Shown here one piece after another: positions 1-64,000 of a stretch of 64,000 nucleotides of DNA. The stretch spans positions 1 to 64,000 of the forward strand of contig JAHBVX010000007.1 in NCBI GenBank assembly GCA_019637295.1, in the 5' to 3' direction. A model generated the notes under the pieces. That model had not been told where the DNA came from, ran no database searches, and saw only the letters and a list, made by a program, of their open reading frames with translations. The first letter of the stretch is position 1. Every line of letters begins with the position of its first letter. Source of the stretch: Polyangiaceae bacterium. GTDB taxonomy: Bacteria; Myxococcota_A; Polyangia; Polyangiales; Polyangiaceae. Both the position numbers and the translations under genes were made by a program.

Positions 1-1
1 G

Positions 2-559
2 CGCGAGAAGTACGGCAAGGACCAGTGCGCCGGAAGGCCGCTGCCTGCCGCCGCGCTCGAGGAGTTCGTCGTCGCCCGCATCTCGAACGCGACCGCCGAC
101 GGCTCGCTGGCCGAGCGCGTCGCGAAGCACCTCGAGACGCTCACCGCCGGCAAGGGTGAGGACTTCGGCAAGCTGCGCGCGGAGCTGGCGACGAAGATCG
201 CCGAGTCTTCGGCGACCGCCTCGAGGCTCACCGAGGAGTTGGTGCGCCTCGATGGGCGTGCGCGCGAGCTCGTCGAGCAGAAGCTCGGCGTCGAGGCTGA
301 CCGTCTCGCCGCGAGCGAACAGCAGCTCCGCGATCTCGAGCGCGACGCCGCTGAGCTGGAGATCGCCAGGAGGGACCACACCTGGTTCGTCGCCGCGCTC
401 CGCGACTTCGCCAAGGTCTGGGTGAACATGTCGCCCGACAACCAGGGGCGCTTCCTGCGCGCGCTCATCGACAAGGTCGTGGTCGACGAGGACAAGGGCA
501 CGTGCCGGGTCGAGCTGATCGACTTCGGCGCTGCCTCGGGCACGAAGGAGGCAGCGTGA
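2..559 (+). CDS. Serine recombinase, C-terminal part (cut by window edge)
   Basis: Open reading frame runs in from the window edge and ends at TGA 557-559. The visible 185 residues match, segment by segment, the C-terminal half of the complete large serine recombinase at 35446-36993: end of the recombinase zinc ribbon, an ADGSLA segment, a long coiled coil (LDGRARELVEQKL), then an ALRDFAKVW...NQGRFLRAL segment and a ...TKEAA tail. Identity looks like about half, so the two are old paralogues rather than a fresh duplication. The stop overlaps the next gene (GTGA). The catalytic N-terminal domain lies outside the window, so activity cannot be judged. The role is inferred to be integration/excision of the element carrying the neighbouring defence genes. 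Confidence 0.85.
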   Translation, partial: REKYGKDQCAGRPLPAAALEEFVVARISNATADGSLAERVAKHLETLTAGKGEDFGKLRAELATKIAESSATASRLTEELVRLDGRARELVEQKLGVEADRLAASEQQLRDLERDAAELEIARRDHTWFVAALRDFAKVWVNMSPDNQGRFLRALIDKVVVDEDKGTCRVELIDFGAASGTKEAA

Positions 560-1020
560 GCGACCGGCAGACCAGCGACGAGGGCGCGAGGAAGAGCACG
601 CCGAACGACTACCGGGTCATCGAGGAGCCGATCTTCTGGCGCCGAAGCCGCAGTGTGGAGCTCACCCCGACGCCGCCGCCCGACAAGCCCGAGCCCGTGC
701 GCCGCCCCGCCAAGGTCGCCCGGCAGCTCGCCCTCGCGCACCACCTCCAGGCCGCCATCGAGCGCGGGCTCGTGGCCGACCAGGCCGCCCTGGCGCGCAA
801 GCTGGGGCTCACGCGCGCCCGGGTTACGCAGCTCTTCGACCTGCTCATGTTGGCCGCCGACCTCCAGGAGCAGGTGCTGGCCCTCGAAGCCGTCGATGGC
901 GCCGAGCCGATGGCCGAGCGTACGCTCCGGGCGGTGGCCCACGCGGGCACGTGGGCCGAGCAGCGGGCGGCCTGGACGACGATCATCTCGAGCGCCAGGC
1001 CCGTCGTCCACCGGCCTTGA
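556..1020 (+). CDS. HTH DNA-binding protein partnered with the serine recombinase
   Basis: I start this at GTG 556, which overlaps the recombinase stop (GTGA); the longer upstream ATG would overlap the recombinase by 58 bp. The product is 154 aa. The C-terminal half carries a KorB/ParB-like helix-turn-helix (AALARKLGLTRARVTQLFDL) after a conserved EPVRRPAKVAR segment. The protein at 35024-35449 is a close paralogue (roughly three quarters identical over the last 100 residues) in the same position relative to its own recombinase. The conserved pairing suggests a regulator or directionality factor for the recombinase. That role is inference; the DNA-binding fold is clear. Confidence 0.8.
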   Translation: MSDRQTSDEGARKSTPNDYRVIEEPIFWRRSRSVELTPTPPPDKPEPVRRPAKVARQLALAHHLQAAIERGLVADQAALARKLGLTRARVTQLFDLLMLAADLQEQVLALEAVDGAEPMAERTLRAVAHAGTWAEQRAAWTTIISSARPVVHRP

Positions 1021-1045
1021 ATCCCCTTGGAAAGCGGAGTTGCCT

Positions 1046-1132
1046 GAAGTGGACGAGATACGCGACGCGCGTTGACATGCTAGTCCACCTGTGACACAAA
1101 CGATGTAGTTACTAGGCACTGGAAGTGGACGA
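1046..1132 (+). promoter_or_regulatory. Upstream region of ietA with repeated GAAGTGGACGA
   Basis: The 114-bp gap before ietA holds two copies of GAAGTGGACGA (1046-1056 and 1122-1132) and an inverted GTCCAC (1083-1088). A TTGACA-like -35 box lies at 1072-1077 without a convincing -10 at standard spacing. The downstream repeat overlaps the weak ribosome site just before ATG 1135. The ATPase it precedes ends in an HTH, so autoregulation through these repeats is possible but unproven. Confidence 0.35.
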
Positions 1133-1134
1133 CG

Positions 1135-2277
1135 ATGAGCGACTTCGACAAGGATACCGTCCACCTCGTTCGCCTCGCCCTCGAAGGCAAGGTGGACGAC
1201 GTGGCCGCCCTCTCGCGGCGGATGCTGCGCGCAGTGGCCGCGCGCAGGCCGGATCTCGCGCCGGTTGCGAAAGCCGTGATGGAGGCCGCCGGTGCTGGCC
1301 CCACCCGAGGCGTTCAGCAGGCGCTACCTGTTGACCTCGACAGCCGCCTTGAGCTGCTTCGACGCGAGCAGGTGGCCCAGCTCACCACTGAGCCGACCTG
1401 GCCCGAGCCGGTACTCGAGCAGTTGTCGGCCGTGGTTCACGAGCGTGAGCAGGAGGAGAAGCTGGTCGACGCAGGCATCGCACCGACGCGCTCACTCCTC
1501 TTCGTGGGTCCGCCCGGCGTGGGAAAGACGCTGGCCGCCCGATGGCTCGCGGCGCACACGAATCGCCCATTGTTGACCCTCGATCTCGCGGCCGTGATGA
1601 GTAGCTTCCTCGGTCGCACGGGCAACAACATCCGCGTGGTACTCGACTTCGCGCGGCGCGCGCCATCGGTGCTCCTGCTCGACGAGTTCGACGCGATTGC
1701 GAAGCGACGAGATGACGCCACCGAAGTGGGCGAGCTGAAGAGGCTCGTGACGGTGCTCCTTCAGGCAGTCGACGACTGGCCGACGGACGGCATCCTCGTC
1801 GCCGCGACGAACCACCCGGAGCTCCTTGACCCAGCCGTGTGGCGCCGCTTCGACCGGGTCGTCGAGTTCCCGCACCCGAAGGCAAACGAGATCTCCGCCG
1901 TAATCCGCGAACTTGTTGGGCCCGACGACTCGCTCAAAGACAGCATCGGGCTCCTCTCGGCGCTGCTCGAAGGGCGCTCGTTCGCCGATGTCGTTCGCAT
2001 CGTCACTGCCGCACGCAGGTCGGCCGTGGTGAGTGGAACGTCGACGACAGCCGCTATCGAGCGCGTTGTCGCGAATCTCTCGGAGAAGGCCGACCTCGAG
2101 ACCAAGCTGCGCGTGGCCGCGTGGCTCAGCTCCACGGGCAAGTCCCAGCGCGAGGTCGCGAACCTCACCGGGCTCTCGCGGGACACACTGCGCAAGCACC
2201 TCGGAGGCACGTCGGCTTCTACCTCGAAGTCCACGAAGCGCCCGAAGGCTGGAACTCGTGGAGAGGAGCGGAACTGA
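1135..2277 (+). CDS. ietA: AAA ATPase of an ietAS-type anti-phage system
   Basis: 380 aa AAA+ ATPase of the FtsH/Vps4-like type. Walker A GPPGVGKT is at residues 125-132, Walker B LLLDEFDA near 180-187, sensor-1 ATN at 224-226, and the arginine-finger segment WRRFDR at 236-241. A C-terminal helix-turn-helix (SQREVANLTGLSRDTLRKHL) lies around 337-356. The stop overlaps the start of a subtilisin-like protease by one base (TGATG). This pair, an AAA ATPase followed by an S8 protease, is the arrangement of the ietAS defence system. The HTH tail suggests the ATPase may also bind DNA or regulate its own promoter. I assign the system by gene pair and domain content, not by a profile search. Confidence 0.85.
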   Translation: MSDFDKDTVHLVRLALEGKVDDVAALSRRMLRAVAARRPDLAPVAKAVMEAAGAGPTRGVQQALPVDLDSRLELLRREQVAQLTTEPTWPEPVLEQLSAVVHEREQEEKLVDAGIAPTRSLLFVGPPGVGKTLAARWLAAHTNRPLLTLDLAAVMSSFLGRTGNNIRVVLDFARRAPSVLLLDEFDAIAKRRDDATEVGELKRLVTVLLQAVDDWPTDGILVAATNHPELLDPAVWRRFDRVVEFPHPKANEISAVIRELVGPDDSLKDSIGLLSALLEGRSFADVVRIVTAARRSAVVSGTSTTAAIERVVANLSEKADLETKLRVAAWLSSTGKSQREVANLTGLSRDTLRKHLGGTSASTSKSTKRPKAGTRGEERN

Positions 2278-4517
2278 TGGCACGCGAGCACAATTTCCTG
2301 CTGGGCCAAGGCGAGCGACTCGTCTCGAAAGTTCAGGTGCCCAAGGCGAGCGGACCAAAGAACCTTCCCTACGACCTCGCCACGGCCAAGACGAGGATTG
2401 CCCAGCGTCTTGCGAACGTGACCGCGCAGATCACCCAGCTACCGGACGACGCCTGTCCGCGTGGCGAAGCCGTCGCCGTCGTTACCCTCCACCCGCGCTT
2501 CCTCTCGAAGAGCGACTACCCGAGCGATCTGTTTGCGGCGGTTGGTCTCCGGGCTGTTGGCAGCCGCTCGCGGACCATCACACCCGAGAAGTGGGGCATC
2601 GAACGGCACGGCGAGGATGCCGTCACTGAGGAGATCTTCGTCGCGGGCGCGAAGACGGCATTCGACCGTTGGGCCACGTCGGTGAAGCGCTGGACCGACA
2701 GCACCAAGGGCGCGGAGTCGCTCAGCCACATCGAGGACCTCAACGCCTTCGACGCGAAGTCGAAATTGCGTGGCATCCCCGAGGGGAAAGGCGTTCTCCT
2801 CGAGGTCGTCCTGCACAACTCGGGCGTCGACTCCATCGTCCTCGACTTCATCAAGTACGCGAAGGCCCACAACGCAGAGCCGCTCATTGCGCGCCGTCGA
2901 GATGTGCAGGGACTCACGTTCCTTCCGGTGCGGGTCGACCCGAAGAACGCAGAGGACATCGCGCGCTTCTCGTTCGTGCGTGTCGCGCGCGGGATGCCGT
3001 CGCTGCGTCCTTTTCGACCGTCGATCCTGCGCGGCGCTCAGGGCTTTGACGTGCGGCTGCCGAAGGACGCTCCAGTTGATGGCGCCTCGCGAGCTGTCAT
3101 CTTCGACGGCGGTATCCCGACGGCGGCCCAGAAGGCGCTCTCGCCGTGGGCAACGCTGGTGGAGCCCGCGGGGCTCGGTTCGTCGGTGGCGGCGTTCGAG
3201 GAGCACGGCCTGGGCGTCACGACCGCGTTCCTCTTCGGGCCGCTGGCCTCGGGGCAGGCTACCGCCCCGCCGCTGTGCGCGGTCGATCACGTGCGCGTGC
3301 TCGACAACAAGACCGGCACAGCCACCGACCCTGACTACTTCGACGTCCTCGACCGCATCGTCGGGCACCTCGACAAGAACCCGGGGCTCTACTCCTACGT
3401 GAACATCAGCCTCGGGCCGTCGCTCGCCGTCGACGACGACGAGGTCACGCTGTGGACCGCCGCGCTCGACAAGCGCTTCGCCCACGGGAAATGCGTCGCG
3501 ACCGTCGCAGCCGGCAACGATGGTGCACTGGATGAAGCCACCGGCCTCAACCGCATTCAGCCGCCTGCTGATGGTGTGAACGTGCTGTCCGTCGGTGCAG
3601 CGGACCGGCGCGGGAACGACTGGGGGCGCGCGGGATACTCCTGCGTGGGTCCGGGGCGCAGCCCTGGCATCGTGAAGCCTGACGGCTTGGCCTTCGGCGG
3701 GTCCGACGACGAACCGTTCGGTATCCTCACGCCGCAGCTTCGCGGCGGACACACGCATGGCACCAGCTTCGCCGCGCCGTTCGCGCTCCGCTCTGCCGCG
3801 TCGATCGGTGCGCAGTTGGGAACGCGGCTCGGCCCCCTCGCGATCCGTGCGCTCCTGATCCACCGAGCCCACACCGGCGAGCATCACGAGCTGAAGCACG
3901 TCGGGTGGGGCCGGTTCGAAGCGGACCCGCTCCAGCTTGTGACCTGTGATGATGACGAGACCTTGGTCGTCTTCCAGGGCGAGCTGCCGGTCGGCGAGCA
4001 CCTTCGCGCGCCGGTCCCGATCAGCAACGTCACGCTGGAGGGCGACGTCCACCTTGCTGCGAGCCTCGTGATAGCTCCCGAGGTCGATCCCGAGCATCCG
4101 GGCACGTACACTCGCTCCGGGCTCGAGGTCGCGTTCCGCCCCCACAGCGCCAAGTTCACGAAGCCGAAGGAAGGCGCCAAGCCGGCGAAGCACGCCAAGA
4201 CGCGGTCGTTCTTTTCGCCTGCGAACCTCTACGGACAGTCCGAGACCGTGCTGCGCGACGACGGCCATAAGTGGGAGCCGTGCCTGCACCACGAAGAGCG
4301 GCTCCGGGCTTCGTCGCTGGCCGATCCGTGCTTCGACATCTACTATCACCACCGCGAGAGCGGCATGAAGGTCGCGGACCCGCAGCCGATTCCGTACGCG
4401 TTCGTCGTGAGCCTCAAGGCGCCGAAGGTGAAGGACCTCTACAATCGCGTGGTCCGGGCCTACGCGCAGCAGCTCGTCCCGCTCCGGCCGCAGACCCGCA
4501 TCCAGGTCCGCACGTAG
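2277..4517 (+). CDS. ietS: Subtilisin-like (S8) serine protease of an ietAS-type system
   Basis: 746 aa from ATG 2277, translationally coupled to the ATPase; an upstream in-frame start at 1839 would run inside ietA and is rejected. The S8 catalytic signatures are in order: Asp277 in VIFDGG, His310 in EEHGLGV, oxyanion Asn414 in AAGNDG, and nucleophile Ser497 in HGTSFAAP. A 250-residue N-terminal region precedes the protease domain and a ~200-residue C-terminal domain follows. No signal peptide is visible, so it is a cytoplasmic protease, as expected for a defence effector gated by its partner ATPase. The likely mode, by analogy with the family, is proteolysis of a target after phage sensing; the substrate is unknown. 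Confidence 0.87.
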   Translation: MAREHNFLLGQGERLVSKVQVPKASGPKNLPYDLATAKTRIAQRLANVTAQITQLPDDACPRGEAVAVVTLHPRFLSKSDYPSDLFAAVGLRAVGSRSRTITPEKWGIERHGEDAVTEEIFVAGAKTAFDRWATSVKRWTDSTKGAESLSHIEDLNAFDAKSKLRGIPEGKGVLLEVVLHNSGVDSIVLDFIKYAKAHNAEPLIARRRDVQGLTFLPVRVDPKNAEDIARFSFVRVARGMPSLRPFRPSILRGAQGFDVRLPKDAPVDGASRAVIFDGGIPTAAQKALSPWATLVEPAGLGSSVAAFEEHGLGVTTAFLFGPLASGQATAPPLCAVDHVRVLDNKTGTATDPDYFDVLDRIVGHLDKNPGLYSYVNISLGPSLAVDDDEVTLWTAALDKRFAHGKCVATVAAGNDGALDEATGLNRIQPPADGVNVLSVGAADRRGNDWGRAGYSCVGPGRSPGIVKPDGLAFGGSDDEPFGILTPQLRGGHTHGTSFAAPFALRSAASIGAQLGTRLGPLAIRALLIHRAHTGEHHELKHVGWGRFEADPLQLVTCDDDETLVVFQGELPVGEHLRAPVPISNVTLEGDVHLAASLVIAPEVDPEHPGTYTRSGLEVAFRPHSAKFTKPKEGAKPAKHAKTRSFFSPANLYGQSETVLRDDGHKWEPCLHHEERLRASSLADPCFDIYYHHRESGMKVADPQPIPYAFVVSLKAPKVKDLYNRVVRAYAQQLVPLRPQTRIQVRT

Positions 4518-4610
4518 CGAGCGCTGCGCCCCCTTCGAACGGGTCCGAGGTTCAGCTTCCGCAGGGCTTCTGCAGGCTTGGAAGCACCGAGCGTTGCGGT
4601 CTGACCGGCC

Positions 4611-4674
4611 TTTGGTGTACGCTGGCGCCGGTTGGCAACCTCTGCCAATCGCTAACCCAGGTGGAGCCTGGTCC
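4611..4674 (+). promoter_or_regulatory. Operator-like region shared with the BREX operon
   Basis: Two inverted repeats precede the HTH gene: TTGGCA-ACCTC-TGCCAA at 4632-4648 and CCAGG-TGGAG-CCTGG at 4657-4671, with GGCGCC at 4624-4629. Nearly the same 64 bp, in the same order and spacing, lies upstream of the paralogous HTH gene of the BREX operon (34921-34985, - strand). Conservation of a non-coding block next to paralogous HTH genes suggests a binding site for those HTH proteins. It probably includes the promoter, although no clear -35/-10 pair stands out. Confidence 0.7.
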
Positions 4675-4677
4675 AAC

Positions 4678-4881
4678 ATGACGGACGAGATTCTCACGCT
4701 GCCCGAGGTCGCCCAGTTGCTCAAAGTCGCGGAGAAGACCGTCTACACGATGGCCCAGAAGGGCGAGCTCCCGGCGTTCAAGGTGCGCGGCCAGTGGCGC
4801 TTCAAGCGCGTCGATCTCGACCAGTGGATCGAGCAGCAGAAGGCTGCCTCCGCGCGCGACGACGAGGGAGGCGAGCCATGA
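4678..4881 (+). CDS. Excisionase-family HTH protein heading the methyltransferase/helicase operon
   Basis: 67 aa MerR/excisionase-like helix-turn-helix (TLPEVAQLLKVAEKTVYTMA, then a wing GELPAFKVRGQWRFKR and a WIEQQK helix). ATG 4678 is chosen because it follows the conserved operator and aligns with the start of the paralogue at 34729-34917, which is almost identical over the first 50 residues. The stop overlaps the helicase start (ATGA), so the two are translationally coupled. Inferred role: transcriptional control of the downstream operon, probably through the inverted repeats just upstream. It is not linked to an integrase, which argues against a true excisionase. Confidence 0.85.
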   Translation: MTDEILTLPEVAQLLKVAEKTVYTMAQKGELPAFKVRGQWRFKRVDLDQWIEQQKAASARDDEGGEP

Positions 4882-7800
4882 AGCTCGACGATCTCAAGCC
4901 GGGCATCATCGTGCGCGGGCCGATGCTCCCGGAGCCCGTCGAGGTGCTGGTGGTCACGCCGCTCGGCGACGCCGTAAAGGTCGTGGGCTCGGGTCAGAAG
5001 ACCGGCCAGACCCACAACCGAGTACTCCACGCCCAGCAGCTCGCGCTGCTCGAAGCCTCGCCCCAGAGCGAACCATTCGACGGCGAGCCGCTCCACTTCA
5101 AGCTTGGCGTCGAGGCCGCGCGCCTCGGGCTCGCGTACGAGTACGACCCGTACTTCTCCCTCTCGATCGCACGCGTCGACCCGCTGCCCCACCAGCTCGA
5201 AGCCGTCTACGACTACTTCCTGAAGCTGCCCCGCATCCGCTTCCTGCTCGCCGACGACCCCGGCGCGGGCAAGACGATCATGGCGGGCCTGCTCCTCAAG
5301 GAGCTGAAGATCCGTGGCCTCGCGAAGCGCACGCTCATCGTCGCTCCCGCGAACCTCACCTTCCAGTGGCAGCGCGAGCTGAAAGACAAATTCCGCGAGC
5401 AGTTCGACGTGATGCGCGGCGAGGTGCTGCGCACGCAGTACGGCCAGAACCCCTGGCAGGAGCACAACCAGGTCGTCACCTCCGTCTCCTGGATCTCGCG
5501 CGTCGAGGACGCGAAGGAGAGCCTGCTGCGCTCGCAGTGGGACCTCGTCATCGTCGACGAAGCCCACAAGATGAGCGCGTATAGCGCCGACAAGAAGACG
5601 CTCGCCTTCCAGATCGGCGAGGCGCTCTCGCAACGCACCGACCACTTCCTCCTAATGACGGCAACGCCCCACAAAGGCGACCCGGAGAATTTCCGCCTCT
5701 TCCTCAGCCTGCTCGACCCCGACGTCTACGGCGACGTGAAGAGCCTCGAGGAGGCGATGCGCCGGCACGAGGCGCCGTTCTACCTACGGCGCCTGAAGGA
5801 GGCGCTCGTCGCGTTCCCCGATCCCGAGACCGGAGAAGTGAAGAAGCTCTTCACCAACCGCGACGTGCGCACGACCAAGTTCGAGCTCGACGGCGAGGAG
5901 TTCGACTTCTACGACGCCCTCACACGCTACGTCGAAGACCAGTCGATCAAGGCCGCAGCCGCCGAGAACGTGCAGGCCAACATCCTCGGCTTCCAGATGG
6001 CGATGCTGCAGCGTCGCTTCGCGTCGAGCATGTATGCCGTGCGCCGCAGCCTCGAGCGCATGCGCGACAAGCGCCGCAAGATCCTCGACGACCCGGAGAG
6101 CTACCGGCAGCAGCAAATCGACCGCAAGCTGCCCGAGGACTTCGACGACCTGCCCGAAGACGAGCAGGCGAAGATCATGCAGAGCGCGGAGGAGACGGTC
6201 CTCATCGTCGATCCCATCGCGCTCCGCGAGGAGATTCAGCGCCTCGACAAGCTCGTCGAGCTGGCGCGCGCGCTCGAGCAGCGCGAGGTCGAGTCGAAGC
6301 TGGTGAAGCTCAAGCAGGTACTGAGCGAGCAGCAGATCTTCAGCGATCCGAGGATGAAGCTCCTCGTGTTCACCGAGCACAAGGACACGCTCGACTACCT
6401 CGCCGGCGACGGAAAGGACGGGCGTCCGCTCGGCAAGCTGCGCGAGTGGGGCCTTACCTGCACGCAGATCCACGGCGGCATGCCCATCGGCGACCGCGAC
6501 ACGCCGAACACGCGCATCTACGCTGAGCGCGAGTTTCGCGAGGACGCCCAGGTGCTCGTCGCCACCGAAGCGGCGGGCGAAGGCATCAACCTTCAGTTTT
6601 GCTGGTTGATGATCAACTACGACATCCCGTGGAACCCCGTGCGCCTCGAACAGCGCATGGGCCGCATCCACCGCTACGGCCAGCAGAAGGACTGCCTCAT
6701 CTTCAACTTCGCGGCCGTCAACACGCGCGAAGGGCGCGTCCTCGAGAAGCTCCTGATGCGGCTCGCTGAGATCAAGGACGAGCTCGGCACCGACAAGGTG
6801 TTCGACGTCGTCGGCGAGATGCTGCCGTCGAACGCGCTCGAGAAGATGTTCCGCGAGATGTACGCGAAGCGCCTCGACGTAACCGACATCTCGGACCGCA
6901 TCGTGAAGGACATCGACCCGGAGCGCTTCAAGCGCATCACGGGCTCGACGCTCGAGGGCCTCGCGAAGAAGGAGCTGAACCTCTCGGCACTCGTGGGCAA
7001 GTCGGTGGAAGCCAAGGAACGCCGTCTCGTGCCTGAGGTGATCGAGGACTTCTTCAAGACGGCGGGCCCCATCGCGGGCGTCCACCCTTCGCCCGTGCGC
7101 GGTAAGGACCACGTCTACAAGGTCGGCAAAGTGCCGAAGACGCTCACGACGATCGGTGAGCGGCTCGAGCCCCGCTTCGGCAAGCTCGGACGCGAATACC
7201 AACGCGTCGTGTTTGACAAGCGACTGCTCGGCGACGACGCGACCCTCGAGTGGGTCACGCCCGGCCACCCGCTCTTCGAGGTGGTGCGCAGCGACGTGAC
7301 CGATCGCGTGGACGACGATCTGCGCCGTGGCGCGGTGCTCTGGGACCTGCACGCCAGGACGCCGTACCGGCTCGACGTCTACGCCGCGTCGATCAAGGAC
7401 GGTCGCGGGAACACGCTGCACAAGAAGCTATTCGTCGTGCGCGCCGACGTCGACGGAACCCTCTCGCTGCGCCAGCCGACGCTCTTTCTCGACCTCATCC
7501 CCTCGACGAAGGGCACCAAGGCGCCCGACGTACCGGGGCTGCCCGAGCGCAATCTCGTCGAAGTCCACCTCGTTGAGAACGCGCTCAACCCATTCCTTGC
7601 CGAGGTGCAGGGCGCGCGCACGAAAGAGAACTCCGTCGTGCGCGAGCACATCGAGATCTCGCTCAACACGCTCATCGACAAGCAGCAAATCAAGCTCGGC
7701 GAGCAGCTCGAACGGCGTGTCGAGGGCCAGGTCATTCCGGCCATCGAAGGCAACATCAAGCAGGCCGAAGACCACCTCGACGAACTGAACGCGCGCCTCG

Positions 7801-8315
7801 AGCGCCGTCGCCACGAGCTCGAGATGGAGCGGCACTGCATGATCGGCGATGTGCAGCACCTCGGTCGCGCGTGGGTGCTCCCGCATCCCGATCGCGAGGC
7901 GCCGAACATCGCGCCGATGGTGAGCGATCCAGAGATTGAGAAGATCGCCGTGCAAGTCGCTATCGCGCACGAGCACGCGCTCGGCTGGGTGGTCGAGAGC
8001 GTCGAGAACGAGAACCGGGGATACGACTTGCTCTCGAAGCGGCCGCACCCGACCGAGCCCGGCGTGTTCGTGCAGGCGCGCTTCATCGAAGTGAAGGGCC
8101 GCTCGGGAACGGGCGAGGTGGCGCTCACCGCGAACGAGTACCGGACCGCGCAGCGGCTCGGCGACGACTACCACCTCTACGTGGTCTTCGACTGCGCGAC
8201 GACGCCGAAGCTCAACGCGATTCAGAACCCGGCGAAGCTCGGATGGGAGCCCGTCGTGAAGGTCGAGCACTACCACGTGCCAGCGAAGGCGATCCTGGAG
8301 GCCGCACGTGAGTGA
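4878..8315 (+). CDS. SNF2-type DEAH helicase with C-terminal DUF3883
   Basis: 1145 aa. SF2/SNF2 motor motifs are intact: motif I DDPGAGKT around residues 126-133, motif II DEAH at 227-230, motif III TATPHK near 260, ATEAAGEGINLQF, and motif VI QRMGRIHRYGQ near 592-602. The last ~115 residues form a DUF3883 domain (nuclease-like fold in related proteins; ...YDLLSK...FIEVKGR is the characteristic stretch). Start ATG 4878 overlaps the HTH stop. The gene is followed, with an 8-bp overlap, by a DUF1156 methyltransferase. By family it should translocate on or remodel duplex DNA in a modification-based defence complex. It resembles DrmD and BrxHII in type, but drmA, drmB and drmC are absent, so I do not call this DISARM. 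Confidence 0.87.
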   Translation: MKLDDLKPGIIVRGPMLPEPVEVLVVTPLGDAVKVVGSGQKTGQTHNRVLHAQQLALLEASPQSEPFDGEPLHFKLGVEAARLGLAYEYDPYFSLSIARVDPLPHQLEAVYDYFLKLPRIRFLLADDPGAGKTIMAGLLLKELKIRGLAKRTLIVAPANLTFQWQRELKDKFREQFDVMRGEVLRTQYGQNPWQEHNQVVTSVSWISRVEDAKESLLRSQWDLVIVDEAHKMSAYSADKKTLAFQIGEALSQRTDHFLLMTATPHKGDPENFRLFLSLLDPDVYGDVKSLEEAMRRHEAPFYLRRLKEALVAFPDPETGEVKKLFTNRDVRTTKFELDGEEFDFYDALTRYVEDQSIKAAAAENVQANILGFQMAMLQRRFASSMYAVRRSLERMRDKRRKILDDPESYRQQQIDRKLPEDFDDLPEDEQAKIMQSAEETVLIVDPIALREEIQRLDKLVELARALEQREVESKLVKLKQVLSEQQIFSDPRMKLLVFTEHKDTLDYLAGDGKDGRPLGKLREWGLTCTQIHGGMPIGDRDTPNTRIYAEREFREDAQVLVATEAAGEGINLQFCWLMINYDIPWNPVRLEQRMGRIHRYGQQKDCLIFNFAAVNTREGRVLEKLLMRLAEIKDELGTDKVFDVVGEMLPSNALEKMFREMYAKRLDVTDISDRIVKDIDPERFKRITGSTLEGLAKKELNLSALVGKSVEAKERRLVPEVIEDFFKTAGPIAGVHPSPVRGKDHVYKVGKVPKTLTTIGERLEPRFGKLGREYQRVVFDKRLLGDDATLEWVTPGHPLFEVVRSDVTDRVDDDLRRGAVLWDLHARTPYRLDVYAASIKDGRGNTLHKKLFVVRADVDGTLSLRQPTLFLDLIPSTKGTKAPDVPGLPERNLVEVHLVENALNPFLAEVQGARTKENSVVREHIEISLNTLIDKQQIKLGEQLERRVEGQVIPAIEGNIKQAEDHLDELNARLERRRHELEMERHCMIGDVQHLGRAWVLPHPDREAPNIAPMVSDPEIEKIAVQVAIAHEHALGWVVESVENENRGYDLLSKRPHPTEPGVFVQARFIEVKGRSGTGEVALTANEYRTAQRLGDDYHLYVVFDCATTPKLNAIQNPAKLGWEPVVKVEHYHVPAKAILEAARE

Positions 8316-11277
8316 AGTGCAGAAGTATCCGAAGCGACTGATCGAGGTCGACCTTCCGATCCGCAAGATCTCGGAGCACGCGCGGAAGGAGAAGGCGATC
8401 CGTCAGGGACATCTGTCGTCGCTGCACCTCTGGTGGGCCCGTCGCCCACTTGGAGCGTGCAGAGCCGTGACACTGGCTGCACTCCTTCCTGATCCGGCCG
8501 ACGCCCTTTGCCCGACATCCTTCAAAGTGGAGGCAGCCAAGGCACTCGACGTGTTTCGAGATCGACGTGGCGGACCGAAGCGTGACCTCAGCAATGAACT
8601 CGAACTCCGCGCCGCGCTCCTTAATTTCATCGCAGAGTTCGCAAACTGGGACGTTGCAAGCGAGCCGGACCACCTCGCGTTGAGCCGCCGTCTCGTCACA
8701 GCCGCGCGCGAGGTAGCCTTCCCGGATGCCGACCGCCCTCTCGTTTTCGATCCCTTTGCGGGAGGAGGGGCGATTCCGGTCGAGGCCCTACGCGTTGGGG
8801 CAGACGCGTATGCCTCCGATCTCAATCCCGTTGCCGTTCTGCTTAACAAGGTCGTCGAGGAGTACGTCCCGAAGTTTCAGGAGCGCCTTCCCGACGAGTT
8901 GGAGCGGTGGGGGGCTCGCGTTCGCGAGAAAGTGGAAGCGAAGGTCGGCCGCTTCTATCCGCGTGACAGCGACGGTGCGCAGCCGATCGCCTATCTCTGG
9001 GCGCGCACGATCCGATGCGAGGGCCCGGGTTGCGGAGCTGAACTGCCCTTGGTGCGTTCGCTCGCCCTCGCGAAGAAGTCCGACCGCGCATGTGCGCTGC
9101 GAATCAAACCGAACCGCAAGGACACGCGGCTCGAGTTCGAGCTTCTCCACGGGGATGCCGCGAAATCGGGTGGCGGTGAGGGCACGATCAAGAAGGGCTC
9201 CGCGCTCTGCCCTTTGTGTGGCTACACCACCCCGAACGCGCGGGTCCGCGCGCAGCTCGCCGAGCGCCGAGGTGGAGCGGCCGACGCGCGTCTCCTTGCG
9301 GTGGTGACGGTGCGCCCCACCACCCAGGGTCGCTTCTACCGGCTGCCAACCCCCCACGACGAGAAGCTGGCGACCGATGCGCGCACACACCTTCGGGACT
9401 TGGAGAAGGTCGGCGGCGCCTCAGTAATCCCGGACGAACCGATTCCCCCGGAGCGTCCCTCGCCCAACGCTCGTGGCCTCTCGGCGGTCACCCGGATGGG
9501 CGTGTCGACGTTCGGAGATCTATTCGCACCGAGGCAGGCCTTGGCGTTGGTCGCCTTCTCAGAGGCCATCCGCGAGGTCCACGCTGAGTTGTTGCGAGAC
9601 AATGGCGAGCTCGCGGATGCGATCGCGACGTTGCTGGCGTTCGCATTGGACAAGCAGGCCGACTTGGGGAACTCGTTTTGCCGGTGGGAGCCGGTCGCGC
9701 AATGCCCGCGGCAGCTCTTCGGTCGCCAAGCGATCCCCATCGTATGGGACTTCGCCGAAAGCAACCCGCTCGGAGACTCGAGTGGGTCGTGGACCGTTTT
9801 CGTGGACGGCATCGCCCGAGCGCTCCGAAGCATCGGCCATGCATGGCGTGCGGGCCATGTGGAACAGGCCAACGCTGCCCAGCATCCGCTTCCTGACGAC
9901 AGCGCGGCGGCCGTGATCACCGACCCGCCGTACTACGACGCCATTCCATACGCGGATCTCTCGGACTTCTTCTATGTCTGGCAGCGGCGCACGCTCGCCG
10001 GCATCCATCCGTCGCTCTTTCAGGATCGCCTCACGCCGAAAGACGAGGAGGCGATCTGGAATCCTGGTCGCGTCTACAGCCGCACAGGTAAGAAGAAGGA
10101 CGAGGCGTTCTACGAGCGCCAGATGGGCCGGGCACTCGCAGAGGCTCGCCGCATCGTGCGCCCTGATGGCATTGGTGTGGTCGTCTTCGCGCACAAGAGC
10201 ACCGCAGGATGGGAGGCGATCCTCGGTGCACTCATTGACGCAGGCTGGGTCGTGACGGCTTCTTGGCCGATCGACACCGAGAACACGTCGCGCATGAACG
10301 CAATGGGGACCGCCTCGTTGGCCTCCTCTGTTCACATCGTCTGTCGCCCACGCGAAAACCCGGACGGCACTGTTCGAGATGGCCAAGTCGGCGACTGGAG
10401 TGGAGTGTTGTCAGTACTCCAGCATCGAATTCACGAGTGGATGCCGCGTCTTTCTGCGGAAGGCGTCGTCGGTGCCGACGCGATCTTCGCCTGCCTCGGT
10501 CCCGCGCTGGAAGTGTTCTCTCGCTTCTCACGCGTCGAGCGCGCGTCGGGCGAGCGCGTGCTCCTGCGCGAGTATCTCGAACAGGTGTGGGCGGTGGTCT
10601 CGCATGAAGCGCTCTCATCGCTGTTCCGAGACGCTGACGTCTCGGGGCTTGAGCCGGACGCCCGTATCACGTCGATGTGGCTTTGGACGCTAAAACCGGC
10701 CGTGTCGACAGACGCTGGTACGGACGTCGCTGCCGACGAGGACGAGCCAGACGATGACGACGACGATTCGACCGACGGAGCCAAGGGCAAGGCCGGCTTC
10801 CATCTTGAGTTCGATGCGGCCCGGAAGATTGCGCAAGGGCTCGGCGCCCGACTCGATGAACTTGCCCATGTCGTCGAGGTGAAGGGCGAAAAGGCAAGGC
10901 TCCTCGCGGTTGTGGAACGCACGAAGCACCTGTTTGGCAAAGCCGAGCCGGGCCCCATAACGGCGAAAAAGGCCGCCAAGAAGAAGCAGATGACCCTCTT
11001 CGGTGATCTCGAAGAGGTCGCCGAGAAGCAGGGCTGGGGCGAGGTCGGCGCGCCCAAGGCGGCCACCACGACGCTCGATCGCGTTCACCAAGCGATGCTG
11101 CTGTTCGGCTCGGGACGCGGCGAGGCCCTCAAGCGCTTTCTGGTCGAGGAGGGCGTCGGCAGGCAGGCGCAGTTCTGGAAGCTCGCGCAGTCGCTCTCGG
11201 CGCTCTACCCCGGTGGCACGGACGAGAAGCGCTGGGTGGACGGCGTCCTCGCGCGAAAGAAGGGGCTCGGCTTCTGA
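8308..11277 (+). CDS. DUF1156 adenine-type DNA methyltransferase (first copy)
   Basis: 989 aa from GTG 8308, overlapping the helicase by 8 bp. An N-terminal DUF1156 segment (KYPKRLIEVDLPI...WWARRPLGACRA) is followed by the SAM-binding motif I DPFAGGGAIP at residues 148-157. Zinc-ribbon pairs CEGPGC and CPLCGY follow, and catalytic DPPYYDAIPYADLSDFFY begins at residue 539. DPPY with this order predicts N6-adenine (or N4-cytosine) methylation. A second DUF1156 methyltransferase of very similar sequence lies 1.6 kb downstream in the same operon. The protein probably marks host DNA for the helicase/ATPase machinery of this operon; the target motif cannot be read from sequence. Confidence 0.88.
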   Translation: MSEVQKYPKRLIEVDLPIRKISEHARKEKAIRQGHLSSLHLWWARRPLGACRAVTLAALLPDPADALCPTSFKVEAAKALDVFRDRRGGPKRDLSNELELRAALLNFIAEFANWDVASEPDHLALSRRLVTAAREVAFPDADRPLVFDPFAGGGAIPVEALRVGADAYASDLNPVAVLLNKVVEEYVPKFQERLPDELERWGARVREKVEAKVGRFYPRDSDGAQPIAYLWARTIRCEGPGCGAELPLVRSLALAKKSDRACALRIKPNRKDTRLEFELLHGDAAKSGGGEGTIKKGSALCPLCGYTTPNARVRAQLAERRGGAADARLLAVVTVRPTTQGRFYRLPTPHDEKLATDARTHLRDLEKVGGASVIPDEPIPPERPSPNARGLSAVTRMGVSTFGDLFAPRQALALVAFSEAIREVHAELLRDNGELADAIATLLAFALDKQADLGNSFCRWEPVAQCPRQLFGRQAIPIVWDFAESNPLGDSSGSWTVFVDGIARALRSIGHAWRAGHVEQANAAQHPLPDDSAAAVITDPPYYDAIPYADLSDFFYVWQRRTLAGIHPSLFQDRLTPKDEEAIWNPGRVYSRTGKKKDEAFYERQMGRALAEARRIVRPDGIGVVVFAHKSTAGWEAILGALIDAGWVVTASWPIDTENTSRMNAMGTASLASSVHIVCRPRENPDGTVRDGQVGDWSGVLSVLQHRIHEWMPRLSAEGVVGADAIFACLGPALEVFSRFSRVERASGERVLLREYLEQVWAVVSHEALSSLFRDADVSGLEPDARITSMWLWTLKPAVSTDAGTDVAADEDEPDDDDDDSTDGAKGKAGFHLEFDAARKIAQGLGARLDELAHVVEVKGEKARLLAVVERTKHLFGKAEPGPITAKKAAKKKQMTLFGDLEEVAEKQGWGEVGAPKAATTTLDRVHQAMLLFGSGRGEALKRFLVEEGVGRQAQFWKLAQSLSALYPGGTDEKRWVDGVLARKKGLGF

Positions 11278-11279
11278 CG

Positions 11280-12773
11280 ATGGCGACCAAGCGCTTCGAT
11301 CCCAGAAAGCTCATGGAGCTGGCCGTCGACGTGATGGTCCGATCGACGCAGGAGCCGCGCGGCGACGGCAAGGCGAGCCCGCTTGTCGGCGCCGTGCTCT
11401 GGAACGACGGCGTGACCGACACCGCGAGCCGCAGCGAGCTTCGCGACGGCGACCACGCGGAGTTCACGCTCCTCGAGCGGAAGCACCGGAGCGACAAGCT
11501 CGACAACGCCGTCCTCTTCAGCACCCTCGAACCCTGCGCCCCCGGCGCGCGCAAGCACCCGAAGCTCTCCTGCGCCGAGCGCATCGTACTCGCCCGCATC
11601 AAGGAGATCTGGGTCGGCGTCGAAGATCCCGATCCGACCGTCGACCGCAAGGGCATCAAGTACCTCCAGGACAGCGGCGTGAAGGTGCACATGTTCGATC
11701 GCGATCTGCAGGAGCGCATCCGCGATACGAACCGCGAATTCATCGCGCAGGCCGAGGTGCGCGCGGCAGCAGTACGCGAAGGCGGCGGCAAGCAGCCCGC
11801 ATCGCTGTCCGAGTTCGAGGGCCCCCAGCGCGGCGCGACCCTCGACGATCTCGATCCCACTGCGCTGAAGGAGTACCGCGCGACGTTCGACAAGGGCACG
11901 CGCACGGTCCCCGAGTTCCACAAGCGCCTCGCGCAGCAGGGGATCCTCGTCGAGCAAAAGGGCAAGTTCGTTCCGAGCGGCTTTGGCACGCTGCTCTTCG
12001 GCAAACAGCCGCGCGAGCTGCTCCTGCAGGCGGGGCTGCTCGGCACGATCACCTACGAAGACGGCCGCGAGGAGCCGCGCGACTTCGTCGGCCCCGCCAT
12101 CGAGGCTCCCGACCAGGCCATCGCCTGGTTGAAGGACAAGCTGCCGAACCCGATCTCGCGCACGTCGGCCAAGCGCAAGGAGGTCCGCGAGACCTTCTAC
12201 GAGCTGCTGCGCGAGGGCATCGTCAACGCGCTCGTGCATCGCGACTACGCGATCAAGGGCGCTAAGTGCCAGCTCATCGCCAGCCAGCACAAGGTCGTCG
12301 TAATGAGCCCGGGCGCGCCCGTCGAGCCGATCACGATGAAACAGCTCGAGGCATTCGACGCGCCGATGCTGAGCCGCAACCCGGTGATGCACTTCGTCTT
12401 CGGTAAGATGAAGCTCGCCGAGGAGCGTGGGCTCGGCCTGCGGTCGATGCGCGAGCGGGCGTCCGCTGCGGGGCTGCCGTTGCCCTCGTACACGTACAAG
12501 GCGCCGTACGTCGTGCTCACGATGTACCCGGACGCTGCCTCGGTCACGGCTGACGTCAGCGACAACAAGGCACTCGCCGAGCTGAGCGACGCGGAGCGCG
12601 TGGGCTGGGCGTGGCTCGTCACCCGCGAGCGCGCCACGTCGCCGGAGTACCAAGAGGCGCTGGAGCTCCCCAACCGCACGGCGCTCAACCACCTCAAGCG
12701 GATGACCGAGCTTGGACTGCTTCGTCGGGTCGGCGCGGGCCGGGCGACCTACTACGAGGTGGTGCGCCCATGA
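11280..12773 (+). CDS. Cytidine-deaminase-like / GHKL ATPase / winged-HTH fusion
   Basis: 497 aa, 2 bp after the methyltransferase stop. Residues 1-150 look like a zinc-dependent cytidine/deoxycytidylate or RibD-type deaminase: HAE at 59-61 and PC(86)...C(98) give the three zinc ligands and the catalytic Glu61. A middle region around 310-420 has a GHKL-type ATP-binding motif (REGIVNALVHRDY, later GLGLRSMRERA), as in AlbA_2/RecG-like regulators. The C-terminus is a winged helix (ALNHLKRMTELGLLRRVGAGRATYYEV). The deaminase residues are intact, so nucleotide or base deamination is plausible. The GHKL-HTH part looks regulatory. Whether it is an effector, a nucleotide sensor or a regulator between two methyltransferases is unknown. 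Confidence 0.75.
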   Translation: MATKRFDPRKLMELAVDVMVRSTQEPRGDGKASPLVGAVLWNDGVTDTASRSELRDGDHAEFTLLERKHRSDKLDNAVLFSTLEPCAPGARKHPKLSCAERIVLARIKEIWVGVEDPDPTVDRKGIKYLQDSGVKVHMFDRDLQERIRDTNREFIAQAEVRAAAVREGGGKQPASLSEFEGPQRGATLDDLDPTALKEYRATFDKGTRTVPEFHKRLAQQGILVEQKGKFVPSGFGTLLFGKQPRELLLQAGLLGTITYEDGREEPRDFVGPAIEAPDQAIAWLKDKLPNPISRTSAKRKEVRETFYELLREGIVNALVHRDYAIKGAKCQLIASQHKVVVMSPGAPVEPITMKQLEAFDAPMLSRNPVMHFVFGKMKLAEERGLGLRSMRERASAAGLPLPSYTYKAPYVVLTMYPDAASVTADVSDNKALAELSDAERVGWAWLVTRERATSPEYQEALELPNRTALNHLKRMTELGLLRRVGAGRATYYEVVRP

Positions 12774-12910
12774 AATCCCGCCATGAATCTCGCCACGATG
12801 GCGAGATAACTGAGAAGCAGGCGCGGCCGCGGAAGTATCCCGCCATGAATCCCGCCACGATGGCGGGATTCCGGCTCGCAGCAGTCCCGCTCGTGGAGGC
12901 GCCCCGGTGA
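12770..12910 (+). CDS. Small coupled ORF (46 aa) between deaminase and second methyltransferase
   Basis: ATG 12770 overlaps the upstream stop (ATGA), and its TGA (12908-12910) overlaps the ATG of the second methyltransferase (TGATG). Coupling on both sides is what one expects of a translated ORF. The predicted peptide contains a repeated SRHESRHDGE / NPATMAGF pattern produced by the two DNA hairpins described separately. No family is recognised. It could equally be an untranslated spacer that happens to be open; the coupling is the only argument for it. Confidence 0.4.
   Translation: MKSRHESRHDGEITEKQARPRKYPAMNPATMAGFRLAAVPLVEAPR
12774..12871. repeat. Two tandem hairpin units in the operon spacer
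   Basis: Two related units begin with AATCCCGCCATGAAT (12774) and TATCCCGCCATGAAT (12836). Each ends in a perfect hairpin with the same ACGAT loop: ATCTCGCC/GGCGAGAT at 12787-12807 and GAATCCCGCC/GGCGGGATTC at 12847-12871. The arms differ between units (CTC versus CCC) but each keeps full pairing, i.e. compensatory changes, which argues for selection on structure or on a dimeric protein site. It sits directly after a gene whose product ends in a winged helix. Confidence 0.7.
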
Positions 12911-15807
12911 TGCTCGCGACCGAGACCTACCCGCGCCGGCTCATCGAGGTCGATCTCCCGATCGCCCAGGTGTCCGAACACGCGCGCAACGGGCGTTCGG
13001 TCCATCACGGCCACATCACCGCGATCCACATCTGGTGGGCGCGCAAGCCCCTGCCGTCGTGCCGCGCAGCCGCCCTGGCTGCCTCGCTCATCGATCCGCT
13101 CGATCCCGCGTGCCCCGACGCGTTCAAGGCGCAGGCCCGCGACGTCCTCGGGCAGCTCTACGGCACGCCGTTCAGCGGCGACGGCGAGGCGCTCAGGCGC
13201 GGGCTGCTCCGGCTCGTCTCTGACTTCGCGTCGTGGCAGCGCGCTACCGACCCGGCCTTCCGCGACGCCGCGCGCTCGCTCGCATCGTCCGCGCACGCCT
13301 CGTTGTTCGACAGCGGTCCCTCGTTCCTGGCCGATCCGTTCTGCGGTGGCGGCTCGATTCCGCTCGAGGGCCTGCGCCTCGGCACGACGTCCTACGCTTC
13401 CGACCTGAACCCGGTCGCGACGCTCATCAGCAAGGTCACTCTCGAGTACGTCCAGCAGTTCGGGGAGCAGCTCTTCACCGAGGTAACGCGCTGCGGCACG
13501 CAGATCACGAAGCAATCGCGTGAGGAGCTGCAGCAGTTCTACCCCGTCGCGACGGGCGCAGGCGCGCAGATGCCCGTGGCGTACATCTCGTTCCGCCGCA
13601 TTCAGTGCGAGGGTCCGAGGTGTGGCGCCGACGTGGTGCTCACCAGCAAGTTCCACCTGTCGCGCCGTGGCGAACGGACCATCGGCCTCAAGCTTGCGGG
13701 CTGGGATGGAGCGACGCCGAGGTTCGAGATCGCCGAAGGCAGCCTGCGGTCGTTTCCCGAGCCGACGGTTCGGCGTGGCGCCGCGACCTGCCTGAAGTGC
13801 GGCTACACGATCCCGGTCGAGCATGTGCGCGAACAGCTCACCGCACGCTCGGGTGGTGCGCCCTCCGCGCTACTTGTTGCCGTAGCCATCGGCGGGGCCT
13901 CTGGGGAGCGCTCCTTCCGCGCGCCGACCGACGAGGACCACGTCGCGCTGGCAGCGGCCTCGAAGGCCCTGGCCGAGCTCGAGCGGACCCAAGGTGACGA
14001 GCTTCCGAGCGAGCCGCTCCCGCCCATCGGTACGCTCGGCTTCCGCGTGCAGCGCTACGGCATGGTCCGCTGGCGCGATCTCTTCACGCCGCGCCAGCTC
14101 CTGACGCTCACGACGCTCGCGCGTCTCGTGCGCGAGGCGATGCCCGAGGACCGCACACCAAACGGCCTCGGCGTCGCCGTACGCTCGTGCCTCGCGCTCG
14201 CGGTCGATCGCCTCTGCGACTACCAGAACACCGGCTGCTCCTGGAACCCGAGCGGCTCGGCGCTACCGCATCTGTTCACGCGGCAGGCGCTGCCGATCAT
14301 CTGGGACTACGGCGAGGCGAACCCGCTCGCGTCCTCGTCGGGCTCGTGGTCGGGCGCGGTCGAGCACGTCGTTCGTGGTCTGCGCAACGCGCACGTCACA
14401 GCGGGCGGCCACGGCGCCGACGTCGGCATGGCCTCGGCGAGCCACCACCCGCTGCCGACAGACTGCGCGCATATCCTCATCACCGATCCGCCCTACTACG
14501 ACGCCATCCCCTACGCGGACCTCTCGGACTTCTTCTACGTGTGGCTGCGGCGCATGCTCGGCAGCGACCACCCGGAGCTGTTCAGGACCGCGCTCGTGCC
14601 GCGCGAGAACGAAGCGATCGTCAACCCGGTCGCCGGCAAGGACCGCGACTACTACCGGCGCATCATGACCGCTGCGCTCGCCGAGGCGCGGCGTGTGACG
14701 CGTCCCGATGGCATCGGCGTCATCATCTTCGCGCACAAGTCGACGAGCGGTTGGGAGGACCTCCTCGCCGCGATGATCGACGCAGGTTGGATTATCACAG
14801 CCTCGTGGCCCATCGACACGGAGAACGCCTCGCGTCTGCGCGCGAGGAACTCGGCGGTTCTCGGATCGTCGATCCACCTCGTGTGCCGCCCACGCGAGCA
14901 TCGCGACGGACGCCTCATCGTGGACACGGTGGGTGACTGGCGCGACATCCTCTCAGCCCTCCCGAAGCGCATCGCTGAGTGGATGCCCCGGCTCGCCCGC
15001 GAGGGCATCGTCGGCGCCGACGCGATCTTCGCGTGCCTCGGCCCCGCGCTGGAGCTGTTCTCGCGCTACGCCCGCGTCGAAAAAGTCTCCGGCGCGGTCG
15101 TTCCCCTGGAGGAGTATCTGGAGCAGGTCTGGGCGACGGTCTCGCGTGAAGCCCTCGCGATGATCTTCGACGAGGCCGAAACCACAGGTCTCGAAGAGGA
15201 CGCGCGCATCACTGCGATGTGGCTCTGGACGCTCGCGGGTCCGGGCTCCTCGAGGGGCTCGGAAGCCGAAGACGACGAGCCGGCTGGCGATGACCAGAGC
15301 GCCGATGGCGAAGGAACGCTGGCCGGTTTCAGCCTCGAGTACGACGCCGCCCGCAAGATTGCCCAAGGGCTCGGCGCGCGTCTCGAAGCCCTCGACCACG
15401 TCGTTGAGGTGAAGGGCGAGACCGCGCGCCTTCTCGCCGTTGCCGAGCGCACGAAGTACCTCTTCGGCGCTGCCGAAGAGGTTCCCGCGCCGAAGCGGTC
15501 GTCGAAGAAGAAGCAGATGTCGCTCTTCGCGGAGCTGGAACATGCTGCCGAGGAGCAGGGCTGGGGTGACGTCGGCTCGCCCAAGGCAGGCGCCACGTCG
15601 CTCGACCGCGTCCATCAGGCGATGTTGCTCTTCGCCTCCGGGCGCGGTGAGGCGCTGAAGCGCTTCCTGGTGCAGGAGGGCGTCGGCCAAGGCCCGCTGT
15701 TCTGGAAGCTCGCCCAATCGTTCTCGGCCCTCTACCCAAGCGGCTCCGATGAGAAGCGCTGGGTCGATGGCGTGCTCGCGCGCAAGAAGGGGCTGGGCTT
15801 CGGATGA
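12910..15807 (+). CDS. DUF1156 adenine-type DNA methyltransferase (second copy)
   Basis: 965 aa from ATG 12910, chosen for its TGATG coupling to the small ORF and the GGAGG at 12895-12899; GTG 12907 is the alternative. The layout matches the first copy: LIEVDLPIAQVSEHAR and IWWARKPLPSCRA at the N-terminus, motif I DPFCGGGSIP near residue 142, zinc ribbon CEGPRC...CLKCGY, and DPPYYDAIPYADLSDFFY near 526. The two copies share long identical runs in the catalytic core and C-terminus but differ in the middle (probable target-recognition) parts. This suggests different sequence specificity rather than redundancy. The stop overlaps the next ATG. Confidence 0.88.
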   Translation: MLATETYPRRLIEVDLPIAQVSEHARNGRSVHHGHITAIHIWWARKPLPSCRAAALAASLIDPLDPACPDAFKAQARDVLGQLYGTPFSGDGEALRRGLLRLVSDFASWQRATDPAFRDAARSLASSAHASLFDSGPSFLADPFCGGGSIPLEGLRLGTTSYASDLNPVATLISKVTLEYVQQFGEQLFTEVTRCGTQITKQSREELQQFYPVATGAGAQMPVAYISFRRIQCEGPRCGADVVLTSKFHLSRRGERTIGLKLAGWDGATPRFEIAEGSLRSFPEPTVRRGAATCLKCGYTIPVEHVREQLTARSGGAPSALLVAVAIGGASGERSFRAPTDEDHVALAAASKALAELERTQGDELPSEPLPPIGTLGFRVQRYGMVRWRDLFTPRQLLTLTTLARLVREAMPEDRTPNGLGVAVRSCLALAVDRLCDYQNTGCSWNPSGSALPHLFTRQALPIIWDYGEANPLASSSGSWSGAVEHVVRGLRNAHVTAGGHGADVGMASASHHPLPTDCAHILITDPPYYDAIPYADLSDFFYVWLRRMLGSDHPELFRTALVPRENEAIVNPVAGKDRDYYRRIMTAALAEARRVTRPDGIGVIIFAHKSTSGWEDLLAAMIDAGWIITASWPIDTENASRLRARNSAVLGSSIHLVCRPREHRDGRLIVDTVGDWRDILSALPKRIAEWMPRLAREGIVGADAIFACLGPALELFSRYARVEKVSGAVVPLEEYLEQVWATVSREALAMIFDEAETTGLEEDARITAMWLWTLAGPGSSRGSEAEDDEPAGDDQSADGEGTLAGFSLEYDAARKIAQGLGARLEALDHVVEVKGETARLLAVAERTKYLFGAAEEVPAPKRSSKKKQMSLFAELEHAAEEQGWGDVGSPKAGATSLDRVHQAMLLFASGRGEALKRFLVQEGVGQGPLFWKLAQSFSALYPSGSDEKRWVDGVLARKKGLGFG

Positions 15808-16397
15808 GTGCGCTGGCCACCAAATGGGCGTCGCACTTCTTCGAGACTCTCGGAGACGACCGGCTCGCCACCGACGAGCTTCGGGATGCCTCAGTGCGCT
15901 CCGACCTCGCGAGGTGGACGTCGGCGCTCACGAGCCTGGTCGTGCGCTCGTTCGAGACGATGGGCTGGGCGGCCGCTGGCAAGGGCCACCGCTGCGCGGT
16001 CCTACCCGTGAAGCGCAACGAGTACCTCTCGCAAGACGTGATGGCGTTCTCGACGCCGGGCGAGGGCTGGCGCTTCCCGCTCGCGGTGTGCGAGCTCGAG
16101 AACTCGGCGGACGCGGACCTCGTCGCCTACTCGCTGTGGAAGGTGCTCTGCGTTCGGTGCGGTCTGCGCGTTGTCTTCTGCTACCGGCCCGACGCCGCAG
16201 ACGGCCCTGCGTTCGTCGCGTCGCTCGCGGGCGCAGTGGTCGAGGCAATGCCCATCGCCGAGCGCGCGTCGCTCGACGGCGAGACGCTGGTGATCGTCGG
16301 CTCGCGCAACGACGCGGGGACCTTCCCCTACGGATTCTTTCAGGCGTGGAAGCTCAACTCCAACACGGGGCGTTTCGAGCGCTTCGCGCGGCAGTGA
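15804..16397 (+). CDS. Conserved small protein of the DUF499/DUF1156 operon, possibly DUF3780-like
   Basis: 197 aa starting inside the methyltransferase stop (ATGA) and ending 13 bp before the DUF499 gene. I do not recognise a definite domain. Its position between a DUF1156 methyltransferase and a DUF499 ATPase is where DUF3780 proteins are usually found, so that is the best guess. Visible features are a compact alpha/beta composition, the run AVCELENSADADLVAYSLWK followed by VLCVRCGLRVVFCYR, and no signal peptide or membrane helix. The E-x-N...W pattern faintly resembles nuclease-fold accessory proteins, but no catalytic set can be assigned. Confidence 0.65.
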   Translation: MSALATKWASHFFETLGDDRLATDELRDASVRSDLARWTSALTSLVVRSFETMGWAAAGKGHRCAVLPVKRNEYLSQDVMAFSTPGEGWRFPLAVCELENSADADLVAYSLWKVLCVRCGLRVVFCYRPDAADGPAFVASLAGAVVEAMPIAERASLDGETLVIVGSRNDAGTFPYGFFQAWKLNSNTGRFERFARQ

Positions 16398-16410
16398 AAG
16401 TGAGAAGAAC

Positions 16411-19221
16411 ATGGCAATGAAGCCCTGGTACAAAATCGTGACTCCGCGCGAGGATCTGCGCGAAGGCAAGCCGCTCGACGCGTCTGAATTCGCGGTCCAC
16501 CTCGACCACGTTCGCGATGGGCGCGCCCCGGCTGTGTACCAGAACCCGGCCGAGTTCTTCGAGCGCACCTTCCTCACGAAGAACCTTGGCGAGCTCACCG
16601 CGCAGGTCGTGCGGCGCCTATCGGGCGTGAAGGTCGAGACCTCGGCCATCTTCAACCTTTCGACGCAGTTCGGCGGCGGTAAGACCCACTCGCTGACCTT
16701 GCTCTTCCACCTCGCCCAGAACGGCGACGCGTCGAAGTCGTGGAAGGGCGTGAGCGGCATCCTGCAGAACGCGGGCGTGACCACCGTGCCGAAGGCCGCG
16801 ACGGCCATCTTCGTCGGAACCGAGTTCGACTCCATCACCGGTCGTGGTGGCCACGACGGCACGCCGCTGCGCAAGACGCCGTGGGGCGAGATCGCCTTCC
16901 AGCTTGGTGGCGAGGAGGGCTTCAAGCTCGTCGAGCAGCACGAGAAGGAGCTGACCGCGCCCGGAGGCGACGTCATCGAGCGCATGCTCCCGAAGGGCAA
17001 GCCGACGCTCATCCTGTTCGACGAGCTGATGAACTATGTGAGCCGCAGCCGCAAGAGCGGGCTCGCCAGCCAGCTCTACACGTTCCTGCACAACCTCTCC
17101 GAGGTCGCGCGCGGCCGCGACAACGTCGTGTTGGCCGTGTCGATCCCGGCGTCCGAGCTGGAAATGACTGCCGAGGACCAGTCCGACTTCGAGCGCTTCA
17201 AGAAGCTGCTCGACCGTCTCGGCAAGGCTGTGATCATGTCGGCCGAGGCCGAGACCTCGGAGATCATTCGCCGGCGCCTCTTCGAGTGGCAGGGGCTGCC
17301 GAAGGACGCCATCGCAACCATCGAGGAGTACGAGGCGTGGCTGCAGGCCAACAAGCAGCAGCTCCCGAGCTGGTTCCCGGTCGAGAACGCACGCGAGGCG
17401 ATGAAGGCCTCGTACCCGTTTCATCCGTCGCTGCTCTCCGTGTTCGAGCGCAAGTGGCAGGGCCTCCCTCGCTTCCAGCAGACGCGCGGCGTGCTGCGGC
17501 TCCTCGCGCTGTGGGTCTCGAAGGCCTACGCCGAGGGCTACAAGGGGGCGCACAAGGACCCGCTCATCTCGCTCGGGACGGCGCCCCTCGAAGACCCGCT
17601 GTTCCGCGCGGCGCTCTTCGAGCAGCTCGGGGAGGCACGCCTCGAGCCCGCCGTAACCACGGACATCGCCGGCAAGGACCACGCGCACGCGCTGCGGCTC
17701 GACACGGAGGCGACGCCCGAGCTGAAGAAGGCGCGCCTTCATCGCAAGGTCGCGACGACGATCTTGTTCGAGTCGAACGGAGGTCAGCAACGCGGGGAGG
17801 CGACATTGCCCGAGGTGCGCCTCGCGGTGGCCGAGCCTGCGCTCGACATCGGCAACGTCGAGCAGTGCCTCGAAGCACTGACCGACAGTTGTTACTTCCT
17901 CGCGGCCGAGAAGAACCGCTACCGCTTCAGCTTCCAGCCGAACCTCAACAAGCTCCTCGCGGATCGCCGCGCGAGCGTCAGCACTTCGTCGATCGACGAA
18001 GTGGTGCGTAAGGAAATCCAGAAGGTCTTCGGAGCAGGCACGGGCCTCGAACGCGTCTACTTCCCGAAGAAGAGCAACGACGTGCCCGACCGCGCTTTGC
18101 TCACGCTCGTCGTGCTGGCTCCCGAAAACACGGCAGCGGAGCCTGCGACGAAGAACCTGATCTCTACAATGACGACCGAGAGCGGCGCATCCTCGCGCAC
18201 GTTCAAGAGCGCGCTCATCTGGATCGTGCCGGAGGACGCAACGACGCTCCTCGAGGAGGCCCGCAAGCTGCTGGCGTGGAAGGACATCGAGGCGGACTCT
18301 GGCGAGCTGAAGCTCGATGAGACGCAGCAGCGGCAACTCACCGAAAACACCAAGCGCGCCGAGCGCGATCTGCGCGAGGCTGTGTGGCGGGCGTACAAGA
18401 ACGTCTTCCTGCTCGCCGACGACAACTCGCTGAGGAAGATCGACCTCGGGCTCGTTCACTCGAGTGCGGCGGGCTCGCTGGTGGAGTTGATCCTCGCGCG
18501 CCTCCGGCAGGAGGACATCGTCGTCGAGGGCGTAAGCCCCAACTTCCTCACGCGCTACTGGCCGCCCGCGCTGCCCGAGTGGAGCACGAAGTCGGTGCGG
18601 GACGCCTTCTATGCCTCGCCCAAGTTCCCGAGGCTGCTGAAGCCGGATGCCGTCAAGGACACGATCTCGCGCGGCCTTGACGCGGGCACCGTCGCGTACG
18701 TCGGCAAGGCGAGCGACGGCGCCTACGAGCCGTTCGTCTACAAGCGCTCCCTCGGCTCTGGCGACATCGAGATCGCAGACGACGTGTACCTGATCGTCCG
18801 CGAGCGTGCGGAGGAGTACGTGGCCAAGATGGCTGCGCCCCCTTCGCCCACGGGCGCGACACCGCCCGTATCGGGAGGCGAGGCGCAGCCCACCCCTGGA
18901 ACGCCCACGGGCGCGCCCCAGGGCGCCACGACGGGCATCCTGCGGGGCGGCTCGCCCACGCCCACGACCTCGGGGTCTTCGGAGCCGCCGCCCGGCACCG
19001 AGATCGCGGGCTTTCATTGGAGCGGGGAGATCTCGCCGCAGAAATGGATGAACTTCTACACGAAGGTCCTCTCGCGCTTCGCGACCAGCGGAGGCTTGAA
19101 GCTCACAGTCTCGGTCGACGTGGAGCCGCCTGGTGGCACCACGGTGTCGAAGGTGGAGGAGACCAAGGTGGCGCTCCGCGAGCTCGGGCTCTCGGAGGAC
19201 GTCGATCTCAAGCGGCGATGA
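16411..19221 (+). CDS. DUF499 P-loop ATPase
   Basis: 936 aa. Walker A is FGGGKTHS with Lys91, and Walker B is LILFDELMNYVSR with Asp204-Glu205. These motifs and the N-terminal KPWYKIVTPREDLREGK are typical of DUF499 ATPases. The last 130 residues contain a Pro/Gly/Thr-rich linker (about 812-870) and a small C-terminal domain. ATG 16411 follows an AGTGAGAAGAAC leader; ATG 16417 is also possible. It is the last gene of the + operon. It plays the part BrxC plays in BREX: a large ATPase beside methyltransferase and helicase genes. No PglZ homologue accompanies it. Confidence 0.85.
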   Translation: MAMKPWYKIVTPREDLREGKPLDASEFAVHLDHVRDGRAPAVYQNPAEFFERTFLTKNLGELTAQVVRRLSGVKVETSAIFNLSTQFGGGKTHSLTLLFHLAQNGDASKSWKGVSGILQNAGVTTVPKAATAIFVGTEFDSITGRGGHDGTPLRKTPWGEIAFQLGGEEGFKLVEQHEKELTAPGGDVIERMLPKGKPTLILFDELMNYVSRSRKSGLASQLYTFLHNLSEVARGRDNVVLAVSIPASELEMTAEDQSDFERFKKLLDRLGKAVIMSAEAETSEIIRRRLFEWQGLPKDAIATIEEYEAWLQANKQQLPSWFPVENAREAMKASYPFHPSLLSVFERKWQGLPRFQQTRGVLRLLALWVSKAYAEGYKGAHKDPLISLGTAPLEDPLFRAALFEQLGEARLEPAVTTDIAGKDHAHALRLDTEATPELKKARLHRKVATTILFESNGGQQRGEATLPEVRLAVAEPALDIGNVEQCLEALTDSCYFLAAEKNRYRFSFQPNLNKLLADRRASVSTSSIDEVVRKEIQKVFGAGTGLERVYFPKKSNDVPDRALLTLVVLAPENTAAEPATKNLISTMTTESGASSRTFKSALIWIVPEDATTLLEEARKLLAWKDIEADSGELKLDETQQRQLTENTKRAERDLREAVWRAYKNVFLLADDNSLRKIDLGLVHSSAAGSLVELILARLRQEDIVVEGVSPNFLTRYWPPALPEWSTKSVRDAFYASPKFPRLLKPDAVKDTISRGLDAGTVAYVGKASDGAYEPFVYKRSLGSGDIEIADDVYLIVRERAEEYVAKMAAPPSPTGATPPVSGGEAQPTPGTPTGAPQGATTGILRGGSPTPTTSGSSEPPPGTEIAGFHWSGEISPQKWMNFYTKVLSRFATSGGLKLTVSVDVEPPGGTTVSKVEETKVALRELGLSEDVDLKRR

Positions 19222-19317
19222 TGCGCCCCGGCCGACACCAAGTCCGCACGTTCAGCCTCAAGCCCGGCGTCTCCAGTCTCGCTTGGCCGTTGCTGTCGCC
19301 GACTGCCCGGTGGCGAT

Positions 19318-19455
19318 CGTCTCGCTCCCCGAGCGCAGCACGCTCCTGCGAGCGACGCGGCGCCCGCTCATGGTCGGCGTCAGCTCGAACACGAACGCGT
19401 TGCGAGGCGCGTCGATGATGCCGGGGAGACACCGCGCGTCCTCGGGGCTCCTCAG
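19318..19455 (-). pseudogene. Decayed duplicate of the 3' end of the GNAT gene
   Basis: On the - strand this stretch translates to EDARCLPGIIDAPRNAFVFE followed by LTPTMSGRRVARRSVLRS. This matches the C-terminus of the GNAT protein at 19768-20532 (EDARRLPGIIDAPSNAFVFE...). The duplicated DNA is about 115-135 bp at roughly 80% identity and lies 500 bp from its parent. No N-terminal acetyltransferase part is present. A 153-codon reading frame (19258-19719) covers it but is filled with the low-complexity repeat next door. The 545 bp between the DUF499 stop and the GNAT gene otherwise hold no gene. Confidence 0.7.
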
Positions 19456-19458
19456 CCC

Positions 19459-19554
19459 ACCGGGGAAGTCGCCGGGGAAGTCGCCGAGGAGGTCACCGGG
19501 GAGGTCACCGGGGAGGTCACCGGGGAAGTCGCCGAGGAAGTCACCGGGGAAGTC
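19459..19554. repeat. 12-bp tandem repeat, eight units
   Basis: Eight consecutive units of the form (A/G)CCG(G/A)GGA(A/G)GTC run from 19459 to 19554. Scattered GAAGTC copies continue to about 19640. On + the frame reads a (T/A)(G/E)EV repeat; on - it reads GDFP/GDLP. The repeat separates the GNAT fragment from the intact GNAT gene and probably expanded by slippage. It has no spacers, so it is not a CRISPR array. Confidence 0.85.
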
Positions 19555-19767
19555 GCCGTCTCTGGCGAAGCCTCGGGCGCTCGCGGCCCCTGAAGTCGTG
19601 CCCGTCACCGCCGAAGTCACCCCTGAAGTCGGTAGGACGCCCAGCTTCGCCGCGGGCGCGCCCGCTCGGTTCGCCGCGCCCCACGCTCGGGGCCTGCGTC
19701 GGGGCGCGCCCTGGGCCAACGTGGGCGCCCTGGTGGCGCTCGTCGGCGAGTCCGAGATCGCTCGGCT

Positions 19768-20532
19768 TCAGCGCGCTGCCTTCAGTTCGGACCGGGTCAA
19801 CAGGGCCTCGACCGCCGAGCGCGGCACGCTCCGTCGCGGCACGCGACGCCCGTTCTGGGTCGGCCTCAGCTCGAAGACGAAGGCGTTGCTGGGCGCGTCG
19901 ATGATGCCCGGGAGGCGACGCGCGTCCTCGGGCAACATCGTGCGCTTGCGAAGCTCGAAGCCGACTGCCTCGACGAACCACTGCATCGCGCTGACGGCGT
20001 ACATGCGGCCGACGCCGACCTCGTACGCGTGGCGCACGATGTACTCGACGAGCGCGCGGCCGTGCTTCTGCCGCCGACAGGTCGCGCGGACCGCGAGCGC
20101 CCTCAGCACGGCGGCGTCGCCGTACTCGTCGAGTACCGCGACGCCGGTGACGACGCGGCCGTACTCGATGACGACGCGCGTCCGCTTTCCGCCCACGGGC
20201 TCGAGCCAGAGCTCCGACGTGGGGAACCAGGTCATCTCCAGCAGCATGTTCGCGACCAGCTCATCCCGGGCCTCGAGCTCGCGGAACACTCGGCGCGGCG
20301 GCCCCTTCGGCTTTTCGATCAGCCCCGAGGTGCGGGGTGGCTCCGGCTTCGGGGGCTCCGGCGGCGGCCAGGGCTCCCCACGTCGCTCGGCGCGGTGCTT
20401 CGCGCGCCACATGCCGAGCAGGGTCTCGGCGAGCACGCCGGCCACCTCGTCGATGCGGCGCTGCACGTCGGCGCGTCGCTCCTCGCGCTCGGTGTTCGCG
20501 GCGACGTCTTCGGGCTGCGGGGCCTGGTCCAT
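19768..20532 (-). CDS. GNAT-family acetyltransferase
   Basis: 254 aa from ATG 20532; a TTG at 20601 is an alternative start. The core shows the GNAT order: RVVIEYGRVVTGVAVLDEYG strands, ALRALAVRATCRRQKHGRAL with the acetyl-CoA loop (R-R-Q-K-H-G-R-A), then AYEVGVGRMYAVSA and FVEAVGFE. An acidic/proline-rich N-terminal extension of ~80 residues precedes it. The substrate is unknown. It stands alone between two convergent defence operons, which could mean antitoxin/toxin-type or cargo function; no partner gene is visible. Confidence 0.75.
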   Translation of the reverse strand: MDQAPQPEDVAANTEREERRADVQRRIDEVAGVLAETLLGMWRAKHRAERRGEPWPPPEPPKPEPPRTSGLIEKPKGPPRRVFRELEARDELVANMLLEMTWFPTSELWLEPVGGKRTRVVIEYGRVVTGVAVLDEYGDAAVLRALAVRATCRRQKHGRALVEYIVRHAYEVGVGRMYAVSAMQWFVEAVGFELRKRTMLPEDARRLPGIIDAPSNAFVFELRPTQNGRRVPRRSVPRSAVEALLTRSELKAAR

Positions 20533-20661
20533 GCAGCCACCACTCAGGCTCGCTTCCCCGCTACAGTCCAGCGGGAGCCGGGACGCCTCGCTTTCGCTCA
20601 ACCTGTCCCGAGGGCACCCGCTCCCGAGGCGACGGACTCACGGCGGGACAGAGCGAACCGG

Positions 20662-20750
20662 CGAATCTGTCCCAGCGCCCTCGGCGCAAGTTCTCGGAGT
20701 CGCAGCGCGAGCGCCGTCGTGGGTCAGTACGAACATCCGAATCTGTCCCA
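20662..20750. repeat. Direct repeat CGAATCTGTCCCA, two copies
   Basis: Exact 13-bp copies lie at 20662-20674 and 20738-20750, 76 bp apart, upstream of the GNAT gene. That spacing is close to seven helical turns, as for a pair of regulator sites. A partial third copy (CTGTCCCGAGG) lies nearer the gene. The 550 bp between GNAT and the glycosylase gene contain these repeats and the hairpins listed next, but no convincing gene. Confidence 0.5.
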
Positions 20751-20801
20751 AACCGTTTACCGAGAGCGTTCGCGGGCGGCGCCGCACACGGAGCCATTCA
20801 A

Positions 20802-20834
20802 GCGGGGTCGCGGAAACGCGACCCCGCACTTTTT
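20802..20834 (+). terminator. Strong rho-independent terminator (+ strand)
   Basis: Perfect 11-bp stem GCGGGGTCGCG / CGCGACCCCGC with a GAAA loop, followed by ACTTTTT. It would stop rightward transcripts, i.e. read-through from the DUF499 operon or an unannotated RNA from 20600-20800. The 13 bases GGTCGCGGAAACG at 20806-20818 also have a perfect complement, CGTTTCCGCGACC, at 20884-20896, so an alternative long-range pairing exists. Confidence 0.8.
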
Positions 20835-20839
20835 AACAG

Positions 20840-20867
20840 CGGCCTCGGAGATCGATCTCCGGGGCCG
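20840..20867. other. 16-bp perfect palindrome within a longer hairpin
   Basis: CGGAGATCGATCTCCG at 20846-20861 is a perfect palindrome, extended by GGCC/GGCC flanks into a 14-bp stem with one wobble pair. It sits just after the + strand terminator and between the 3' ends of the two convergent defence operons. It could be the leftward terminator of the BREX/glycosylase transcript, though no clean T-run follows on that strand, or a protein site. Confidence 0.45.
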
Positions 20868-21082
20868 TTGCGTTTCTCCCCCACGTTTCCGCGACCTTCG
20901 ACGCTCCGCGTGCTCGGCGAGCGCGTGGACAGCGTTCGCGCAGAGAGCGCCGCGGGCGTGAAGGAGCGCGTGACGAGGCCGCTCTGGACGGCGTTCGCGC
21001 TCTCTCTTCTGGCCCGCGGGGAGAGAGGAACCGAGAGCGTTTAACAGCGGAGCCCGTTTTCGCGGGACGGAGCCGCTGACGC

Positions 21083-22084
21083 TTAACTGGCCAGCGCATC
21101 GGCGCCCCCCATCGACGTCGCGAAGGGGCAAAGCGCGGGCGCGCAGCCCGCGCACGGGGCGGCGCGTCCCGAGCAAGCGTCCCCTCGCGCCACGCGGTTG
21201 GACTTCGAGCAGAACGCGTAGAGCGCCTGCTGGACGAGCCTCGGCGAGTAGCTCGGAAGGTCGGGCCGGAACTCGCGCAGGTCGAGCTGGGCGGCCTGCT
21301 CGCGCACCCACCGCTCGCGCGCGTCGTAGGTCTTGGCTGCACCCGGCTCGCGAAGGGCGTCCACCGCACGCGCGACGTTCGTGTCGACGACGACCAGGTC
21401 GTTGCCGTCGATGTCCGGGAACCACGGCGTGAGCCCCGGGGCGAGCGCCGGCGTGGAGAGCGCGCTGACGAACATGGTCGCGAGCTTGCGTCCGACCCGG
21501 TGGACGCGCGCGAAGCGCTCCACGAGTAGCGCGGCTCGCTTCGTTGGCGAGGCCTCGTTGCGGCAGACCTCGGCGAGCACCTCGCGCACGCCACCGTCCT
21601 TCCAGAGCCGAAGCCACGCGGAGGTGGGCAGCTTGCCCATGTCCCCCATGCGGTTGAAGACGCCCGTTCCGTCCTTCACGTGGCAGGCGGTGCCGGGGCA
21701 CCTGCCGCAGTCGACGGCCTCGCCGACCTTCGCGACGTCGCAGCCCTCCTCGAACGCGTCGGCCGTGCGCAGCACCGAGCACTCGTGCCGAGCGATCGAC
21801 CGCTTCACGGAGGCGGCGTCCGCGACCACGCGCATCGCCGCGCGCGACAGCGATTGCTGCTGCCGCATGATGACCACGTCGCGCAGCGCCTGGTACATCG
21901 AGAGCGTGACGAAGAGGCGGAAGACAGCAGCGTCGACTCCGGCGGCGAGTTCGTCAGGGGAGACTGCGAAGGCGCCGACGCGGTCGGGGTCGCAGTAGAA
22001 CGGCACGCGGCCGCTTGACTGCTCGGCGTCGTAGAACCAGCGGACGACGGTCGCGAGCTGCTCACGCGGCGGGCGCTTGGACAC
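21083..22084 (-). CDS. Predicted HhH-GPD DNA glycosylase/AP lyase with Fe-S loop, last gene of the BREX operon
   Basis: 333 aa from GTG 22084, 2 bp after the brxA stop. Residues 194-204 (VHRVGRKLATM) match the helix-hairpin-helix of endonuclease III, with Lys200 where the AP-lyase lysine lies. VVVDTNVARAVDAL at 231-244 matches the PVDTHVxR segment, with Asp234 as the catalytic aspartate. The C-terminus has C304-x6-C311-x2-C314-x4-C319, close to the C-x6-C-x2-C-x5-C Fe-S loop of that family. A second cysteine cluster (C115, C126, C129, C134) is unusual, as is the ~180-residue N-terminal extension. Predicted activity: base excision and strand cleavage. Co-transcription with BREX suggests an accessory nuclease or repair role; both are inference. 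Confidence 0.7.
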   Translation of the reverse strand: MSKRPPREQLATVVRWFYDAEQSSGRVPFYCDPDRVGAFAVSPDELAAGVDAAVFRLFVTLSMYQALRDVVIMRQQQSLSRAAMRVVADAASVKRSIARHECSVLRTADAFEEGCDVAKVGEAVDCGRCPGTACHVKDGTGVFNRMGDMGKLPTSAWLRLWKDGGVREVLAEVCRNEASPTKRAALLVERFARVHRVGRKLATMFVSALSTPALAPGLTPWFPDIDGNDLVVVDTNVARAVDALREPGAAKTYDARERWVREQAAQLDLREFRPDLPSYSPRLVQQALYAFCSKSNRVARGDACSGRAAPCAGCAPALCPFATSMGGADALAS

Positions 22085-22086
22085 GC

Positions 22087-22833
22087 CTACGCTCGCGCGC
22101 TCAGTGACACCACGTCGATGTCGAGCCCCTGCCGACTGATCTCGAAGCACTGGGCCCGGCGCAGGTCGTACGCTGTGACCTCGAGCTGGAACGGGAACGC
22201 GGCTGGGTGCCGAAGGAGCTGCGGAAGCGGCACAGCGGACTGCTCGCCGCCGAAGATCAACGCCTCCGAGAGGAGCGAGGCCAGCTCGCCGCGAACCGCC
22301 AACTGTGGCGTGCGCCTACGGAAGACGCCCTTGCTAGAGGACTCGGTCAAGCACCCCCAGTCGGCCATGGAACGGACGATCTTCTGCGAACCGGCTCGCA
22401 CCTTGTCGCGGTCTCCCCACTGTTCCACCACCCGGCGTGTAACGTGCGTGATCGGCGCCTCGTCCTGAAGCTCGAGCAGACGCCCGACGATCGACGCCAC
22501 ATCTGCGAAGAATGGGTACGCTGCGATAGACATCGCCCAGTGCAAGACGACGCGTTCCGAAGCGTCGACGCGGGAAAGGGCACTGATGGCTCGCGTCCGG
22601 AGCCCTTCTGTTCCGGGAACCACGCCGCCCCACACACGACAAAGGACCGTGACGGTCTTCGATCGCGCGCTCGCATATCGCCGCCCGCCGACCACTCCGT
22701 CGAGGAGATCCAGCAGGGACTCACGCATCTCGTCGTAGCTCTTGCCACTCGCAGCGTGACCCGCGGCAGCCTCCAGCCACTCCAGCCGGACCCGCGTGTC
22801 GAAGCCGAGGACCTTGCGTCGTTCGCCGCTCAT
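22087..22833 (-). CDS. brxA: BrxA-like BREX protein
   Basis: 248 aa, directly abutting pglZ. Size, predominantly helical composition and position next to pglZ at the end of a brxF-brxC-pglXI-brxHII-pglZ series fit BrxA (DUF1819 family) of BREX type III. BrxA-family proteins are DNA-binding accessory factors of the BREX complex. No single motif proves the family by eye, so the call rests mostly on operon context. The stop is followed after 2 bp by the GTG of the glycosylase-like gene, extending the operon by one gene beyond the standard set. Confidence 0.78.
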   Translation of the reverse strand: MSGERRKVLGFDTRVRLEWLEAAAGHAASGKSYDEMRESLLDLLDGVVGGRRYASARSKTVTVLCRVWGGVVPGTEGLRTRAISALSRVDASERVVLHWAMSIAAYPFFADVASIVGRLLELQDEAPITHVTRRVVEQWGDRDKVRAGSQKIVRSMADWGCLTESSSKGVFRRRTPQLAVRGELASLLSEALIFGGEQSAVPLPQLLRHPAAFPFQLEVTAYDLRRAQCFEISRQGLDIDVVSLSARA

Positions 22834-24894
22834 CTAGGCGCTCCCGACGGTGATGAATGGAACAAGCAGTTCTTCAAGCGCAATGCCTCCGTGGCCCACG
22901 TTCCGCGAGCCCTCGGTGATGAAGGCTCGTCGTTCGGAGGCGATCAAGGCTCGATAGTCGTCGGGCAGCGCAATCTGCGGCCAGGCGATCGTGGTGGGGT
23001 ACTGCGCTTGGACCTTCGCGCGCATGAGGTCGTCGGCGAATACGTGAACGCGCTCGCCGCGCGCGTCCGCAACTGCTCCGACGTTCGGCTTTCCAAACCC
23101 GATGGCCTCGACGTTGCCGTGATCGGCGGTGATGACCACCTCGTACCCGAGCCCGAGCAGCGTCTCGACGAGCCCTTGGAACGCACCGGTTTCGCCCCAG
23201 TGACGAACTTGCGCGTGGAACCCTTCAGCGCCAGTGACTGCCCCGTGCATCATCTGGTCGACCATCCCGACGACGATGCCCAGCACGCGACACCGCGGGT
23301 GCGAGGCCGCCTCCTTCACCCGCTCGAGAAGCCGCTCGTCGGGCTCCTGGCTCTTCTGGCAGATGTACGCCACCTCCGCGCGGCTTGCGTCGCGGTCTTC
23401 CCAGAAGCGTCGCCAATGAGCTTCCTCTTTGTGCGTCGTCGCGAGGCTTCCCGAGAAGTAGAACGGCGGCTCACCTGCGAAGATGGACTGGCGCGAGACC
23501 GAGGTCAGCGTCGGGACCCACGCGAAGATGGCGTGCTCGCTGAGGCGATGGTTGCGACCCGCGAGCTGCGTTCGCAGGAGCGTCCACTGGCTGAGCGCGA
23601 GCCCGTCCATGACCAGCAACGCGATTCGCTTTGCGGTCGTTCCTCCTCGAGAGGCCGGCGTCCAGCCATGCGCAAGGTAGCGCGGGACGTGATGCACCAT
23701 GACCGCCAGCGGCAGGTACGACACGTTGTGTAGGGATGCGTAGTGCGCGAGCATCCAGCGCGTGAAGGTGTCGTCGACACGCCTCTCGAGCGCGGTGATG
23801 GCGCCAGACCGGGGCTCGAGCACTCGGCTGCCCAGCGTCCATCGAAGTGCGCTCCACTCTGCCCAACGCCAAGCCGTCTCCGTCCACGCACGGTAGCCGT
23901 CCGCCTCGCCGGGGAGACTGTGCTCAAGGGCCTCCGTGAGCCGCGCGAAGCGAAGTTGGGCATCCTCGACCTCGTCCCCCCGCACACCGACTGCAAGCCA
24001 GGTCCCTTCAACAGAGGCCTTCGGCAGCACCGCCGTCGGAGCGAGAATCCCCTCGAGAAACAAGCTGTCGATGTAGACCCGGACGTCTTCGTGTTCGAAG
24101 GGCAGGTCAGTCGGACCAGCGACGCGCAAGCCGTACGGCTCGACAGGTTCCGCAACGCCCCTGCCGCTGGTCTTCTGGCGCTCGACGAACAGCGGCCATC
24201 GTTCCTGCAGAAATGCGAAAAACTGCTCTCGATGGGGAACGAGCGTCTGCAACGGCCAGCTGGCGAAACGCTTGGTTTCCTCGAGCAACGCGATCAACCG
24301 AGCATCGAGGCACGCCGGAAGCTGTTGAGCGCGGTAGTGACGCCGCAAGAGGACGCGCAGGAGATCGGCGGCGGTGCGGATCTGCTCGGGCGAAATCTCG
24401 AAGACATGACGAAGGAGGAAGTCCTTCGTCGCGTTGTCGCCCAGCACACCCGGTTCGTTCAGCGCAAGCGCTCGGTGAAGCGCGTCAAAGGTGCTGCTAT
24501 CGAGCTCGTCCAAGACGGCCGGGGAGAGGTTCGGGAAAAGCTCTGCCCGACTGAATCGCAGGAGCCTCCGCTCCCTCTGGGCACACTCGAGCAGGTCGAA
24601 CGGGAGCTTGGTCGCGTCCTCGTGAATCGTATGAAGTAGGACCACCAGGTTGGTCTGGTCTCCCCGATCCCACGCCTGGCGATACCGCGTCTCGTACGCG
24701 TATCGGAACGCAACGTGATCCTCGAAGGGAATCAGGTCGAAGCCTCGCGCACGAATGCCGTCGAGAATCGCCTCCTCGCTCAGGAGCCGATCAGGATCGG
24801 CCACGATGGTGAGCCGAGCGACCGTCGCAATCTCCTTGGTGAAGTGCGCCAGGATCGGATCGCGCCAGCTGCTCAGGCTGCCGCCGGTTGTCAT
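22834..24894 (-). CDS. pglZ: PglZ, alkaline-phosphatase-superfamily BREX protein
   Basis: 686 aa from ATG 24894, which overlaps the helicase stop (ATGA); a longer in-frame extension upstream is rejected because it would run inside brxHII. The C-terminal half has the PglZ metal-site motifs: IALLVMDGLA near residue 429, TSVSRQSIFAG (nucleophile region), VGMVDQMMHG, and VVITADHGN near 590. The C-terminus NVGHGGIALEELLVPF is typical of the family. PglZ is the signature gene of BREX and is required for both host methylation and phage restriction. Confidence 0.93.
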   Translation of the reverse strand: MTTGGSLSSWRDPILAHFTKEIATVARLTIVADPDRLLSEEAILDGIRARGFDLIPFEDHVAFRYAYETRYRQAWDRGDQTNLVVLLHTIHEDATKLPFDLLECAQRERRLLRFSRAELFPNLSPAVLDELDSSTFDALHRALALNEPGVLGDNATKDFLLRHVFEISPEQIRTAADLLRVLLRRHYRAQQLPACLDARLIALLEETKRFASWPLQTLVPHREQFFAFLQERWPLFVERQKTSGRGVAEPVEPYGLRVAGPTDLPFEHEDVRVYIDSLFLEGILAPTAVLPKASVEGTWLAVGVRGDEVEDAQLRFARLTEALEHSLPGEADGYRAWTETAWRWAEWSALRWTLGSRVLEPRSGAITALERRVDDTFTRWMLAHYASLHNVSYLPLAVMVHHVPRYLAHGWTPASRGGTTAKRIALLVMDGLALSQWTLLRTQLAGRNHRLSEHAIFAWVPTLTSVSRQSIFAGEPPFYFSGSLATTHKEEAHWRRFWEDRDASRAEVAYICQKSQEPDERLLERVKEAASHPRCRVLGIVVGMVDQMMHGAVTGAEGFHAQVRHWGETGAFQGLVETLLGLGYEVVITADHGNVEAIGFGKPNVGAVADARGERVHVFADDLMRAKVQAQYPTTIAWPQIALPDDYRALIASERRAFITEGSRNVGHGGIALEELLVPFITVGSA

Positions 24895-27713
24895 GACAGC
24901 TCCCCGGGTGCCGCCACGCGAACAACCAGAATGGCACTGAGTTCCGGAAGAGCCGACGAGCGCACGGCCAGCTCCGCAGCGAGCGCTTTCTCCTCCTCGG
25001 CGAGTTGCGCGAGACGGTGATCGCGAACCTGCGGAAGTCCGATGCGCTCGATTGCGCGGCGTCGCGAGGAGATGGCCTGGGCCGACTTCTGCTTCTCCTG
25101 CTCGAGGTAGCGGCGATGGTTGCCGAGGAGCTCGTCGTAGAGGGGACGCCCGGCCTCTTCCGCGCGACGCCGCGTGTCTTCGTACGCAGCTCGAGCCGGC
25201 TCGCCGACCAGCGCAGCCGGCCGAAGGAGGACGCGCTCCGGGTCGAGTTCCAGAACTCGTTCCCACACGACCCGCGCAGTAGGACCCAACACTCGTCCGT
25301 CGTCGCTCACGAAAAGCGGCAGAATCCTCCGTGCCCGGCTGCCGCCGCCATCGAGCGCGATCCGCCAGAGCGACCAGAGGCCACACACCTTGTCGGAGAT
25401 CTCTGGGATCACGATGGAGGTGATCGGATTGCCGGGCGCGAAGAATCCCAGCTGCGCGGCGATCCCCCGAACGTGTGGTTCCTCGAGAGTCACGTGTCGC
25501 GCGCCAGGCGCCTGGCTCGGGGCGAAGGTCGCCCGCGCCAACTCCGTGCCATCCGGCCAGCGCAGCGTGTAGCCGACGTCGTCCGCCTCGACGCGCGCAC
25601 CCACGTCGCGTCGGCTTCGAAGGTAGGCGAGCGTCATTCTCTCGGTCCAGAACGGCACTTGGTGTCCCGCCAGTCGCTGGGCAGCCTCGGGGCTCAGCGC
25701 CTCACTGGGGCCGAGCACCTTGGTCCCGTCCCTGGCTGCAAGGGCACGGCTCCTCAGCTCGGCTGCCAGGGCCTCCGCCCGTTCAACTGCCTTGTCGGGC
25801 TGGCGCATCGCCGCGACGTACAGATCCTCGAAGTCGGGGCCGCCCTCCTCTGAGTCCAGGACGTCCGCAAGCTTGTCGACCCCGAACTCCTCCAGGATCT
25901 TCGCGAGCTTCGCCTCCAGCACCTCGCGGACTCGCAGCTCGACGGTGTCCTGCAGCGCAAAGTTGAGCGCTTGGACGACGTGCTTCTGCCCGATGCGGTC
26001 GACGCGTCCGATGCGCTGCTCGATCTTCATCGGGTTCCACGGAAGGTCGTAGTTCACGATGACGTGACAGAACTGCAGGTTGAGACCTTCGCCGCCCGCG
26101 TCCGTCGAGATGAGCACCTGGGCGTCGTCGGCGAACGCGCGTTGCACCGAGCGTCGCTCGTCGAGCCCCATGGAACCGTTTAAGCAGGTCACTCGGAACC
26201 CGCGCTCCTGGAGATACGTTGCGAGCATCTCTTGAGTCGGCACGAACTCGGTGAAGACGAGGACCTTCACGAGCGGGTCCGCCTCTTCCCTTTGGAGGCG
26301 GTGAATGTGCTCGAGCAGCGCCTGCGCCTTGGCGTCCGGGCCCTTCGCTTCGCACCGACGTGCGGCGGAAAGGAGTAGCTCGACCTCAGCCCGTTCGTTC
26401 TTGAGGCCTTTCAAGCGAGACTTCAAGACGCTCTCGAGCTGCTCCTGACCATCGAGGGCTCCCCAGGCATCGCCGATGTCCTCGCCGAAGAGGGAGAGCT
26501 GCCCCTCCGGCAACTCGAGCACTTCGAGACGGCGTTCCAGCGACTGCCGAATGGCGCGCGTGCTCGAGGTGACGAGGCGCTGCATGAGGATCATGAGGAA
26601 GCCGATCGCGCGCCGCTGCTCCTGGATGGCCTGGTTGTAGCCATCCCGCACGTAGTCCGTGACGGCCGCATAGAGCGCTTGCTGCTCTGAACCGCTTGCT
26701 CCCCAGGTCACCGCCACCAGCTGCGTGCGACGTGGCTTGAACAGCGGACTGCCCTCGGCGTCGATCGCTCGTCGCTTCTCCGTCCTGATCACGTAGGGCG
26801 CGACCCGCGACTGACTCACGGAGTCGTCGTCCGGAAATGCCTGCGGGTCGAGGAACGAGATCAGCCGCCGGAAGCCGTCGGTCTTACCCTGGTGAGGGGT
26901 CGCGCTGAGCAGCAGGAGATACGGAGCCGCCTGCCCGAGTGCTTCACCCAGTCGATAGCGCGCGACCTGATCCGTCGACCCACCAAGCCGGTGGGCCTCG
27001 TCGATGATGATGAGGTCCCATCCAGCAGAGACAAGGTCGTCGAAGCGCTCGCGGTTGAAGCGGGCCACCTGCTCTCGGGTCCAGCCGCGACGGGCATCGA
27101 GCGGCTTCACGGAGTCGAGGGGACAGACCACCTGGTCGTGCAGGCGCCAGGCGTTCGCCTCTTCGTCCAGCCCGACCAGCTCGCGCACTGCAGACAGGTC
27201 GCTCGGGATGACGAGTCGGAAGGTCTCGTCGAAGTGGGTCTTCAACTCTTGCACCCACTGCGTCACGAGGCCCGCGGGCGCGACCACGAGCACCCGGCGA
27301 ACGAGCCCGCGGATCTTCAACTCGCGGAAGATGAGCCCCGCCTCGACGGTCTTTCCGAGTCCAACCTCGTCAGCGAGGAGGTACCGAACGCGATCACTCG
27401 ACATCGCGCGCGCCAGCGCATGAACCTGGTGCGGCAGCGGGATGACGGTTCCTTCGAGCGGCGCCACAAGGGCGTCGCGCGCCATCGCGTCGGCGATCCG
27501 CGCAGCAGCGCTGACGAACGCAAGCTCGTTACAGACAACGTCTGCGGGGCGCGTCCCGTAGGGCACGAGGCGCGGCTCCGCAACGCGAAGCACGGTCGAC
27601 TGGGTCGGGAGCCAGACGCGATAGGCGCGCGAGCCCCAAACCTCCTCCACGTCCACGACCTGGCAAGGTGCCTGGCTCGCGGTCTCGATGGCCCAGTCTC
27701 CGCGCTTCAGCAT
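24891..27713 (-). CDS. brxHII: BrxHII, SNF2-like DEAH helicase of BREX type III
   Basis: 940 aa. Motif I DEVGLGKTVEAG is around residues 115-126, DEAHRLGG around 218, LLSATPHQGKTDGF follows, then FTEFVPTQEM, STDAGGEGLNLQFC and QRIGRVDRIGQ, making a complete SF2/SNF2 motor. It lies between pglXI and pglZ as in type III BREX. It shares general architecture with the DUF3883 helicase of the facing operon but lacks the DUF3883 tail; its C-terminus is a helical bundle. Confidence 0.9.
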   Translation of the reverse strand: MLKRGDWAIETASQAPCQVVDVEEVWGSRAYRVWLPTQSTVLRVAEPRLVPYGTRPADVVCNELAFVSAAARIADAMARDALVAPLEGTVIPLPHQVHALARAMSSDRVRYLLADEVGLGKTVEAGLIFRELKIRGLVRRVLVVAPAGLVTQWVQELKTHFDETFRLVIPSDLSAVRELVGLDEEANAWRLHDQVVCPLDSVKPLDARRGWTREQVARFNRERFDDLVSAGWDLIIIDEAHRLGGSTDQVARYRLGEALGQAAPYLLLLSATPHQGKTDGFRRLISFLDPQAFPDDDSVSQSRVAPYVIRTEKRRAIDAEGSPLFKPRRTQLVAVTWGASGSEQQALYAAVTDYVRDGYNQAIQEQRRAIGFLMILMQRLVTSSTRAIRQSLERRLEVLELPEGQLSLFGEDIGDAWGALDGQEQLESVLKSRLKGLKNERAEVELLLSAARRCEAKGPDAKAQALLEHIHRLQREEADPLVKVLVFTEFVPTQEMLATYLQERGFRVTCLNGSMGLDERRSVQRAFADDAQVLISTDAGGEGLNLQFCHVIVNYDLPWNPMKIEQRIGRVDRIGQKHVVQALNFALQDTVELRVREVLEAKLAKILEEFGVDKLADVLDSEEGGPDFEDLYVAAMRQPDKAVERAEALAAELRSRALAARDGTKVLGPSEALSPEAAQRLAGHQVPFWTERMTLAYLRSRRDVGARVEADDVGYTLRWPDGTELARATFAPSQAPGARHVTLEEPHVRGIAAQLGFFAPGNPITSIVIPEISDKVCGLWSLWRIALDGGGSRARRILPLFVSDDGRVLGPTARVVWERVLELDPERVLLRPAALVGEPARAAYEDTRRRAEEAGRPLYDELLGNHRRYLEQEKQKSAQAISSRRRAIERIGLPQVRDHRLAQLAEEEKALAAELAVRSSALPELSAILVVRVAAPGELS

Positions 27714-27717
27714 GCCG

Positions 27718-30498
27718 CTACTCTCCCACTCGCATGCTGGCGACGTCGTAGTACATCAGCAGCTTCTCGTCCTCCTGCAGGACGCTCTCCGGAAGCTTCT
27801 GAGCGACGCTGACGATGGTGGCGTAGTCCTTCGCGTCGTACGCAGCCTTGAACCCGACGCGAACAGACTCGGTGCGGAACAACTTGAGCTTCTTCGCCTT
27901 CGAGGTCTTGTAGTCCTCGAACTCGCGAAGCAACGCCTTCTCCCGCAGCTTCTCGAGGTCGAGCGCCTTGTTGGGATCGGGCACATACCAGCGGCCCTTC
28001 GCCTTGGCGACGAGCTCGGCATCCTCCTTCGAGAGGTTCCGCAGCTCTTTGAAGTTGGTGCTCAGATACCGATGGATCTGACTCGGCACCGGGGCGACGC
28101 CGTCGTACTCGAGGAAGTTGTCCCGGAGCAGATTACGCAACTCGATGGTCTGTTCGTGCTTGGCCCACGACTGCAGCTCCCGCATGAAGACCGGCGTGAG
28201 TTCCTGAGCGGAGCGAGGCCGAGACGTCAGCTCCCTTCGCAGCCACTGGATGGCGCTCGCCTCGTCGACGACGAAGAGGCTCAGCTGTTTCACCTCGGAG
28301 ACGCTCGCCCGGCGCCGGTCGTAGTCGGCCACCTGCTCGGGGAGAAAGTACATCCCGTCGCGTTCAGCGAAGCGCTGCGCCAGACCAGCGAAGAAGAGCG
28401 GCCCGCCGATCGGAACGCCGACTCCGTGCTGCACGTGATAGGCGACCATGCGATCGTGCAGCATCTGCGGCGTCCGCTCGGAGATGACCTCGCCCTCCGT
28501 CGCGGGGCCGACGAACTTCGGCACGTTGCTCAGATGCTCGCGCACGAAGGCCCACGCGGTCTCCTCGGTTGTCGTGCCGAGGACGAACTTCTTCTCCAGT
28601 GCCTCGCTGGGCTTGTACGCCGAGATGACGAGGTCCTGCTTCACAGCGCTGCTCGTGACCTGGCGGTAGGACCCTTGCTGCTTGTCGAGCGTGCGTACGT
28701 CCGCGACCACGAACCCGGCGACGCCCATCGCCTCCTGGATTGCGCGCCAAACGCCGTTGCTGGAGTTGCTGAAGACGACCGTCATCCAGCGCCCAGGCTT
28801 GAGCACGCGGAAGTACTCCGCAAAGCACCGCCGCATGAGTTCCTGATACTCGTAGAGGCCCTTCTTTTTCGGCTGATCGATGATGGCTTCGGGCTGCGAA
28901 TCTGAGAGGACGCGATGCCAAGACTCAACGAGATAGTTCAGGTCCGCGTAGAAGATGTTCTCGCCGAAAGGTGGGTCGGTGAACACGTAGTCGACAGATG
29001 CATCAGCCACTCCGATGTTCGTGCACGAGCCTGTGGCGACCGCAGCAACGCGGCGCGAAGCGCTCGCCCCCTGCAGCACGGCGAACACCTTCGCGAGCCG
29101 CGCGAGCTTCCCGTCGAGGATGTACCAGGGGCTGAGCTCGGCGTGCTGCGAGGGAATGTAGTAGACACCGGTCAAGTACTGGCTGACCTGCGAGAATCCC
29201 GTCGGTCGAAACCGATTCATCACCGAGGACGTCCAGATCGCTTGCTCGACGAACCAGAGCAACATCCGTCGGACGGATGGATCCGCAACCGCACTCGACT
29301 TTTCCCACAACAAACCAAGGGCAGCGGCAGCGCGAGGCAGAAAGAAGTGATGGGCGTGCGTGAAACCTTTGGGCGCGATTCGGGAGCCGTGAGCCATCTT
29401 CTCGATGGGGAATCTGTTGACCGGGACTGACGCTCGCAGAGGCAGTCGCGCAATGCGCGCGAGGAGGTCCTCGTCGCGGCTGTCGGGCTTCTTCGTGTGG
29501 TTCTTCTCGCCGTGCGAGTAATTGATCAGGACCGGGCGCATTCGAATGCGCTTCCACGGCTCACCAGTTGCTGGATCGATGAGGGTCTCGAAGTTGCGTT
29601 CGAGATTGTCCTTGTTGAGAACGGCCGAACACTTCGGACAGGGAAACTCGCCCCTCGTCTGGTTCGAGTCAGCGTCCAGGGCCTCGTCTACGAACACGAT
29701 CTCGCCAGCGCACTCCGGGCAGTGAAAGACCTCGCTCCACACCGTGAAGTTGATTCGGCCGACCGTCTTGCCGTCGGCGTGAACGGTCTCGTACATCCAT
29801 CCGAGTTCGGCCTCGACCTCGTCTAGGATTCGCTGGCCATGGGCAGCGAAGGCGCTGGGATCGAATGCGAGATTGTAGCCGGCCGCGATCATCGTAGCGG
29901 CGGGCGAAAGGTCATTCAGGACCGCAAGCCGCGGTCCCCAGGCAGGAGGAGGCAACCCTTCTCGCTTCCACTCGCTCTCGACCTCCTTGCGGTACGACTC
30001 GGGTGCTGCGCTGCACCACAGCGCAGCGACGCCAGTCATTCCCGAACCACAGAAGCCATCCAACACAACGTCGCCCGGCTTCGTGTAGTGCAGGATCGAG
30101 GGGACAATCGCGAGATGCGGAACCTTGGTGTGATAGCTGTGCGCCTTGTAGAGCGAGTCGCTCTTGCCGACGCTTACGTCGATCGCGAAGGGGTCGCGAT
30201 GGTACGCATCGCTGGCTCGGTAAGCCTTGCCGTAGTGCGCGACGAGTTCGGTGAGAAACGGGTTGGGGCACGCGGTGTAGAAAGGCGGGTCGGACAGCCG
30301 AAGGATGTCCTCGTCGCTCGCGACCGGAAATCCCTCGATGCGGCGAAACGCCGGGTCCTTCAGCCTCTCTCGCAACAGATTGGTGAAGTGCTCACGCCGA
30401 GCAGCATCACTTTCGAACTTGTGGCCGAGGCACTCCACCGGTCCTGACGTGGACGTGTGAGCGGCGAGGCCGAGGTTTTTCTGTTTCTGCTTGGTCAC
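27718..30498 (-). CDS. pglXI: PglXI, DNA methyltransferase of BREX type III
   Basis: 926 aa from GTG 30498, preceded by a purine-rich GAGGGGG; it starts 13 bp after brxC. An N-terminal SDPPFYTACPNPFL segment (residues 69-82) precedes SAM motif I VVLDGFCGSGMTG (about 144-156). Two CxxC pairs (CPEC, CPKC) form a zinc ribbon, and catalytic TDPPFGENIFYADL lies near 505. DPPF and this order predict adenine methylation. In BREX this enzyme marks the host genome at a non-palindromic motif and is needed to spare self DNA. Confidence 0.92.
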   Translation of the reverse strand: MTKQKQKNLGLAAHTSTSGPVECLGHKFESDAARREHFTNLLRERLKDPAFRRIEGFPVASDEDILRLSDPPFYTACPNPFLTELVAHYGKAYRASDAYHRDPFAIDVSVGKSDSLYKAHSYHTKVPHLAIVPSILHYTKPGDVVLDGFCGSGMTGVAALWCSAAPESYRKEVESEWKREGLPPPAWGPRLAVLNDLSPAATMIAAGYNLAFDPSAFAAHGQRILDEVEAELGWMYETVHADGKTVGRINFTVWSEVFHCPECAGEIVFVDEALDADSNQTRGEFPCPKCSAVLNKDNLERNFETLIDPATGEPWKRIRMRPVLINYSHGEKNHTKKPDSRDEDLLARIARLPLRASVPVNRFPIEKMAHGSRIAPKGFTHAHHFFLPRAAAALGLLWEKSSAVADPSVRRMLLWFVEQAIWTSSVMNRFRPTGFSQVSQYLTGVYYIPSQHAELSPWYILDGKLARLAKVFAVLQGASASRRVAAVATGSCTNIGVADASVDYVFTDPPFGENIFYADLNYLVESWHRVLSDSQPEAIIDQPKKKGLYEYQELMRRCFAEYFRVLKPGRWMTVVFSNSSNGVWRAIQEAMGVAGFVVADVRTLDKQQGSYRQVTSSAVKQDLVISAYKPSEALEKKFVLGTTTEETAWAFVREHLSNVPKFVGPATEGEVISERTPQMLHDRMVAYHVQHGVGVPIGGPLFFAGLAQRFAERDGMYFLPEQVADYDRRRASVSEVKQLSLFVVDEASAIQWLRRELTSRPRSAQELTPVFMRELQSWAKHEQTIELRNLLRDNFLEYDGVAPVPSQIHRYLSTNFKELRNLSKEDAELVAKAKGRWYVPDPNKALDLEKLREKALLREFEDYKTSKAKKLKLFRTESVRVGFKAAYDAKDYATIVSVAQKLPESVLQEDEKLLMYYDVASMRVGE

Positions 30499-30511
30499 GG
30501 GGCCCCCTCGG

Positions 30512-33500
30512 CTACTCGAGCACAATGCGAATCTTCGAGCTGTCTTTGCCCTTGTTCAGCTCGGCCAGGTAGGCGTCGAACCGCTCGCGAAGTTCTGCGA
30601 CGGTGCAGGGAGCGCCACCGCGCAACAGGGCCGCGTGAAGGTCGTCCTTCTTGAGCACGACCTTCTGCAAGCCCGAGAGGACCTCCTGCAGCGCCTTCAC
30701 GAAGACGGTGTCGACTGGTGTCGGCAGAGCGCGGCTCTTGAGGAACGCACGCAGTGCGGTCTTGCCCTTCGCATCCGTCAGCAAGTCCACGTTGCCCGTC
30801 ACGGTGGGATCCTCGAGGTTGCCCAGCAAGGTCCGAGTCCACTCCTCGAGCAAGCGGTCCAGCTGGTCGTCGACGTCGTCCAGCACCTTCGCGGCGGCGC
30901 CAGCAGTGGTCGCCGGTTCCTCGACAGGGCGGTAGCCACAGTGCGGGCAGAGCGGTCGGGCATCCAGGTCCTGCTTCGTCAGGCTCCAGCACGACCGCAG
31001 CGCCAGCAGTCGGTTCTCGAAGTCGGTGAGCTGCTGCGTAGGCATCATCTCGACGCCCGCGAGCTTGCGTAGCTGCGCGAGGCGGGCGTCCTTCTGCAGC
31101 TCGCCCTTCTGCTTGTCCGCGGTGGCGCCGAGGCGGGCGCGGCCATGCAGCTCGAGATACGCGTCCTGGTACTGGGCCTTCAGCTCCGCGAGTCGCTGCC
31201 CGAGCCCGCGCTGGAAGCTCGGATCGGCTCGGTGTTTGGGGCTCGCGACCTTGGCCAGCACCTCACCTTGCGCCGTCTTCACGCCGCCGAGCCAGACATG
31301 GTCAGCCGGCAAGACCGCCTCGGCCGTGCTGAGGTACGCGGTCACCGGGTCGATCTGTCGCACCAGCTCAACGAGATCCTCGACGGCCTTCACCAGGTCG
31401 AGGCGTTCCTGCTGAGTCGCGATGGTGGCGGTGTCGTGCGGGAAGTTCTTGAGCTTGCCGACCGTGTTGAACGGAGCCAGTCCCTCGAGGAACGCCTTCA
31501 GCTCGGTCAGCTGCTTTCGCCACGACTCGCGTTCCTGTTCGGAAAGCAGCGGCTTGCCCCAAAAGGCGATGCCGCTTTGCAGGCTCTGCAGGGCAATGGC
31601 GATGCGCTCGGCGCGCTTGGCGACCTCGGTCTGGAGGCGCTGGATGCCCTCGTCGCGGTTGGCCGGGTTGACGATCAGCCCCTTCGGCAGGCCGAGCAGT
31701 TCGAAGAGATCCTGGATGGGACCGAGGGGCAGATCTCGCGGGCGCTCGATGTGCTTGAAGCCGGCAAGGTCCGCGATGCTCAGCTTGGCGAACTGGTCGA
31801 CCGCGCTGGCGTCCAACTTCTTCCCGGTGATGCTGACGATGAGATCGCCGCTGTGAACCAGCGACCCGAGGACGACCGCGAGAAACTCGGGCTCGAGTCG
31901 GAAACGCGTCCAGTACTCGATCCCGGCGTCATCACCGACGAACTCCGAGCGGTTCGCGACCTGGCCGTTGCCCTTTTGCGAGAGCACCTCCAACACGTGC
32001 TTCGCGTAGCGGGACTTCCTCGGCTTCAGCTGCTCGCCGTCGAGCAGCTCGAGCGCGTCCAGGACCGCGGTGCCCTGCTTGCTCTTGACGCCACCGGCGA
32101 GCCACCGCAGCCCATCCTGGGCGGCCAGGGCGCGGTTCTCCTTCGTGACGAGGACGTTGAACACCGGGTGGTCGGGGCTCTGGTTCTCGAAGTGCGGGCC
32201 GAGGCAGATCGACGCGGCCGCGTTGACGAGGTCGCGCACTGAGTTGCGCCCTGCGGCGACGGAGGCCTTCCCGTGGAGCACCTCCGCGAGCGGCTTCGAG
32301 CGCCCCTGGTAGGTCACCTCGAGCGCCGTGACGATGTGCTCGCGAAGCCAGGTGGTGAGCGTGCGGAGATGATCCGCAGCCTTGTCCTCGTAGATCTTCT
32401 TGTTCGCTCCAGAAGCGTTCGTCGCCTGCTCGCGCGCCCCGGCATACAGCTTGAGCGCAGTGTCGAACGCGGCGTCACGGTGCTTCAGCTTGAGGAACAC
32501 CTCGTCGCTGCGCTTCTCGTCCTTGAAGTACGGGGGCTCGAAGAGCTGCAGCGCGAAGAGGTAGAAGTCCCTCTGCGGCGTAACCGTCGACCGCTCATTG
32601 GGCGCGCCGAAGAACAGGTAGCCGCTGCGCCCGACCTTGCGCTCCCTCCATTCCACCTCGTGTTCCCAGACGCGATAGCCGGTGACGTAGGTCTGGTCCG
32701 CGCACTCCATGACGCGCGTGAGCGCATCGAAGTAGTAACGGTCGAGCAGGTCGCCGCTGAGGCCCTCAGCCTTCTTCTCGATGAGCGAGTCGAAGTCGAC
32801 GTCCTTCTTGACGTCGAGGTAGTACTGCCCGTTCTCCTTGTTGAAGTTGATGAACTGGCCGCTGACGGTCTTCAGGATCTCCTTGAGGATCGTCTCGACC
32901 ATCGTCTTCAGGAAGTCGGCATCCCGCTCCGGCATCGGGAGGATGAGACACAGGTCGTCTCTCAGTTCGTCGGCGGTGGCCCCGATGGGCGCGTAGATGT
33001 CGCCGGTCGTGAGGCGGTGCACCGAGAGCGCGTGCACGATGCGAAGCGCCGCGGGCCGATACTGCGGGCGGGTGAATGCCTGCTGGATGCGCCCCTCGAG
33101 CACCTCGCTCTTCTGCACCACCTCGCGGATCTCGGGGACGGCGCGGAAGGACGGGTTGTCCTTCAGGAAGGTCCAGTAGGAGTCGTAGGCGATAAGGCCG
33201 GGCTGATCAGTCGGCACGTCCTGCTCGACGAGGCGGCGAATCGCCGAACTGAGGGTCTTGAGGACCTCGCGCTTCTCAGCGACGAACACGCGCTCGAACG
33301 TCTCGAGGTACGCCGGATGGACCGGGAACAGGCGCACGAACTCATCGAGCCGTTCGTTCATCGAGCCGTAGAGCGGTGCGAACCCTTGGAGATGCTCACG
33401 CACCAGCGCCTGCTGCTTCGCGTCCTTCTTGAGCAAGCGCTCCGAGACGACGTAGGCGACGTCTTCGCGCGCGATGCGGACCTGCTCGAAGCGATCCTTC

Positions 33501-34210
33501 ACGCGCCTCAACGTCTCGGCGACGAACTGAAAGCGCGTGCTGTCGAAGAGGCTCTCCTGGACGCCCGACAAGAACCGGAAGCGCGTGCTGCGACAGATCT
33601 CGCCGACCTCTCGGAGAAAGTTCAGGTCGAGAATGAGCGCCTGTTCTTTGCGGGTCCGGAGATAGTCGAGCAGCTCGTCGATGACGAAGAGCAGTCCCTG
33701 CGTTGGGTAGACCTGCTGGAACGCCGCCATCATCTCGTGGAAGGCGTCCTTGTTGTTCGACACCTCGGACGAACTCGGGAAGCGGTAGGAGACGCCCAAG
33801 TTCGCGAGGTGCTCCTCGAGCTCGCCACACACGATGTCGCGAAGGGACATCTCGGTGGAGCCGATCTCGGCGCGCACGACCTTGAACCGACCGGCGACTG
33901 CCGAGGCCTTGTCGGCGACGGTCGGATTAGTCAGCGACTTGGCGAGGTCGGCGTGTTCTGCCACCGCAGAGATCGTCGCCATGAGGTGCGACTTACCGGT
34001 GCCGTAGTTGCCGACGACCAGGAGCCCCTTGTTGTCGCTCGGCTTGTCGAACTGGAGCTGAGCGAAGACCAGGTCGACGAGCTGCTCGACCATCCGGTCC
34101 GAGATGACGAAGGTCGTCACCAGTCGACGTGCTTCCGCGGCGGCATCAGCCTCCCGCAGCTGAACGACTGACTCGATCGGTTCGAAGTGAATGAGGTCGG
34201 CGTATCGCAT
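30512..34210 (-). CDS. brxC: BrxC-type large ATPase of BREX
   Basis: 1232 aa, the usual size of BrxC/PglY. Walker A GNYGTGKS is at residues 67-74 and Walker [16 protein letters not shown] has Asp178-Glu179. A C-terminal [12 protein letters not shown] half-ribbon and a long helical tail follow. The N-terminus [18 protein letters not shown] is typical for the family. It acts as an AAA+ motor/scaffold in the BREX complex. It is separated from brxF by only 12 bp. Confidence 0.92.
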
Positions 34211-34222
34211 GGGGTTCCTTGG

Positions 34223-34732
34223 TCAGCCCTGGGCTTGGGCGCGCGGGTCTTGGGAGGCGGCGTCGCCCGGCAGCGAGAGCCAGAGCGTGTCGAGTTCCGG
34301 GTAGCGTCGGTACTCCGGGTGGCTGGGCTCGGCGTAGGTCAGCTGCTTGCCGACCATGACGCCCGGCCACGACGCGACGACGGTGCGGTTGCGTGCAAGT
34401 CCTTGCAGGAGGCGCAGCGGGTCCTGGGCAAGGTCAGGGCTGAAGAGCAGCTCAAGGTTGTCGACGAGCACGACCTCTGCACCCGTGGCCCCGAGTACGT
34501 CCCCTACGAGGCGCGGGACCCGAAGCGCGCGTTGTCGCTGCGTGAGTTCCAGCAACAGCTCGCTGACGCGCTGGTTCAGGTTGATGAGCGGCCACCCGTT
34601 CGCCGCGGCCGCAGCCTGCAGCAGTCGGGTCTTTCCACTGCGCGCCGGACCGACGACCAGCACGAGGCGATGATAGAGCGCCGCCGCGGTCTCGCAGAGC
34701 GCGCCCAGGTCTTTCGACGTGGGCGCGGTCAT
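34223..34732 (-). CDS. brxF: BrxF, small P-loop protein of BREX type III
   Basis: 169 aa from ATG 34732, overlapping the HTH stop (ATGA); a longer in-frame start upstream would overlap the HTH gene and is rejected. Walker A VVGPARSGKT is at about residues 27-36 and the Walker B-like VVLVDNLELLF about 90-100. Its small size, single P-loop and position as first structural gene before brxC define BrxF in type III BREX. Confidence 0.88.
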   Translation of the reverse strand: MTAPTSKDLGALCETAAALYHRLVLVVGPARSGKTRLLQAAAAANGWPLINLNQRVSELLLELTQRQRALRVPRLVGDVLGATGAEVVLVDNLELLFSPDLAQDPLRLLQGLARNRTVVASWPGVMVGKQLTYAEPSHPEYRRYPELDTLWLSLPGDAASQDPRAQAQG

Positions 34733-34917
34733 TTCGTACCCTTCGCTTCCAGCTTCTGCCGTTCGATCCACGCGTCGATGTCGTCGCGCTTGAACCGCCA
34801 CTGCCCGCCAACCTTGAACGCCGGGAGCGCGCCCTTCTGGGCCATCGTGTAGACGGTTTTCTCCGCGACCTTCAGCAACTGTGCGACCTCGGGCAGTGTG
34901 AGTATCTCGTCCGGCAT
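34729..34917 (-). CDS. Excisionase-family HTH protein heading the BREX operon
   Basis: 62 aa, almost identical over its first 50 residues to the HTH protein at 4678-4881 (DEILTLPEVAQLLKVAEKTV, then PAFKV-GQWRFKR). ATG 34917 directly follows the conserved operator-like DNA. Its stop overlaps the brxF start. A MerR/excisionase-like fold at the head of a BREX operon fits an autoregulator. Because its paralogue controls the facing operon through the same upstream DNA, cross-regulation is likely (inference). Confidence 0.87.
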   Translation of the reverse strand: MPDEILTLPEVAQLLKVAEKTVYTMAQKGALPAFKVGGQWRFKRDDIDAWIERQKLEAKGTK

Positions 34918-34920
34918 GGG

Positions 34921-34985
34921 GACCAGGCTCCACCTGGGCAGTGGTTGGCAGAGTTTGCCAGCCGGCGCCAAAGTACACCAGTTCG
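34921..34985 (-). promoter_or_regulatory. Operator-like region of the BREX operon
   Basis: Read on the - strand it holds TGGCA-AACTC-TGCCA (34946-34960) and CCAGG-TGGAG-CCTGG (34923-34937), plus GGCGCC, in the same order and spacing as 4611-4674. About 85% of positions match, although the DNA further upstream is unrelated. The substitutions fall mostly outside the repeat arms. Confidence 0.7.
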
Positions 34986-35023
34986 GCCGGCGGCCGCAAC
35001 GGATCACGGGGCTCCGACGACGA

Positions 35024-35445
35024 TCACCGCGGGAACTGGGCCCGCTGCTCGACCCAGCTCCCGGCGTGCGCCACGGCGCGCAGGGCCCGCTCGCTCATGG
35101 GCTCAGCGCCGTCGACCGCTTCGAGGGCCAGCACGGCTTGCTGGAGGTCGGGCGCCAGGAGCAGCAGGTCCAGCAGCTGGGTCACCCGCGCCCGCGTGAG
35201 CCCGAGCTTGCGGGCCACGGCGGCCCGGTCGGCCACGAGGCCGCGGTCGATGGCGCTCTGCAGGTGGTGCGCAAGGGCGAGCATCCGGGCCACCTTGGCG
35301 GGCCGGCGCACGGGCTCGGGCTTCGGGGGCGGCGGCGTCTCGCTCAGCGTCACGCGCGAGCTGCGCCTGCGGAACAGCGTGCCCGTCAGGATGTGGCGGT
35401 CCTTGGGCGCGTCCTCGGTCGGAGCTGCCTGCTGCTGGTCGAGGG

Positions 35446-35449
<4 letters not shown>
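35024..35449 (-). CDS. HTH DNA-binding protein partnered with the serine recombinase
   Basis: 141 aa from ATG 35449, overlapping the recombinase stop by ATGA. The HTH (AAVARKLGLTRARVTQLLDL) and the surrounding 100 residues closely match the protein at 556-1020. The N-terminal 40 residues differ. As there, it is the last gene of a recombinase pair and points toward the defence operon. Regulator or directionality-factor function is inferred. Confidence 0.8.
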
Positions 35450-36989
<1,540 letters not shown>

Positions 36990-36993
<4 letters not shown>

Positions 36994-37175
36994 CGCGGCT
37001 CCTCCGGCTTCGCGTCGGTCGGCGGCGGCTCGTCTGCCTTCGCGTCGCGCTCGATGACGGCGAGGAGCCGCTCGAGGTTGTCGTTGAGGCGAGCCAGCTC
37101 GCGCGCGATGGAAGGCGCCGTCGCCTCGTAGAAGCGGTGACCCATCTGCGTCCGGTAGAACGGGATGTCGCTCAT
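36990..37175 (-). CDS. Small helical protein upstream of the recombinase
   Basis: 61 aa. ATG 37175 overlaps the DUF2924 stop and its own stop overlaps the recombinase start, so it is coupled on both sides. The sequence is amphipathic helical (ARELARLNDNLERLLAVIER) with a charged proline-rich tail. No family is recognised; this position is commonly occupied by such small proteins in DUF2924-recombinase cassettes. Confidence 0.6.
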
Positions 37176-37596
37176 GCCGCGCTCTCCTCGCTCGTCGTCT
37201 CGACGCGCTTCTTCAGGCCGAAGAAGAGGAAGCCGTTCCAGGGCGTGCCGGTGATGTGCTTCGCCACCGCCGAGAGCGTCTTGAAGCGCTCGCCGCCGTG
37301 CTCGAAGCCCTCGCTGCAGACCGTGACCTCGTGCGCGACGCCGTTGAAGACGCGCCGCAGGACGGTGCCGACCGGAGGCACGCGCGGATCGCGCGGCTCG
37401 ATGGGCTGCACGGTGCCGAGGTCCTGCACCTGCGCGGCCTGCCGCATGCGCCAGCGCTCGGGCACGTCGTCGCCGAGCTGGGCGATGCGCTCGAGGGCGC
37501 TGGCCGGGAGCCCGCCCTCAGCCAGCTCCTGGATGCGCCAGGCGAGGCGCTTGCGCAGGTACCGGCGGTTATGGGGTGCTCTCCATAACCGCCGGT
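37172..37596 (-). pseudogene. DUF2924 gene, 5'-truncated by the RIT element
   Basis: The frame is open from the element end through HNRRYLRKRLAWRIQELAEG to the DUF2924 core (VGTVLRRVFNGVAHEVTV...FKTLSAVAKHITG...NGFLFFG). An in-frame TAG lies inside the element, and there is no ATG/GTG/TTG before GTG 37465. The normal N-terminus of a DUF2924 protein is therefore missing. A shorter product from GTG 37465 (97 aa) could still be made. DUF2924 proteins are typical partners of serine recombinases in integrated islands; their biochemical role is unknown. Confidence 0.75.
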
Positions 37597-37620
37597 ATGT
37601 AGAGCTGACGGATATGGGGA
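37561..37620. repeat. RIT element left end and palindromic target
   Basis: A perfect 14-bp inverted repeat (ACCGGCGGTTATGG / CCATAACCGCCGGT) with an 8-bp GGTGCTCT centre occupies 37561-37596. The element's inverted end covers 37583-37620 and matches 41657-41694 in 37 of 38 positions. The palindrome lies in the part of the DUF2924 gene that encodes HNRRYL. Confidence 0.85.
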
Positions 37621-37777
37621 GTCGCGGGCTCGCAGCTGCGTGTTCTCCTAGGGAATCGGCGAAGTTCGCTCTCCATATTCATGAGCCCGCGGACGGTCGA
37701 ATGACCTTGAGCTCTCCGCGCCCGGACGCCTGTATGGCCACGAGCGCCAGTTCATGGCGCTCGGAAGGAGAGCGAGC

Positions 37778-38332
37778 ATGACCGAGTTGAACGAAGCGGA
37801 CCTCGGAGCGATGCGCCTGCCCGAGCTGCAGCGGAGGTACGTCGAGATTGTCGGCGAGCCGACGCGCTGCCCGAACAAGGCGTGGCTGGTGCGCAAGATC
37901 CTGGAAGCAGCGACGACGCGCGCGGCGTCGACGCCATCGAAGCCGAGCGCGTCGTCCAAGACAGCGTCGGTCGATCAGCTCCAGGCGCAGCACCTCGAAC
38001 TGATCGGGAGGCCCACGAACTCTCGTCATGTCGGCTACTTGCGATGGCGGCTGCGCCAGGCCGAGCGCGGACTGATCCGCATCGGTGCCGAGCCGCGCGC
38101 TGCCCATGGCGCCGACGATGTCCTCGTGCTTCCGTTGCGCATGCCCGCGCCGGTCGTCGAGCGGCTCGACGAGGTTCGGCGACGGCTTGGCCTGAGAAGC
38201 CGCGCCGAGCTCTTTCGCCGCGCGCCCCACCGCTACCTCGTCGACTTTGACGAGCGCGAGGCGGCCGCCCTTCTGCTCCGTGGAGACGGATCCGATGCCG
38301 ACGCGCCGCCGGTCAGCAAGGCCAGGAGCTGA
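37778..38332 (+). CDS. RIT passenger protein related to the interrupted genes
   Basis: 184 aa from ATG 37778, preceded by GGAAGGAG. It contains two copies of a short helical motif: LQRRYVEIVGEPTRCPNKAW and LQAQHLELIGRPTNSRHVGY, each followed by an RKI/RRL-type basic helix. The second half (LRQAERGLIRIG...LVLPLRMPAPVVERLDEVRR) aligns with the gene fragment at 41686-41988. The element therefore carries an intact relative of the kind of gene it inserts into. Its 3' end overlaps the third recombinase gene on the other strand by 100 bp. Function unknown; DNA binding is plausible. Confidence 0.6.
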   Translation: MTELNEADLGAMRLPELQRRYVEIVGEPTRCPNKAWLVRKILEAATTRAASTPSKPSASSKTASVDQLQAQHLELIGRPTNSRHVGYLRWRLRQAERGLIRIGAEPRAAHGADDVLVLPLRMPAPVVERLDEVRRRLGLRSRAELFRRAPHRYLVDFDEREAAALLLRGDGSDADAPPVSKARS

Positions 38333-39294
38333 TCGGGCGGGTTGAACGCCCCCTTGCGCAGCGAGGGCAGCTTCACGGCGTCGAGCGCCGCGAGCTTCTC
38401 GGTCGGATCGGCCTGCAGGTACATCTCCGTGGTCTGCTGGTTCGCGTGCCCGAGCCAGAGAGCCACCTTGCGGATGTCGCCCGTCGCCTGGAGGATGCTC
38501 ATCGCGCAGGTGTGCCGCAGGACGTGCGGCGAGACCCGGCGGTTCGCAATAGACGGGCACGTCGCCGTCGCTGCCTCCGCGTACTTCTCCAAGATGTGCG
38601 CGCAGCCCCACCGCGAGATGCAACCTCCACGCGCGTTGAGGAACACCTCCGGTACGAGGGCATCGCCACGCACGGCGAGCCAGGCACGCACGGCGTTGGC
38701 GACCTCCTTCCAGAGGACGAGACCGCGCTGCCTGCGACCCTTGCCTCGGATTCGCAGCTCCAGGTACGCACCATCGAACGAGAGATCGTCCAGGCGCAGG
38801 CCAACTATCTCCGAGACGCGCAGGCCGCCGGCGAAGCCCATGAGCAAGAGCGCGCGGTCGCGGATGCCCAAGCGCGTCGTTGGATCGGGCGCGTCGAGCA
38901 GTGCCTTCGCCTCGGCCGCGTCGACGTGGCGCACGAGCATGACGTCAGCGCGCTGCCTCGGGATAGCGAGCACGCGGCGCACCTGCTCGACGGCAGAGGG
39001 AACACGGTACTCGATGAAGCGCATGAACGACTTGAGCGCGACGAGTCTCGCGTTGCGGGTCCTCGCGCTGTTGCCGCGCTCTGCCTGCAGGTGAGCAAGG
39101 AACTCGACCAGAAGCGGCGCATCGAGCTGCTCGAGCGTCAGTGCCGACGGTGGTACACCAAGGCGCTTCGTCGTGAAGGCGAAGAGCAGCTTGAACGTGT
39201 ACGTGTAGGTATCGACGGTGTGCTTGCTGGCCTGACGCTCCTGCGGTAAGCGCTCGCGGAGGTAGGCAGTGAGGTGTGGGGCGAGTGGCGTCAT
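38233..39294 (-). CDS. Tyrosine recombinase, third of the RIT trio
   Basis: 353 aa from ATG 39294, overlapping the second recombinase stop (ATGA). A SAM-like N-terminal core-binding domain (HTVDTYTYTFKLLFAF) is followed by the catalytic domain with the first Arg in GGLRVSEI, then HVLRHTCA, the second His in LWLGHANQQTT and the nucleophile Tyr in EMYLQ. All catalytic residues appear to be present. Confidence 0.9.
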   Translation of the reverse strand: MTPLAPHLTAYLRERLPQERQASKHTVDTYTYTFKLLFAFTTKRLGVPPSALTLEQLDAPLLVEFLAHLQAERGNSARTRNARLVALKSFMRFIEYRVPSAVEQVRRVLAIPRQRADVMLVRHVDAAEAKALLDAPDPTTRLGIRDRALLLMGFAGGLRVSEIVGLRLDDLSFDGAYLELRIRGKGRRQRGLVLWKEVANAVRAWLAVRGDALVPEVFLNARGGCISRWGCAHILEKYAEAATATCPSIANRRVSPHVLRHTCAMSILQATGDIRKVALWLGHANQQTTEMYLQADPTEKLAALDAVKLPSLRKGAFNPPDQLLALLTGGASASDPSPRSRRAAASRSSKSTR

Positions 39295-40205
39295 GACCAA
39301 CCTTCCGTCGTGAACGCCGCCTGCACGCGATCCGCGATGTCGCGCATCAGCCGGGGCGTCGCCTGCAGGTACCAGTAGGTGTCTGCGACGTGCGTGTGTC
39401 CAAGGTAGGTCGCGAGCGCGAGCATGTGCTGGGCGACGCGATCGCGGCCGTCGGGACATGCCTCGAGGGCACGCACCGCGAACGTGTGTCGGATGTCGTG
39501 GATGCGGGGCTGCAACTGGCCAGGAGGCTTCTCGAGACCGGCGACCTCGCGCATCTGGACGAACATCTTGCGAGCGCTATTGTGGGCGAGACGCTGACCG
39601 CGAGAGCCAAGGAACAGGCTCGACGGCGGGGTGCCAATGGCGCGACGGCGTTGCAGGTAGCGGTCGAGTCCCTCTCGTGCGGTCTCATGCAATGGGACCA
39701 GGCGCGTCTTCTGGAACTTCGTCTTGCGGATGAGCAGCCCCTGCGGCGTGACGTCATCCAGATCGAGCGCCATCGCCTCCGAGACACGCAGCCCCGTCGC
39801 GAACAGCAGCGCGAAAAAGGTCTGCGCGGTCAGGACCCGCATAGACGAGGGTGCTCCGAGCGTGCGCGCGGCCTCGATGAGCCGCCGCGCCTCGTCAGGG
39901 CTGTAGATGTGCGGCACGATCTGGCGCGGCACGCGCGGGAACACGTGGTGGCTCGGGACCTCATGGCGAGGGTCTTCGGCGCGTACGTGGCGGGCGAAGA
40001 GCACGAGTCTCTGCAGGCGATGATGACGCACGCTCGCGGTGCGCCCCTCGGCGGCCCAGTCGATCGCCGTCGCCGCGAGCACATGCGTCTCACCGCGCTC
40101 CTTCGCGAACGCGGCGAAGTCGTAGAGCATCCGCTCCGGCGCCTCCAGCTCGAAGCCGAGCGCGCGACGGGTCCTCAGGTAGTCGGTAACGAGCTGCTTC
40201 AGCAT
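39291..40205 (-). CDS. Tyrosine recombinase, second of the RIT trio
   Basis: 304 aa from ATG 40205, overlapping the first recombinase stop by 7 bp; a longer frame upstream is rejected. Catalytic motifs are TGLRVSEAMALDLDDV, HDIRHTFAVRAL, YLGHTHVADT and the Tyr in YWYLQ. The shortest of the three, as is usual for the middle RIT gene. Confidence 0.9.
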   Translation of the reverse strand: MLKQLVTDYLRTRRALGFELEAPERMLYDFAAFAKERGETHVLAATAIDWAAEGRTASVRHHRLQRLVLFARHVRAEDPRHEVPSHHVFPRVPRQIVPHIYSPDEARRLIEAARTLGAPSSMRVLTAQTFFALLFATGLRVSEAMALDLDDVTPQGLLIRKTKFQKTRLVPLHETAREGLDRYLQRRRAIGTPPSSLFLGSRGQRLAHNSARKMFVQMREVAGLEKPPGQLQPRIHDIRHTFAVRALEACPDGRDRVAQHMLALATYLGHTHVADTYWYLQATPRLMRDIADRVQAAFTTEGWS

Positions 40206-41521
40206 GACGGAACCTCCACGAGCCAGTGCTGCGCGATCACCCCGACGTCCGCGGTCGGCATCGGTGGCGCCTTCATCGCCCGGGTATTCGCGTCGGTCGT
40301 CATCCACGGCTGTGCGACCTGCCCGAGCAAACGCTGGTCGACGCGGGCGTAGACGGTCGTTGTCTCGACCGAGCGATGCCGGAGAATGGCCGCTATGCCC
40401 TCGAGCGAGGCCCCTTCGCGCAGCATCGCGGTCGCCGCCGAGTGCCGAAGAAGATGGGCGCCAAAGGATGGCGCGTCGACGCCGGCGCGGTGAATCGCTC
40501 GCCCGACCAGCTGAGCGATCGACGAGTTGTTGGTGATGCTGCGCCATGGCGCGCGTGCAGTCAGGAACACGTGCTCGTGGTCGATGGGTGGGCGGCCCCG
40601 CTCCAGATAAGCGAGGATGGCGTCGCCGACGTCCTGGGGGATCGGCAGCCAAGTCTCTCGCCGGCCCTTGCCGACGAGACGGAGTCGGGCGCGCTCCCAG
40701 TCCAGGTCGGTGAGGCGCAGCGTGAGGACGTCACCCGCACGGAGGCCCAGTCGCGCAAGCAGAAGCATGATGGCTCGATCGCGAAGCCCGGTCGCAGACG
40801 AGGCGTCGCAGCTCGCAAGCAGCTTCTCGACATCGTCTGGCGGAAGGTGTTTCGGCAGCGCCGTCTGCGACCAGCGTGCGGGCCGGGGGATACCATCGGC
40901 GAGGTCCGCGCTGCACAGGCCGTGCACAGCGAGCTGCCGGAGAAACATTCGCGTCGCCGTGACGACCTGCTCGCCCTTGCTAGCGCCGTGGCCCTCCGAC
41001 AGCGCGAGCACCGCTCGCCGGAGCGCCGCGACCGTGTACGCGCTCGGCTCTCGGCCGACGTGCTCAAGCAGCTTCCGCACGACGCGCGAGTAGGCCTTCA
41101 CTGTCCACTCGCTCACACCGCACTGCTGCCGCATCCACGTGATGAAGCCCTCGAGCAGTGGCTCATCGACGGCCGTTGTGGTCGCGCGAGGAACAGCGCC
41201 GACGGCCTGCAGATAGCGACGGAACACGCGAGCTCGTGCCAGGGCGCGATCGTGCTCGCCAACGCGCTGTCCTTCGCAGTCGCACACCGGAACGTGAGCC
41301 ACGAAGGACGCAATGACGTCGTCGTCGAGCGCGGCAAGCGGGACCCCGCTCGCAGCCAGCCATCGCCCGAGGTGAACGGCGTGGCGCAGGCACGACCCTC
41401 CGGTCTGAAAGCTATAGCCCTGCGCGGCCAGCCACATCGCAAACCCGTCCATATGCGGGCCCGCGGGGCTCGCGCGGAACCCGTCCAGCACGAACCGTCT
41501 CTCGAAGTATTTCTCCAGCAT
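40199..41521 (-). CDS. Tyrosine recombinase, first of the RIT trio
   Basis: 440 aa. A long N-terminal domain ([20 protein letters not shown]) is followed by a catalytic domain with [46 protein letters not shown] (His and nucleophile Tyr). It is the first gene of the trio, with about 130 bp between its start and the right inverted end, probably containing the promoter; no clear -35/-10 is visible. Confidence 0.9.
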
Positions 41522-41656
41522 GTCGTCTCCTTGATGATCGACCGGGATCAGCCCGGCCGCCGGAGACGACGCCGCGAATATGTGGAGTTGTCGAGGCTCG
41601 CTGCGACCACAACCCGCGGAGCTTCCTGAATTCTCACGCGGTAGCGCGGCAGCAAG

Positions 41657-41716
41657 TCCCCATATCCGTCAGCTCTACATACCGGCGATTATGGGGTGCT
41701 CTCCATAATCGCCGCT
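41657..41716. repeat. RIT element right end and palindromic target
   Basis: The inverted end (41657-41694) mirrors 37583-37620. The palindrome ACCGGCGATTATGG-GGTGCTCT-CCATAATCGCCGCT (41681-41716) has one mismatch. It differs from the left palindrome at the G/A position that matches its own flanking gene, so the two borders come from two different target genes rather than one duplicated site. Confidence 0.8.
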
Positions 41717-41988
41717 ACCTCATCTGGAAGATCCGCGAGGCCGAGAAGGGCCGCATCAACGTCGGGCCGCGCAAGACCCGCGCGCGCGAGGGCGAGCCGC
41801 TCGATGTGAAGATCCTCCCGCTGCGGCTCGAGGCCGACGTCGCCGACAAGATGGACGAGGCCTGGCGCGCGAAGGGCATCAAGAACCGCATGGTGTTCTT
41901 CCGGGGAGCCATCGGCCACTACCTCGCGCATCTCGGCGCGCGCGACGCGGCCGCGCACTTCACGAACGCGGGCACCACGGGCGCGTGA
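41686..41988 (+). pseudogene. Gene fragment truncated at its 5' end by the RIT element
   Basis: The frame is open from the palindrome through [20 protein letters not shown] and on to [20 protein letters not shown] and [15 protein letters not shown], ending at TGA 41986-41988. It lacks an N-terminus. The first credible start, ATG 41806, would give only 60 residues. It is homologous to the RIT passenger protein and, at its start, to the DUF2924 fragment on the other side. Confidence 0.65.
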
Positions 41989-42047
41989 ACGCGGCGGAAT
42001 CGGAGGGGCGTCGGCAGGCCTACAACCGCCTCCGACGCCCCATCTCC

Positions 42048-42187
42048 GCGGAACCTCGCGGCTATTCCGGGCGCCAGAAAACACCTGCGAAATCAACGTG
42101 TTCGGCCTTGCTGGGGGCGCGAACGGAAGCCTGTATGTCCTCACGCGACGGGCACTGGGCCCCGCGCAGAACGCGAGGACGACGACG
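42048..42187 (+). promoter_or_regulatory. Duplicated leader, copy 1 (upstream of the amidoligase)
   Basis: About 140 bp closely matching 44323-44459. Shared blocks include GCGGAACCT-GCGG-ATTCC, GGCCTTGCT, GCGAAC-GGAGCCTGTA-GTCC and GCAGAACGCGAGGACGACGA, ending at the ATG in both. The GAGG near the start codon can serve as ribosome site. The blocks probably carry a common promoter for two small transcription units. Confidence 0.6.
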
Positions 42188-43105
42188 ATGAAGACGCTGC
42201 GATTCGGGATCGAGATTGAGACGGTGGGCCTGAGCCGCGAGAAGCTCGCCCGCGCCATCCACAGCGTGGTCGGGGGCACGGTCGCCGACGAGTACCGCAG
42301 CTGGCGCATCACCGACGCGCGCGGGCGCCGCTGGCAGGTGGTCCCGGACGGCTCGCTGAGCGGCGGCGAGAACAGCGGCGAGATCGTCTCGCCGGTCCTG
42401 GGCTACGACGACATCGACGAGCTGCAGAACGTCGTCCGGGCGGTGCGCACCGCGGGCTCGAAGGCCGACCCCTCGACGGGCATCCACATTCACATCGACG
42501 GCAGCCGCTTCGACGCCAAGAGCGTCACGAACCTGGTGAAGCTGGTGCACAAGCAGGAGCGCCTCCTCGAGCACGCGCTCGGGGTCAGCGAGACGCGCCT
42601 GAGCCGCTACTGCCGCCCGATCGACGCGAGCTTCATCCAGCGCCTCGAAGCGCGCCGCCCGAAGACGATGCAGGAGGTGAGTGACGCCTGGTACGGGTAC
42701 CGGAACACGAGCCCGCAGCGCTACGACCAGACGCGCTACAACGGGCTCAACCTCAACAGCCTCTTCTTCCGGGGCACGATCGAGCTGCGCTACTTCAACG
42801 GGACGCTGCACGCGGGCGAGGTGAAGGCCTACGTGCAGCTGGCGCTCGCGATGGCGGCCAAGGCCCTCGGCTCGAAGGCCGCGTCGAGCAAGCGCCGCGA
42901 GTTCAACCCCGCGACCGCCAAGTACGACTTCCGGGTGGTGCTCCTGCACCTCGGGCTCATCGGCGACGAGTTCAAGACCGCGCGCCTGCACCTCACCAAG
43001 AAGCTCGCGGGCTCGGCGGCCTGGAAGGGCGAGCGCCGCGACCGCCGCCCGGCCGCGAGCGCCCCGGCGAGCGAGGAGGTGGGCGATGCCCGAGCAGCAG
43101 CGTGA
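42188..43105 (+). CDS. Putative amidoligase
   Basis: 305 aa from ATG 42188 at the end of the conserved leader. It has the signatures of the glutamine-synthetase-like amidoligase family: an N-terminal [13 protein letters not shown] (metal-binding E-x-E), [18 protein letters not shown], the GIHIHID histidines, and [11 protein letters not shown]...[10 protein letters not shown]. Such enzymes join amino or amine groups to carboxylates (gamma-glutamyl-type bonds), and in mobile elements they are often next to gamma-glutamylcyclotransferase genes, as here. The substrate is unknown. Confidence 0.82.
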
Positions 43106-43202
43106 GGGCCGCGGGGCCGGCCACGACGCCGGCCCTGGACTCGGCCGCCGACGGAAGCGATGGATGACTACGGCGGGCCTCGGCCCGCGGCGAGATGAGA
43201 AG

Positions 43203-43652
43203 ATGGGACACGTGCTCTACTTCGCGTACGGCTCGAACCTCGACGACGAGCAGATGCGCTCGCGGTGCGCGAGCGCGCAGCCCGTGGCGCGCGCGGTGCT
43301 GCCCAACTACGCGCTCGCGTTCGGCGGCTTCAGCCACCGCTGGGACGGAGCGGTCGCGAGCGTCGTGCGGGCCCGCGGCGCCCGCGTCGAGGGGCTCCTC
43401 TACCGCCTCGACGACGCGGACCTTCGCGCGCTCGATCGCTTCGAGGGCCACCCGTTCGCCTACGAGAGCGTCGTGAAGCTGGTGCTCGACGAGCACGGGC
43501 AACGCCGCCGCGCGACGACGTACCTTCAGCCCGAGGACGGGTTCGAACCCTGGGCGCCGCAGCCCGGCTACTTCCGCGTCCTGTGGCGCGCGTACGCCCG
43601 CCTGGGCTTCGACGTCGCGCCCCTGGCCACCGCAGCGGGGGTGGAGCCATGA
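43203..43652 (+). CDS. Gamma-glutamylcyclotransferase-like protein (first)
   Basis: 149 aa. ATG 43203 gives a start right at [12 protein letters not shown], the canonical N-terminal loop of the GGCT fold; an earlier ATG at 43086 would overlap the amidoligase. [12 protein letters not shown] supplies the family's conserved EG-x-P region with catalytic Glu. GGCT enzymes release cyclised glutamate (5-oxoproline) from gamma-glutamyl amines, so it may edit or recycle products of the amidoligase next door. It overlaps the next gene by ATGA. Confidence 0.82.
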
Positions 43653-44047
43653 ACGCGCCCAAGGGCCGGCATGGCGCGCCCACGCGCGTCTTCGTCTACG
43701 GGACGCTCCTCGCCGGCGAGCCGAACCACCGGCTCCTCACGGGCGCCCGGCTCGTCGCGGAGGCGAGGACCAAGCCCGCGTTCGAGCTGCGCGACCTCGG
43801 CGCGTTCCCGGGGCTCGTGCGCGGCGGCGAGCACGCGGTGGCCGGCGAGGTGTATGAGGTCGACGAGGCCACGCTCGGCGCGCTCGACCGGCTCGAAGGG
43901 CACCCGCGCTTCTACCGGCGCACGAGCATCGCCCTCGAGGACGGCGCCGCCGTCGAGACCTACCTCCTCGCGCCCGAGCAGGTCGAAGGTCGCCCCGTCA
44001 TCGACTCGGGCAGCTGGCGAGCGCGCCGGAAGGAGACCGCAGCATGA
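43649..44047 (+). CDS. Gamma-glutamylcyclotransferase/AIG2-like protein (second)
   Basis: 132 aa. [17 protein letters not shown] is the AIG2/GGCT substrate-binding loop; [20 protein letters not shown] carries the catalytic Glu region. It is distinct from the preceding GGCT gene (different subfamily), so this cassette encodes two cyclotransferases. It overlaps both neighbours by 4 bp. Confidence 0.82.
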
Positions 44048-44286
44048 AGATCGTGATGAGAGACGGGCGCGTGTTCCAAGGCACCGCCCTGCAGATCGTG
44101 AAGGCGATGCAGGACATCGCGTTCGGCGTCGAGGACTTCACGGTGCCGAAGTACATCGAGTGGGTAGTCGCCAACGCGCGCAAGTTCGAGGAGGTCGAGC
44201 TCGCCGTGAAGGGCGAGAACGACGACGAGCTGGCCGCGTCGCTCGTGGCCGAGATGCTCCGCACCGGGCTCACGCGGCGGATGTAG
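44044..44286 (+). CDS. Small conserved-type protein of the amidoligase cassette
   Basis: 80 aa, coupled to the GGCT gene by ATGA. It begins [20 protein letters not shown], a beta strand-turn-helix, and is otherwise acidic and helical. No family is recognised. It is the last gene of the cassette; 173 bp without a gene follow, largely the second copy of the duplicated leader. Confidence 0.6.
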
Positions 44287-44322
44287 GCCATGGGCCTCCG
44301 TCGGCTCGGCGGCCCGAAGGGC

Positions 44323-44459
44323 GCGGAACCTTGCGGCCATTCCAACCGCTCGAAAAGACAACGGAAACCGACGTTCTTGGCCTTGCTAGGGCCGCGAACC
44401 GGAGCCTGTAGGTCCCTCGCAACGGGCGACGAGCCGCCCTGCAGAACGCGAGGACGACG
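44323..44459 (+). promoter_or_regulatory. Duplicated leader, copy 2
   Basis: Second copy of the block at 42048-42187, again ending at a start codon (ATG 44460). The shared blocks keep order and spacing to within a few bases, while the genes downstream are unrelated. Confidence 0.6.
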
Positions 44460-44720
44460 ATGCGGACCACGAGCCAGAACACGCAGACGACGAAGACGGT
44501 GAGCCAGGGCGAGAGCCGCTACGGGACGGCCGAGCCGCAGATCGAGATCCGGCTCCCGAAGGGCACGAGCCACCGCCTGGTGAGCGCCGCGCTCCACAAG
44601 CTCGCCGCCGACGTCGAGCTGGCCACGCCCGAGCGGGAGCGGTGGGTGGTCCAGACCGAGAGCTTCTACGACGCCCGCGGCCGTGTGTACCTCGAGCTGG
44701 CCGACGCGACGCCGGCCTAG
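44460..44720 (+). CDS. Small protein after the second leader copy
   Basis: 86 aa with a Thr/Gln-rich start and an alpha/beta remainder (IEIRLPKGTSHRLVSAALHK, RVYLELADATP). Unknown family. The TAG stop is followed in the same frame by 13 sense codons (AERGMALLKKLVG) ending at TGA 44760-44762, so a longer ancestral product may have been shortened by a nonsense change. Confidence 0.55.
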   Translation: MRTTSQNTQTTKTVSQGESRYGTAEPQIEIRLPKGTSHRLVSAALHKLAADVELATPERERWVVQTESFYDARGRVYLELADATPA

Positions 44721-44768
44721 GCCGAGCGGGGGATGGCGCTGCTCAAGAAGCTGGTGGGCTGAGCGGCT

Positions 44769-46976
44769 CTACGCAGCCGTGAGCGCATCCCTGGGGCAAT
44801 TGCCGCAGGACGGGCAGACGAACCCGATCTCCGTGCCGACTACCCAGGGGACCGCGAGCACGTCAGCCCCCAGCATCCGGTCGACCCACCCCGGTTCGCC
44901 AGCCAGCGTCGTCCAAGCCGTCCCGTGGAGCCGCAGCACAGGGATCGACTTCGAGCAGCGACCGCAAGCGATCGTGCCCCATGTCGTCGAGCAGTCCGAG
45001 CATGTGCAGAAGAAGTGCTGGCCCATCGACTTGAAGTCGCGCCGCGCATCCGCGCGCGTGTTGCAGGTCGGACAGCCCAGAAGATCGTCGACCACTTCGA
45101 CCGCCCTCGACAGCTCGCGCTCGAAGCGCCGGAGCGCTTCGAGCCTCTTCTCTGCGTCGGTGATCTCCGCGTTCAGTTCCTTCTTGCGCGCATTGACGAC
45201 GCCGGTCGCTCCACGGTCTCGAACCGCCTCGCGAAGTTTGAGAGAGACGCTCTCCCGCTCCTCCTCGAGCCGCTTGAGCTGCGCGGCGGCGTCATCGACA
45301 AGCCGCTTGGCAGGCACCGCATCGTTCTCCAGCGGTGCGCGCACGATGCGGAGCTGATTGCCCGCGACCTCGAACCACATGTGCCCGCGGCTCAGCTCCG
45401 GCGAATCCGGCCTTGCGATCATCGGTGGATACGCGAGGAACGTCGGGGCCGTCGTGACCCAGCGAAGCTGGCGTGCCATTCGCTCCACGCTGCCGATGTC
45501 CCACGGGGACACAGGCAGGAAGCCGACGGCTCGCTGACCGGCCTTGCTGACCTCGTGGGCCAGAGAGCGAAGCCGCCCACCCAGCTCCGGGTCGAGGTGA
45601 TCGAACGCAGCGGCATCGGAAGGCGACGGGTAGAGGATGACCGTCGTCGCGCCGTTGCCCGCGTGCGCATCAGCGTCGGCGAGCACGCCGCGGAGCTGCT
45701 CGTCATCGAGTGCCGCGAGGGAGCTGCACAGCGGGACGATGCGCAGCGGCTCGACGCCCTCTCCGTGAAGCGAGATCGCGCCGTCGGCCGTTGCCCACGA
45801 CAAGCGCACGACGCGCGAGCCATGACGCACCTCCGCCTCGCAGTCCGAGAGCGACCGCTCGAGGTTGGTCGGTTCGAACCCGAGCTGGTCGAGGGCTCGA
45901 AGCGTCAGCAGCAGCGCGAAGCTGTCGAACGCGCGACAGAGATCCTGCATCTCTTCGAAGTAGGCTCGCGGCCGGACAGCCCGCTCGTGTCCGAGGCGGG
46001 CCCACTCGAGCCAGAGCTCGGCGACCCGCTGATAGTGGGCGTCATCGCTCAGGATGTTCGTCATCGTGAGCGTGGTGCCCACCGTCGCCCTTCGTGGCAC
46101 CTCTCGGTAGAGCACCGAGTCCTTCATCCCGGAGATCGTGAACAGGAGGTGCTTCAATTGCGCGAGGGTGCGCTCGGCCTTCCGCTTCGCCTCACTCGCG
46201 TCGAGAGTCTCGCCCCACAGCTTGTAGATGCGCCCCTGGCGCCAGTGCGAGCCGGCGGCTGCCGCGCCGTGGTTCCCGGTCGCCTCCTCGAACACACGCA
46301 GGAGCCGCGTCACCTCGTGAACGCGCCGGCGCAGGTACACCACGAGGTGGTCGACAAGCCGCGCTGCGACGCGGTTCTCGTAGATGTCGAACTGATCCTC
46401 GCGGACGGTGGCGAGGATCCGCTTGGGCACCACGGAGCGCAGAGTTGGCCGCTCCCAGTCCTCCGTGTGCGCGGCGAGGTAGTTCGCGGCCTGCGCCGGG
46501 AACCGGCGGGCGCGCGAGACGGCCATCCGCTCGACCTCGACGCGCAGGTGCGTCCTGGGCTTCCTGCACACCTCCGCGAGATGCCCGACGTTCTCCTTGA
46601 GCAGTTGCTCGAAGGGCTGAAACTCAGCCCGGTTCGACATGCCCGGAACCAACGGCGAGACGTCGAGCACATCGAGCCATGTGCCGGCTTGCTCGATCAA
46701 CTCGCCCAAGCTGCGTCCGACCGTACGAATGCTCGCGACGTCCAGCGGGTCGAGCATTTGAGCACGCGGAAACGTGCCCTCGACACGCTCGGCGCCGCGC
46801 AGCAGGTGCCAGCGTCCAGCCGACTCGGGCACCAAGAACATGCCGTCGTGGGCCGGGAGCGAGTTCATGAACAGCTCGCCCGGGGCACCCTCGCGTACGA
46901 CAAGGCGGCCCATCAGCGCGGCGCCGCCGCGGGCTTCTCCGATGGCGCCGAGGCGGTCGCGGACTCGGATGCTCAC
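44769..46976 (-). CDS. DUF2357-like protein with C-terminal zinc ribbons
   Basis: 735 aa, last gene of the leftward operon, overlapping the McrB-like gene start. The central DQFDIYENRVAARLVDHLVV segment resembles DUF2357, a family found beside McrB-like ATPases and related to McrC-type partners. The C-terminus has a coiled coil and at least three CxxC pairs (CPTC, CSDC, CGRC, CPSC). No PD-(D/E)XK nuclease set is evident by eye. As the adjacent gene is a McrB-type motor, a McrBC-like two-subunit role is the best inference. Confidence 0.7.
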   Translation of the reverse strand: MSIRVRDRLGAIGEARGGAALMGRLVVREGAPGELFMNSLPAHDGMFLVPESAGRWHLLRGAERVEGTFPRAQMLDPLDVASIRTVGRSLGELIEQAGTWLDVLDVSPLVPGMSNRAEFQPFEQLLKENVGHLAEVCRKPRTHLRVEVERMAVSRARRFPAQAANYLAAHTEDWERPTLRSVVPKRILATVREDQFDIYENRVAARLVDHLVVYLRRRVHEVTRLLRVFEEATGNHGAAAAGSHWRQGRIYKLWGETLDASEAKRKAERTLAQLKHLLFTISGMKDSVLYREVPRRATVGTTLTMTNILSDDAHYQRVAELWLEWARLGHERAVRPRAYFEEMQDLCRAFDSFALLLTLRALDQLGFEPTNLERSLSDCEAEVRHGSRVVRLSWATADGAISLHGEGVEPLRIVPLCSSLAALDDEQLRGVLADADAHAGNGATTVILYPSPSDAAAFDHLDPELGGRLRSLAHEVSKAGQRAVGFLPVSPWDIGSVERMARQLRWVTTAPTFLAYPPMIARPDSPELSRGHMWFEVAGNQLRIVRAPLENDAVPAKRLVDDAAAQLKRLEEERESVSLKLREAVRDRGATGVVNARKKELNAEITDAEKRLEALRRFERELSRAVEVVDDLLGCPTCNTRADARRDFKSMGQHFFCTCSDCSTTWGTIACGRCSKSIPVLRLHGTAWTTLAGEPGWVDRMLGADVLAVPWVVGTEIGFVCPSCGNCPRDALTAA

Positions 46977-49453
46977 GCCTCTTCCTCAGCTCCGAGTCGA
47001 CGCAGCTCGTCACGAACGATGGCCATGGAGCGCACCGCGCCGGTGGTCTTGTCCAGCTTCGGCCACGCCTCTGCGATCCGTTCACTGAGGGCCGTGAGGT
47101 CCTCGGGCCGCGTGTCGTGCCGATCGCGGACCTTGCGCAGGAGCTTGGTTGCGAGGATGTGGTCGACAGCCTCGCCCACCGTGCCACCCGCCGCTACGAC
47201 GACCGGAACGAAGTCGAGCATCTGCCGCTCGAGGCGATTGCCCCAGCCCACCCCGAAGCGACGCCCGAGGAGGTCTGCGAACGAGCCGTCGACGAATGCG
47301 TAGGCCTCCTTCGCCTTGGCTTCGTGAGCCTGCTGCGCCTTAGCGAACGCCGCGCGAACGGCGTCGAACGAGACCGGCGCGCGCGCGGGCAGGCGCTGCG
47401 GTTGGAACTGCGCGCGGTTGCGAGGCAGCTCCATCACGTGCGCGCGGTCGTAGGTCTTGTCTGCGAAGTCCTTGGTCGTCTCGTCGTGGTTCGCGGTGCC
47501 AACGAACCAAACGTTCTGCGGGATCGTGAGCGTGCGGCCGTTGCGGAGGTTCGCCGGGGCAGGCTCGACCGGCGCGGTCATGAGATCGAGCTTCTGGAGA
47601 TGCGGATCCTGCTCGAGCGCCGAGAGCAGGTCCGCGAAGTACTGCTCGGGGTGTGAGAGGTTCATCTCGTCGAGAACGACGATGTTGACGAGCCCTGAAT
47701 AGCGAGGGCATTGCGCGCGGTAGAGAGCCTGCAGGAACTCGGACTCGTAGAATCGCCGCTCGAAGGCGTTGAAGTGCCCGACGAGGTCCTGGCGGTCTCG
47801 CCAGCCGGCCTGCACCTCGACGAGGGTCGAGCCTGCACCGAGCGCCCGCGCGACCGCGAGGGGCAGACTCGTCTTGCCGGTTCCGCTGATGCCTTGCAGC
47901 AGGTGGAGTCGGCTCATCGCGAGGCCGCCCAAGAAGCAGCGGATGTCACGCAGCTCGTAGAACAGCACCTTGTCCGGGTTGGCCGGATCGATGGCGATGC
48001 GGTGCTGGAGATCCTGGCAGAACGCCTTCAGGTCGGAGATCTCGTCGGTCACGGGCGTCTGGGTCTGGAGCCCGCTGTCGCCGTCCATCTGGCTGCATGC
48101 CGGGAATGGGCTCACGCCGTCGGCGCGTCGAATGCGCTCGTTGACATCCTTGCGTAGCTCCTCGAGCGCCGTATGCAGGAGGTCGCGGGCGCTCTCCAGC
48201 GCAGCCTTCTGGTCGCGGAGCGTCTCGAGCTCGGTGACTGCGATCGACGCCTTCGCGAGCGCGGTTCTGGCGGCGACGCTCTCCTGCGTGAGCCGGGCGC
48301 GCTCCGACTCCCACTCCTCCTGCGCTCGCTCCAGGCTAGCGAGCCGCTCGGTAACATCGTGGTTCGGACGCTTGGCGAGCAGCGCCTTCAGCGAGTCGCG
48401 CTCCCGGATGAGGCTGTCGAGCTCCTTCTTCACCTCGTCGAGAGGTCGATTGCCCAACGCGCGCTCTGCTTCGTCGCGAAGACGCAGCTTCTCGTAGAGC
48501 TCATCCCTGCTCGCTTGCGCGCTCGCGAGGCGCGCCTCGACGTCCTTCTGCTTGGCCTTCGCCGTCTCTAGTTCGTGGGCTGCACGGCGCGCCACTCGCT
48601 CGTCGAACGCCTCGCGGTCCTCACGCAGGACATCCCGCTCGAGCTCGACCTGCGCCGCGCGCTTCTTCAGTTCCGCGCGTTCCTTCGAGAGCAGCTCGCG
48701 CTCGACGCGGAGCTGCTCGGCGCTCGAACGCTCCGTCTCCGCGATGGCACTCTCGTGCATGGCTGCGGCTCGCTTCTGCTCGTCACGCCAGCGCTCGTCC
48801 TCAGCGCGGCGCTGGGCCTCCCAGTCCGCGCGCTCCTTGGCGATTTGCGCCCGCGCCTTGGAGAGCTCGTCGCGGAGCGTCACCGCCTCGTCGTCGAGCT
48901 GCTTCAGCGATGCCCTACGCTCGGCCGCGAAGCCCGCCTCTGCGTTCAGCTCGCGTTCGCGAATCGCAACCTCGCGTCCCTGGAGGTCGAGCTCGCGCGT
49001 CCGCAGATCCTCCTCGGCCTGCTTCGCCCTGGCGTGTGCCTCCTTGGCTCCTCGTTCCGCATCCTCGAGCGTAGTCGCGCGCGCGTTCAGCTCTTCGTCA
49101 CGCGCGAGCACTGTCCCTTCGAGCGCGCCGAGTTCCTCTTCACGCTTCGCGAGCCGGTCGCTCCGGGCCTTCAACAGCGCGAGGGTTTCGTCGATCCGCT
49201 TCGCCGCGGCGATGAGATCGAGGTTCGACGCCTCCGAGGATGGAGGGGTAGCGAGCGCGACGTTCAGCTCTTCCTCCGTCGCCTCGGCGACGACAGCGTC
49301 GTTTGCTTCGGTGATCGCCGCGAGCGCAGCGGCTGGCGTCTCGGGGGCCGCAGGGGCTACGACGAGCGGCGTCGCCTGTGCCATCGGCGAGGAACTGGGG
49401 GCCTTGGCCTGCTGTTGCTGCTGCTGATGGCGGTGCTTGTTCTTCTTGCTCAT
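46973..49453 (-). CDS. McrB-like AAA+ ATPase with long coiled coil
   Basis: 826 aa. The first 60 residues include a poly-Gln run and low complexity; about 80-450 is a continuous coiled coil rich in E/R/A. The C-terminal AAA domain has Walker A LLQGISGTGKTSLPLA near 520, Walker B IVVLDEMNLSHPEQYFADLL near 595, sensor FVGTANHDETT, and DRAHVMELP. The DEMNLxHPEQYFxD signature is that of McrB-type motors. The coiled coil suggests a large ring or filament-associated motor. It works presumably with the DUF2357 protein downstream. Confidence 0.85.
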   Translation of the reverse strand: MSKKNKHRHQQQQQQAKAPSSSPMAQATPLVVAPAAPETPAAALAAITEANDAVVAEATEEELNVALATPPSSEASNLDLIAAAKRIDETLALLKARSDRLAKREEELGALEGTVLARDEELNARATTLEDAERGAKEAHARAKQAEEDLRTRELDLQGREVAIRERELNAEAGFAAERRASLKQLDDEAVTLRDELSKARAQIAKERADWEAQRRAEDERWRDEQKRAAAMHESAIAETERSSAEQLRVERELLSKERAELKKRAAQVELERDVLREDREAFDERVARRAAHELETAKAKQKDVEARLASAQASRDELYEKLRLRDEAERALGNRPLDEVKKELDSLIRERDSLKALLAKRPNHDVTERLASLERAQEEWESERARLTQESVAARTALAKASIAVTELETLRDQKAALESARDLLHTALEELRKDVNERIRRADGVSPFPACSQMDGDSGLQTQTPVTDEISDLKAFCQDLQHRIAIDPANPDKVLFYELRDIRCFLGGLAMSRLHLLQGISGTGKTSLPLAVARALGAGSTLVEVQAGWRDRQDLVGHFNAFERRFYESEFLQALYRAQCPRYSGLVNIVVLDEMNLSHPEQYFADLLSALEQDPHLQKLDLMTAPVEPAPANLRNGRTLTIPQNVWFVGTANHDETTKDFADKTYDRAHVMELPRNRAQFQPQRLPARAPVSFDAVRAAFAKAQQAHEAKAKEAYAFVDGSFADLLGRRFGVGWGNRLERQMLDFVPVVVAAGGTVGEAVDHILATKLLRKVRDRHDTRPEDLTALSERIAEAWPKLDKTTGAVRSMAIVRDELRRLGAEEEA

Positions 49454-49459
49454 GGTCTG

Positions 49460-51037
49460 TCAGATCCTCGCGGAGTCGAGCGGCTGGCCGAGGCCCGAGA
49501 GCAGACCTACGGCGCGGTGGACGTCGGCGACGACAGGCAGCACCGACTGAAGGGATGGACGCTCGGCGCCGGCGTGAACCGCACCGCCAGCCCTCGCTAC
49601 GCCGTCGAGTAGTTCGAGGAGCTTCGGCTCTTGAGCTGCGGCGCGACGAAGTGGATGCGCGCGGTCGTCGCGCGCTGCGAGCACGGCGGCGATGATCGCG
49701 CCGCGAAGACGCCAGTTGCCGTCGGGGTAGCACGCGGCCTTCACGTGGTTGGGCTTCACGCGAGCGAGCGCCTCGGGCAGCGGCACGTGGAAGCCAACGG
49801 CCTTCGCCGACGCCTCGTAGACACCCTGGCAGTAGACGTCGTCCTCGACAGGCCGACGATCCGTGTAGACGCGTCGCCAGACTTGGCGCGGCGGATGGCG
49901 CTGGAAGATCGCGCCGAATGTGGCCTCGAGCGCGCGCCGGGCATCGCCGACGAGCGCGCGGAGCTTGTGGTCCGGGCACGAATCGCCGAGCAGCTCAGCC
50001 TCGACGTGGGCGTACTCGAGCGCGACGAGGTCTTCGTACTGGGGCAGATCGCGCGCACTGATCGACAGCGCCTTCTCGACGTTGTTGATCGCCATCGCGC
50101 GAATCTCGCTTGCCCAGCGCTGCTGGTCCTGGATCTGCTCGTCGAGCGAGCGGCCGATCATGCCCTCGAGGACCGAGCGGAGACCCGATGACGACCGCAT
50201 CTCGCGTTCGAGCGCTCGTCGCAGCGTCGGGCTAACGCCAAGCCCGAAGGGGTCGCACGCGTGCCACTCGCCCGCGAGGTCACCGGCCTCGGGCAGGTAC
50301 ATGAAGCTCGTGACGAACACCGGCGTGGGCCGATCGTCCACGAGCGTCACGCGCTCGAGAACGACGCTGCCCGCATGCGCGAACGTGTCGTCCTCGTCGG
50401 CGCTCTCATAGGACTCCGAGCGTCGAAGCGCCGAGCGATGCCGACGGGTGACGCGAACGATGTCGGAAGCACCGGGCGCCGGCGGGATGGCGAGGTCGCC
50501 GGGGAGCACCATGAATGCTCGCTCCCGGCGGGGCTTGCCCTTGGAGCCGAGCACGAGGTCGGGGAACCCGTTGGGGTTCTGCTGCAACTCGACGTAGTCG
50601 AGCTTCTCGACGAAGCGCGGCCAGAGGTCCCCGGACCACGGGTCCTGGAACACGTGGCCTGTGACCATCCGGCGCGCATCGAGGGTCTCCTCCTCGAAGA
50701 GCTCGCGTCCCTTCTCTGTCGGTAGCCCGTTGCTGCCGAGCAGCCCGCGCTCCTGCAGCTCCAGGTAGATGAGCGCCGCGAGGTCGGGGTGAATGTGGAG
50801 CCGATCGCCGATGCGTTGCACGTTGGTCGTACCCGCACGGCACATCCCGAGCGCCGCCTTCTGGAGGACGTTGAGCTCGCGGTCGCGCACCTCGGGGGCC
50901 ACCACGCGGTACATCAGCGCGGGCCAGAGGACGAAGCGGCGCTCGCTCCACCGCATCCGTTGGTTCGTGCTGGGGTCCTTTGGCAGACGCGGCCCGAAGT
51001 GGAGGACCGGCGCCTCACGCTTGAACAGCAAGGCCAT
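49460..51037 (-). CDS. Unknown protein between helicase and McrB-like ATPase
   Basis: 525 aa from ATG 51037, which follows an excellent ribosome site (GGAGGGAAAC) and overlaps the helicase 3' end by 23 bp. The N-terminal ~120 residues look like a winged helix (IGDRLHIHPDLAALIYLELQ, ERGLLGSNGLPTEKG). The rest is alpha/beta with conserved-looking WSGDLWPRFV and GWACYPDGNWRLRGA-type segments but no familiar catalytic motif. Function unknown; its fixed place in the operon implies a role in the helicase/ATPase complex. Confidence 0.7.
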   Translation of the reverse strand: MALLFKREAPVLHFGPRLPKDPSTNQRMRWSERRFVLWPALMYRVVAPEVRDRELNVLQKAALGMCRAGTTNVQRIGDRLHIHPDLAALIYLELQERGLLGSNGLPTEKGRELFEEETLDARRMVTGHVFQDPWSGDLWPRFVEKLDYVELQQNPNGFPDLVLGSKGKPRRERAFMVLPGDLAIPPAPGASDIVRVTRRHRSALRRSESYESADEDDTFAHAGSVVLERVTLVDDRPTPVFVTSFMYLPEAGDLAGEWHACDPFGLGVSPTLRRALEREMRSSSGLRSVLEGMIGRSLDEQIQDQQRWASEIRAMAINNVEKALSISARDLPQYEDLVALEYAHVEAELLGDSCPDHKLRALVGDARRALEATFGAIFQRHPPRQVWRRVYTDRRPVEDDVYCQGVYEASAKAVGFHVPLPEALARVKPNHVKAACYPDGNWRLRGAIIAAVLAARDDRAHPLRRAAAQEPKLLELLDGVARAGGAVHAGAERPSLQSVLPVVADVHRAVGLLSGLGQPLDSARI

Positions 51038-54000
51038 GTTTCCCTCCACAGAGTTCACGGAAAGCGACGAGGCCGCGCAGCGCCTTCGCCGACGCTTCGC
51101 CCCTCAGCATCGCCGAGTCCCCGACGACGACGAGAAGCCGCTGCTGCCGGCTCATCGCGACGCACAGACGGTTCTCGAGCATCAGGTGGCCGAACTTCCG
51201 CCGGAGGGAGCGCTCATCCGACACGGGCAGGTCGTTCGCTCTCGTCATCGACAGGAACACGACGTCGAACTCCTTGCCCTGGAAGGCGTCGACGGTACCG
51301 ACGCGCAGTCGCTCGATGAGCCGCCCGTCCTCGCTGCGCGTCTCGCGCCAAGCGTCCTTGACGCGGTAGGAGCCGTCGTCGAGCCGCTCGGACATTCCAC
51401 GCTTCTCCATCGCGAGCAGGACCTCGTCGGCCTGTGCTGAGTAGAACGAGATGACGCCGAAGCTGAGATCTCGCCGCGCGGTCGCGAGGCGCTCGACCTC
51501 CTTCGCGATCCACTCGGCCTCGACAGCGCGCCGTTTGCTTTGCCCACCGTGCTCGCGGCCGCGCGAGAGAGGCATGTCCACCCACGCGGCAACGCGCCCG
51601 GCGTATCCCGGCAGGTCGTGAACGAACTCCTCCGGGCGGCGGGGCGACTCGAAGCCCTCGCCATAGGGAGCGTAGAACGTGTCGCTGACGAACGACCCGA
51701 GCACGGGGTGCATCCGGTACTGCTTGTCGAGCGTGACCGTGCGCTTGATGCCGTCCTTCGCCTCTCGCTCCTTCATCGCTTGGAACAGGCGCTCGAAGAG
51801 GCTGCGACGCAGCGCGGCCGTCGTCGCGTCGGAGACCGATTGCTCAAGCTGGCTCTCGATGTCGGGCTCGAGGATGTGTGGAAGCTGGCGGTGGTCGCCG
51901 ACCAGGATGATGCGCCGCTCCGCGCGTGACATCGGGATGAACAGGTCGAGCGGGTTGGCGCGCGCCGCCTCGTCGACGATCACGTTCGCGAAGACGGTGT
52001 CTTCGCCCTTCGCCTGGCTCATCTGGAAGCCGACCGACTGCTGACAGGTGGCTGCGAGCACGACGGTGTAGCTCCGCACCGCGTCGCGGACCGCGTCGAT
52101 GTCGTTCTCCAGGTCGTTGAGGTACTCGTAGAGGACCGCGTCCTCGCCGCCCGCTGACTCGCGAGCCTTGGCGTAGAGCGCGTCGACGATCTCCGGGAGA
52201 AGGCTCTCGAGGTCGCTGTGAACCATCGGAGCGCCGACCGGCTTCTCGGCCGAAAGAAGATCGATCAGACCATCCTGCAGCGTCTTCAGCTCGGAGAGGA
52301 ACGCCGGCGCGTCCTCGCTGGTCCACTCGGCCGCTTCGCTCAGGACTCGGTGCTTGCCCTCGTCGTAGAGACCCATGCGCTGAAGCCGCAGGCGTGCGCG
52401 GCCGGCGTTCCGAGGACCATCATCGCCGAACGCGATGGGGTCGGTGCGCACCGCGCGAACTGCCTTGAGGGCAAGAGCGCGGTCGTCGTCCTCGGCATCG
52501 TCGATCTGCGGGGAGCGCGCGAGCTCCTGACGAAGCACGTCGAGCCGGTCGTTCAGGGTGGGCGGGACGTAGCTGCTGCAGAGGTCCTGCAACTCGCGAA
52601 CGACGCGCAGCGACTCGTCGGCCGTGAGCGGCGACGCGACGTAGGCGGCGGCGAGCGTTCTGACCTTGCGAAGGACCTCTGTTACGGGGCGTTCGGGGAG
52701 GGTCGACAGGTCTGCGCGCACAGCGTCAGCTCTCTCCCGACGCCAACGATCGAAGCCGTCGCTCTGATCGGTGGTCCCTCGCTTGCGGCCGACCTTGATC
52801 GCCGGGAGGCCGAAAACGAGGGTCCGTGACGCCGCGTTTTCGACGGCGTCGTGTTGGTAGCTCGTGAGCAAGGTCTGACCAGCGAGCTCGTCTTCCGAGA
52901 GCTCGGCGAGGCGAGCCTCAAGGGCCGCGATCGTCTTCGTCTTGCCGGTGCCTGGCGGGCCCTGGATCAAGGCGATGTCGGGCGTGTTGAGCGCCACGCG
53001 CAGCGCCTCCACCTGGCGCGCTGTGGGCTCACGACCGAACACCGCGCGCGCGGCGACAGAGAGTGCGTCCTCCGTTTTCCTGCGGCGCTCGGGGACGGCG
53101 CTGCCCTCAAGCAAGAGGCCAAGCTGGGGCATCGGGCACTCGGCAGACGCGATGAGCGACTGCGCGTGCTCGCGCCGTTCGAGGCGCTTGCGATCGCCAC
53201 TCACGCTCAGGAACAACACGCCGCTCTCGGGCGGCTCACGGTCATCGCTGTCGATCGGGGGCTGCAAGTCGATCGTCCGGCGCTGGGGCTCGGCTCCCGA
53301 GAAAGAGCCGACGAAGATCCGCGACCGCTGGGAGCGAGCAGGGCCGTCGTCGGTCATCGTGGCGGCGTCGTCAGTCGCCTGCTGCAGCTCGGGCGGCGGG
53401 TTCTGCGCGGCCTCGAGATCAACGTCCTCCGCGTTTCGCAGCACCTGGAGGGCGGTCTCGAGCTGCTTCGCGTCCTCGACGAAGAAGCGCCACCGCCCGT
53501 CTCCCTGCAGCAGCCGCTTGCTGTACCGAAGCCAGCCGAGGGTTCGCGCGCGACGCAGCACGCTTTCGCGCTCGAGCTTGTTGTACTCCTTCCAAACGTT
53601 GAGATAGCTGCCGGCCTGCTCGACGAGCTGATCGAGCTGAGTCCGCGCAGCGCCACGAAACGCACCCGCGATGGTCGCATCGCAGAACCGGATGCGCCCG
53701 AGCACGAGGACCACGGGGCGGCGCTCGTCGGGAGAGCTGCCGCGCTTCGCCTCCACGACTCGAGTTGCGAGCAGCTTGTCGTCGCGCCCCTTTGCCACGT
53801 CGACCGCGTACCCCCGGCCGTGAAGCCGAAAGGCGCCGCTCTGGTCGGTCTCCGGCGTCGGGCTCCCCGAGAGGAACACTCTCGCAATGCCATCGTCGGC
53901 GTGAAGGAGGAACCGATCGTTCAGCCACTGGGTGGCCTCGGCAGCCGTGACGCTTCGGGCGAGCTTCTGCCTCACCTGCTCGACGAGCTTGTCGTCGACG

Positions 54001-54341
54001 CCGATGTCGACCGGGTCGGGCCAGTCGTAGCGCGCGGGGAACTCGTGCACCTGCACGAGCACCGCTTCGCTCTTCTTCCCCTTCGGCCGGACGGAGGCGA
54101 CCCAGGCGACGCGCGGGAGGTTGCGGTCTCGGAGTCGCTGGAGCGCGTCGATTGCCCGCTTGTCAGCGCCGACGACGCTCCAGGCACTCGCACCGATCCG
54201 CAGCAGCGAGTCGCCGGTGACATCGGAGAACTGCAGTGCCGCCTCCGCGCGAGCTTCGATCACGAGGTCAAAGTCGGCTGCCGCACTCGGCATGACCTCG
54301 AAGGTCGAGACCTCACCCGAGGCCAGGTCGTTGATGTTCAT
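51015..54341 (-). CDS. Superfamily 1 (UPF1-like) helicase
   Basis: 1108 aa from ATG 54341, overlapping the kinase stop. The N-terminal 450 residues are non-catalytic. Motif I ALIQGPPGTGKTKT is near residue 455, motif II IVDEAARANPLD near 789, motif III GDHRQLPHIL, motif IV DKQYRMHPVLG, motif V VGTVDAFQGKEFDVV and motif VI ENRLCVAMSRQQ. This is a complete AAA_11/AAA_12-type helicase. Helicases of this class accompany TerY-P triads, where they are thought to act on DNA or RNA under kinase/phosphatase control. Confidence 0.88.
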   Translation of the reverse strand: MNINDLASGEVSTFEVMPSAAADFDLVIEARAEAALQFSDVTGDSLLRIGASAWSVVGADKRAIDALQRLRDRNLPRVAWVASVRPKGKKSEAVLVQVHEFPARYDWPDPVDIGVDDKLVEQVRQKLARSVTAAEATQWLNDRFLLHADDGIARVFLSGSPTPETDQSGAFRLHGRGYAVDVAKGRDDKLLATRVVEAKRGSSPDERRPVVLVLGRIRFCDATIAGAFRGAARTQLDQLVEQAGSYLNVWKEYNKLERESVLRRARTLGWLRYSKRLLQGDGRWRFFVEDAKQLETALQVLRNAEDVDLEAAQNPPPELQQATDDAATMTDDGPARSQRSRIFVGSFSGAEPQRRTIDLQPPIDSDDREPPESGVLFLSVSGDRKRLERREHAQSLIASAECPMPQLGLLLEGSAVPERRRKTEDALSVAARAVFGREPTARQVEALRVALNTPDIALIQGPPGTGKTKTIAALEARLAELSEDELAGQTLLTSYQHDAVENAASRTLVFGLPAIKVGRKRGTTDQSDGFDRWRRERADAVRADLSTLPERPVTEVLRKVRTLAAAYVASPLTADESLRVVRELQDLCSSYVPPTLNDRLDVLRQELARSPQIDDAEDDDRALALKAVRAVRTDPIAFGDDGPRNAGRARLRLQRMGLYDEGKHRVLSEAAEWTSEDAPAFLSELKTLQDGLIDLLSAEKPVGAPMVHSDLESLLPEIVDALYAKARESAGGEDAVLYEYLNDLENDIDAVRDAVRSYTVVLAATCQQSVGFQMSQAKGEDTVFANVIVDEAARANPLDLFIPMSRAERRIILVGDHRQLPHILEPDIESQLEQSVSDATTAALRRSLFERLFQAMKEREAKDGIKRTVTLDKQYRMHPVLGSFVSDTFYAPYGEGFESPRRPEEFVHDLPGYAGRVAAWVDMPLSRGREHGGQSKRRAVEAEWIAKEVERLATARRDLSFGVISFYSAQADEVLLAMEKRGMSERLDDGSYRVKDAWRETRSEDGRLIERLRVGTVDAFQGKEFDVVFLSMTRANDLPVSDERSLRRKFGHLMLENRLCVAMSRQQRLLVVVGDSAMLRGEASAKALRGLVAFRELCGGKHGLAVQA

Positions 54342-55738
54342 CGGGCGCCTCCCGGCCGAAGTTCGAAGTTCACGACGCGGTGCAGGCTGTCGGGTGAGCC
54401 GAGATGGAGCCGCCACGAGGCCACGCCGGGCTCGAGCCGGATCTCCTTCACGCGGTCGGTCACCTCCGCACCTCGGCCGCCGCTGGGGGACGAGAGCCGG
54501 TAACGACCACCGTCGACGCTTCGCAGCGAGAGCCGCGTGCCCGAGAGCTGGAGTTCAATGACAGGCCGAGCACCAGCGGCACCGTCGCGTCCATGCGCGA
54601 GGCGTTGCGTGACCGACACGGTCTCGCCGTCGGTCAGTCCGAGGACCGCAGCGACCACCGCACGACGGCGGTCACCTACTGGCTTCTGCAATAGCTCCCC
54701 GCCCGCACCGACAGAGGGGTCCCACAGGTTGAAGGCGGCGGTGGCGAACGCAGGCCGAGGCTCGTCACACCACGGGCAGAGCTTCTCCGTGAAGTAGTAG
54801 GTCCCCTTGCACGACGCGCACGACAACGTGGCGTCGGCGGCACCGTGCAGGCACTCGGCCCACTCAGAGACGCCAGGCCGCTTCGCCGCGTCTCGGAGGC
54901 CGGCGCCGAAAGCGCGCTCGGCGAGCTCGAGGAGCTTTCGCGACAGCACATTGGGCCGGGAGATGCCGTAGGACGCGCGATTGGTCTCGTCGGTCGGGTG
55001 GTCGATCCACGGCAGGCGTCCGCCGAGAGCCTCCTCCTCTCGCTCGGGAGGGCCGTCGTTGACTGCGTCGCCGATGAGCGGATGGGCGAGGGACAGCGTC
55101 TGGAACGCGAGCACGCTGAAGGCGTGAGCGTCCGTGAGCGAGTTGACGCCGCTCGTGCACCGCACGAGCTCGGGCGCGCCGTACCCGGGGGTGTAGACGG
55201 CGGGCACGCCCGCGACCGACGCGTAGTGGATGTTGTCCGCGTCGATGAAGCGGACCTCCGTCGCCGCGGGGCTCTCTGAGACGAAGATGTTGTGGGGCGA
55301 CGGGTCGGAGTAGACGAGACCTTTGCCGTGCAGAGCCGCGAGCGCGTCGGCACTGCGAGCGAGGAGCTGGAGTCGCCGCCGCAGACCACCGCCCGCGAGG
55401 TACCACGCGGCGGGAGAGCTCTCCTCCTTGGGCACAGCCCCAAGCGCCTTCAGCGGCTGCATCCCGGTGAGCAACTCCATCACGTAGCCGAGCACCGGCT
55501 CGCGAAGCATCTCGATGGGCCGGGCGATCTCGAGATCGGCGAGGGAGAGCCGCTTGACCTGCGTGAGCTGGTTGCGCAGGCGCTCACGCCGAGCTGCTGA
55601 AGAGTCGAAGACGATCTTCGCAGCGAGCCTGCCGCCGTCGACCTCGTAGACGGCCCCCTGGCCTCCGCGCCCCAACTGCCGGAGCAGCGAGTAGCGCACA
55701 CCGTTGATGTCCGTGACCTGGCGCGGAGCAGACGTCAT
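54338..55738 (-). CDS. Ser/Thr protein kinase with C-terminal zinc ribbon (TerY-P triad kinase)
   Basis: 466 aa. Glycine loop LGRGGQGAVYEV (22-33), ATP-binding Lys41, catalytic loop GLVYSDPSPHNIFV (Asp in YSD, Asn in HN), metal-binding FIDADN in place of DFG, and activation segment PGYGAPEL. A CASCKGTYYFTEKLCPWC zinc ribbon and a beta-rich C-terminal domain follow. The kinase, PP2C and vWA genes overlap one another in the order expected of a TerY-P triad. The HRD and DFG motifs are altered but the key Asp residues remain. Confidence 0.87.
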   Translation of the reverse strand: MTSAPRQVTDINGVRYSLLRQLGRGGQGAVYEVDGGRLAAKIVFDSSAARRERLRNQLTQVKRLSLADLEIARPIEMLREPVLGYVMELLTGMQPLKALGAVPKEESSPAAWYLAGGGLRRRLQLLARSADALAALHGKGLVYSDPSPHNIFVSESPAATEVRFIDADNIHYASVAGVPAVYTPGYGAPELVRCTSGVNSLTDAHAFSVLAFQTLSLAHPLIGDAVNDGPPEREEEALGGRLPWIDHPTDETNRASYGISRPNVLSRKLLELAERAFGAGLRDAAKRPGVSEWAECLHGAADATLSCASCKGTYYFTEKLCPWCDEPRPAFATAAFNLWDPSVGAGGELLQKPVGDRRRAVVAAVLGLTDGETVSVTQRLAHGRDGAAGARPVIELQLSGTRLSLRSVDGGRYRLSSPSGGRGAEVTDRVKEIRLEPGVASWRLHLGSPDSLHRVVNFELRPGGAR

Positions 55739-56490
55739 GCGAGCACCGCCTCTCGCTGCGTGAGGACGACGAGGGTCTTGTCATCGGTGTGGTGGGGCGT
55801 GGGCCAGTCCTTCAACTCTCGCTGGAGCGCTCGCCAACGCTGGCTGGGCGCCATGCCGGCGAAGTCGTCCATGAGCCACTGCACGAAGCCGTCGATGCGC
55901 TCGGGCAGCAGGTCGTCAGCGACCCCGTCAGTCGCGAGCACGACGACCTCCCCGCCCGCGCGCGGGAAGCTACGGCTTGTCCACGACGCCGAGTGGCCGA
56001 GTGCGGCGGTCTCGTTGGCGAAGCCGCCCGAGCGCGGGCCCACGATCCACTCCAGCCCACGTCTCGTTCGCAGGAGCGCGAGGCCGTCGCCGATCGCCGC
56101 CACGTGAACCTGCCCGTGAGCGTGAGCGAGGGCGAACAAACACGTCGCCGCACAGTCCCGAGCGGTCGACGGAGCGATGAGCGAACACCAGACTGGCTCG
56201 ATGCGGACGAGGAGCTCATCCAGGTCACGTGCGCCTGCCTTGTGCCACGAGCGCACTGCATCGAGCACCGCCCGGCAGGCCAGCTGAGCGCCACGACGGG
56301 CCTCGCGTCGAGAGCCCATCCCATCACTGACGACGACCAGCGTTCCGAACGCTCCGCGCGCTCCGAGCCAACTGTCCTCGTTGAGCTTGCCTTCGGCGCG
56401 ATGGCGCGGTCCGACCACGCTGGCGCCGAAGTAGTCGTCGGGTAGGCGGTTCGACACGAAGGCCTCGGCGCGCTCAGAAGTTGAAGTCAT
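55735..56490 (-). CDS. PP2C-type protein phosphatase (TerY-P triad)
   Basis: 251 aa. Metal-binding motifs of PP2C are intact: KLNEDSWLG, VVVSDGMGS, ATCLFALAH...AAIGDG, VVLATDGVADDLLP and TDDKTLVVL. It overlaps the kinase gene by 4 bp and the vWA gene by 17 bp. It is expected to reverse phosphorylation by the neighbouring kinase, with the vWA protein as a likely substrate or adaptor. Confidence 0.9.
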   Translation of the reverse strand: MTSTSERAEAFVSNRLPDDYFGASVVGPRHRAEGKLNEDSWLGARGAFGTLVVVSDGMGSRREARRGAQLACRAVLDAVRSWHKAGARDLDELLVRIEPVWCSLIAPSTARDCAATCLFALAHAHGQVHVAAIGDGLALLRTRRGLEWIVGPRSGGFANETAALGHSASWTSRSFPRAGGEVVVLATDGVADDLLPERIDGFVQWLMDDFAGMAPSQRWRALQRELKDWPTPHHTDDKTLVVLTQREAVLA

Positions 56491-57271
56491 CGAGATCGGT
56501 CGGCTCCGCGGCGATCACGCTGTCAGGGTTCGCACTCCGTGAGCGCTGCGTGACGCTCATGGTGACCCAGCGGAAGAACTGCTTGATCTGCCTCGCCTCG
56601 TGAGCTCGGTAGACGCGTGCCTCGGGCGTCGCGAGGAACGCGGAGAGCATCGCCTCGTCGGCGTCGTCGCCGATGCCCATCGCGAAGCGAGCCGCCTTTG
56701 ACGCGCGCTCCGCGCCGAGGAGCCGCTTCAAAGGGGCCTGCCACTCGTCGGTGGGCTGGCCATCCGAGACGAGGATGATCGTCGGTCGATACGCGCGGCT
56801 CGGGATCTGCGCGCGATCCTCGATCATGCCCGTCGCCGCATCGAAGGCGGCGCCCATCGGCGTCCCACCGGCCGCCGTCATACGGGTCCACTGGACCTTC
56901 GCGGCAGGCGCGAGCGGCTGGTGAACCTTCGCGCCGTCCTTGCCGAACGTGACCACGGAGACGTGGATCTCCGCGCGGCTGTCGTCCTCACCGCCGAAGC
57001 TCTCCAGCATCTCCTGCACGGCGTCGTTGAGCGCGTCGATCTTCCCGTTCGTGCTCATGCTGCCGCTGACATCGGCGAGCAGCAGCACCGGCAGCGGCCT
57101 CGCGCTCGACGCGGTGAACTCCTTCAGTTTGCTCATGGCTTTGTCTCCAGTCTTCTTCGGTGCGGCCTTCGATGGCGCTCGGCGCTCTGCCACCTGCTTG
57201 ATCTCTGCTTGAACTCGTGAGGTCCCGTTGCGGCGGCTGACGATGTCCTCGAGGTACTTGGCCCATCCCAT
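56474..57271 (-). CDS. vWA-domain protein, TerY-like
   Basis: 265 aa from ATG 57271 with a GAGGTGA ribosome site. MIDAS motif ADVSGSMS has Asp67, Ser69 and Ser71; the Thr loop (AAGGTPMGAAFD) and the last MIDAS Asp (LVSDGQPTDEW) are present. This is the TerY-type vWA of TerY-P triads. The 50-residue N-terminal extension is basic. It follows the DUF4258 gene by 8 bp and is the second gene after the sigma-54 promoter. Confidence 0.88.
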   Translation of the reverse strand: MGWAKYLEDIVSRRNGTSRVQAEIKQVAERRAPSKAAPKKTGDKAMSKLKEFTASSARPLPVLLLADVSGSMSTNGKIDALNDAVQEMLESFGGEDDSRAEIHVSVVTFGKDGAKVHQPLAPAAKVQWTRMTAAGGTPMGAAFDAATGMIEDRAQIPSRAYRPTIILVSDGQPTDEWQAPLKRLLGAERASKAARFAMGIGDDADEAMLSAFLATPEARVYRAHEARQIKQFFRWVTMSVTQRSRSANPDSVIAAEPTDLDDFNF

Positions 57272-57279
57272 CGCTCACC

Positions 57280-57606
57280 TCACCGCCGAAAGCTGCGACG
57301 ATGGCGCGTGCGCAGGCTCCTGAAGTCGTTGTTCCGGTACACCGTCATCACCGCGCCGCTGGCCGTGACGACTACCTGCGTCCCCTCGAACTCGCGCAGG
57401 TCGACGCCGTCGCGCCGGTACTTCTCGACCTCCTTGCGACCGATCGCGAAGATCTGAGCGCCGCGGATCTCCACGCAGCGCCCGAACTCCAGCGCGGCCT
57501 CGATCGCGGTGCGAGAGATCGAGCGCGTGGTCATGCGTTCGTAGGCGTGCTTGGTGAGAGAGAAGCTGCCGAGCGTCGAGGGCAGTGCAGCGAGGGCAGG
57601 CGACAT
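57280..57606 (-). CDS. DUF4258-like small protein
   Basis: 108 aa from ATG 57606, preceded by AAAGGAGCC; this start also fits the promoter, giving a ~40-nt leader. The body matches DUF4258 (KHAYERMTTRSISRTAIEAA, RGAQIFAIGRKEVEKY, VVVTASGAVMTVYRN). The fold is similar to RelE/HigB-like toxins and small RNA-binding proteins. It is the first gene of the sigma-54-driven operon. Function unknown; a toxin-like effector is possible. Confidence 0.78.
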   Translation of the reverse strand: MSPALAALPSTLGSFSLTKHAYERMTTRSISRTAIEAALEFGRCVEIRGAQIFAIGRKEVEKYRRDGVDLREFEGTQVVVTASGAVMTVYRNNDFRSLRTRHRRSFRR

Positions 57607-57658
57607 CGAACGGCTCCTTTCGGTTCTCGCCGCGTGATGCGGCGACCGAGGGCCGTAG

Positions 57659-57674
57659 AGCGAAGGACGTGCCA
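57659..57674 (-). promoter_or_regulatory. Sigma-54 (-24/-12) promoter of the TerY-P operon
   Basis: On the - strand: TGGCACG-TCCT-TCGCT. The consensus is TGGCACG-N4-TTGCA/T; one base differs, and the GG and GC pairs are exactly 10 bp apart. GG lies at 57673-57672 and GC at 57661-57660, predicting transcription near 57648, about 42 nt upstream of ATG 57606. It lies 32 bp downstream of the stop of a sigma-54 activator gene. Confidence 0.87.
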
Positions 57675-57705
57675 AGCGGATGAGCCGCCATCACCAGGCG
57701 CGCGC

Positions 57706-59217
57706 TCATCGCTTCACCTCGTAGCGTTGGAGCCAGTTCGTGAGGGTCTGGTAGCTCGGGAGGCCAACCAGGCCCGCTGCCTTCGTCTTGTTCCCGCCCG
57801 CTTCATCCAGGGCGCGCTCGAGGTAGTGACGCGCGACTTCCGCCAGCAATTCCGGGAGGTTGAGATCCTCGCCCAGGGGGCGACCGAGGACGTCGGTGCG
57901 CTGTGTCGTGGGGACTGCAAGGAGAGCCTCGCGCAGGTCTTCGGTGGTGATCGTCTCGCCCTCGTTCCAGATGGCGGCGCGCTTGAGCGTCAGCAGCAGC
58001 TCGCGCACGTTGCCCGGCCACGGATGCGCGAGCAGAAGACTTCTTGCGCCTGCGGAAAGTTTCTTGTCCCGATATCCAGGCTCGCCGATGGCCTCGTGGT
58101 TTACCTGCTTCAGGAGCTCGTCGACGAGCAGGCCGACGTCCCCCGAGCGCTCTCGGAGGGGCGGCAACTTCAGGACGGCAACCGCGAGCCGATAGAAGAG
58201 ATCCTCACGGAAACGGCCGGCTGCGACCTCGTCGACGACGGAGCGGTTCGTTGCGGCCACGATCCGAACGTCCATCCGCTTCGGTTTCCTGGCGCCGACG
58301 CGCGTGACCTCGTTCTCCTGCAGGACTCGGAGGAGCTTCACCTGAACCGGCAACGGGAGCTCGCCCAGCTCGTCGAGGAACAGCGTTCCCCCGTCCGCCG
58401 CCTCGAAGTACCCCTCGCGAGCGTCTACGCCAGTCGCCGCTCCCTTCTCGACGCCGAAGAGCTCGGACTCGACCAGGCTCGCGGGGATCGCTCCGCAGTT
58501 CACAGGGATGAAGGGCTTGCTCTTACGCGGGCTTGCCTGGTGGATCGCCTTCGCGAGCAGCTCCTTGCCGGTACCGGACTCGCCCTCGATCAGCACCGGG
58601 ACGTTGCGCAGCGCCACGCGGCGCGCGCGTTGGATGAGCCGCGCCATCACCCGGCTCCGGTGGATGATGGTCTTGAACTCCGGGGCGGGCGGCGAGTCCG
58701 CCGTGCTCTGCGCGCGGAGGCGTTCGTCCGGCTCGCGCAGAAGATCGGGTAGGAACTCCGCCGCGATGTCGAACGGCACCTCGGCGGTCTTCACACCCTG
58801 CTCGCGCGACGACTCGATGAGCTGCGCCGGGAAGATCGTCTTGCCGAGCAGCATCCACACGGCCGCCATCGGCGGCGATCCGGGACTCAGGTGGAACGTG
58901 AGCGTCGCGTCCCTGTGCTGCGCCAGCACCTCTTGGCAGGCTCGGCGCGCAGCCTCGTAGATGCCGCCGAAGTCGGTCGGCCCGCGCAGCGTCTCGCGCC
59001 GTTCGACGATCTCTGCCGGGGTGCGCTCGCGCAGCCAGGCGATGAAGCCGGGCAGGAGCTTCTGATGGTCGGCCTTGTCGAAGAACTCGAGCAGGACCAC
59101 CTGGTCGAACGAGCGTGCGGCGAGCGCCTGGGCGATGGGCCCAAGGTCGCCCGTACCTGCCTTCTCAGGTCCCTTCAGGTCGGAGACGCCGACCCACGCG
59201 ATGAGGACAGCCCTCAC
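57706..59217 (-). CDS. Sigma-54 activator with CARF/RtcR-like sensor domain
   Basis: 503 aa from GTG 59217, chosen because the sensor domain's first strand (RAVLIAWVGVSDL) starts there and a 30-bp inverted repeat occupies the longer alternative N-terminus (ATG 59379). Residues 1-180 look like a CARF-type Rossmann domain (SFDQVVLLEFFD, TLTFHLSPGSPPMAAVWMLL). The central AAA domain has GESGTGKELLAKAIH, GGTLFLDELGELPL and ATNRSV. A Fis-type HTH (GNKTKAAGLVGLPSYQTLTN) ends it. The GAFTGA loop reads GAATGV. Predicted to sense a nucleotide ligand and fire the promoter just downstream. Confidence 0.85.
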   Translation of the reverse strand: MRAVLIAWVGVSDLKGPEKAGTGDLGPIAQALAARSFDQVVLLEFFDKADHQKLLPGFIAWLRERTPAEIVERRETLRGPTDFGGIYEAARRACQEVLAQHRDATLTFHLSPGSPPMAAVWMLLGKTIFPAQLIESSREQGVKTAEVPFDIAAEFLPDLLREPDERLRAQSTADSPPAPEFKTIIHRSRVMARLIQRARRVALRNVPVLIEGESGTGKELLAKAIHQASPRKSKPFIPVNCGAIPASLVESELFGVEKGAATGVDAREGYFEAADGGTLFLDELGELPLPVQVKLLRVLQENEVTRVGARKPKRMDVRIVAATNRSVVDEVAAGRFREDLFYRLAVAVLKLPPLRERSGDVGLLVDELLKQVNHEAIGEPGYRDKKLSAGARSLLLAHPWPGNVRELLLTLKRAAIWNEGETITTEDLREALLAVPTTQRTDVLGRPLGEDLNLPELLAEVARHYLERALDEAGGNKTKAAGLVGLPSYQTLTNWLQRYEVKR

Positions 59218-59338
59218 GGTACGACGGTACAAGAAATCTTCGGTCGCCACAACGAACCTTGTGGACGTCAGAGGGCTCTCGGCGGCGGGCTCTTGCAGCT
59301 CTTGCGTGGCACCGCCGTCGTTCGCCCGCCTCGGGCCG

Positions 59339-59368
59339 AATAGCCGCTTTGACGGGGAAGCGGCTATT
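59339..59368. promoter_or_regulatory. 11-bp perfect inverted repeat in the divergent control region
   Basis: AATAGCCGCTT-TGACGGGG-AAGCGGCTATT lies in the 308-bp region between the activator (-) and the rightward operon. Full 11-bp arms with an 8-bp spacer are typical of a dimeric regulator site (19-bp centre-to-centre) such as an enhancer site for the Fis-type HTH. No good -24/-12 site faces right from here. Confidence 0.6.
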
Positions 59369-59404
59369 CGCTCCGGCACCCTCGCGCCCCGCGGCCGATG
59401 TCGT

Positions 59405-59424
59405 CTCGGGGCCCGCGCCCCGAG
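59405..59424. promoter_or_regulatory. 8-bp inverted repeat near the rightward operon
   Basis: CTCGGGGC-CCGC-GCCCCGAG is a perfect hairpin, followed by a smaller one (CGAC-TTTC-GTCG). Either an operator for the HTH gene starting at 59526 or an RNA hairpin in its leader. The remainder of 59218-59525 shows no other clear element. Confidence 0.4.
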
Positions 59425-59525
59425 TCCGGGACCGACTTTCGTCGACTCTGGCCGGCCCTCCTCCGCGCTCCTTGTGGGATGTCCGGCGAGCGGCGTACCA
59501 TCAGGGATCCGCGAGGAACCGTCCG

Positions 59526-59735
59526 ATGGCAGAGCCCTGGGTATCCGTTGAAGACGTCGCTGCCCATCTTGGGGTCGCGAAGGACTCCGTGTACCGGTGA
59601 ATCGACGCGAAGGGTCTGCCCGCCCACAAGATCGGCAAGCTCTGGAAGTTCAAGCTCTCCGAGGTCGACGCGTGGGTGCGTGGGGGCGGCGCGCTCGAGG
59701 GCCACGAGACGCCCACGACGCCGAGGAAGTCATGA
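59526..59735 (+). pseudogene. Excisionase-family HTH gene interrupted by one in-frame TGA
   Basis: MAEPWVSVEDVAAHLGVAKD SVYR is followed by TGA (59598-59600), then the same frame continues IDAKGLPAHKIGKLWKFKLS EVDAWV to TGA 59733-59735. Relatives have Trp at the stop position (xVYRWI), so a single TGG-to-TGA change explains it. The second stop overlaps the ATG of the next gene exactly as in the two intact HTH-headed operons of this window. Unless UGA is read through, the product is a 24-residue fragment. A GTG at 59597 opens a different frame into the next gene. Confidence 0.75.
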
Positions 59736-61948
59736 CGGCCGCAGCATCGACTACGCCGTGGAGGATGTGCCAAGCATGCGGGCACTGGCAGCGGGCACCG
59801 GAAGACACCGCGTGCTCCGTGTGTCAGTGGTCGCGCCTCGCGCTGGGCGCCCCCGGCAGAGATCTCGCCGAGCTTCGCGTGCTGGTCGACGCCGAGCTGC
59901 GCTCCGATCGCACGTGGCACATCACAGGGATCACCACACCGCGGGTCGGCGCCGCCATCAACCAGGCCATCGTTCTTCAGCGACTCAACGACGACGGCCT
60001 TCGATCTCTGCTGGGCGGGTCGGCGACGAGTGGGGCCTCGTTCCCGTCCGGGCGTTCCTGGGAGGTGTTTCGCGAGCTCGCCCGGTCGCTGCTCACCGAC
60101 GAGTTGAACTCCCTCATCCGTCGAAGTTGGGAAGGCCTCCGGCAGCCTTCTGCGGCGCGGGTGCTCGTCTCGATTCGTGCGATGCTCCTCGACCCCGACA
60201 TTGCGCTCGCCGAAGGGGAACCGGCGCCTGCCTGGTTGGAGGTGGTGCCGTTCGACGCGGCTGCGGCCTCGGCAGCAGCAAAGCTTCGCGACGGCGATGT
60301 CACGTTCGATGTGACACGAACGCAGGTGAGCTTCGCCCCCGGAGGAGACCGCATCGAGGTTGCGGTGCGGACTCCCCGCGAGATGCTCATCCACGAGTGC
60401 AAGGTGGTCTCAGGCGACAAGCCACTCCTCGTCGCTCCGCTCACTCGGGTCGTCCGTCGAGACGCACTCACCGCGTTGCCGCCGATCGTTCTCTCGGCCG
60501 AAGCCGTGCGCGGCTTCGCGGCGAATGGTGCCTCCGGCGGCGAGTTGCTGCTCTCCGTGCGCGGCACCGAGAAGAGGTTCGCCACGCGCATTCCTGTCGC
60601 AGCGCTGCCCGCCTTCTCAGCCGTCGCGGATATCTTCCTCGACCTCGGCTCGACGAACACGAAGTGGGCGCTTCGCCTCGAGGGGAAAGAGCCCGTCGAA
60701 CACGATCAAGACACTGCGACGCTGACCGAGGTGTGGGGGATCGACGCGTATCGAAAAGCGGAGCTCCTCTCCGATTCTGCCGGGGACCGGTGGAGCGAGT
60801 GGGTTGCGCGCGCTCTGCCCGCGCTGCGGCACTGGGTCGGCCGCGAGCACAACGCGTACCTGCGCAACGTCCACCTCTCGCTTCCTTCCACCGAGCAGTT
60901 CGACGTCATCGCGCTGGGGAAGACCTTGCGGGACACGGCGCGCTCCGGAGATGGCGCCTCGCGTTCGCCGCAGGATGCGCTGAGGAGGGCGACCACCGAA
61001 AACCTGGTGTCGCAGGGAGCGGTGGTCGTCGTGCCCGAGCATGAACTCGTCGCTGCACACTACCTCGGCGTTCTGCGTATCCTCCAGAAGGCCGCCCTGG
61101 CGTACGCGGGGCGGTTCAAGAGCCACGAGGCTCGGCGCGCTGATCAAGCCCAGCGCCAGCGGACCTGGGATTCCCGCCAGGCAGCCGTCAGCGACTACGA
61201 GTCTCGGTGGTTCGGGTACCGCTGGTTCAATGACCGCCCTGCAGGACCAAGCGGCTCAAGACCGTCCGTCGACACCAAGATCACGAATCCCGCTGAGTGG
61301 ATGAACGATCTCGTCGAGCATCCCGAGCAGTTCGACCATGTCGTCTTGCTCGACGCAGGTGGCCTCAGCCTCGATATCTCGGTCCTCGAGAAGCACGAGC
61401 TCGTTCGCGCGCTGAGTCGCAGCGACACGGGGTGCGGTGGAGAAGCGATCTCGTCGCGAATCGGGCGGCACGAGATCGGACCGCGCGGCACCAGATACAA
61501 GGCCCAGCTCGGACTTCGGTGGCTGCCCGCGCGAGACCTCAGCGATCCGGCGCAACGCGAGTACCGAGACGCCACGCGTGAACTCTATGGCCCGGTGCTG
61601 ACGCGCGTCATTCGAACTCTCGGCGAGACGCGCTGGAAGAAATCCCCCCACTGCTGCGTGCTCCTGACAGGTGGCGGGTCGCGCAACCCTCATCTCGCCG
61701 AGTACATCAGCGAGCTCGCGTCGGACGCGGGGCTACGCGCCAACGTCGTGGACGCTCCAACCGTCCAAGACCTCATTCGTCAAGCTCGCGAGTTCCCTGA
61801 GCCACTCCAAGAACTCGGCTCCGAGGAGGTTCGACGCTTCGAAGCCACGCAGGTCTGGTCCGAGCGCCGCGAGCGCCAGCCACTCGCGCGCTACGACAAG
61901 TTCGCCGTCGTTGGCGGGATGTGCGCACTGGGAGGCGGGCGACTGTGA
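59732..61948 (+). CDS. Zinc-ribbon actin/Hsp70-like ATPase
   Basis: 738 aa from ATG 59732. The N-terminal zinc ribbon has C13, C16, C28 and C31 (MCQACGHW...CSVC). After a ~250-residue beta-rich region comes an actin/Hsp70-fold ATPase: phosphate-1 FLDLGSTNTKWAL near 303-315, phosphate-2 VVLLDAGGLSLDISV near 537-551, adenosine motif CCVLLTGGGSRNP near 643-655. Proteins of this kind accompany TerY-P-type clusters. A scaffold or filament role is possible but unproven. The stop overlaps the next GTG. Confidence 0.78.
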   Translation: MTAAASTTPWRMCQACGHWQRAPEDTACSVCQWSRLALGAPGRDLAELRVLVDAELRSDRTWHITGITTPRVGAAINQAIVLQRLNDDGLRSLLGGSATSGASFPSGRSWEVFRELARSLLTDELNSLIRRSWEGLRQPSAARVLVSIRAMLLDPDIALAEGEPAPAWLEVVPFDAAAASAAAKLRDGDVTFDVTRTQVSFAPGGDRIEVAVRTPREMLIHECKVVSGDKPLLVAPLTRVVRRDALTALPPIVLSAEAVRGFAANGASGGELLLSVRGTEKRFATRIPVAALPAFSAVADIFLDLGSTNTKWALRLEGKEPVEHDQDTATLTEVWGIDAYRKAELLSDSAGDRWSEWVARALPALRHWVGREHNAYLRNVHLSLPSTEQFDVIALGKTLRDTARSGDGASRSPQDALRRATTENLVSQGAVVVVPEHELVAAHYLGVLRILQKAALAYAGRFKSHEARRADQAQRQRTWDSRQAAVSDYESRWFGYRWFNDRPAGPSGSRPSVDTKITNPAEWMNDLVEHPEQFDHVVLLDAGGLSLDISVLEKHELVRALSRSDTGCGGEAISSRIGRHEIGPRGTRYKAQLGLRWLPARDLSDPAQREYRDATRELYGPVLTRVIRTLGETRWKKSPHCCVLLTGGGSRNPHLAEYISELASDAGLRANVVDAPTVQDLIRQAREFPEPLQELGSEEVRRFEATQVWSERRERQPLARYDKFAVVGGMCALGGGRL

Positions 61949-63240
61949 CGAAGCCGAGCTGCGATCAGCTCCTCGACGACGCCGTCCGCTGGCTCGCCAG
62001 CAGGATCGATAGCGCTCGCGAGCGCGCACGAGAGGCCGCGCACCCGCCGCCCCCCCCGCAGCGAGAGAAGGGGCTGATCAGAAAGGTCGCCGGGACGCTG
62101 CTCGGGGCTTCTCCACAGGAAGAGCGAGCCCGCCCACCGAGGATCGATCAGTGGGCGGCGAGAGATGAGGGGAAGCGGAGGTTGAAGTCTGGCGCTGCGG
62201 CCCCAGGCGATGCGGACGCCGTCGCGGACCTCGCCGCAGAGCTCTGCCTCCGATGGAAACACCCGAAGTCCGCGCCGCTGGCGCGCGCGTGGCTCGCCGA
62301 ATCGAAGCTCGATGTGGAGACGCTGATGGACATGGACGGTCGAACTCTGGCGCTCATCGTCGGTGTCGCGGCAGCCGCTGCTGTGCTTGCGTTGGTAATT
62401 GTCGTGCGGCGCGGCCGCAGCGTATCCATCGCTCGCCACGAACTCGCCCCTTCGCCCGACTTTCGCGCGCTGGTGATCGTCGCCGAGGGGGAAGGCGAAG
62501 CGGCCGCGATCGCGACCCGCATCCAGTCGGAGGTCGCAGAGCCGTGGTCCTGGCGGCTGACGGACGGCCTTCGTGGGCTCTCGCCCGGCGCCAAGCGCAG
62601 CCTGCTCAGCGCGCTCGCAGAGCGCGACCTCTGCGAGGTGTCGGCCTTCGCGCCCAAGGCAGGCGAGGACTTCGATGCGAGCCGGATGTCTCCCGCGGTT
62701 CCCCTCAACACGGACGACCTCTGGGTCGTGGCAAGCAACACGCCGGACGACAGACGAGGATACCGCATCGCCGATCGCGTCGAGGTTCTTGCTGAAGTCG
62801 AGGTCTGCACTGCGGACTGGTGGGTCCTTTCACGCGCGGGCTGCACGGTCGGCGAGGCGATCATCGAGCGGGCCGACAATCTCATCGCTGGAGGTCGTGC
62901 CAAGGCGGCGTCATGGCGGGCGCCCTGGGGGTTCACCTTCCCCGAGGACCTCCGTGGCATTCCCGAGACAGTCCTGGATGGGTGGCGGCAGCGACTGATC
63001 GCCGAGCTCAACCCCCGCTATCGCGATCGGCCGGAGCGGCAGCTCGTACTCGTGGGAAGTCCGGGCGAGCCCTTCGAGTCCTCGATGGAGACCGAAGACG
63101 GACGCAGCCCGGTTGGGGATGCGGTCGTCTCCGAGGTGGTTCTGCGCGACGGAGTTCCGCAGTACGGCCTCGCATGCCCTGGGGGCAGTCCGCTCCTGCT
63201 CGCGGTCGTGCGCACCAGGCCTGCGAGGAGCGGCGCATGA
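61945..63240 (+). CDS. Single-pass membrane protein of the rightward operon
   Basis: 431 aa from GTG 61945 (GTGA overlap). Residues about 134-154 (LALIVGVAAAAAVLALVIVV) form one clear transmembrane helix, flanked by RRGR on the C-terminal side, so the large C-terminal domain (about 280 residues, rich in W and charged residues) is probably cytoplasmic. There is no recognised family. It would anchor the actin-like ATPase/partner complex to the membrane (inference). It ends with ATGA overlap. Confidence 0.72.
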   Translation: MTKPSCDQLLDDAVRWLASRIDSARERAREAAHPPPPPQREKGLIRKVAGTLLGASPQEERARPPRIDQWAARDEGKRRLKSGAAAPGDADAVADLAAELCLRWKHPKSAPLARAWLAESKLDVETLMDMDGRTLALIVGVAAAAAVLALVIVVRRGRSVSIARHELAPSPDFRALVIVAEGEGEAAAIATRIQSEVAEPWSWRLTDGLRGLSPGAKRSLLSALAERDLCEVSAFAPKAGEDFDASRMSPAVPLNTDDLWVVASNTPDDRRGYRIADRVEVLAEVEVCTADWWVLSRAGCTVGEAIIERADNLIAGGRAKAASWRAPWGFTFPEDLRGIPETVLDGWRQRLIAELNPRYRDRPERQLVLVGSPGEPFESSMETEDGRSPVGDAVVSEVVLRDGVPQYGLACPGGSPLLLAVVRTRPARSGA

Positions 63241-64000
63241 CGAACCGAAAGGCGAAGAGCAGAAGGACCGTCGACATCGATGATGCATCGGCGGTCGAAC
63301 TCGAGTTGATTCTCGGCCTCGGCTCCGAAGACGCAGAGCTGGTTCTTGCCCCGGAGACGCGCAGCCTGGATCTGCAGCCCTGGCTGCTCGACTGCGTCGC
63401 GGTCCAAGTGAACTGCCTTGGACACCAGGACGAGTTCCCGCGCGCGTGGGACTGGGAGAACGTCCTGACGCTCCTCGAGCCTGGGGAGGAGCTGCTCTAC
63501 GTGCTCGACCACGTCCGCGGCGACGGCAACCAGACGGGGCGCGCATTCACGCTCTGGCTCGCCGTTCGCTTTCCGCAGCGTCAGGCCCTCTCGGCTGGTG
63601 ATCTCGACCGCCGCCGGAAACGCGCGAGGATGATCGTCTCGCAGTTCCAACGCCAAGCATTTCCGGGCTCCGACGTGCGCTGGGTGGATCCCAGCGAGCT
63701 CCAGACGCTGCTCGGATTCTCGACGGGAGGAGAGCAGCGATGCGTGTGCGTCAGCGGTCTTCCATCGCCACGTGATCTCGAAGACGATCGACGAGAGACC
63801 GAGCGCGCCAACGCCACGCGAAACTACCAGTCTCTCAACGATGTCGCGGAGTCGCTTGTCGACCTCAGGTGTGACTACCGCATCGCGTTCGTCATCGAGC
63901 GCGTGGAGGCGGACTCGCTGAAGGTGCGACTTGGCCAGGCCACGCAACTGCGCGACGCGATCCATCCCCATGTGCGCGGGACGGTTCAGGCAGGAGGCAG
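63237..64000 (+). CDS. Unknown protein, truncated by window end
   Basis: Open frame of at least 254 codons from ATG 63237 with no stop before the window ends. The N-terminus is basic; then VELELILGLGSEDAEL, a beta-rich region (LYVLDHVRGDG, TLWLAVRFPQRQ), and helices around RVEADSLKVRLGQATQLRDA. No P-loop or other motif is seen in the visible part. The length and overlap with the membrane-protein gene place it in the same operon; it could be the N-terminal part of a larger ATPase. Confidence 0.7.
   Translation, partial: MTNRKAKSRRTVDIDDASAVELELILGLGSEDAELVLAPETRSLDLQPWLLDCVAVQVNCLGHQDEFPRAWDWENVLTLLEPGEELLYVLDHVRGDGNQTGRAFTLWLAVRFPQRQALSAGDLDRRRKRARMIVSQFQRQAFPGSDVRWVDPSELQTLLGFSTGGEQRCVCVSGLPSPRDLEDDRRETERANATRNYQSLNDVAESLVDLRCDYRIAFVIERVEADSLKVRLGQATQLRDAIHPHVRGTVQAGG

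Follow-up and report, generated by a model that had tools for sequence, protein, structure and literature searches.

Introduction

The DNA glycosylases known so far in phage defence adopt UDG, AAG or HALFPIPE folds, as represented by Brig1, Brig3 and R.PabI. Brig1 is an anti-phage DNA glycosylase whose homologues function by themselves and are often found close to BREX (PMC11078745), Brig3 is an anti-phage DNA glycosylase with an AAG-like fold found in defence islands (PMC13160076), and the R.PabI restriction glycosylases combine base excision with AP lyase activity against foreign DNA (PMC10273834). A 2026 survey of the auxiliary and backup nucleases of BREX and DUF499 (Hma) systems lists HNH, HKD, PD-(D/E)XK, TOPRIM, HEPN, PIN and Schlafen effectors in its main text, and that text makes no mention of glycosylases, HhH proteins or base excision (PMC12839542). 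Likewise, the main text of a survey of Druantia and ARMADA contains no glycosylase or HhH protein (PMC12458937).

Here, we describe a glycosylase-like gene in a 64,000-nucleotide stretch of a Polyangiaceae genome (hereafter the window), which a first-pass annotation had read as a DNA glycosylase/AP lyase appended to a BREX type III operon. Its relatives lie beside many anti-phage systems, with Druantia foremost, and this suggests a shared, previously unrecognised weapon against phage DNA. No earlier description of the family was found in the main texts of that part of the literature which was searched by name.

Results

The gene and its BREX setting

The 333-aa open reading frame is real and starts 2 bp past brxA on the same minus strand (Table 1), as the first-pass annotation had it. 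The BREX type III operon is complete, with six of six genes in the canonical order brxF-brxC-pglXI-brxHII-pglZ-brxA according to PADLOC, Pfam and NCBIfam, and the glycosylase gene is single-copy in the source genome by a genome search. It had also been placed outside the standard type III set, which agrees with its distribution: the BREX-III BrxC occurs in 11 of 379 Myxococcota genomes, and the family adjoins BREX in one of these 11, that of the window.

Table 1. Features of the glycosylase gene and its surroundings (positions in the window)
Feature	Position	Strand	Evidence or remark
Divergent HhH-GPD DNA glycosylase/AP lyase (predicted), 333 aa	21083..22084	-	GTG start 22084, stop 21083
C-terminal four-Cys loop C304-x6-C311-x2-C314-x4-C319, predicted [4Fe-4S] site	21128..21175	-	conservation, profile alignment
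GPD loop VVVDTNVA	21371..21394	-	D234 aligned with D of VDTHV in EndoIII
D234, predicted catalytic aspartate, in VDTNVAR	codon 21383-21385	-	37/37
Degenerate helix-hairpin-helix, residues 180-210	21455..21547	-	holds K200, aligned with K of GRKTAN in EndoIII
K200, predicted Schiff-base lysine, in HRVGRKLA	codon 21485-21487	-	37/37
Second four-Cys module C102/C115/C126/C134 with short beta hairpin, putative metal site	21683..21781	-	37/37 each
brxA, 248 aa	22087..22833	-	PADLOC BrxA E 4e-59
pglZ (BREX type 3)	22834..24894	-	NCBIfam BREX_PglZ_3 700 bits
brxHII helicase	24891..27713	-	PADLOC 1327 bits
pglXI adenine methyltransferase	27718..30498	-	PADLOC 1294 bits
brxC, type III (DUF6079)	30512..34210	-	PADLOC 1838 bits, Pfam PF19557
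brxF	34223..34732	-	NCBIfam BREX_3_BrxF 171 bits
Head module of mobile element, BREX side	34729..37465	-	shared with L017/L040, L052, partly L041
Small HTH	34729-34917	-	head module
ParB/HTH-like	35024-35449	-	head module
Large serine recombinase	35446-36993	-	head module
Two small ORFs	36990-37175, 37172-37465	-	head module
Hma-type (DUF499 BREX-related) operon	4878..19221	+	convergent with glycosylase gene

Predicted fold and conserved residues

Two AlphaFold2 models were made, from alignments of 15 and then 38 sequences, with pLDDT values of 85 and 92. In Foldseek comparisons, HhH-GPD enzymes (OGG, MutY, EndoIII) ranked first, though remotely: the best PDB neighbours were almost all HhH-GPD glycosylases (TmOgg2, 3n0u, prob 0.99; OGG1; MutY; MjOgg), and CacOGG was matched with prob 0.93-0.96. 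The OGG-type matches had a TM of 0.28-0.56 depending on the target and E>0.05, the top structure matches all had E>0.005, and none of the PDB matches reached E<0.001; the kinship to HhH-GPD enzymes is therefore remote. The 38-sequence model, which has the higher pLDDT, gave slightly weaker structure matches than the 15-sequence model. The best viral match was the EndoIII of the haloarchaeal Halogranum tailed virus 1 (prob 1.00, TM 0.62), followed by a phage amino acid:DNA transferase (AADT; prob 0.99).

Profile alignment placed the predicted catalytic and the C-terminal cysteine positions on those of EndoIII/MutY, but the Pfam HhH-GPD score stays below its cut-off. With hhalign, the family aligned to an EndoIII+MutY profile built from related genomes with a probability of 72% (E 3e-5), pairing VGRKLA with VGRKTA, VVVDTNVARAV with VVVDTHVQRLS and the C-terminal cysteines with the Fe-S loop, versus 0.1-1.1% for unrelated families and reversed alignments used as negative controls. 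Pfam HhH-GPD gave 12.4 bits on the window protein against a cut-off of 26.2, which is a detection threshold and not a structural feature, so that membership is claimed here as a divergent relative; the same model was seen in 2 of 15 family members at E<1. PADLOC, NCBIfam and PHROGs held no model of the family, and PDB sequence searches returned no relevant match, whether started from the single protein or from either of the two profiles. Since no library model reaches threshold, the family is very divergent and unnamed.

A hairpin lysine combined with a downstream aspartate makes a bifunctional glycosylase/lyase in EndoIII and OGG1. Conservation of the corresponding residues is established over 37 proteins, namely the window protein and 36 relatives with 30-79% identity to it: K200, D234, C102, C115, C126, C134, C311 and C319 are kept in 37/37, and C304 and C314 in 36/37, a near-invariance that argues against chance. 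The lysine, the aspartate, the C-x6-C-x2-C-x4-C loop and the second cysteine cluster all stand where the first-pass annotation had put them. The hairpin is degenerate, reading R-V-G-R-K in place of L-P-G-V-G-x-K in the clade of the window and R-V-S-x-K in Druantia-linked relatives, which have lost the hairpin glycine. Spacing of the C-terminal cysteines varies among relatives (5-7/2/4-9), with four of them falling outside the searched pattern. The second four-Cys module is inserted ahead of the helix-hairpin-helix, and in the AlphaFold model it carries strands at 118-120 and 123-125. Together, the structure comparison, the controlled profile-profile alignment and the invariant residues back the earlier reading as a glycosylase/AP lyase with an iron-sulphur site, and support a predicted divergent HhH-GPD fold with a C-terminal Fe-S loop.

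The structural match to AADT raises another reading, in which the protein, like these aGPT-Pplase enzymes, decorates bases without excising them, for example to mark host DNA. Their hairpin lysine is kept in 7/7, as in the window family. The aspartate, however, is present in 3/7 AADTs as opposed to 37/37 for D234, the four-Cys loop is nearly invariant in the family, and hhalign gave a probability of 0.1% for AADT versus 72% for EndoIII/MutY. In addition, no partner genes for thymidine hypermodification were recognised in the family neighbourhoods, and we give a DNA-modifying activity only the slimmest chance.

Distribution and phylogeny

Full-length relatives occur in 15 of 379 Myxococcota genomes, that of the window included; a further match, in G040, was a chance alignment within a large protein and was left out of the 15. 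Scanning one genome per species yielded 38 loci, mostly from Myxococcota and Deltaproteobacteria, with a few from Planctomycetota, Nitrospirae, Alphaproteobacteria, Wallbacteria, Binatia, Comamonas and Aromatoleum. No family copies were present in the plasmid and phage records searched, and the sole match on a viral contig (L110) lies, by eye, among transposase and TIR-like genes and not phage genes, and is probably bacterial.

The tree has two well-supported, deeply split clades, one of them linked to Druantia and the other promiscuous. BREX III partners appear at three separate places on it, and the closest relative of the window protein (L037, 79% identity) is found in an Hma operon. Partners thus scattered, including that of L037, indicate that the gene moves between systems.

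Defence neighbourhoods

Genes were called at each of 39 loci, including the window, and identified by PADLOC, Pfam and BLAST. Defence components adjoin the gene at 34/39 loci: Druantia at 13, Hma at 6, GmrSD and/or HEPN at 5, BREX III at 3, IetAS and DndH-like systems at 2 each, a methyltransferase at 2 and Pbe at 1, with 5 loci left without assignment. The expected association with BREX was found at two further loci (L049 and L067), which together with the window represent three separate lineages, but BREX is a minor partner (3/39). The proposed role of accessory effector fits defence systems in general, but a BREX accessory is too narrow a description. At 20/39 loci, the distance from the preceding gene on the same strand to the start of the family gene is -4 to +28 bp. 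Matches to a defence reference set lay within 1.5 kb at 27/37 family loci, a figure inflated because the set was drawn partly from family neighbourhoods, versus 0/31 housekeeping HhH-GPD loci, a figure free of that inflation. Linkage to defence is established on these counts.

Druantia is the foremost partner. DruA1 occurs in 9 of 379 Myxococcota genomes, and in 9/9 of these a family member lies no more than 10 kb from a DruA-type gene of the same contig (hypergeometric p 1e-14), a co-occurrence that concerns the other, Druantia-linked clade and not the window gene itself. At Myxococcus qinghaiensis L055, a Druantia type I operon that includes DruD and DruE has the gene placed between DruA and its remaining genes. 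The family gene is missing from five distant Druantia loci on plasmids, and the tie is therefore to one Druantia lineage and not to a universal Druantia core. In haloarchaeal Druantia-FtsK plasmids, the glycosylase-equivalent slot is occupied by a 368-aa protein that looks CoiA-like by eye (L116:4195-5301) and is not a relative.

A recurrent triad of a HATPase (weakly MzaB-like), DruA and the glycosylase was observed at L052, L053, L055, L057, L060, L064, L066, L068 and L069. The cargo behind it varies, consisting of Druantia type I genes or of a 1000-aa protein and a DpdE-like helicase, and the triad is possibly a new Druantia layout. On the Hma side, HmaC occurs in 37 of 379 genomes with the family adjacent or nearly so in 3, and the relatives at L037, L038, L039 and L043 adjoin the matching HmaC clade.

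Many of these partners bring methyltransferases (PglXI, HmaB/DUF1156, N4/N6 enzymes), and repair enzymes share the fold, as would be expected of a host-protecting partner that clears bases which the host's own defence has damaged or wrongly modified, such as stray methylation products. The IetAS, HEPN and most Druantia neighbourhoods, however, hold no recognised methyltransferase or base-damaging enzyme, and the remaining 10 of the 11 BREX-III genomes of the phylum do without the gene beside BREX; a repair partner of this kind seems quite unlikely. The mechanistically unrelated effectors of the partners would also suit a general trigger, that is, a non-catalytic sensor of DNA lesions or redox state, with Fe-S and Cys4 sites, that licenses the partner system. 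Such a sensor would account for two predicted metal-binding clusters, yet it would have no need of K200 or D234, residues that both of the deeply split clades keep without exception, and we hold it to be very improbable.

Mobile setting and the remainder of the window

The BREX operon is preceded by a head module (Table 1), and related copies of parts of it, at 2-1020 and 4678-4881, stand before the IetA-like and Hma genes. Since the two related modules (34729-37465 for BREX, 2-4881 for the IetA-like and Hma genes) face each other, the window comprises two inward-pointing defence cassettes. All or part of the module is found again at L017/L040, L041, L052, L053 and L055, with a recombinase 87% identical at L017/L040. 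Moreover, the GNAT-like gene by the glycosylase is 95% identical to the one by a relative at L018/L034. Shared mobile head modules explain the exchange of partners; they do not give the function of the glycosylase.

Such mobility is what would be expected if the gene were a self-sufficient anti-phage glycosylase directed, like Brig1, against one type of modified base and riding defence islands with no mechanistic tie to its neighbours. Closely related members of the promiscuous clade can differ in partner, as the window (BREX) and L037 (Hma) do, a common serine-recombinase head precedes unrelated cargo, and the gene at L046 lies >1.2 kb from either called neighbour; Brig1 homologues, too, work alone and are frequent near BREX. 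Against this stand the overlapping ATGA junctions, the 9/9 co-occurrence with DruA1 and the recurrent HATPase-DruA-glycosylase order, and in the Druantia clade this tight coupling points to functional integration. Mere co-transport is, in our view, unlikely.

Several other features of the window were recorded. At 1135-4517, an AAA ATPase 40% identical to the IetA of L033 has a 746-aa protein behind it, where IetS would stand, and the pair is probably IetAS. Within the Hma operon, between two DUF1156 methyltransferases, a protein at 11280-12773 carries a RibD/cytidine-deaminase-like domain and a RecG-C HATPase_c_4 domain; pairing it with the glycosylase to deaminate and then excise was dropped, as the deaminase-like gene recurs only at L051, as a fragment. 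The GNAT-like gene (19768-20532) lies in the region 19258-20532 together with a degenerate second copy, seen as a direct repeat of 126 bp at 83%, and an array of 12-bp units repeated in tandem at 19446-19577. Three tandem tyrosine-recombinase-like genes at 38233-41521, named by eye, recall recombinase-in-trio elements. A large minus-strand operon at 44769-57606 includes an SF1 (Upf1/DNA2-like) helicase at 51015-54341, beside which a solved-structure search with an 826-aa protein found no relative.

Discussion

The glycosylase is not BREX-specific. Of its two clades, one is almost always present in Druantia of the DruA1 type. Members of the other, promiscuous clade, to which the window gene belongs, have changed hands between BREX III, Hma, IetAS, GmrSD/HEPN and Pbe operons, in part aboard elements that share a serine-recombinase head. 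The reading we favour, by a small margin over even chance, is that a divergent Fe-S HhH-GPD (EndoIII/MutY/OGG) glycosylase/AP lyase is employed by DNA-targeting anti-phage systems as an auxiliary effector. A broader form of this reading is tentative and falls somewhat short of an even chance: an unrecognised family of HhH-GPD Fe-S glycosylase/lyases would be a general plug-in effector of immunity, a standing part of DruA1 Druantia in Myxococcota that has been recruited repeatedly by BREX III, Hma, IetAS, GmrSD/HEPN and Pbe, and it would destroy phage DNA by removing modified or otherwise marked bases. Against an effector role, it is hard to see what IetAS, composed of an AAA ATPase and a subtilase, would need a glycosylase for. 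The main mechanistic rivals are the host-repair role and an amino acid:DNA-transferase-like activity.

We infer base excision and lyase activity, along with the choice of substrate and of phage rather than host DNA as the target, and the following sequence of events can be envisaged. The helical domain would scan DNA and flip a base out, D234 and K200 (through a Schiff base) would take the base off and nick the strand by beta-elimination, and the C-terminal [4Fe-4S] loop would hold the DNA backbone. The additional Cys4 module and the N-terminal helices may serve in substrate choice or in binding the partner system. Left with abasic sites and nicks, the invading DNA could then fail to replicate or lie open to the helicases and nucleases of the partner.

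If the effector reading is true, a classical repair fold (EndoIII/MutY/OGG) enters phage defence, one lineage of Druantia operons gains an overlooked part, and hosts of BREX, Hma and Druantia have a concrete candidate means of dealing with phages whose bases are modified. The system is tractable, comprising one gene, two predicted catalytic residues and defined operons, such as those of Myxococcus qinghaiensis L055 and Aromatoleum L057.

Comparison with known systems

With EndoIII/MutY, the family shares the hairpin lysine (of EndoIII), the aspartate in VDT(H/N)V and the C-x6-C-x2-C-x(4-5)-C loop. It differs in a Cys4 module not known from EndoIII/MutY, in long N-terminal helices and in its link to defence operons, whereas EndoIII/MutY are housekeeping enzymes. 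The lysine and the aspartate are 34 residues apart in the window protein, as opposed to 18-19 in EndoIII/OGG1. OGG1, Ogg2 and CacOGG are the nearest solved structures, with bifunctional Lys/Asp chemistry in common as predicted for the window family, and the match is remote. Phage amino acid:DNA transferases are neighbours in the HhH fold that keep the lysine, but in alignment they have no evident C-terminal four-Cys loop.

Among defence systems, the auxiliary nucleases of BREX and Hma described in the main text of the 2026 survey are alike in role, being extra effectors appended to operons (PMC12839542). R.PabI differs from the window family in its HALFPIPE fold, its sequence specificity and its block by cognate methylation, and no Fe-S cluster has been described for it. 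The likeness to Brig1 and Brig3 is one of concept, a glycosylase deployed as phage defence in defence islands, and these two are the natural precedents for the effector reading, both with other folds. The glycosylases among the structure matches of the window protein were all of the HhH-GPD fold, with no UDG-superfamily or AAG-like fold among them. Brig1 is a mainly monofunctional member of the uracil-DNA glycosylase superfamily, whereas the window family is of the HhH-GPD type, with a predicted lyase lysine and Fe-S loop.
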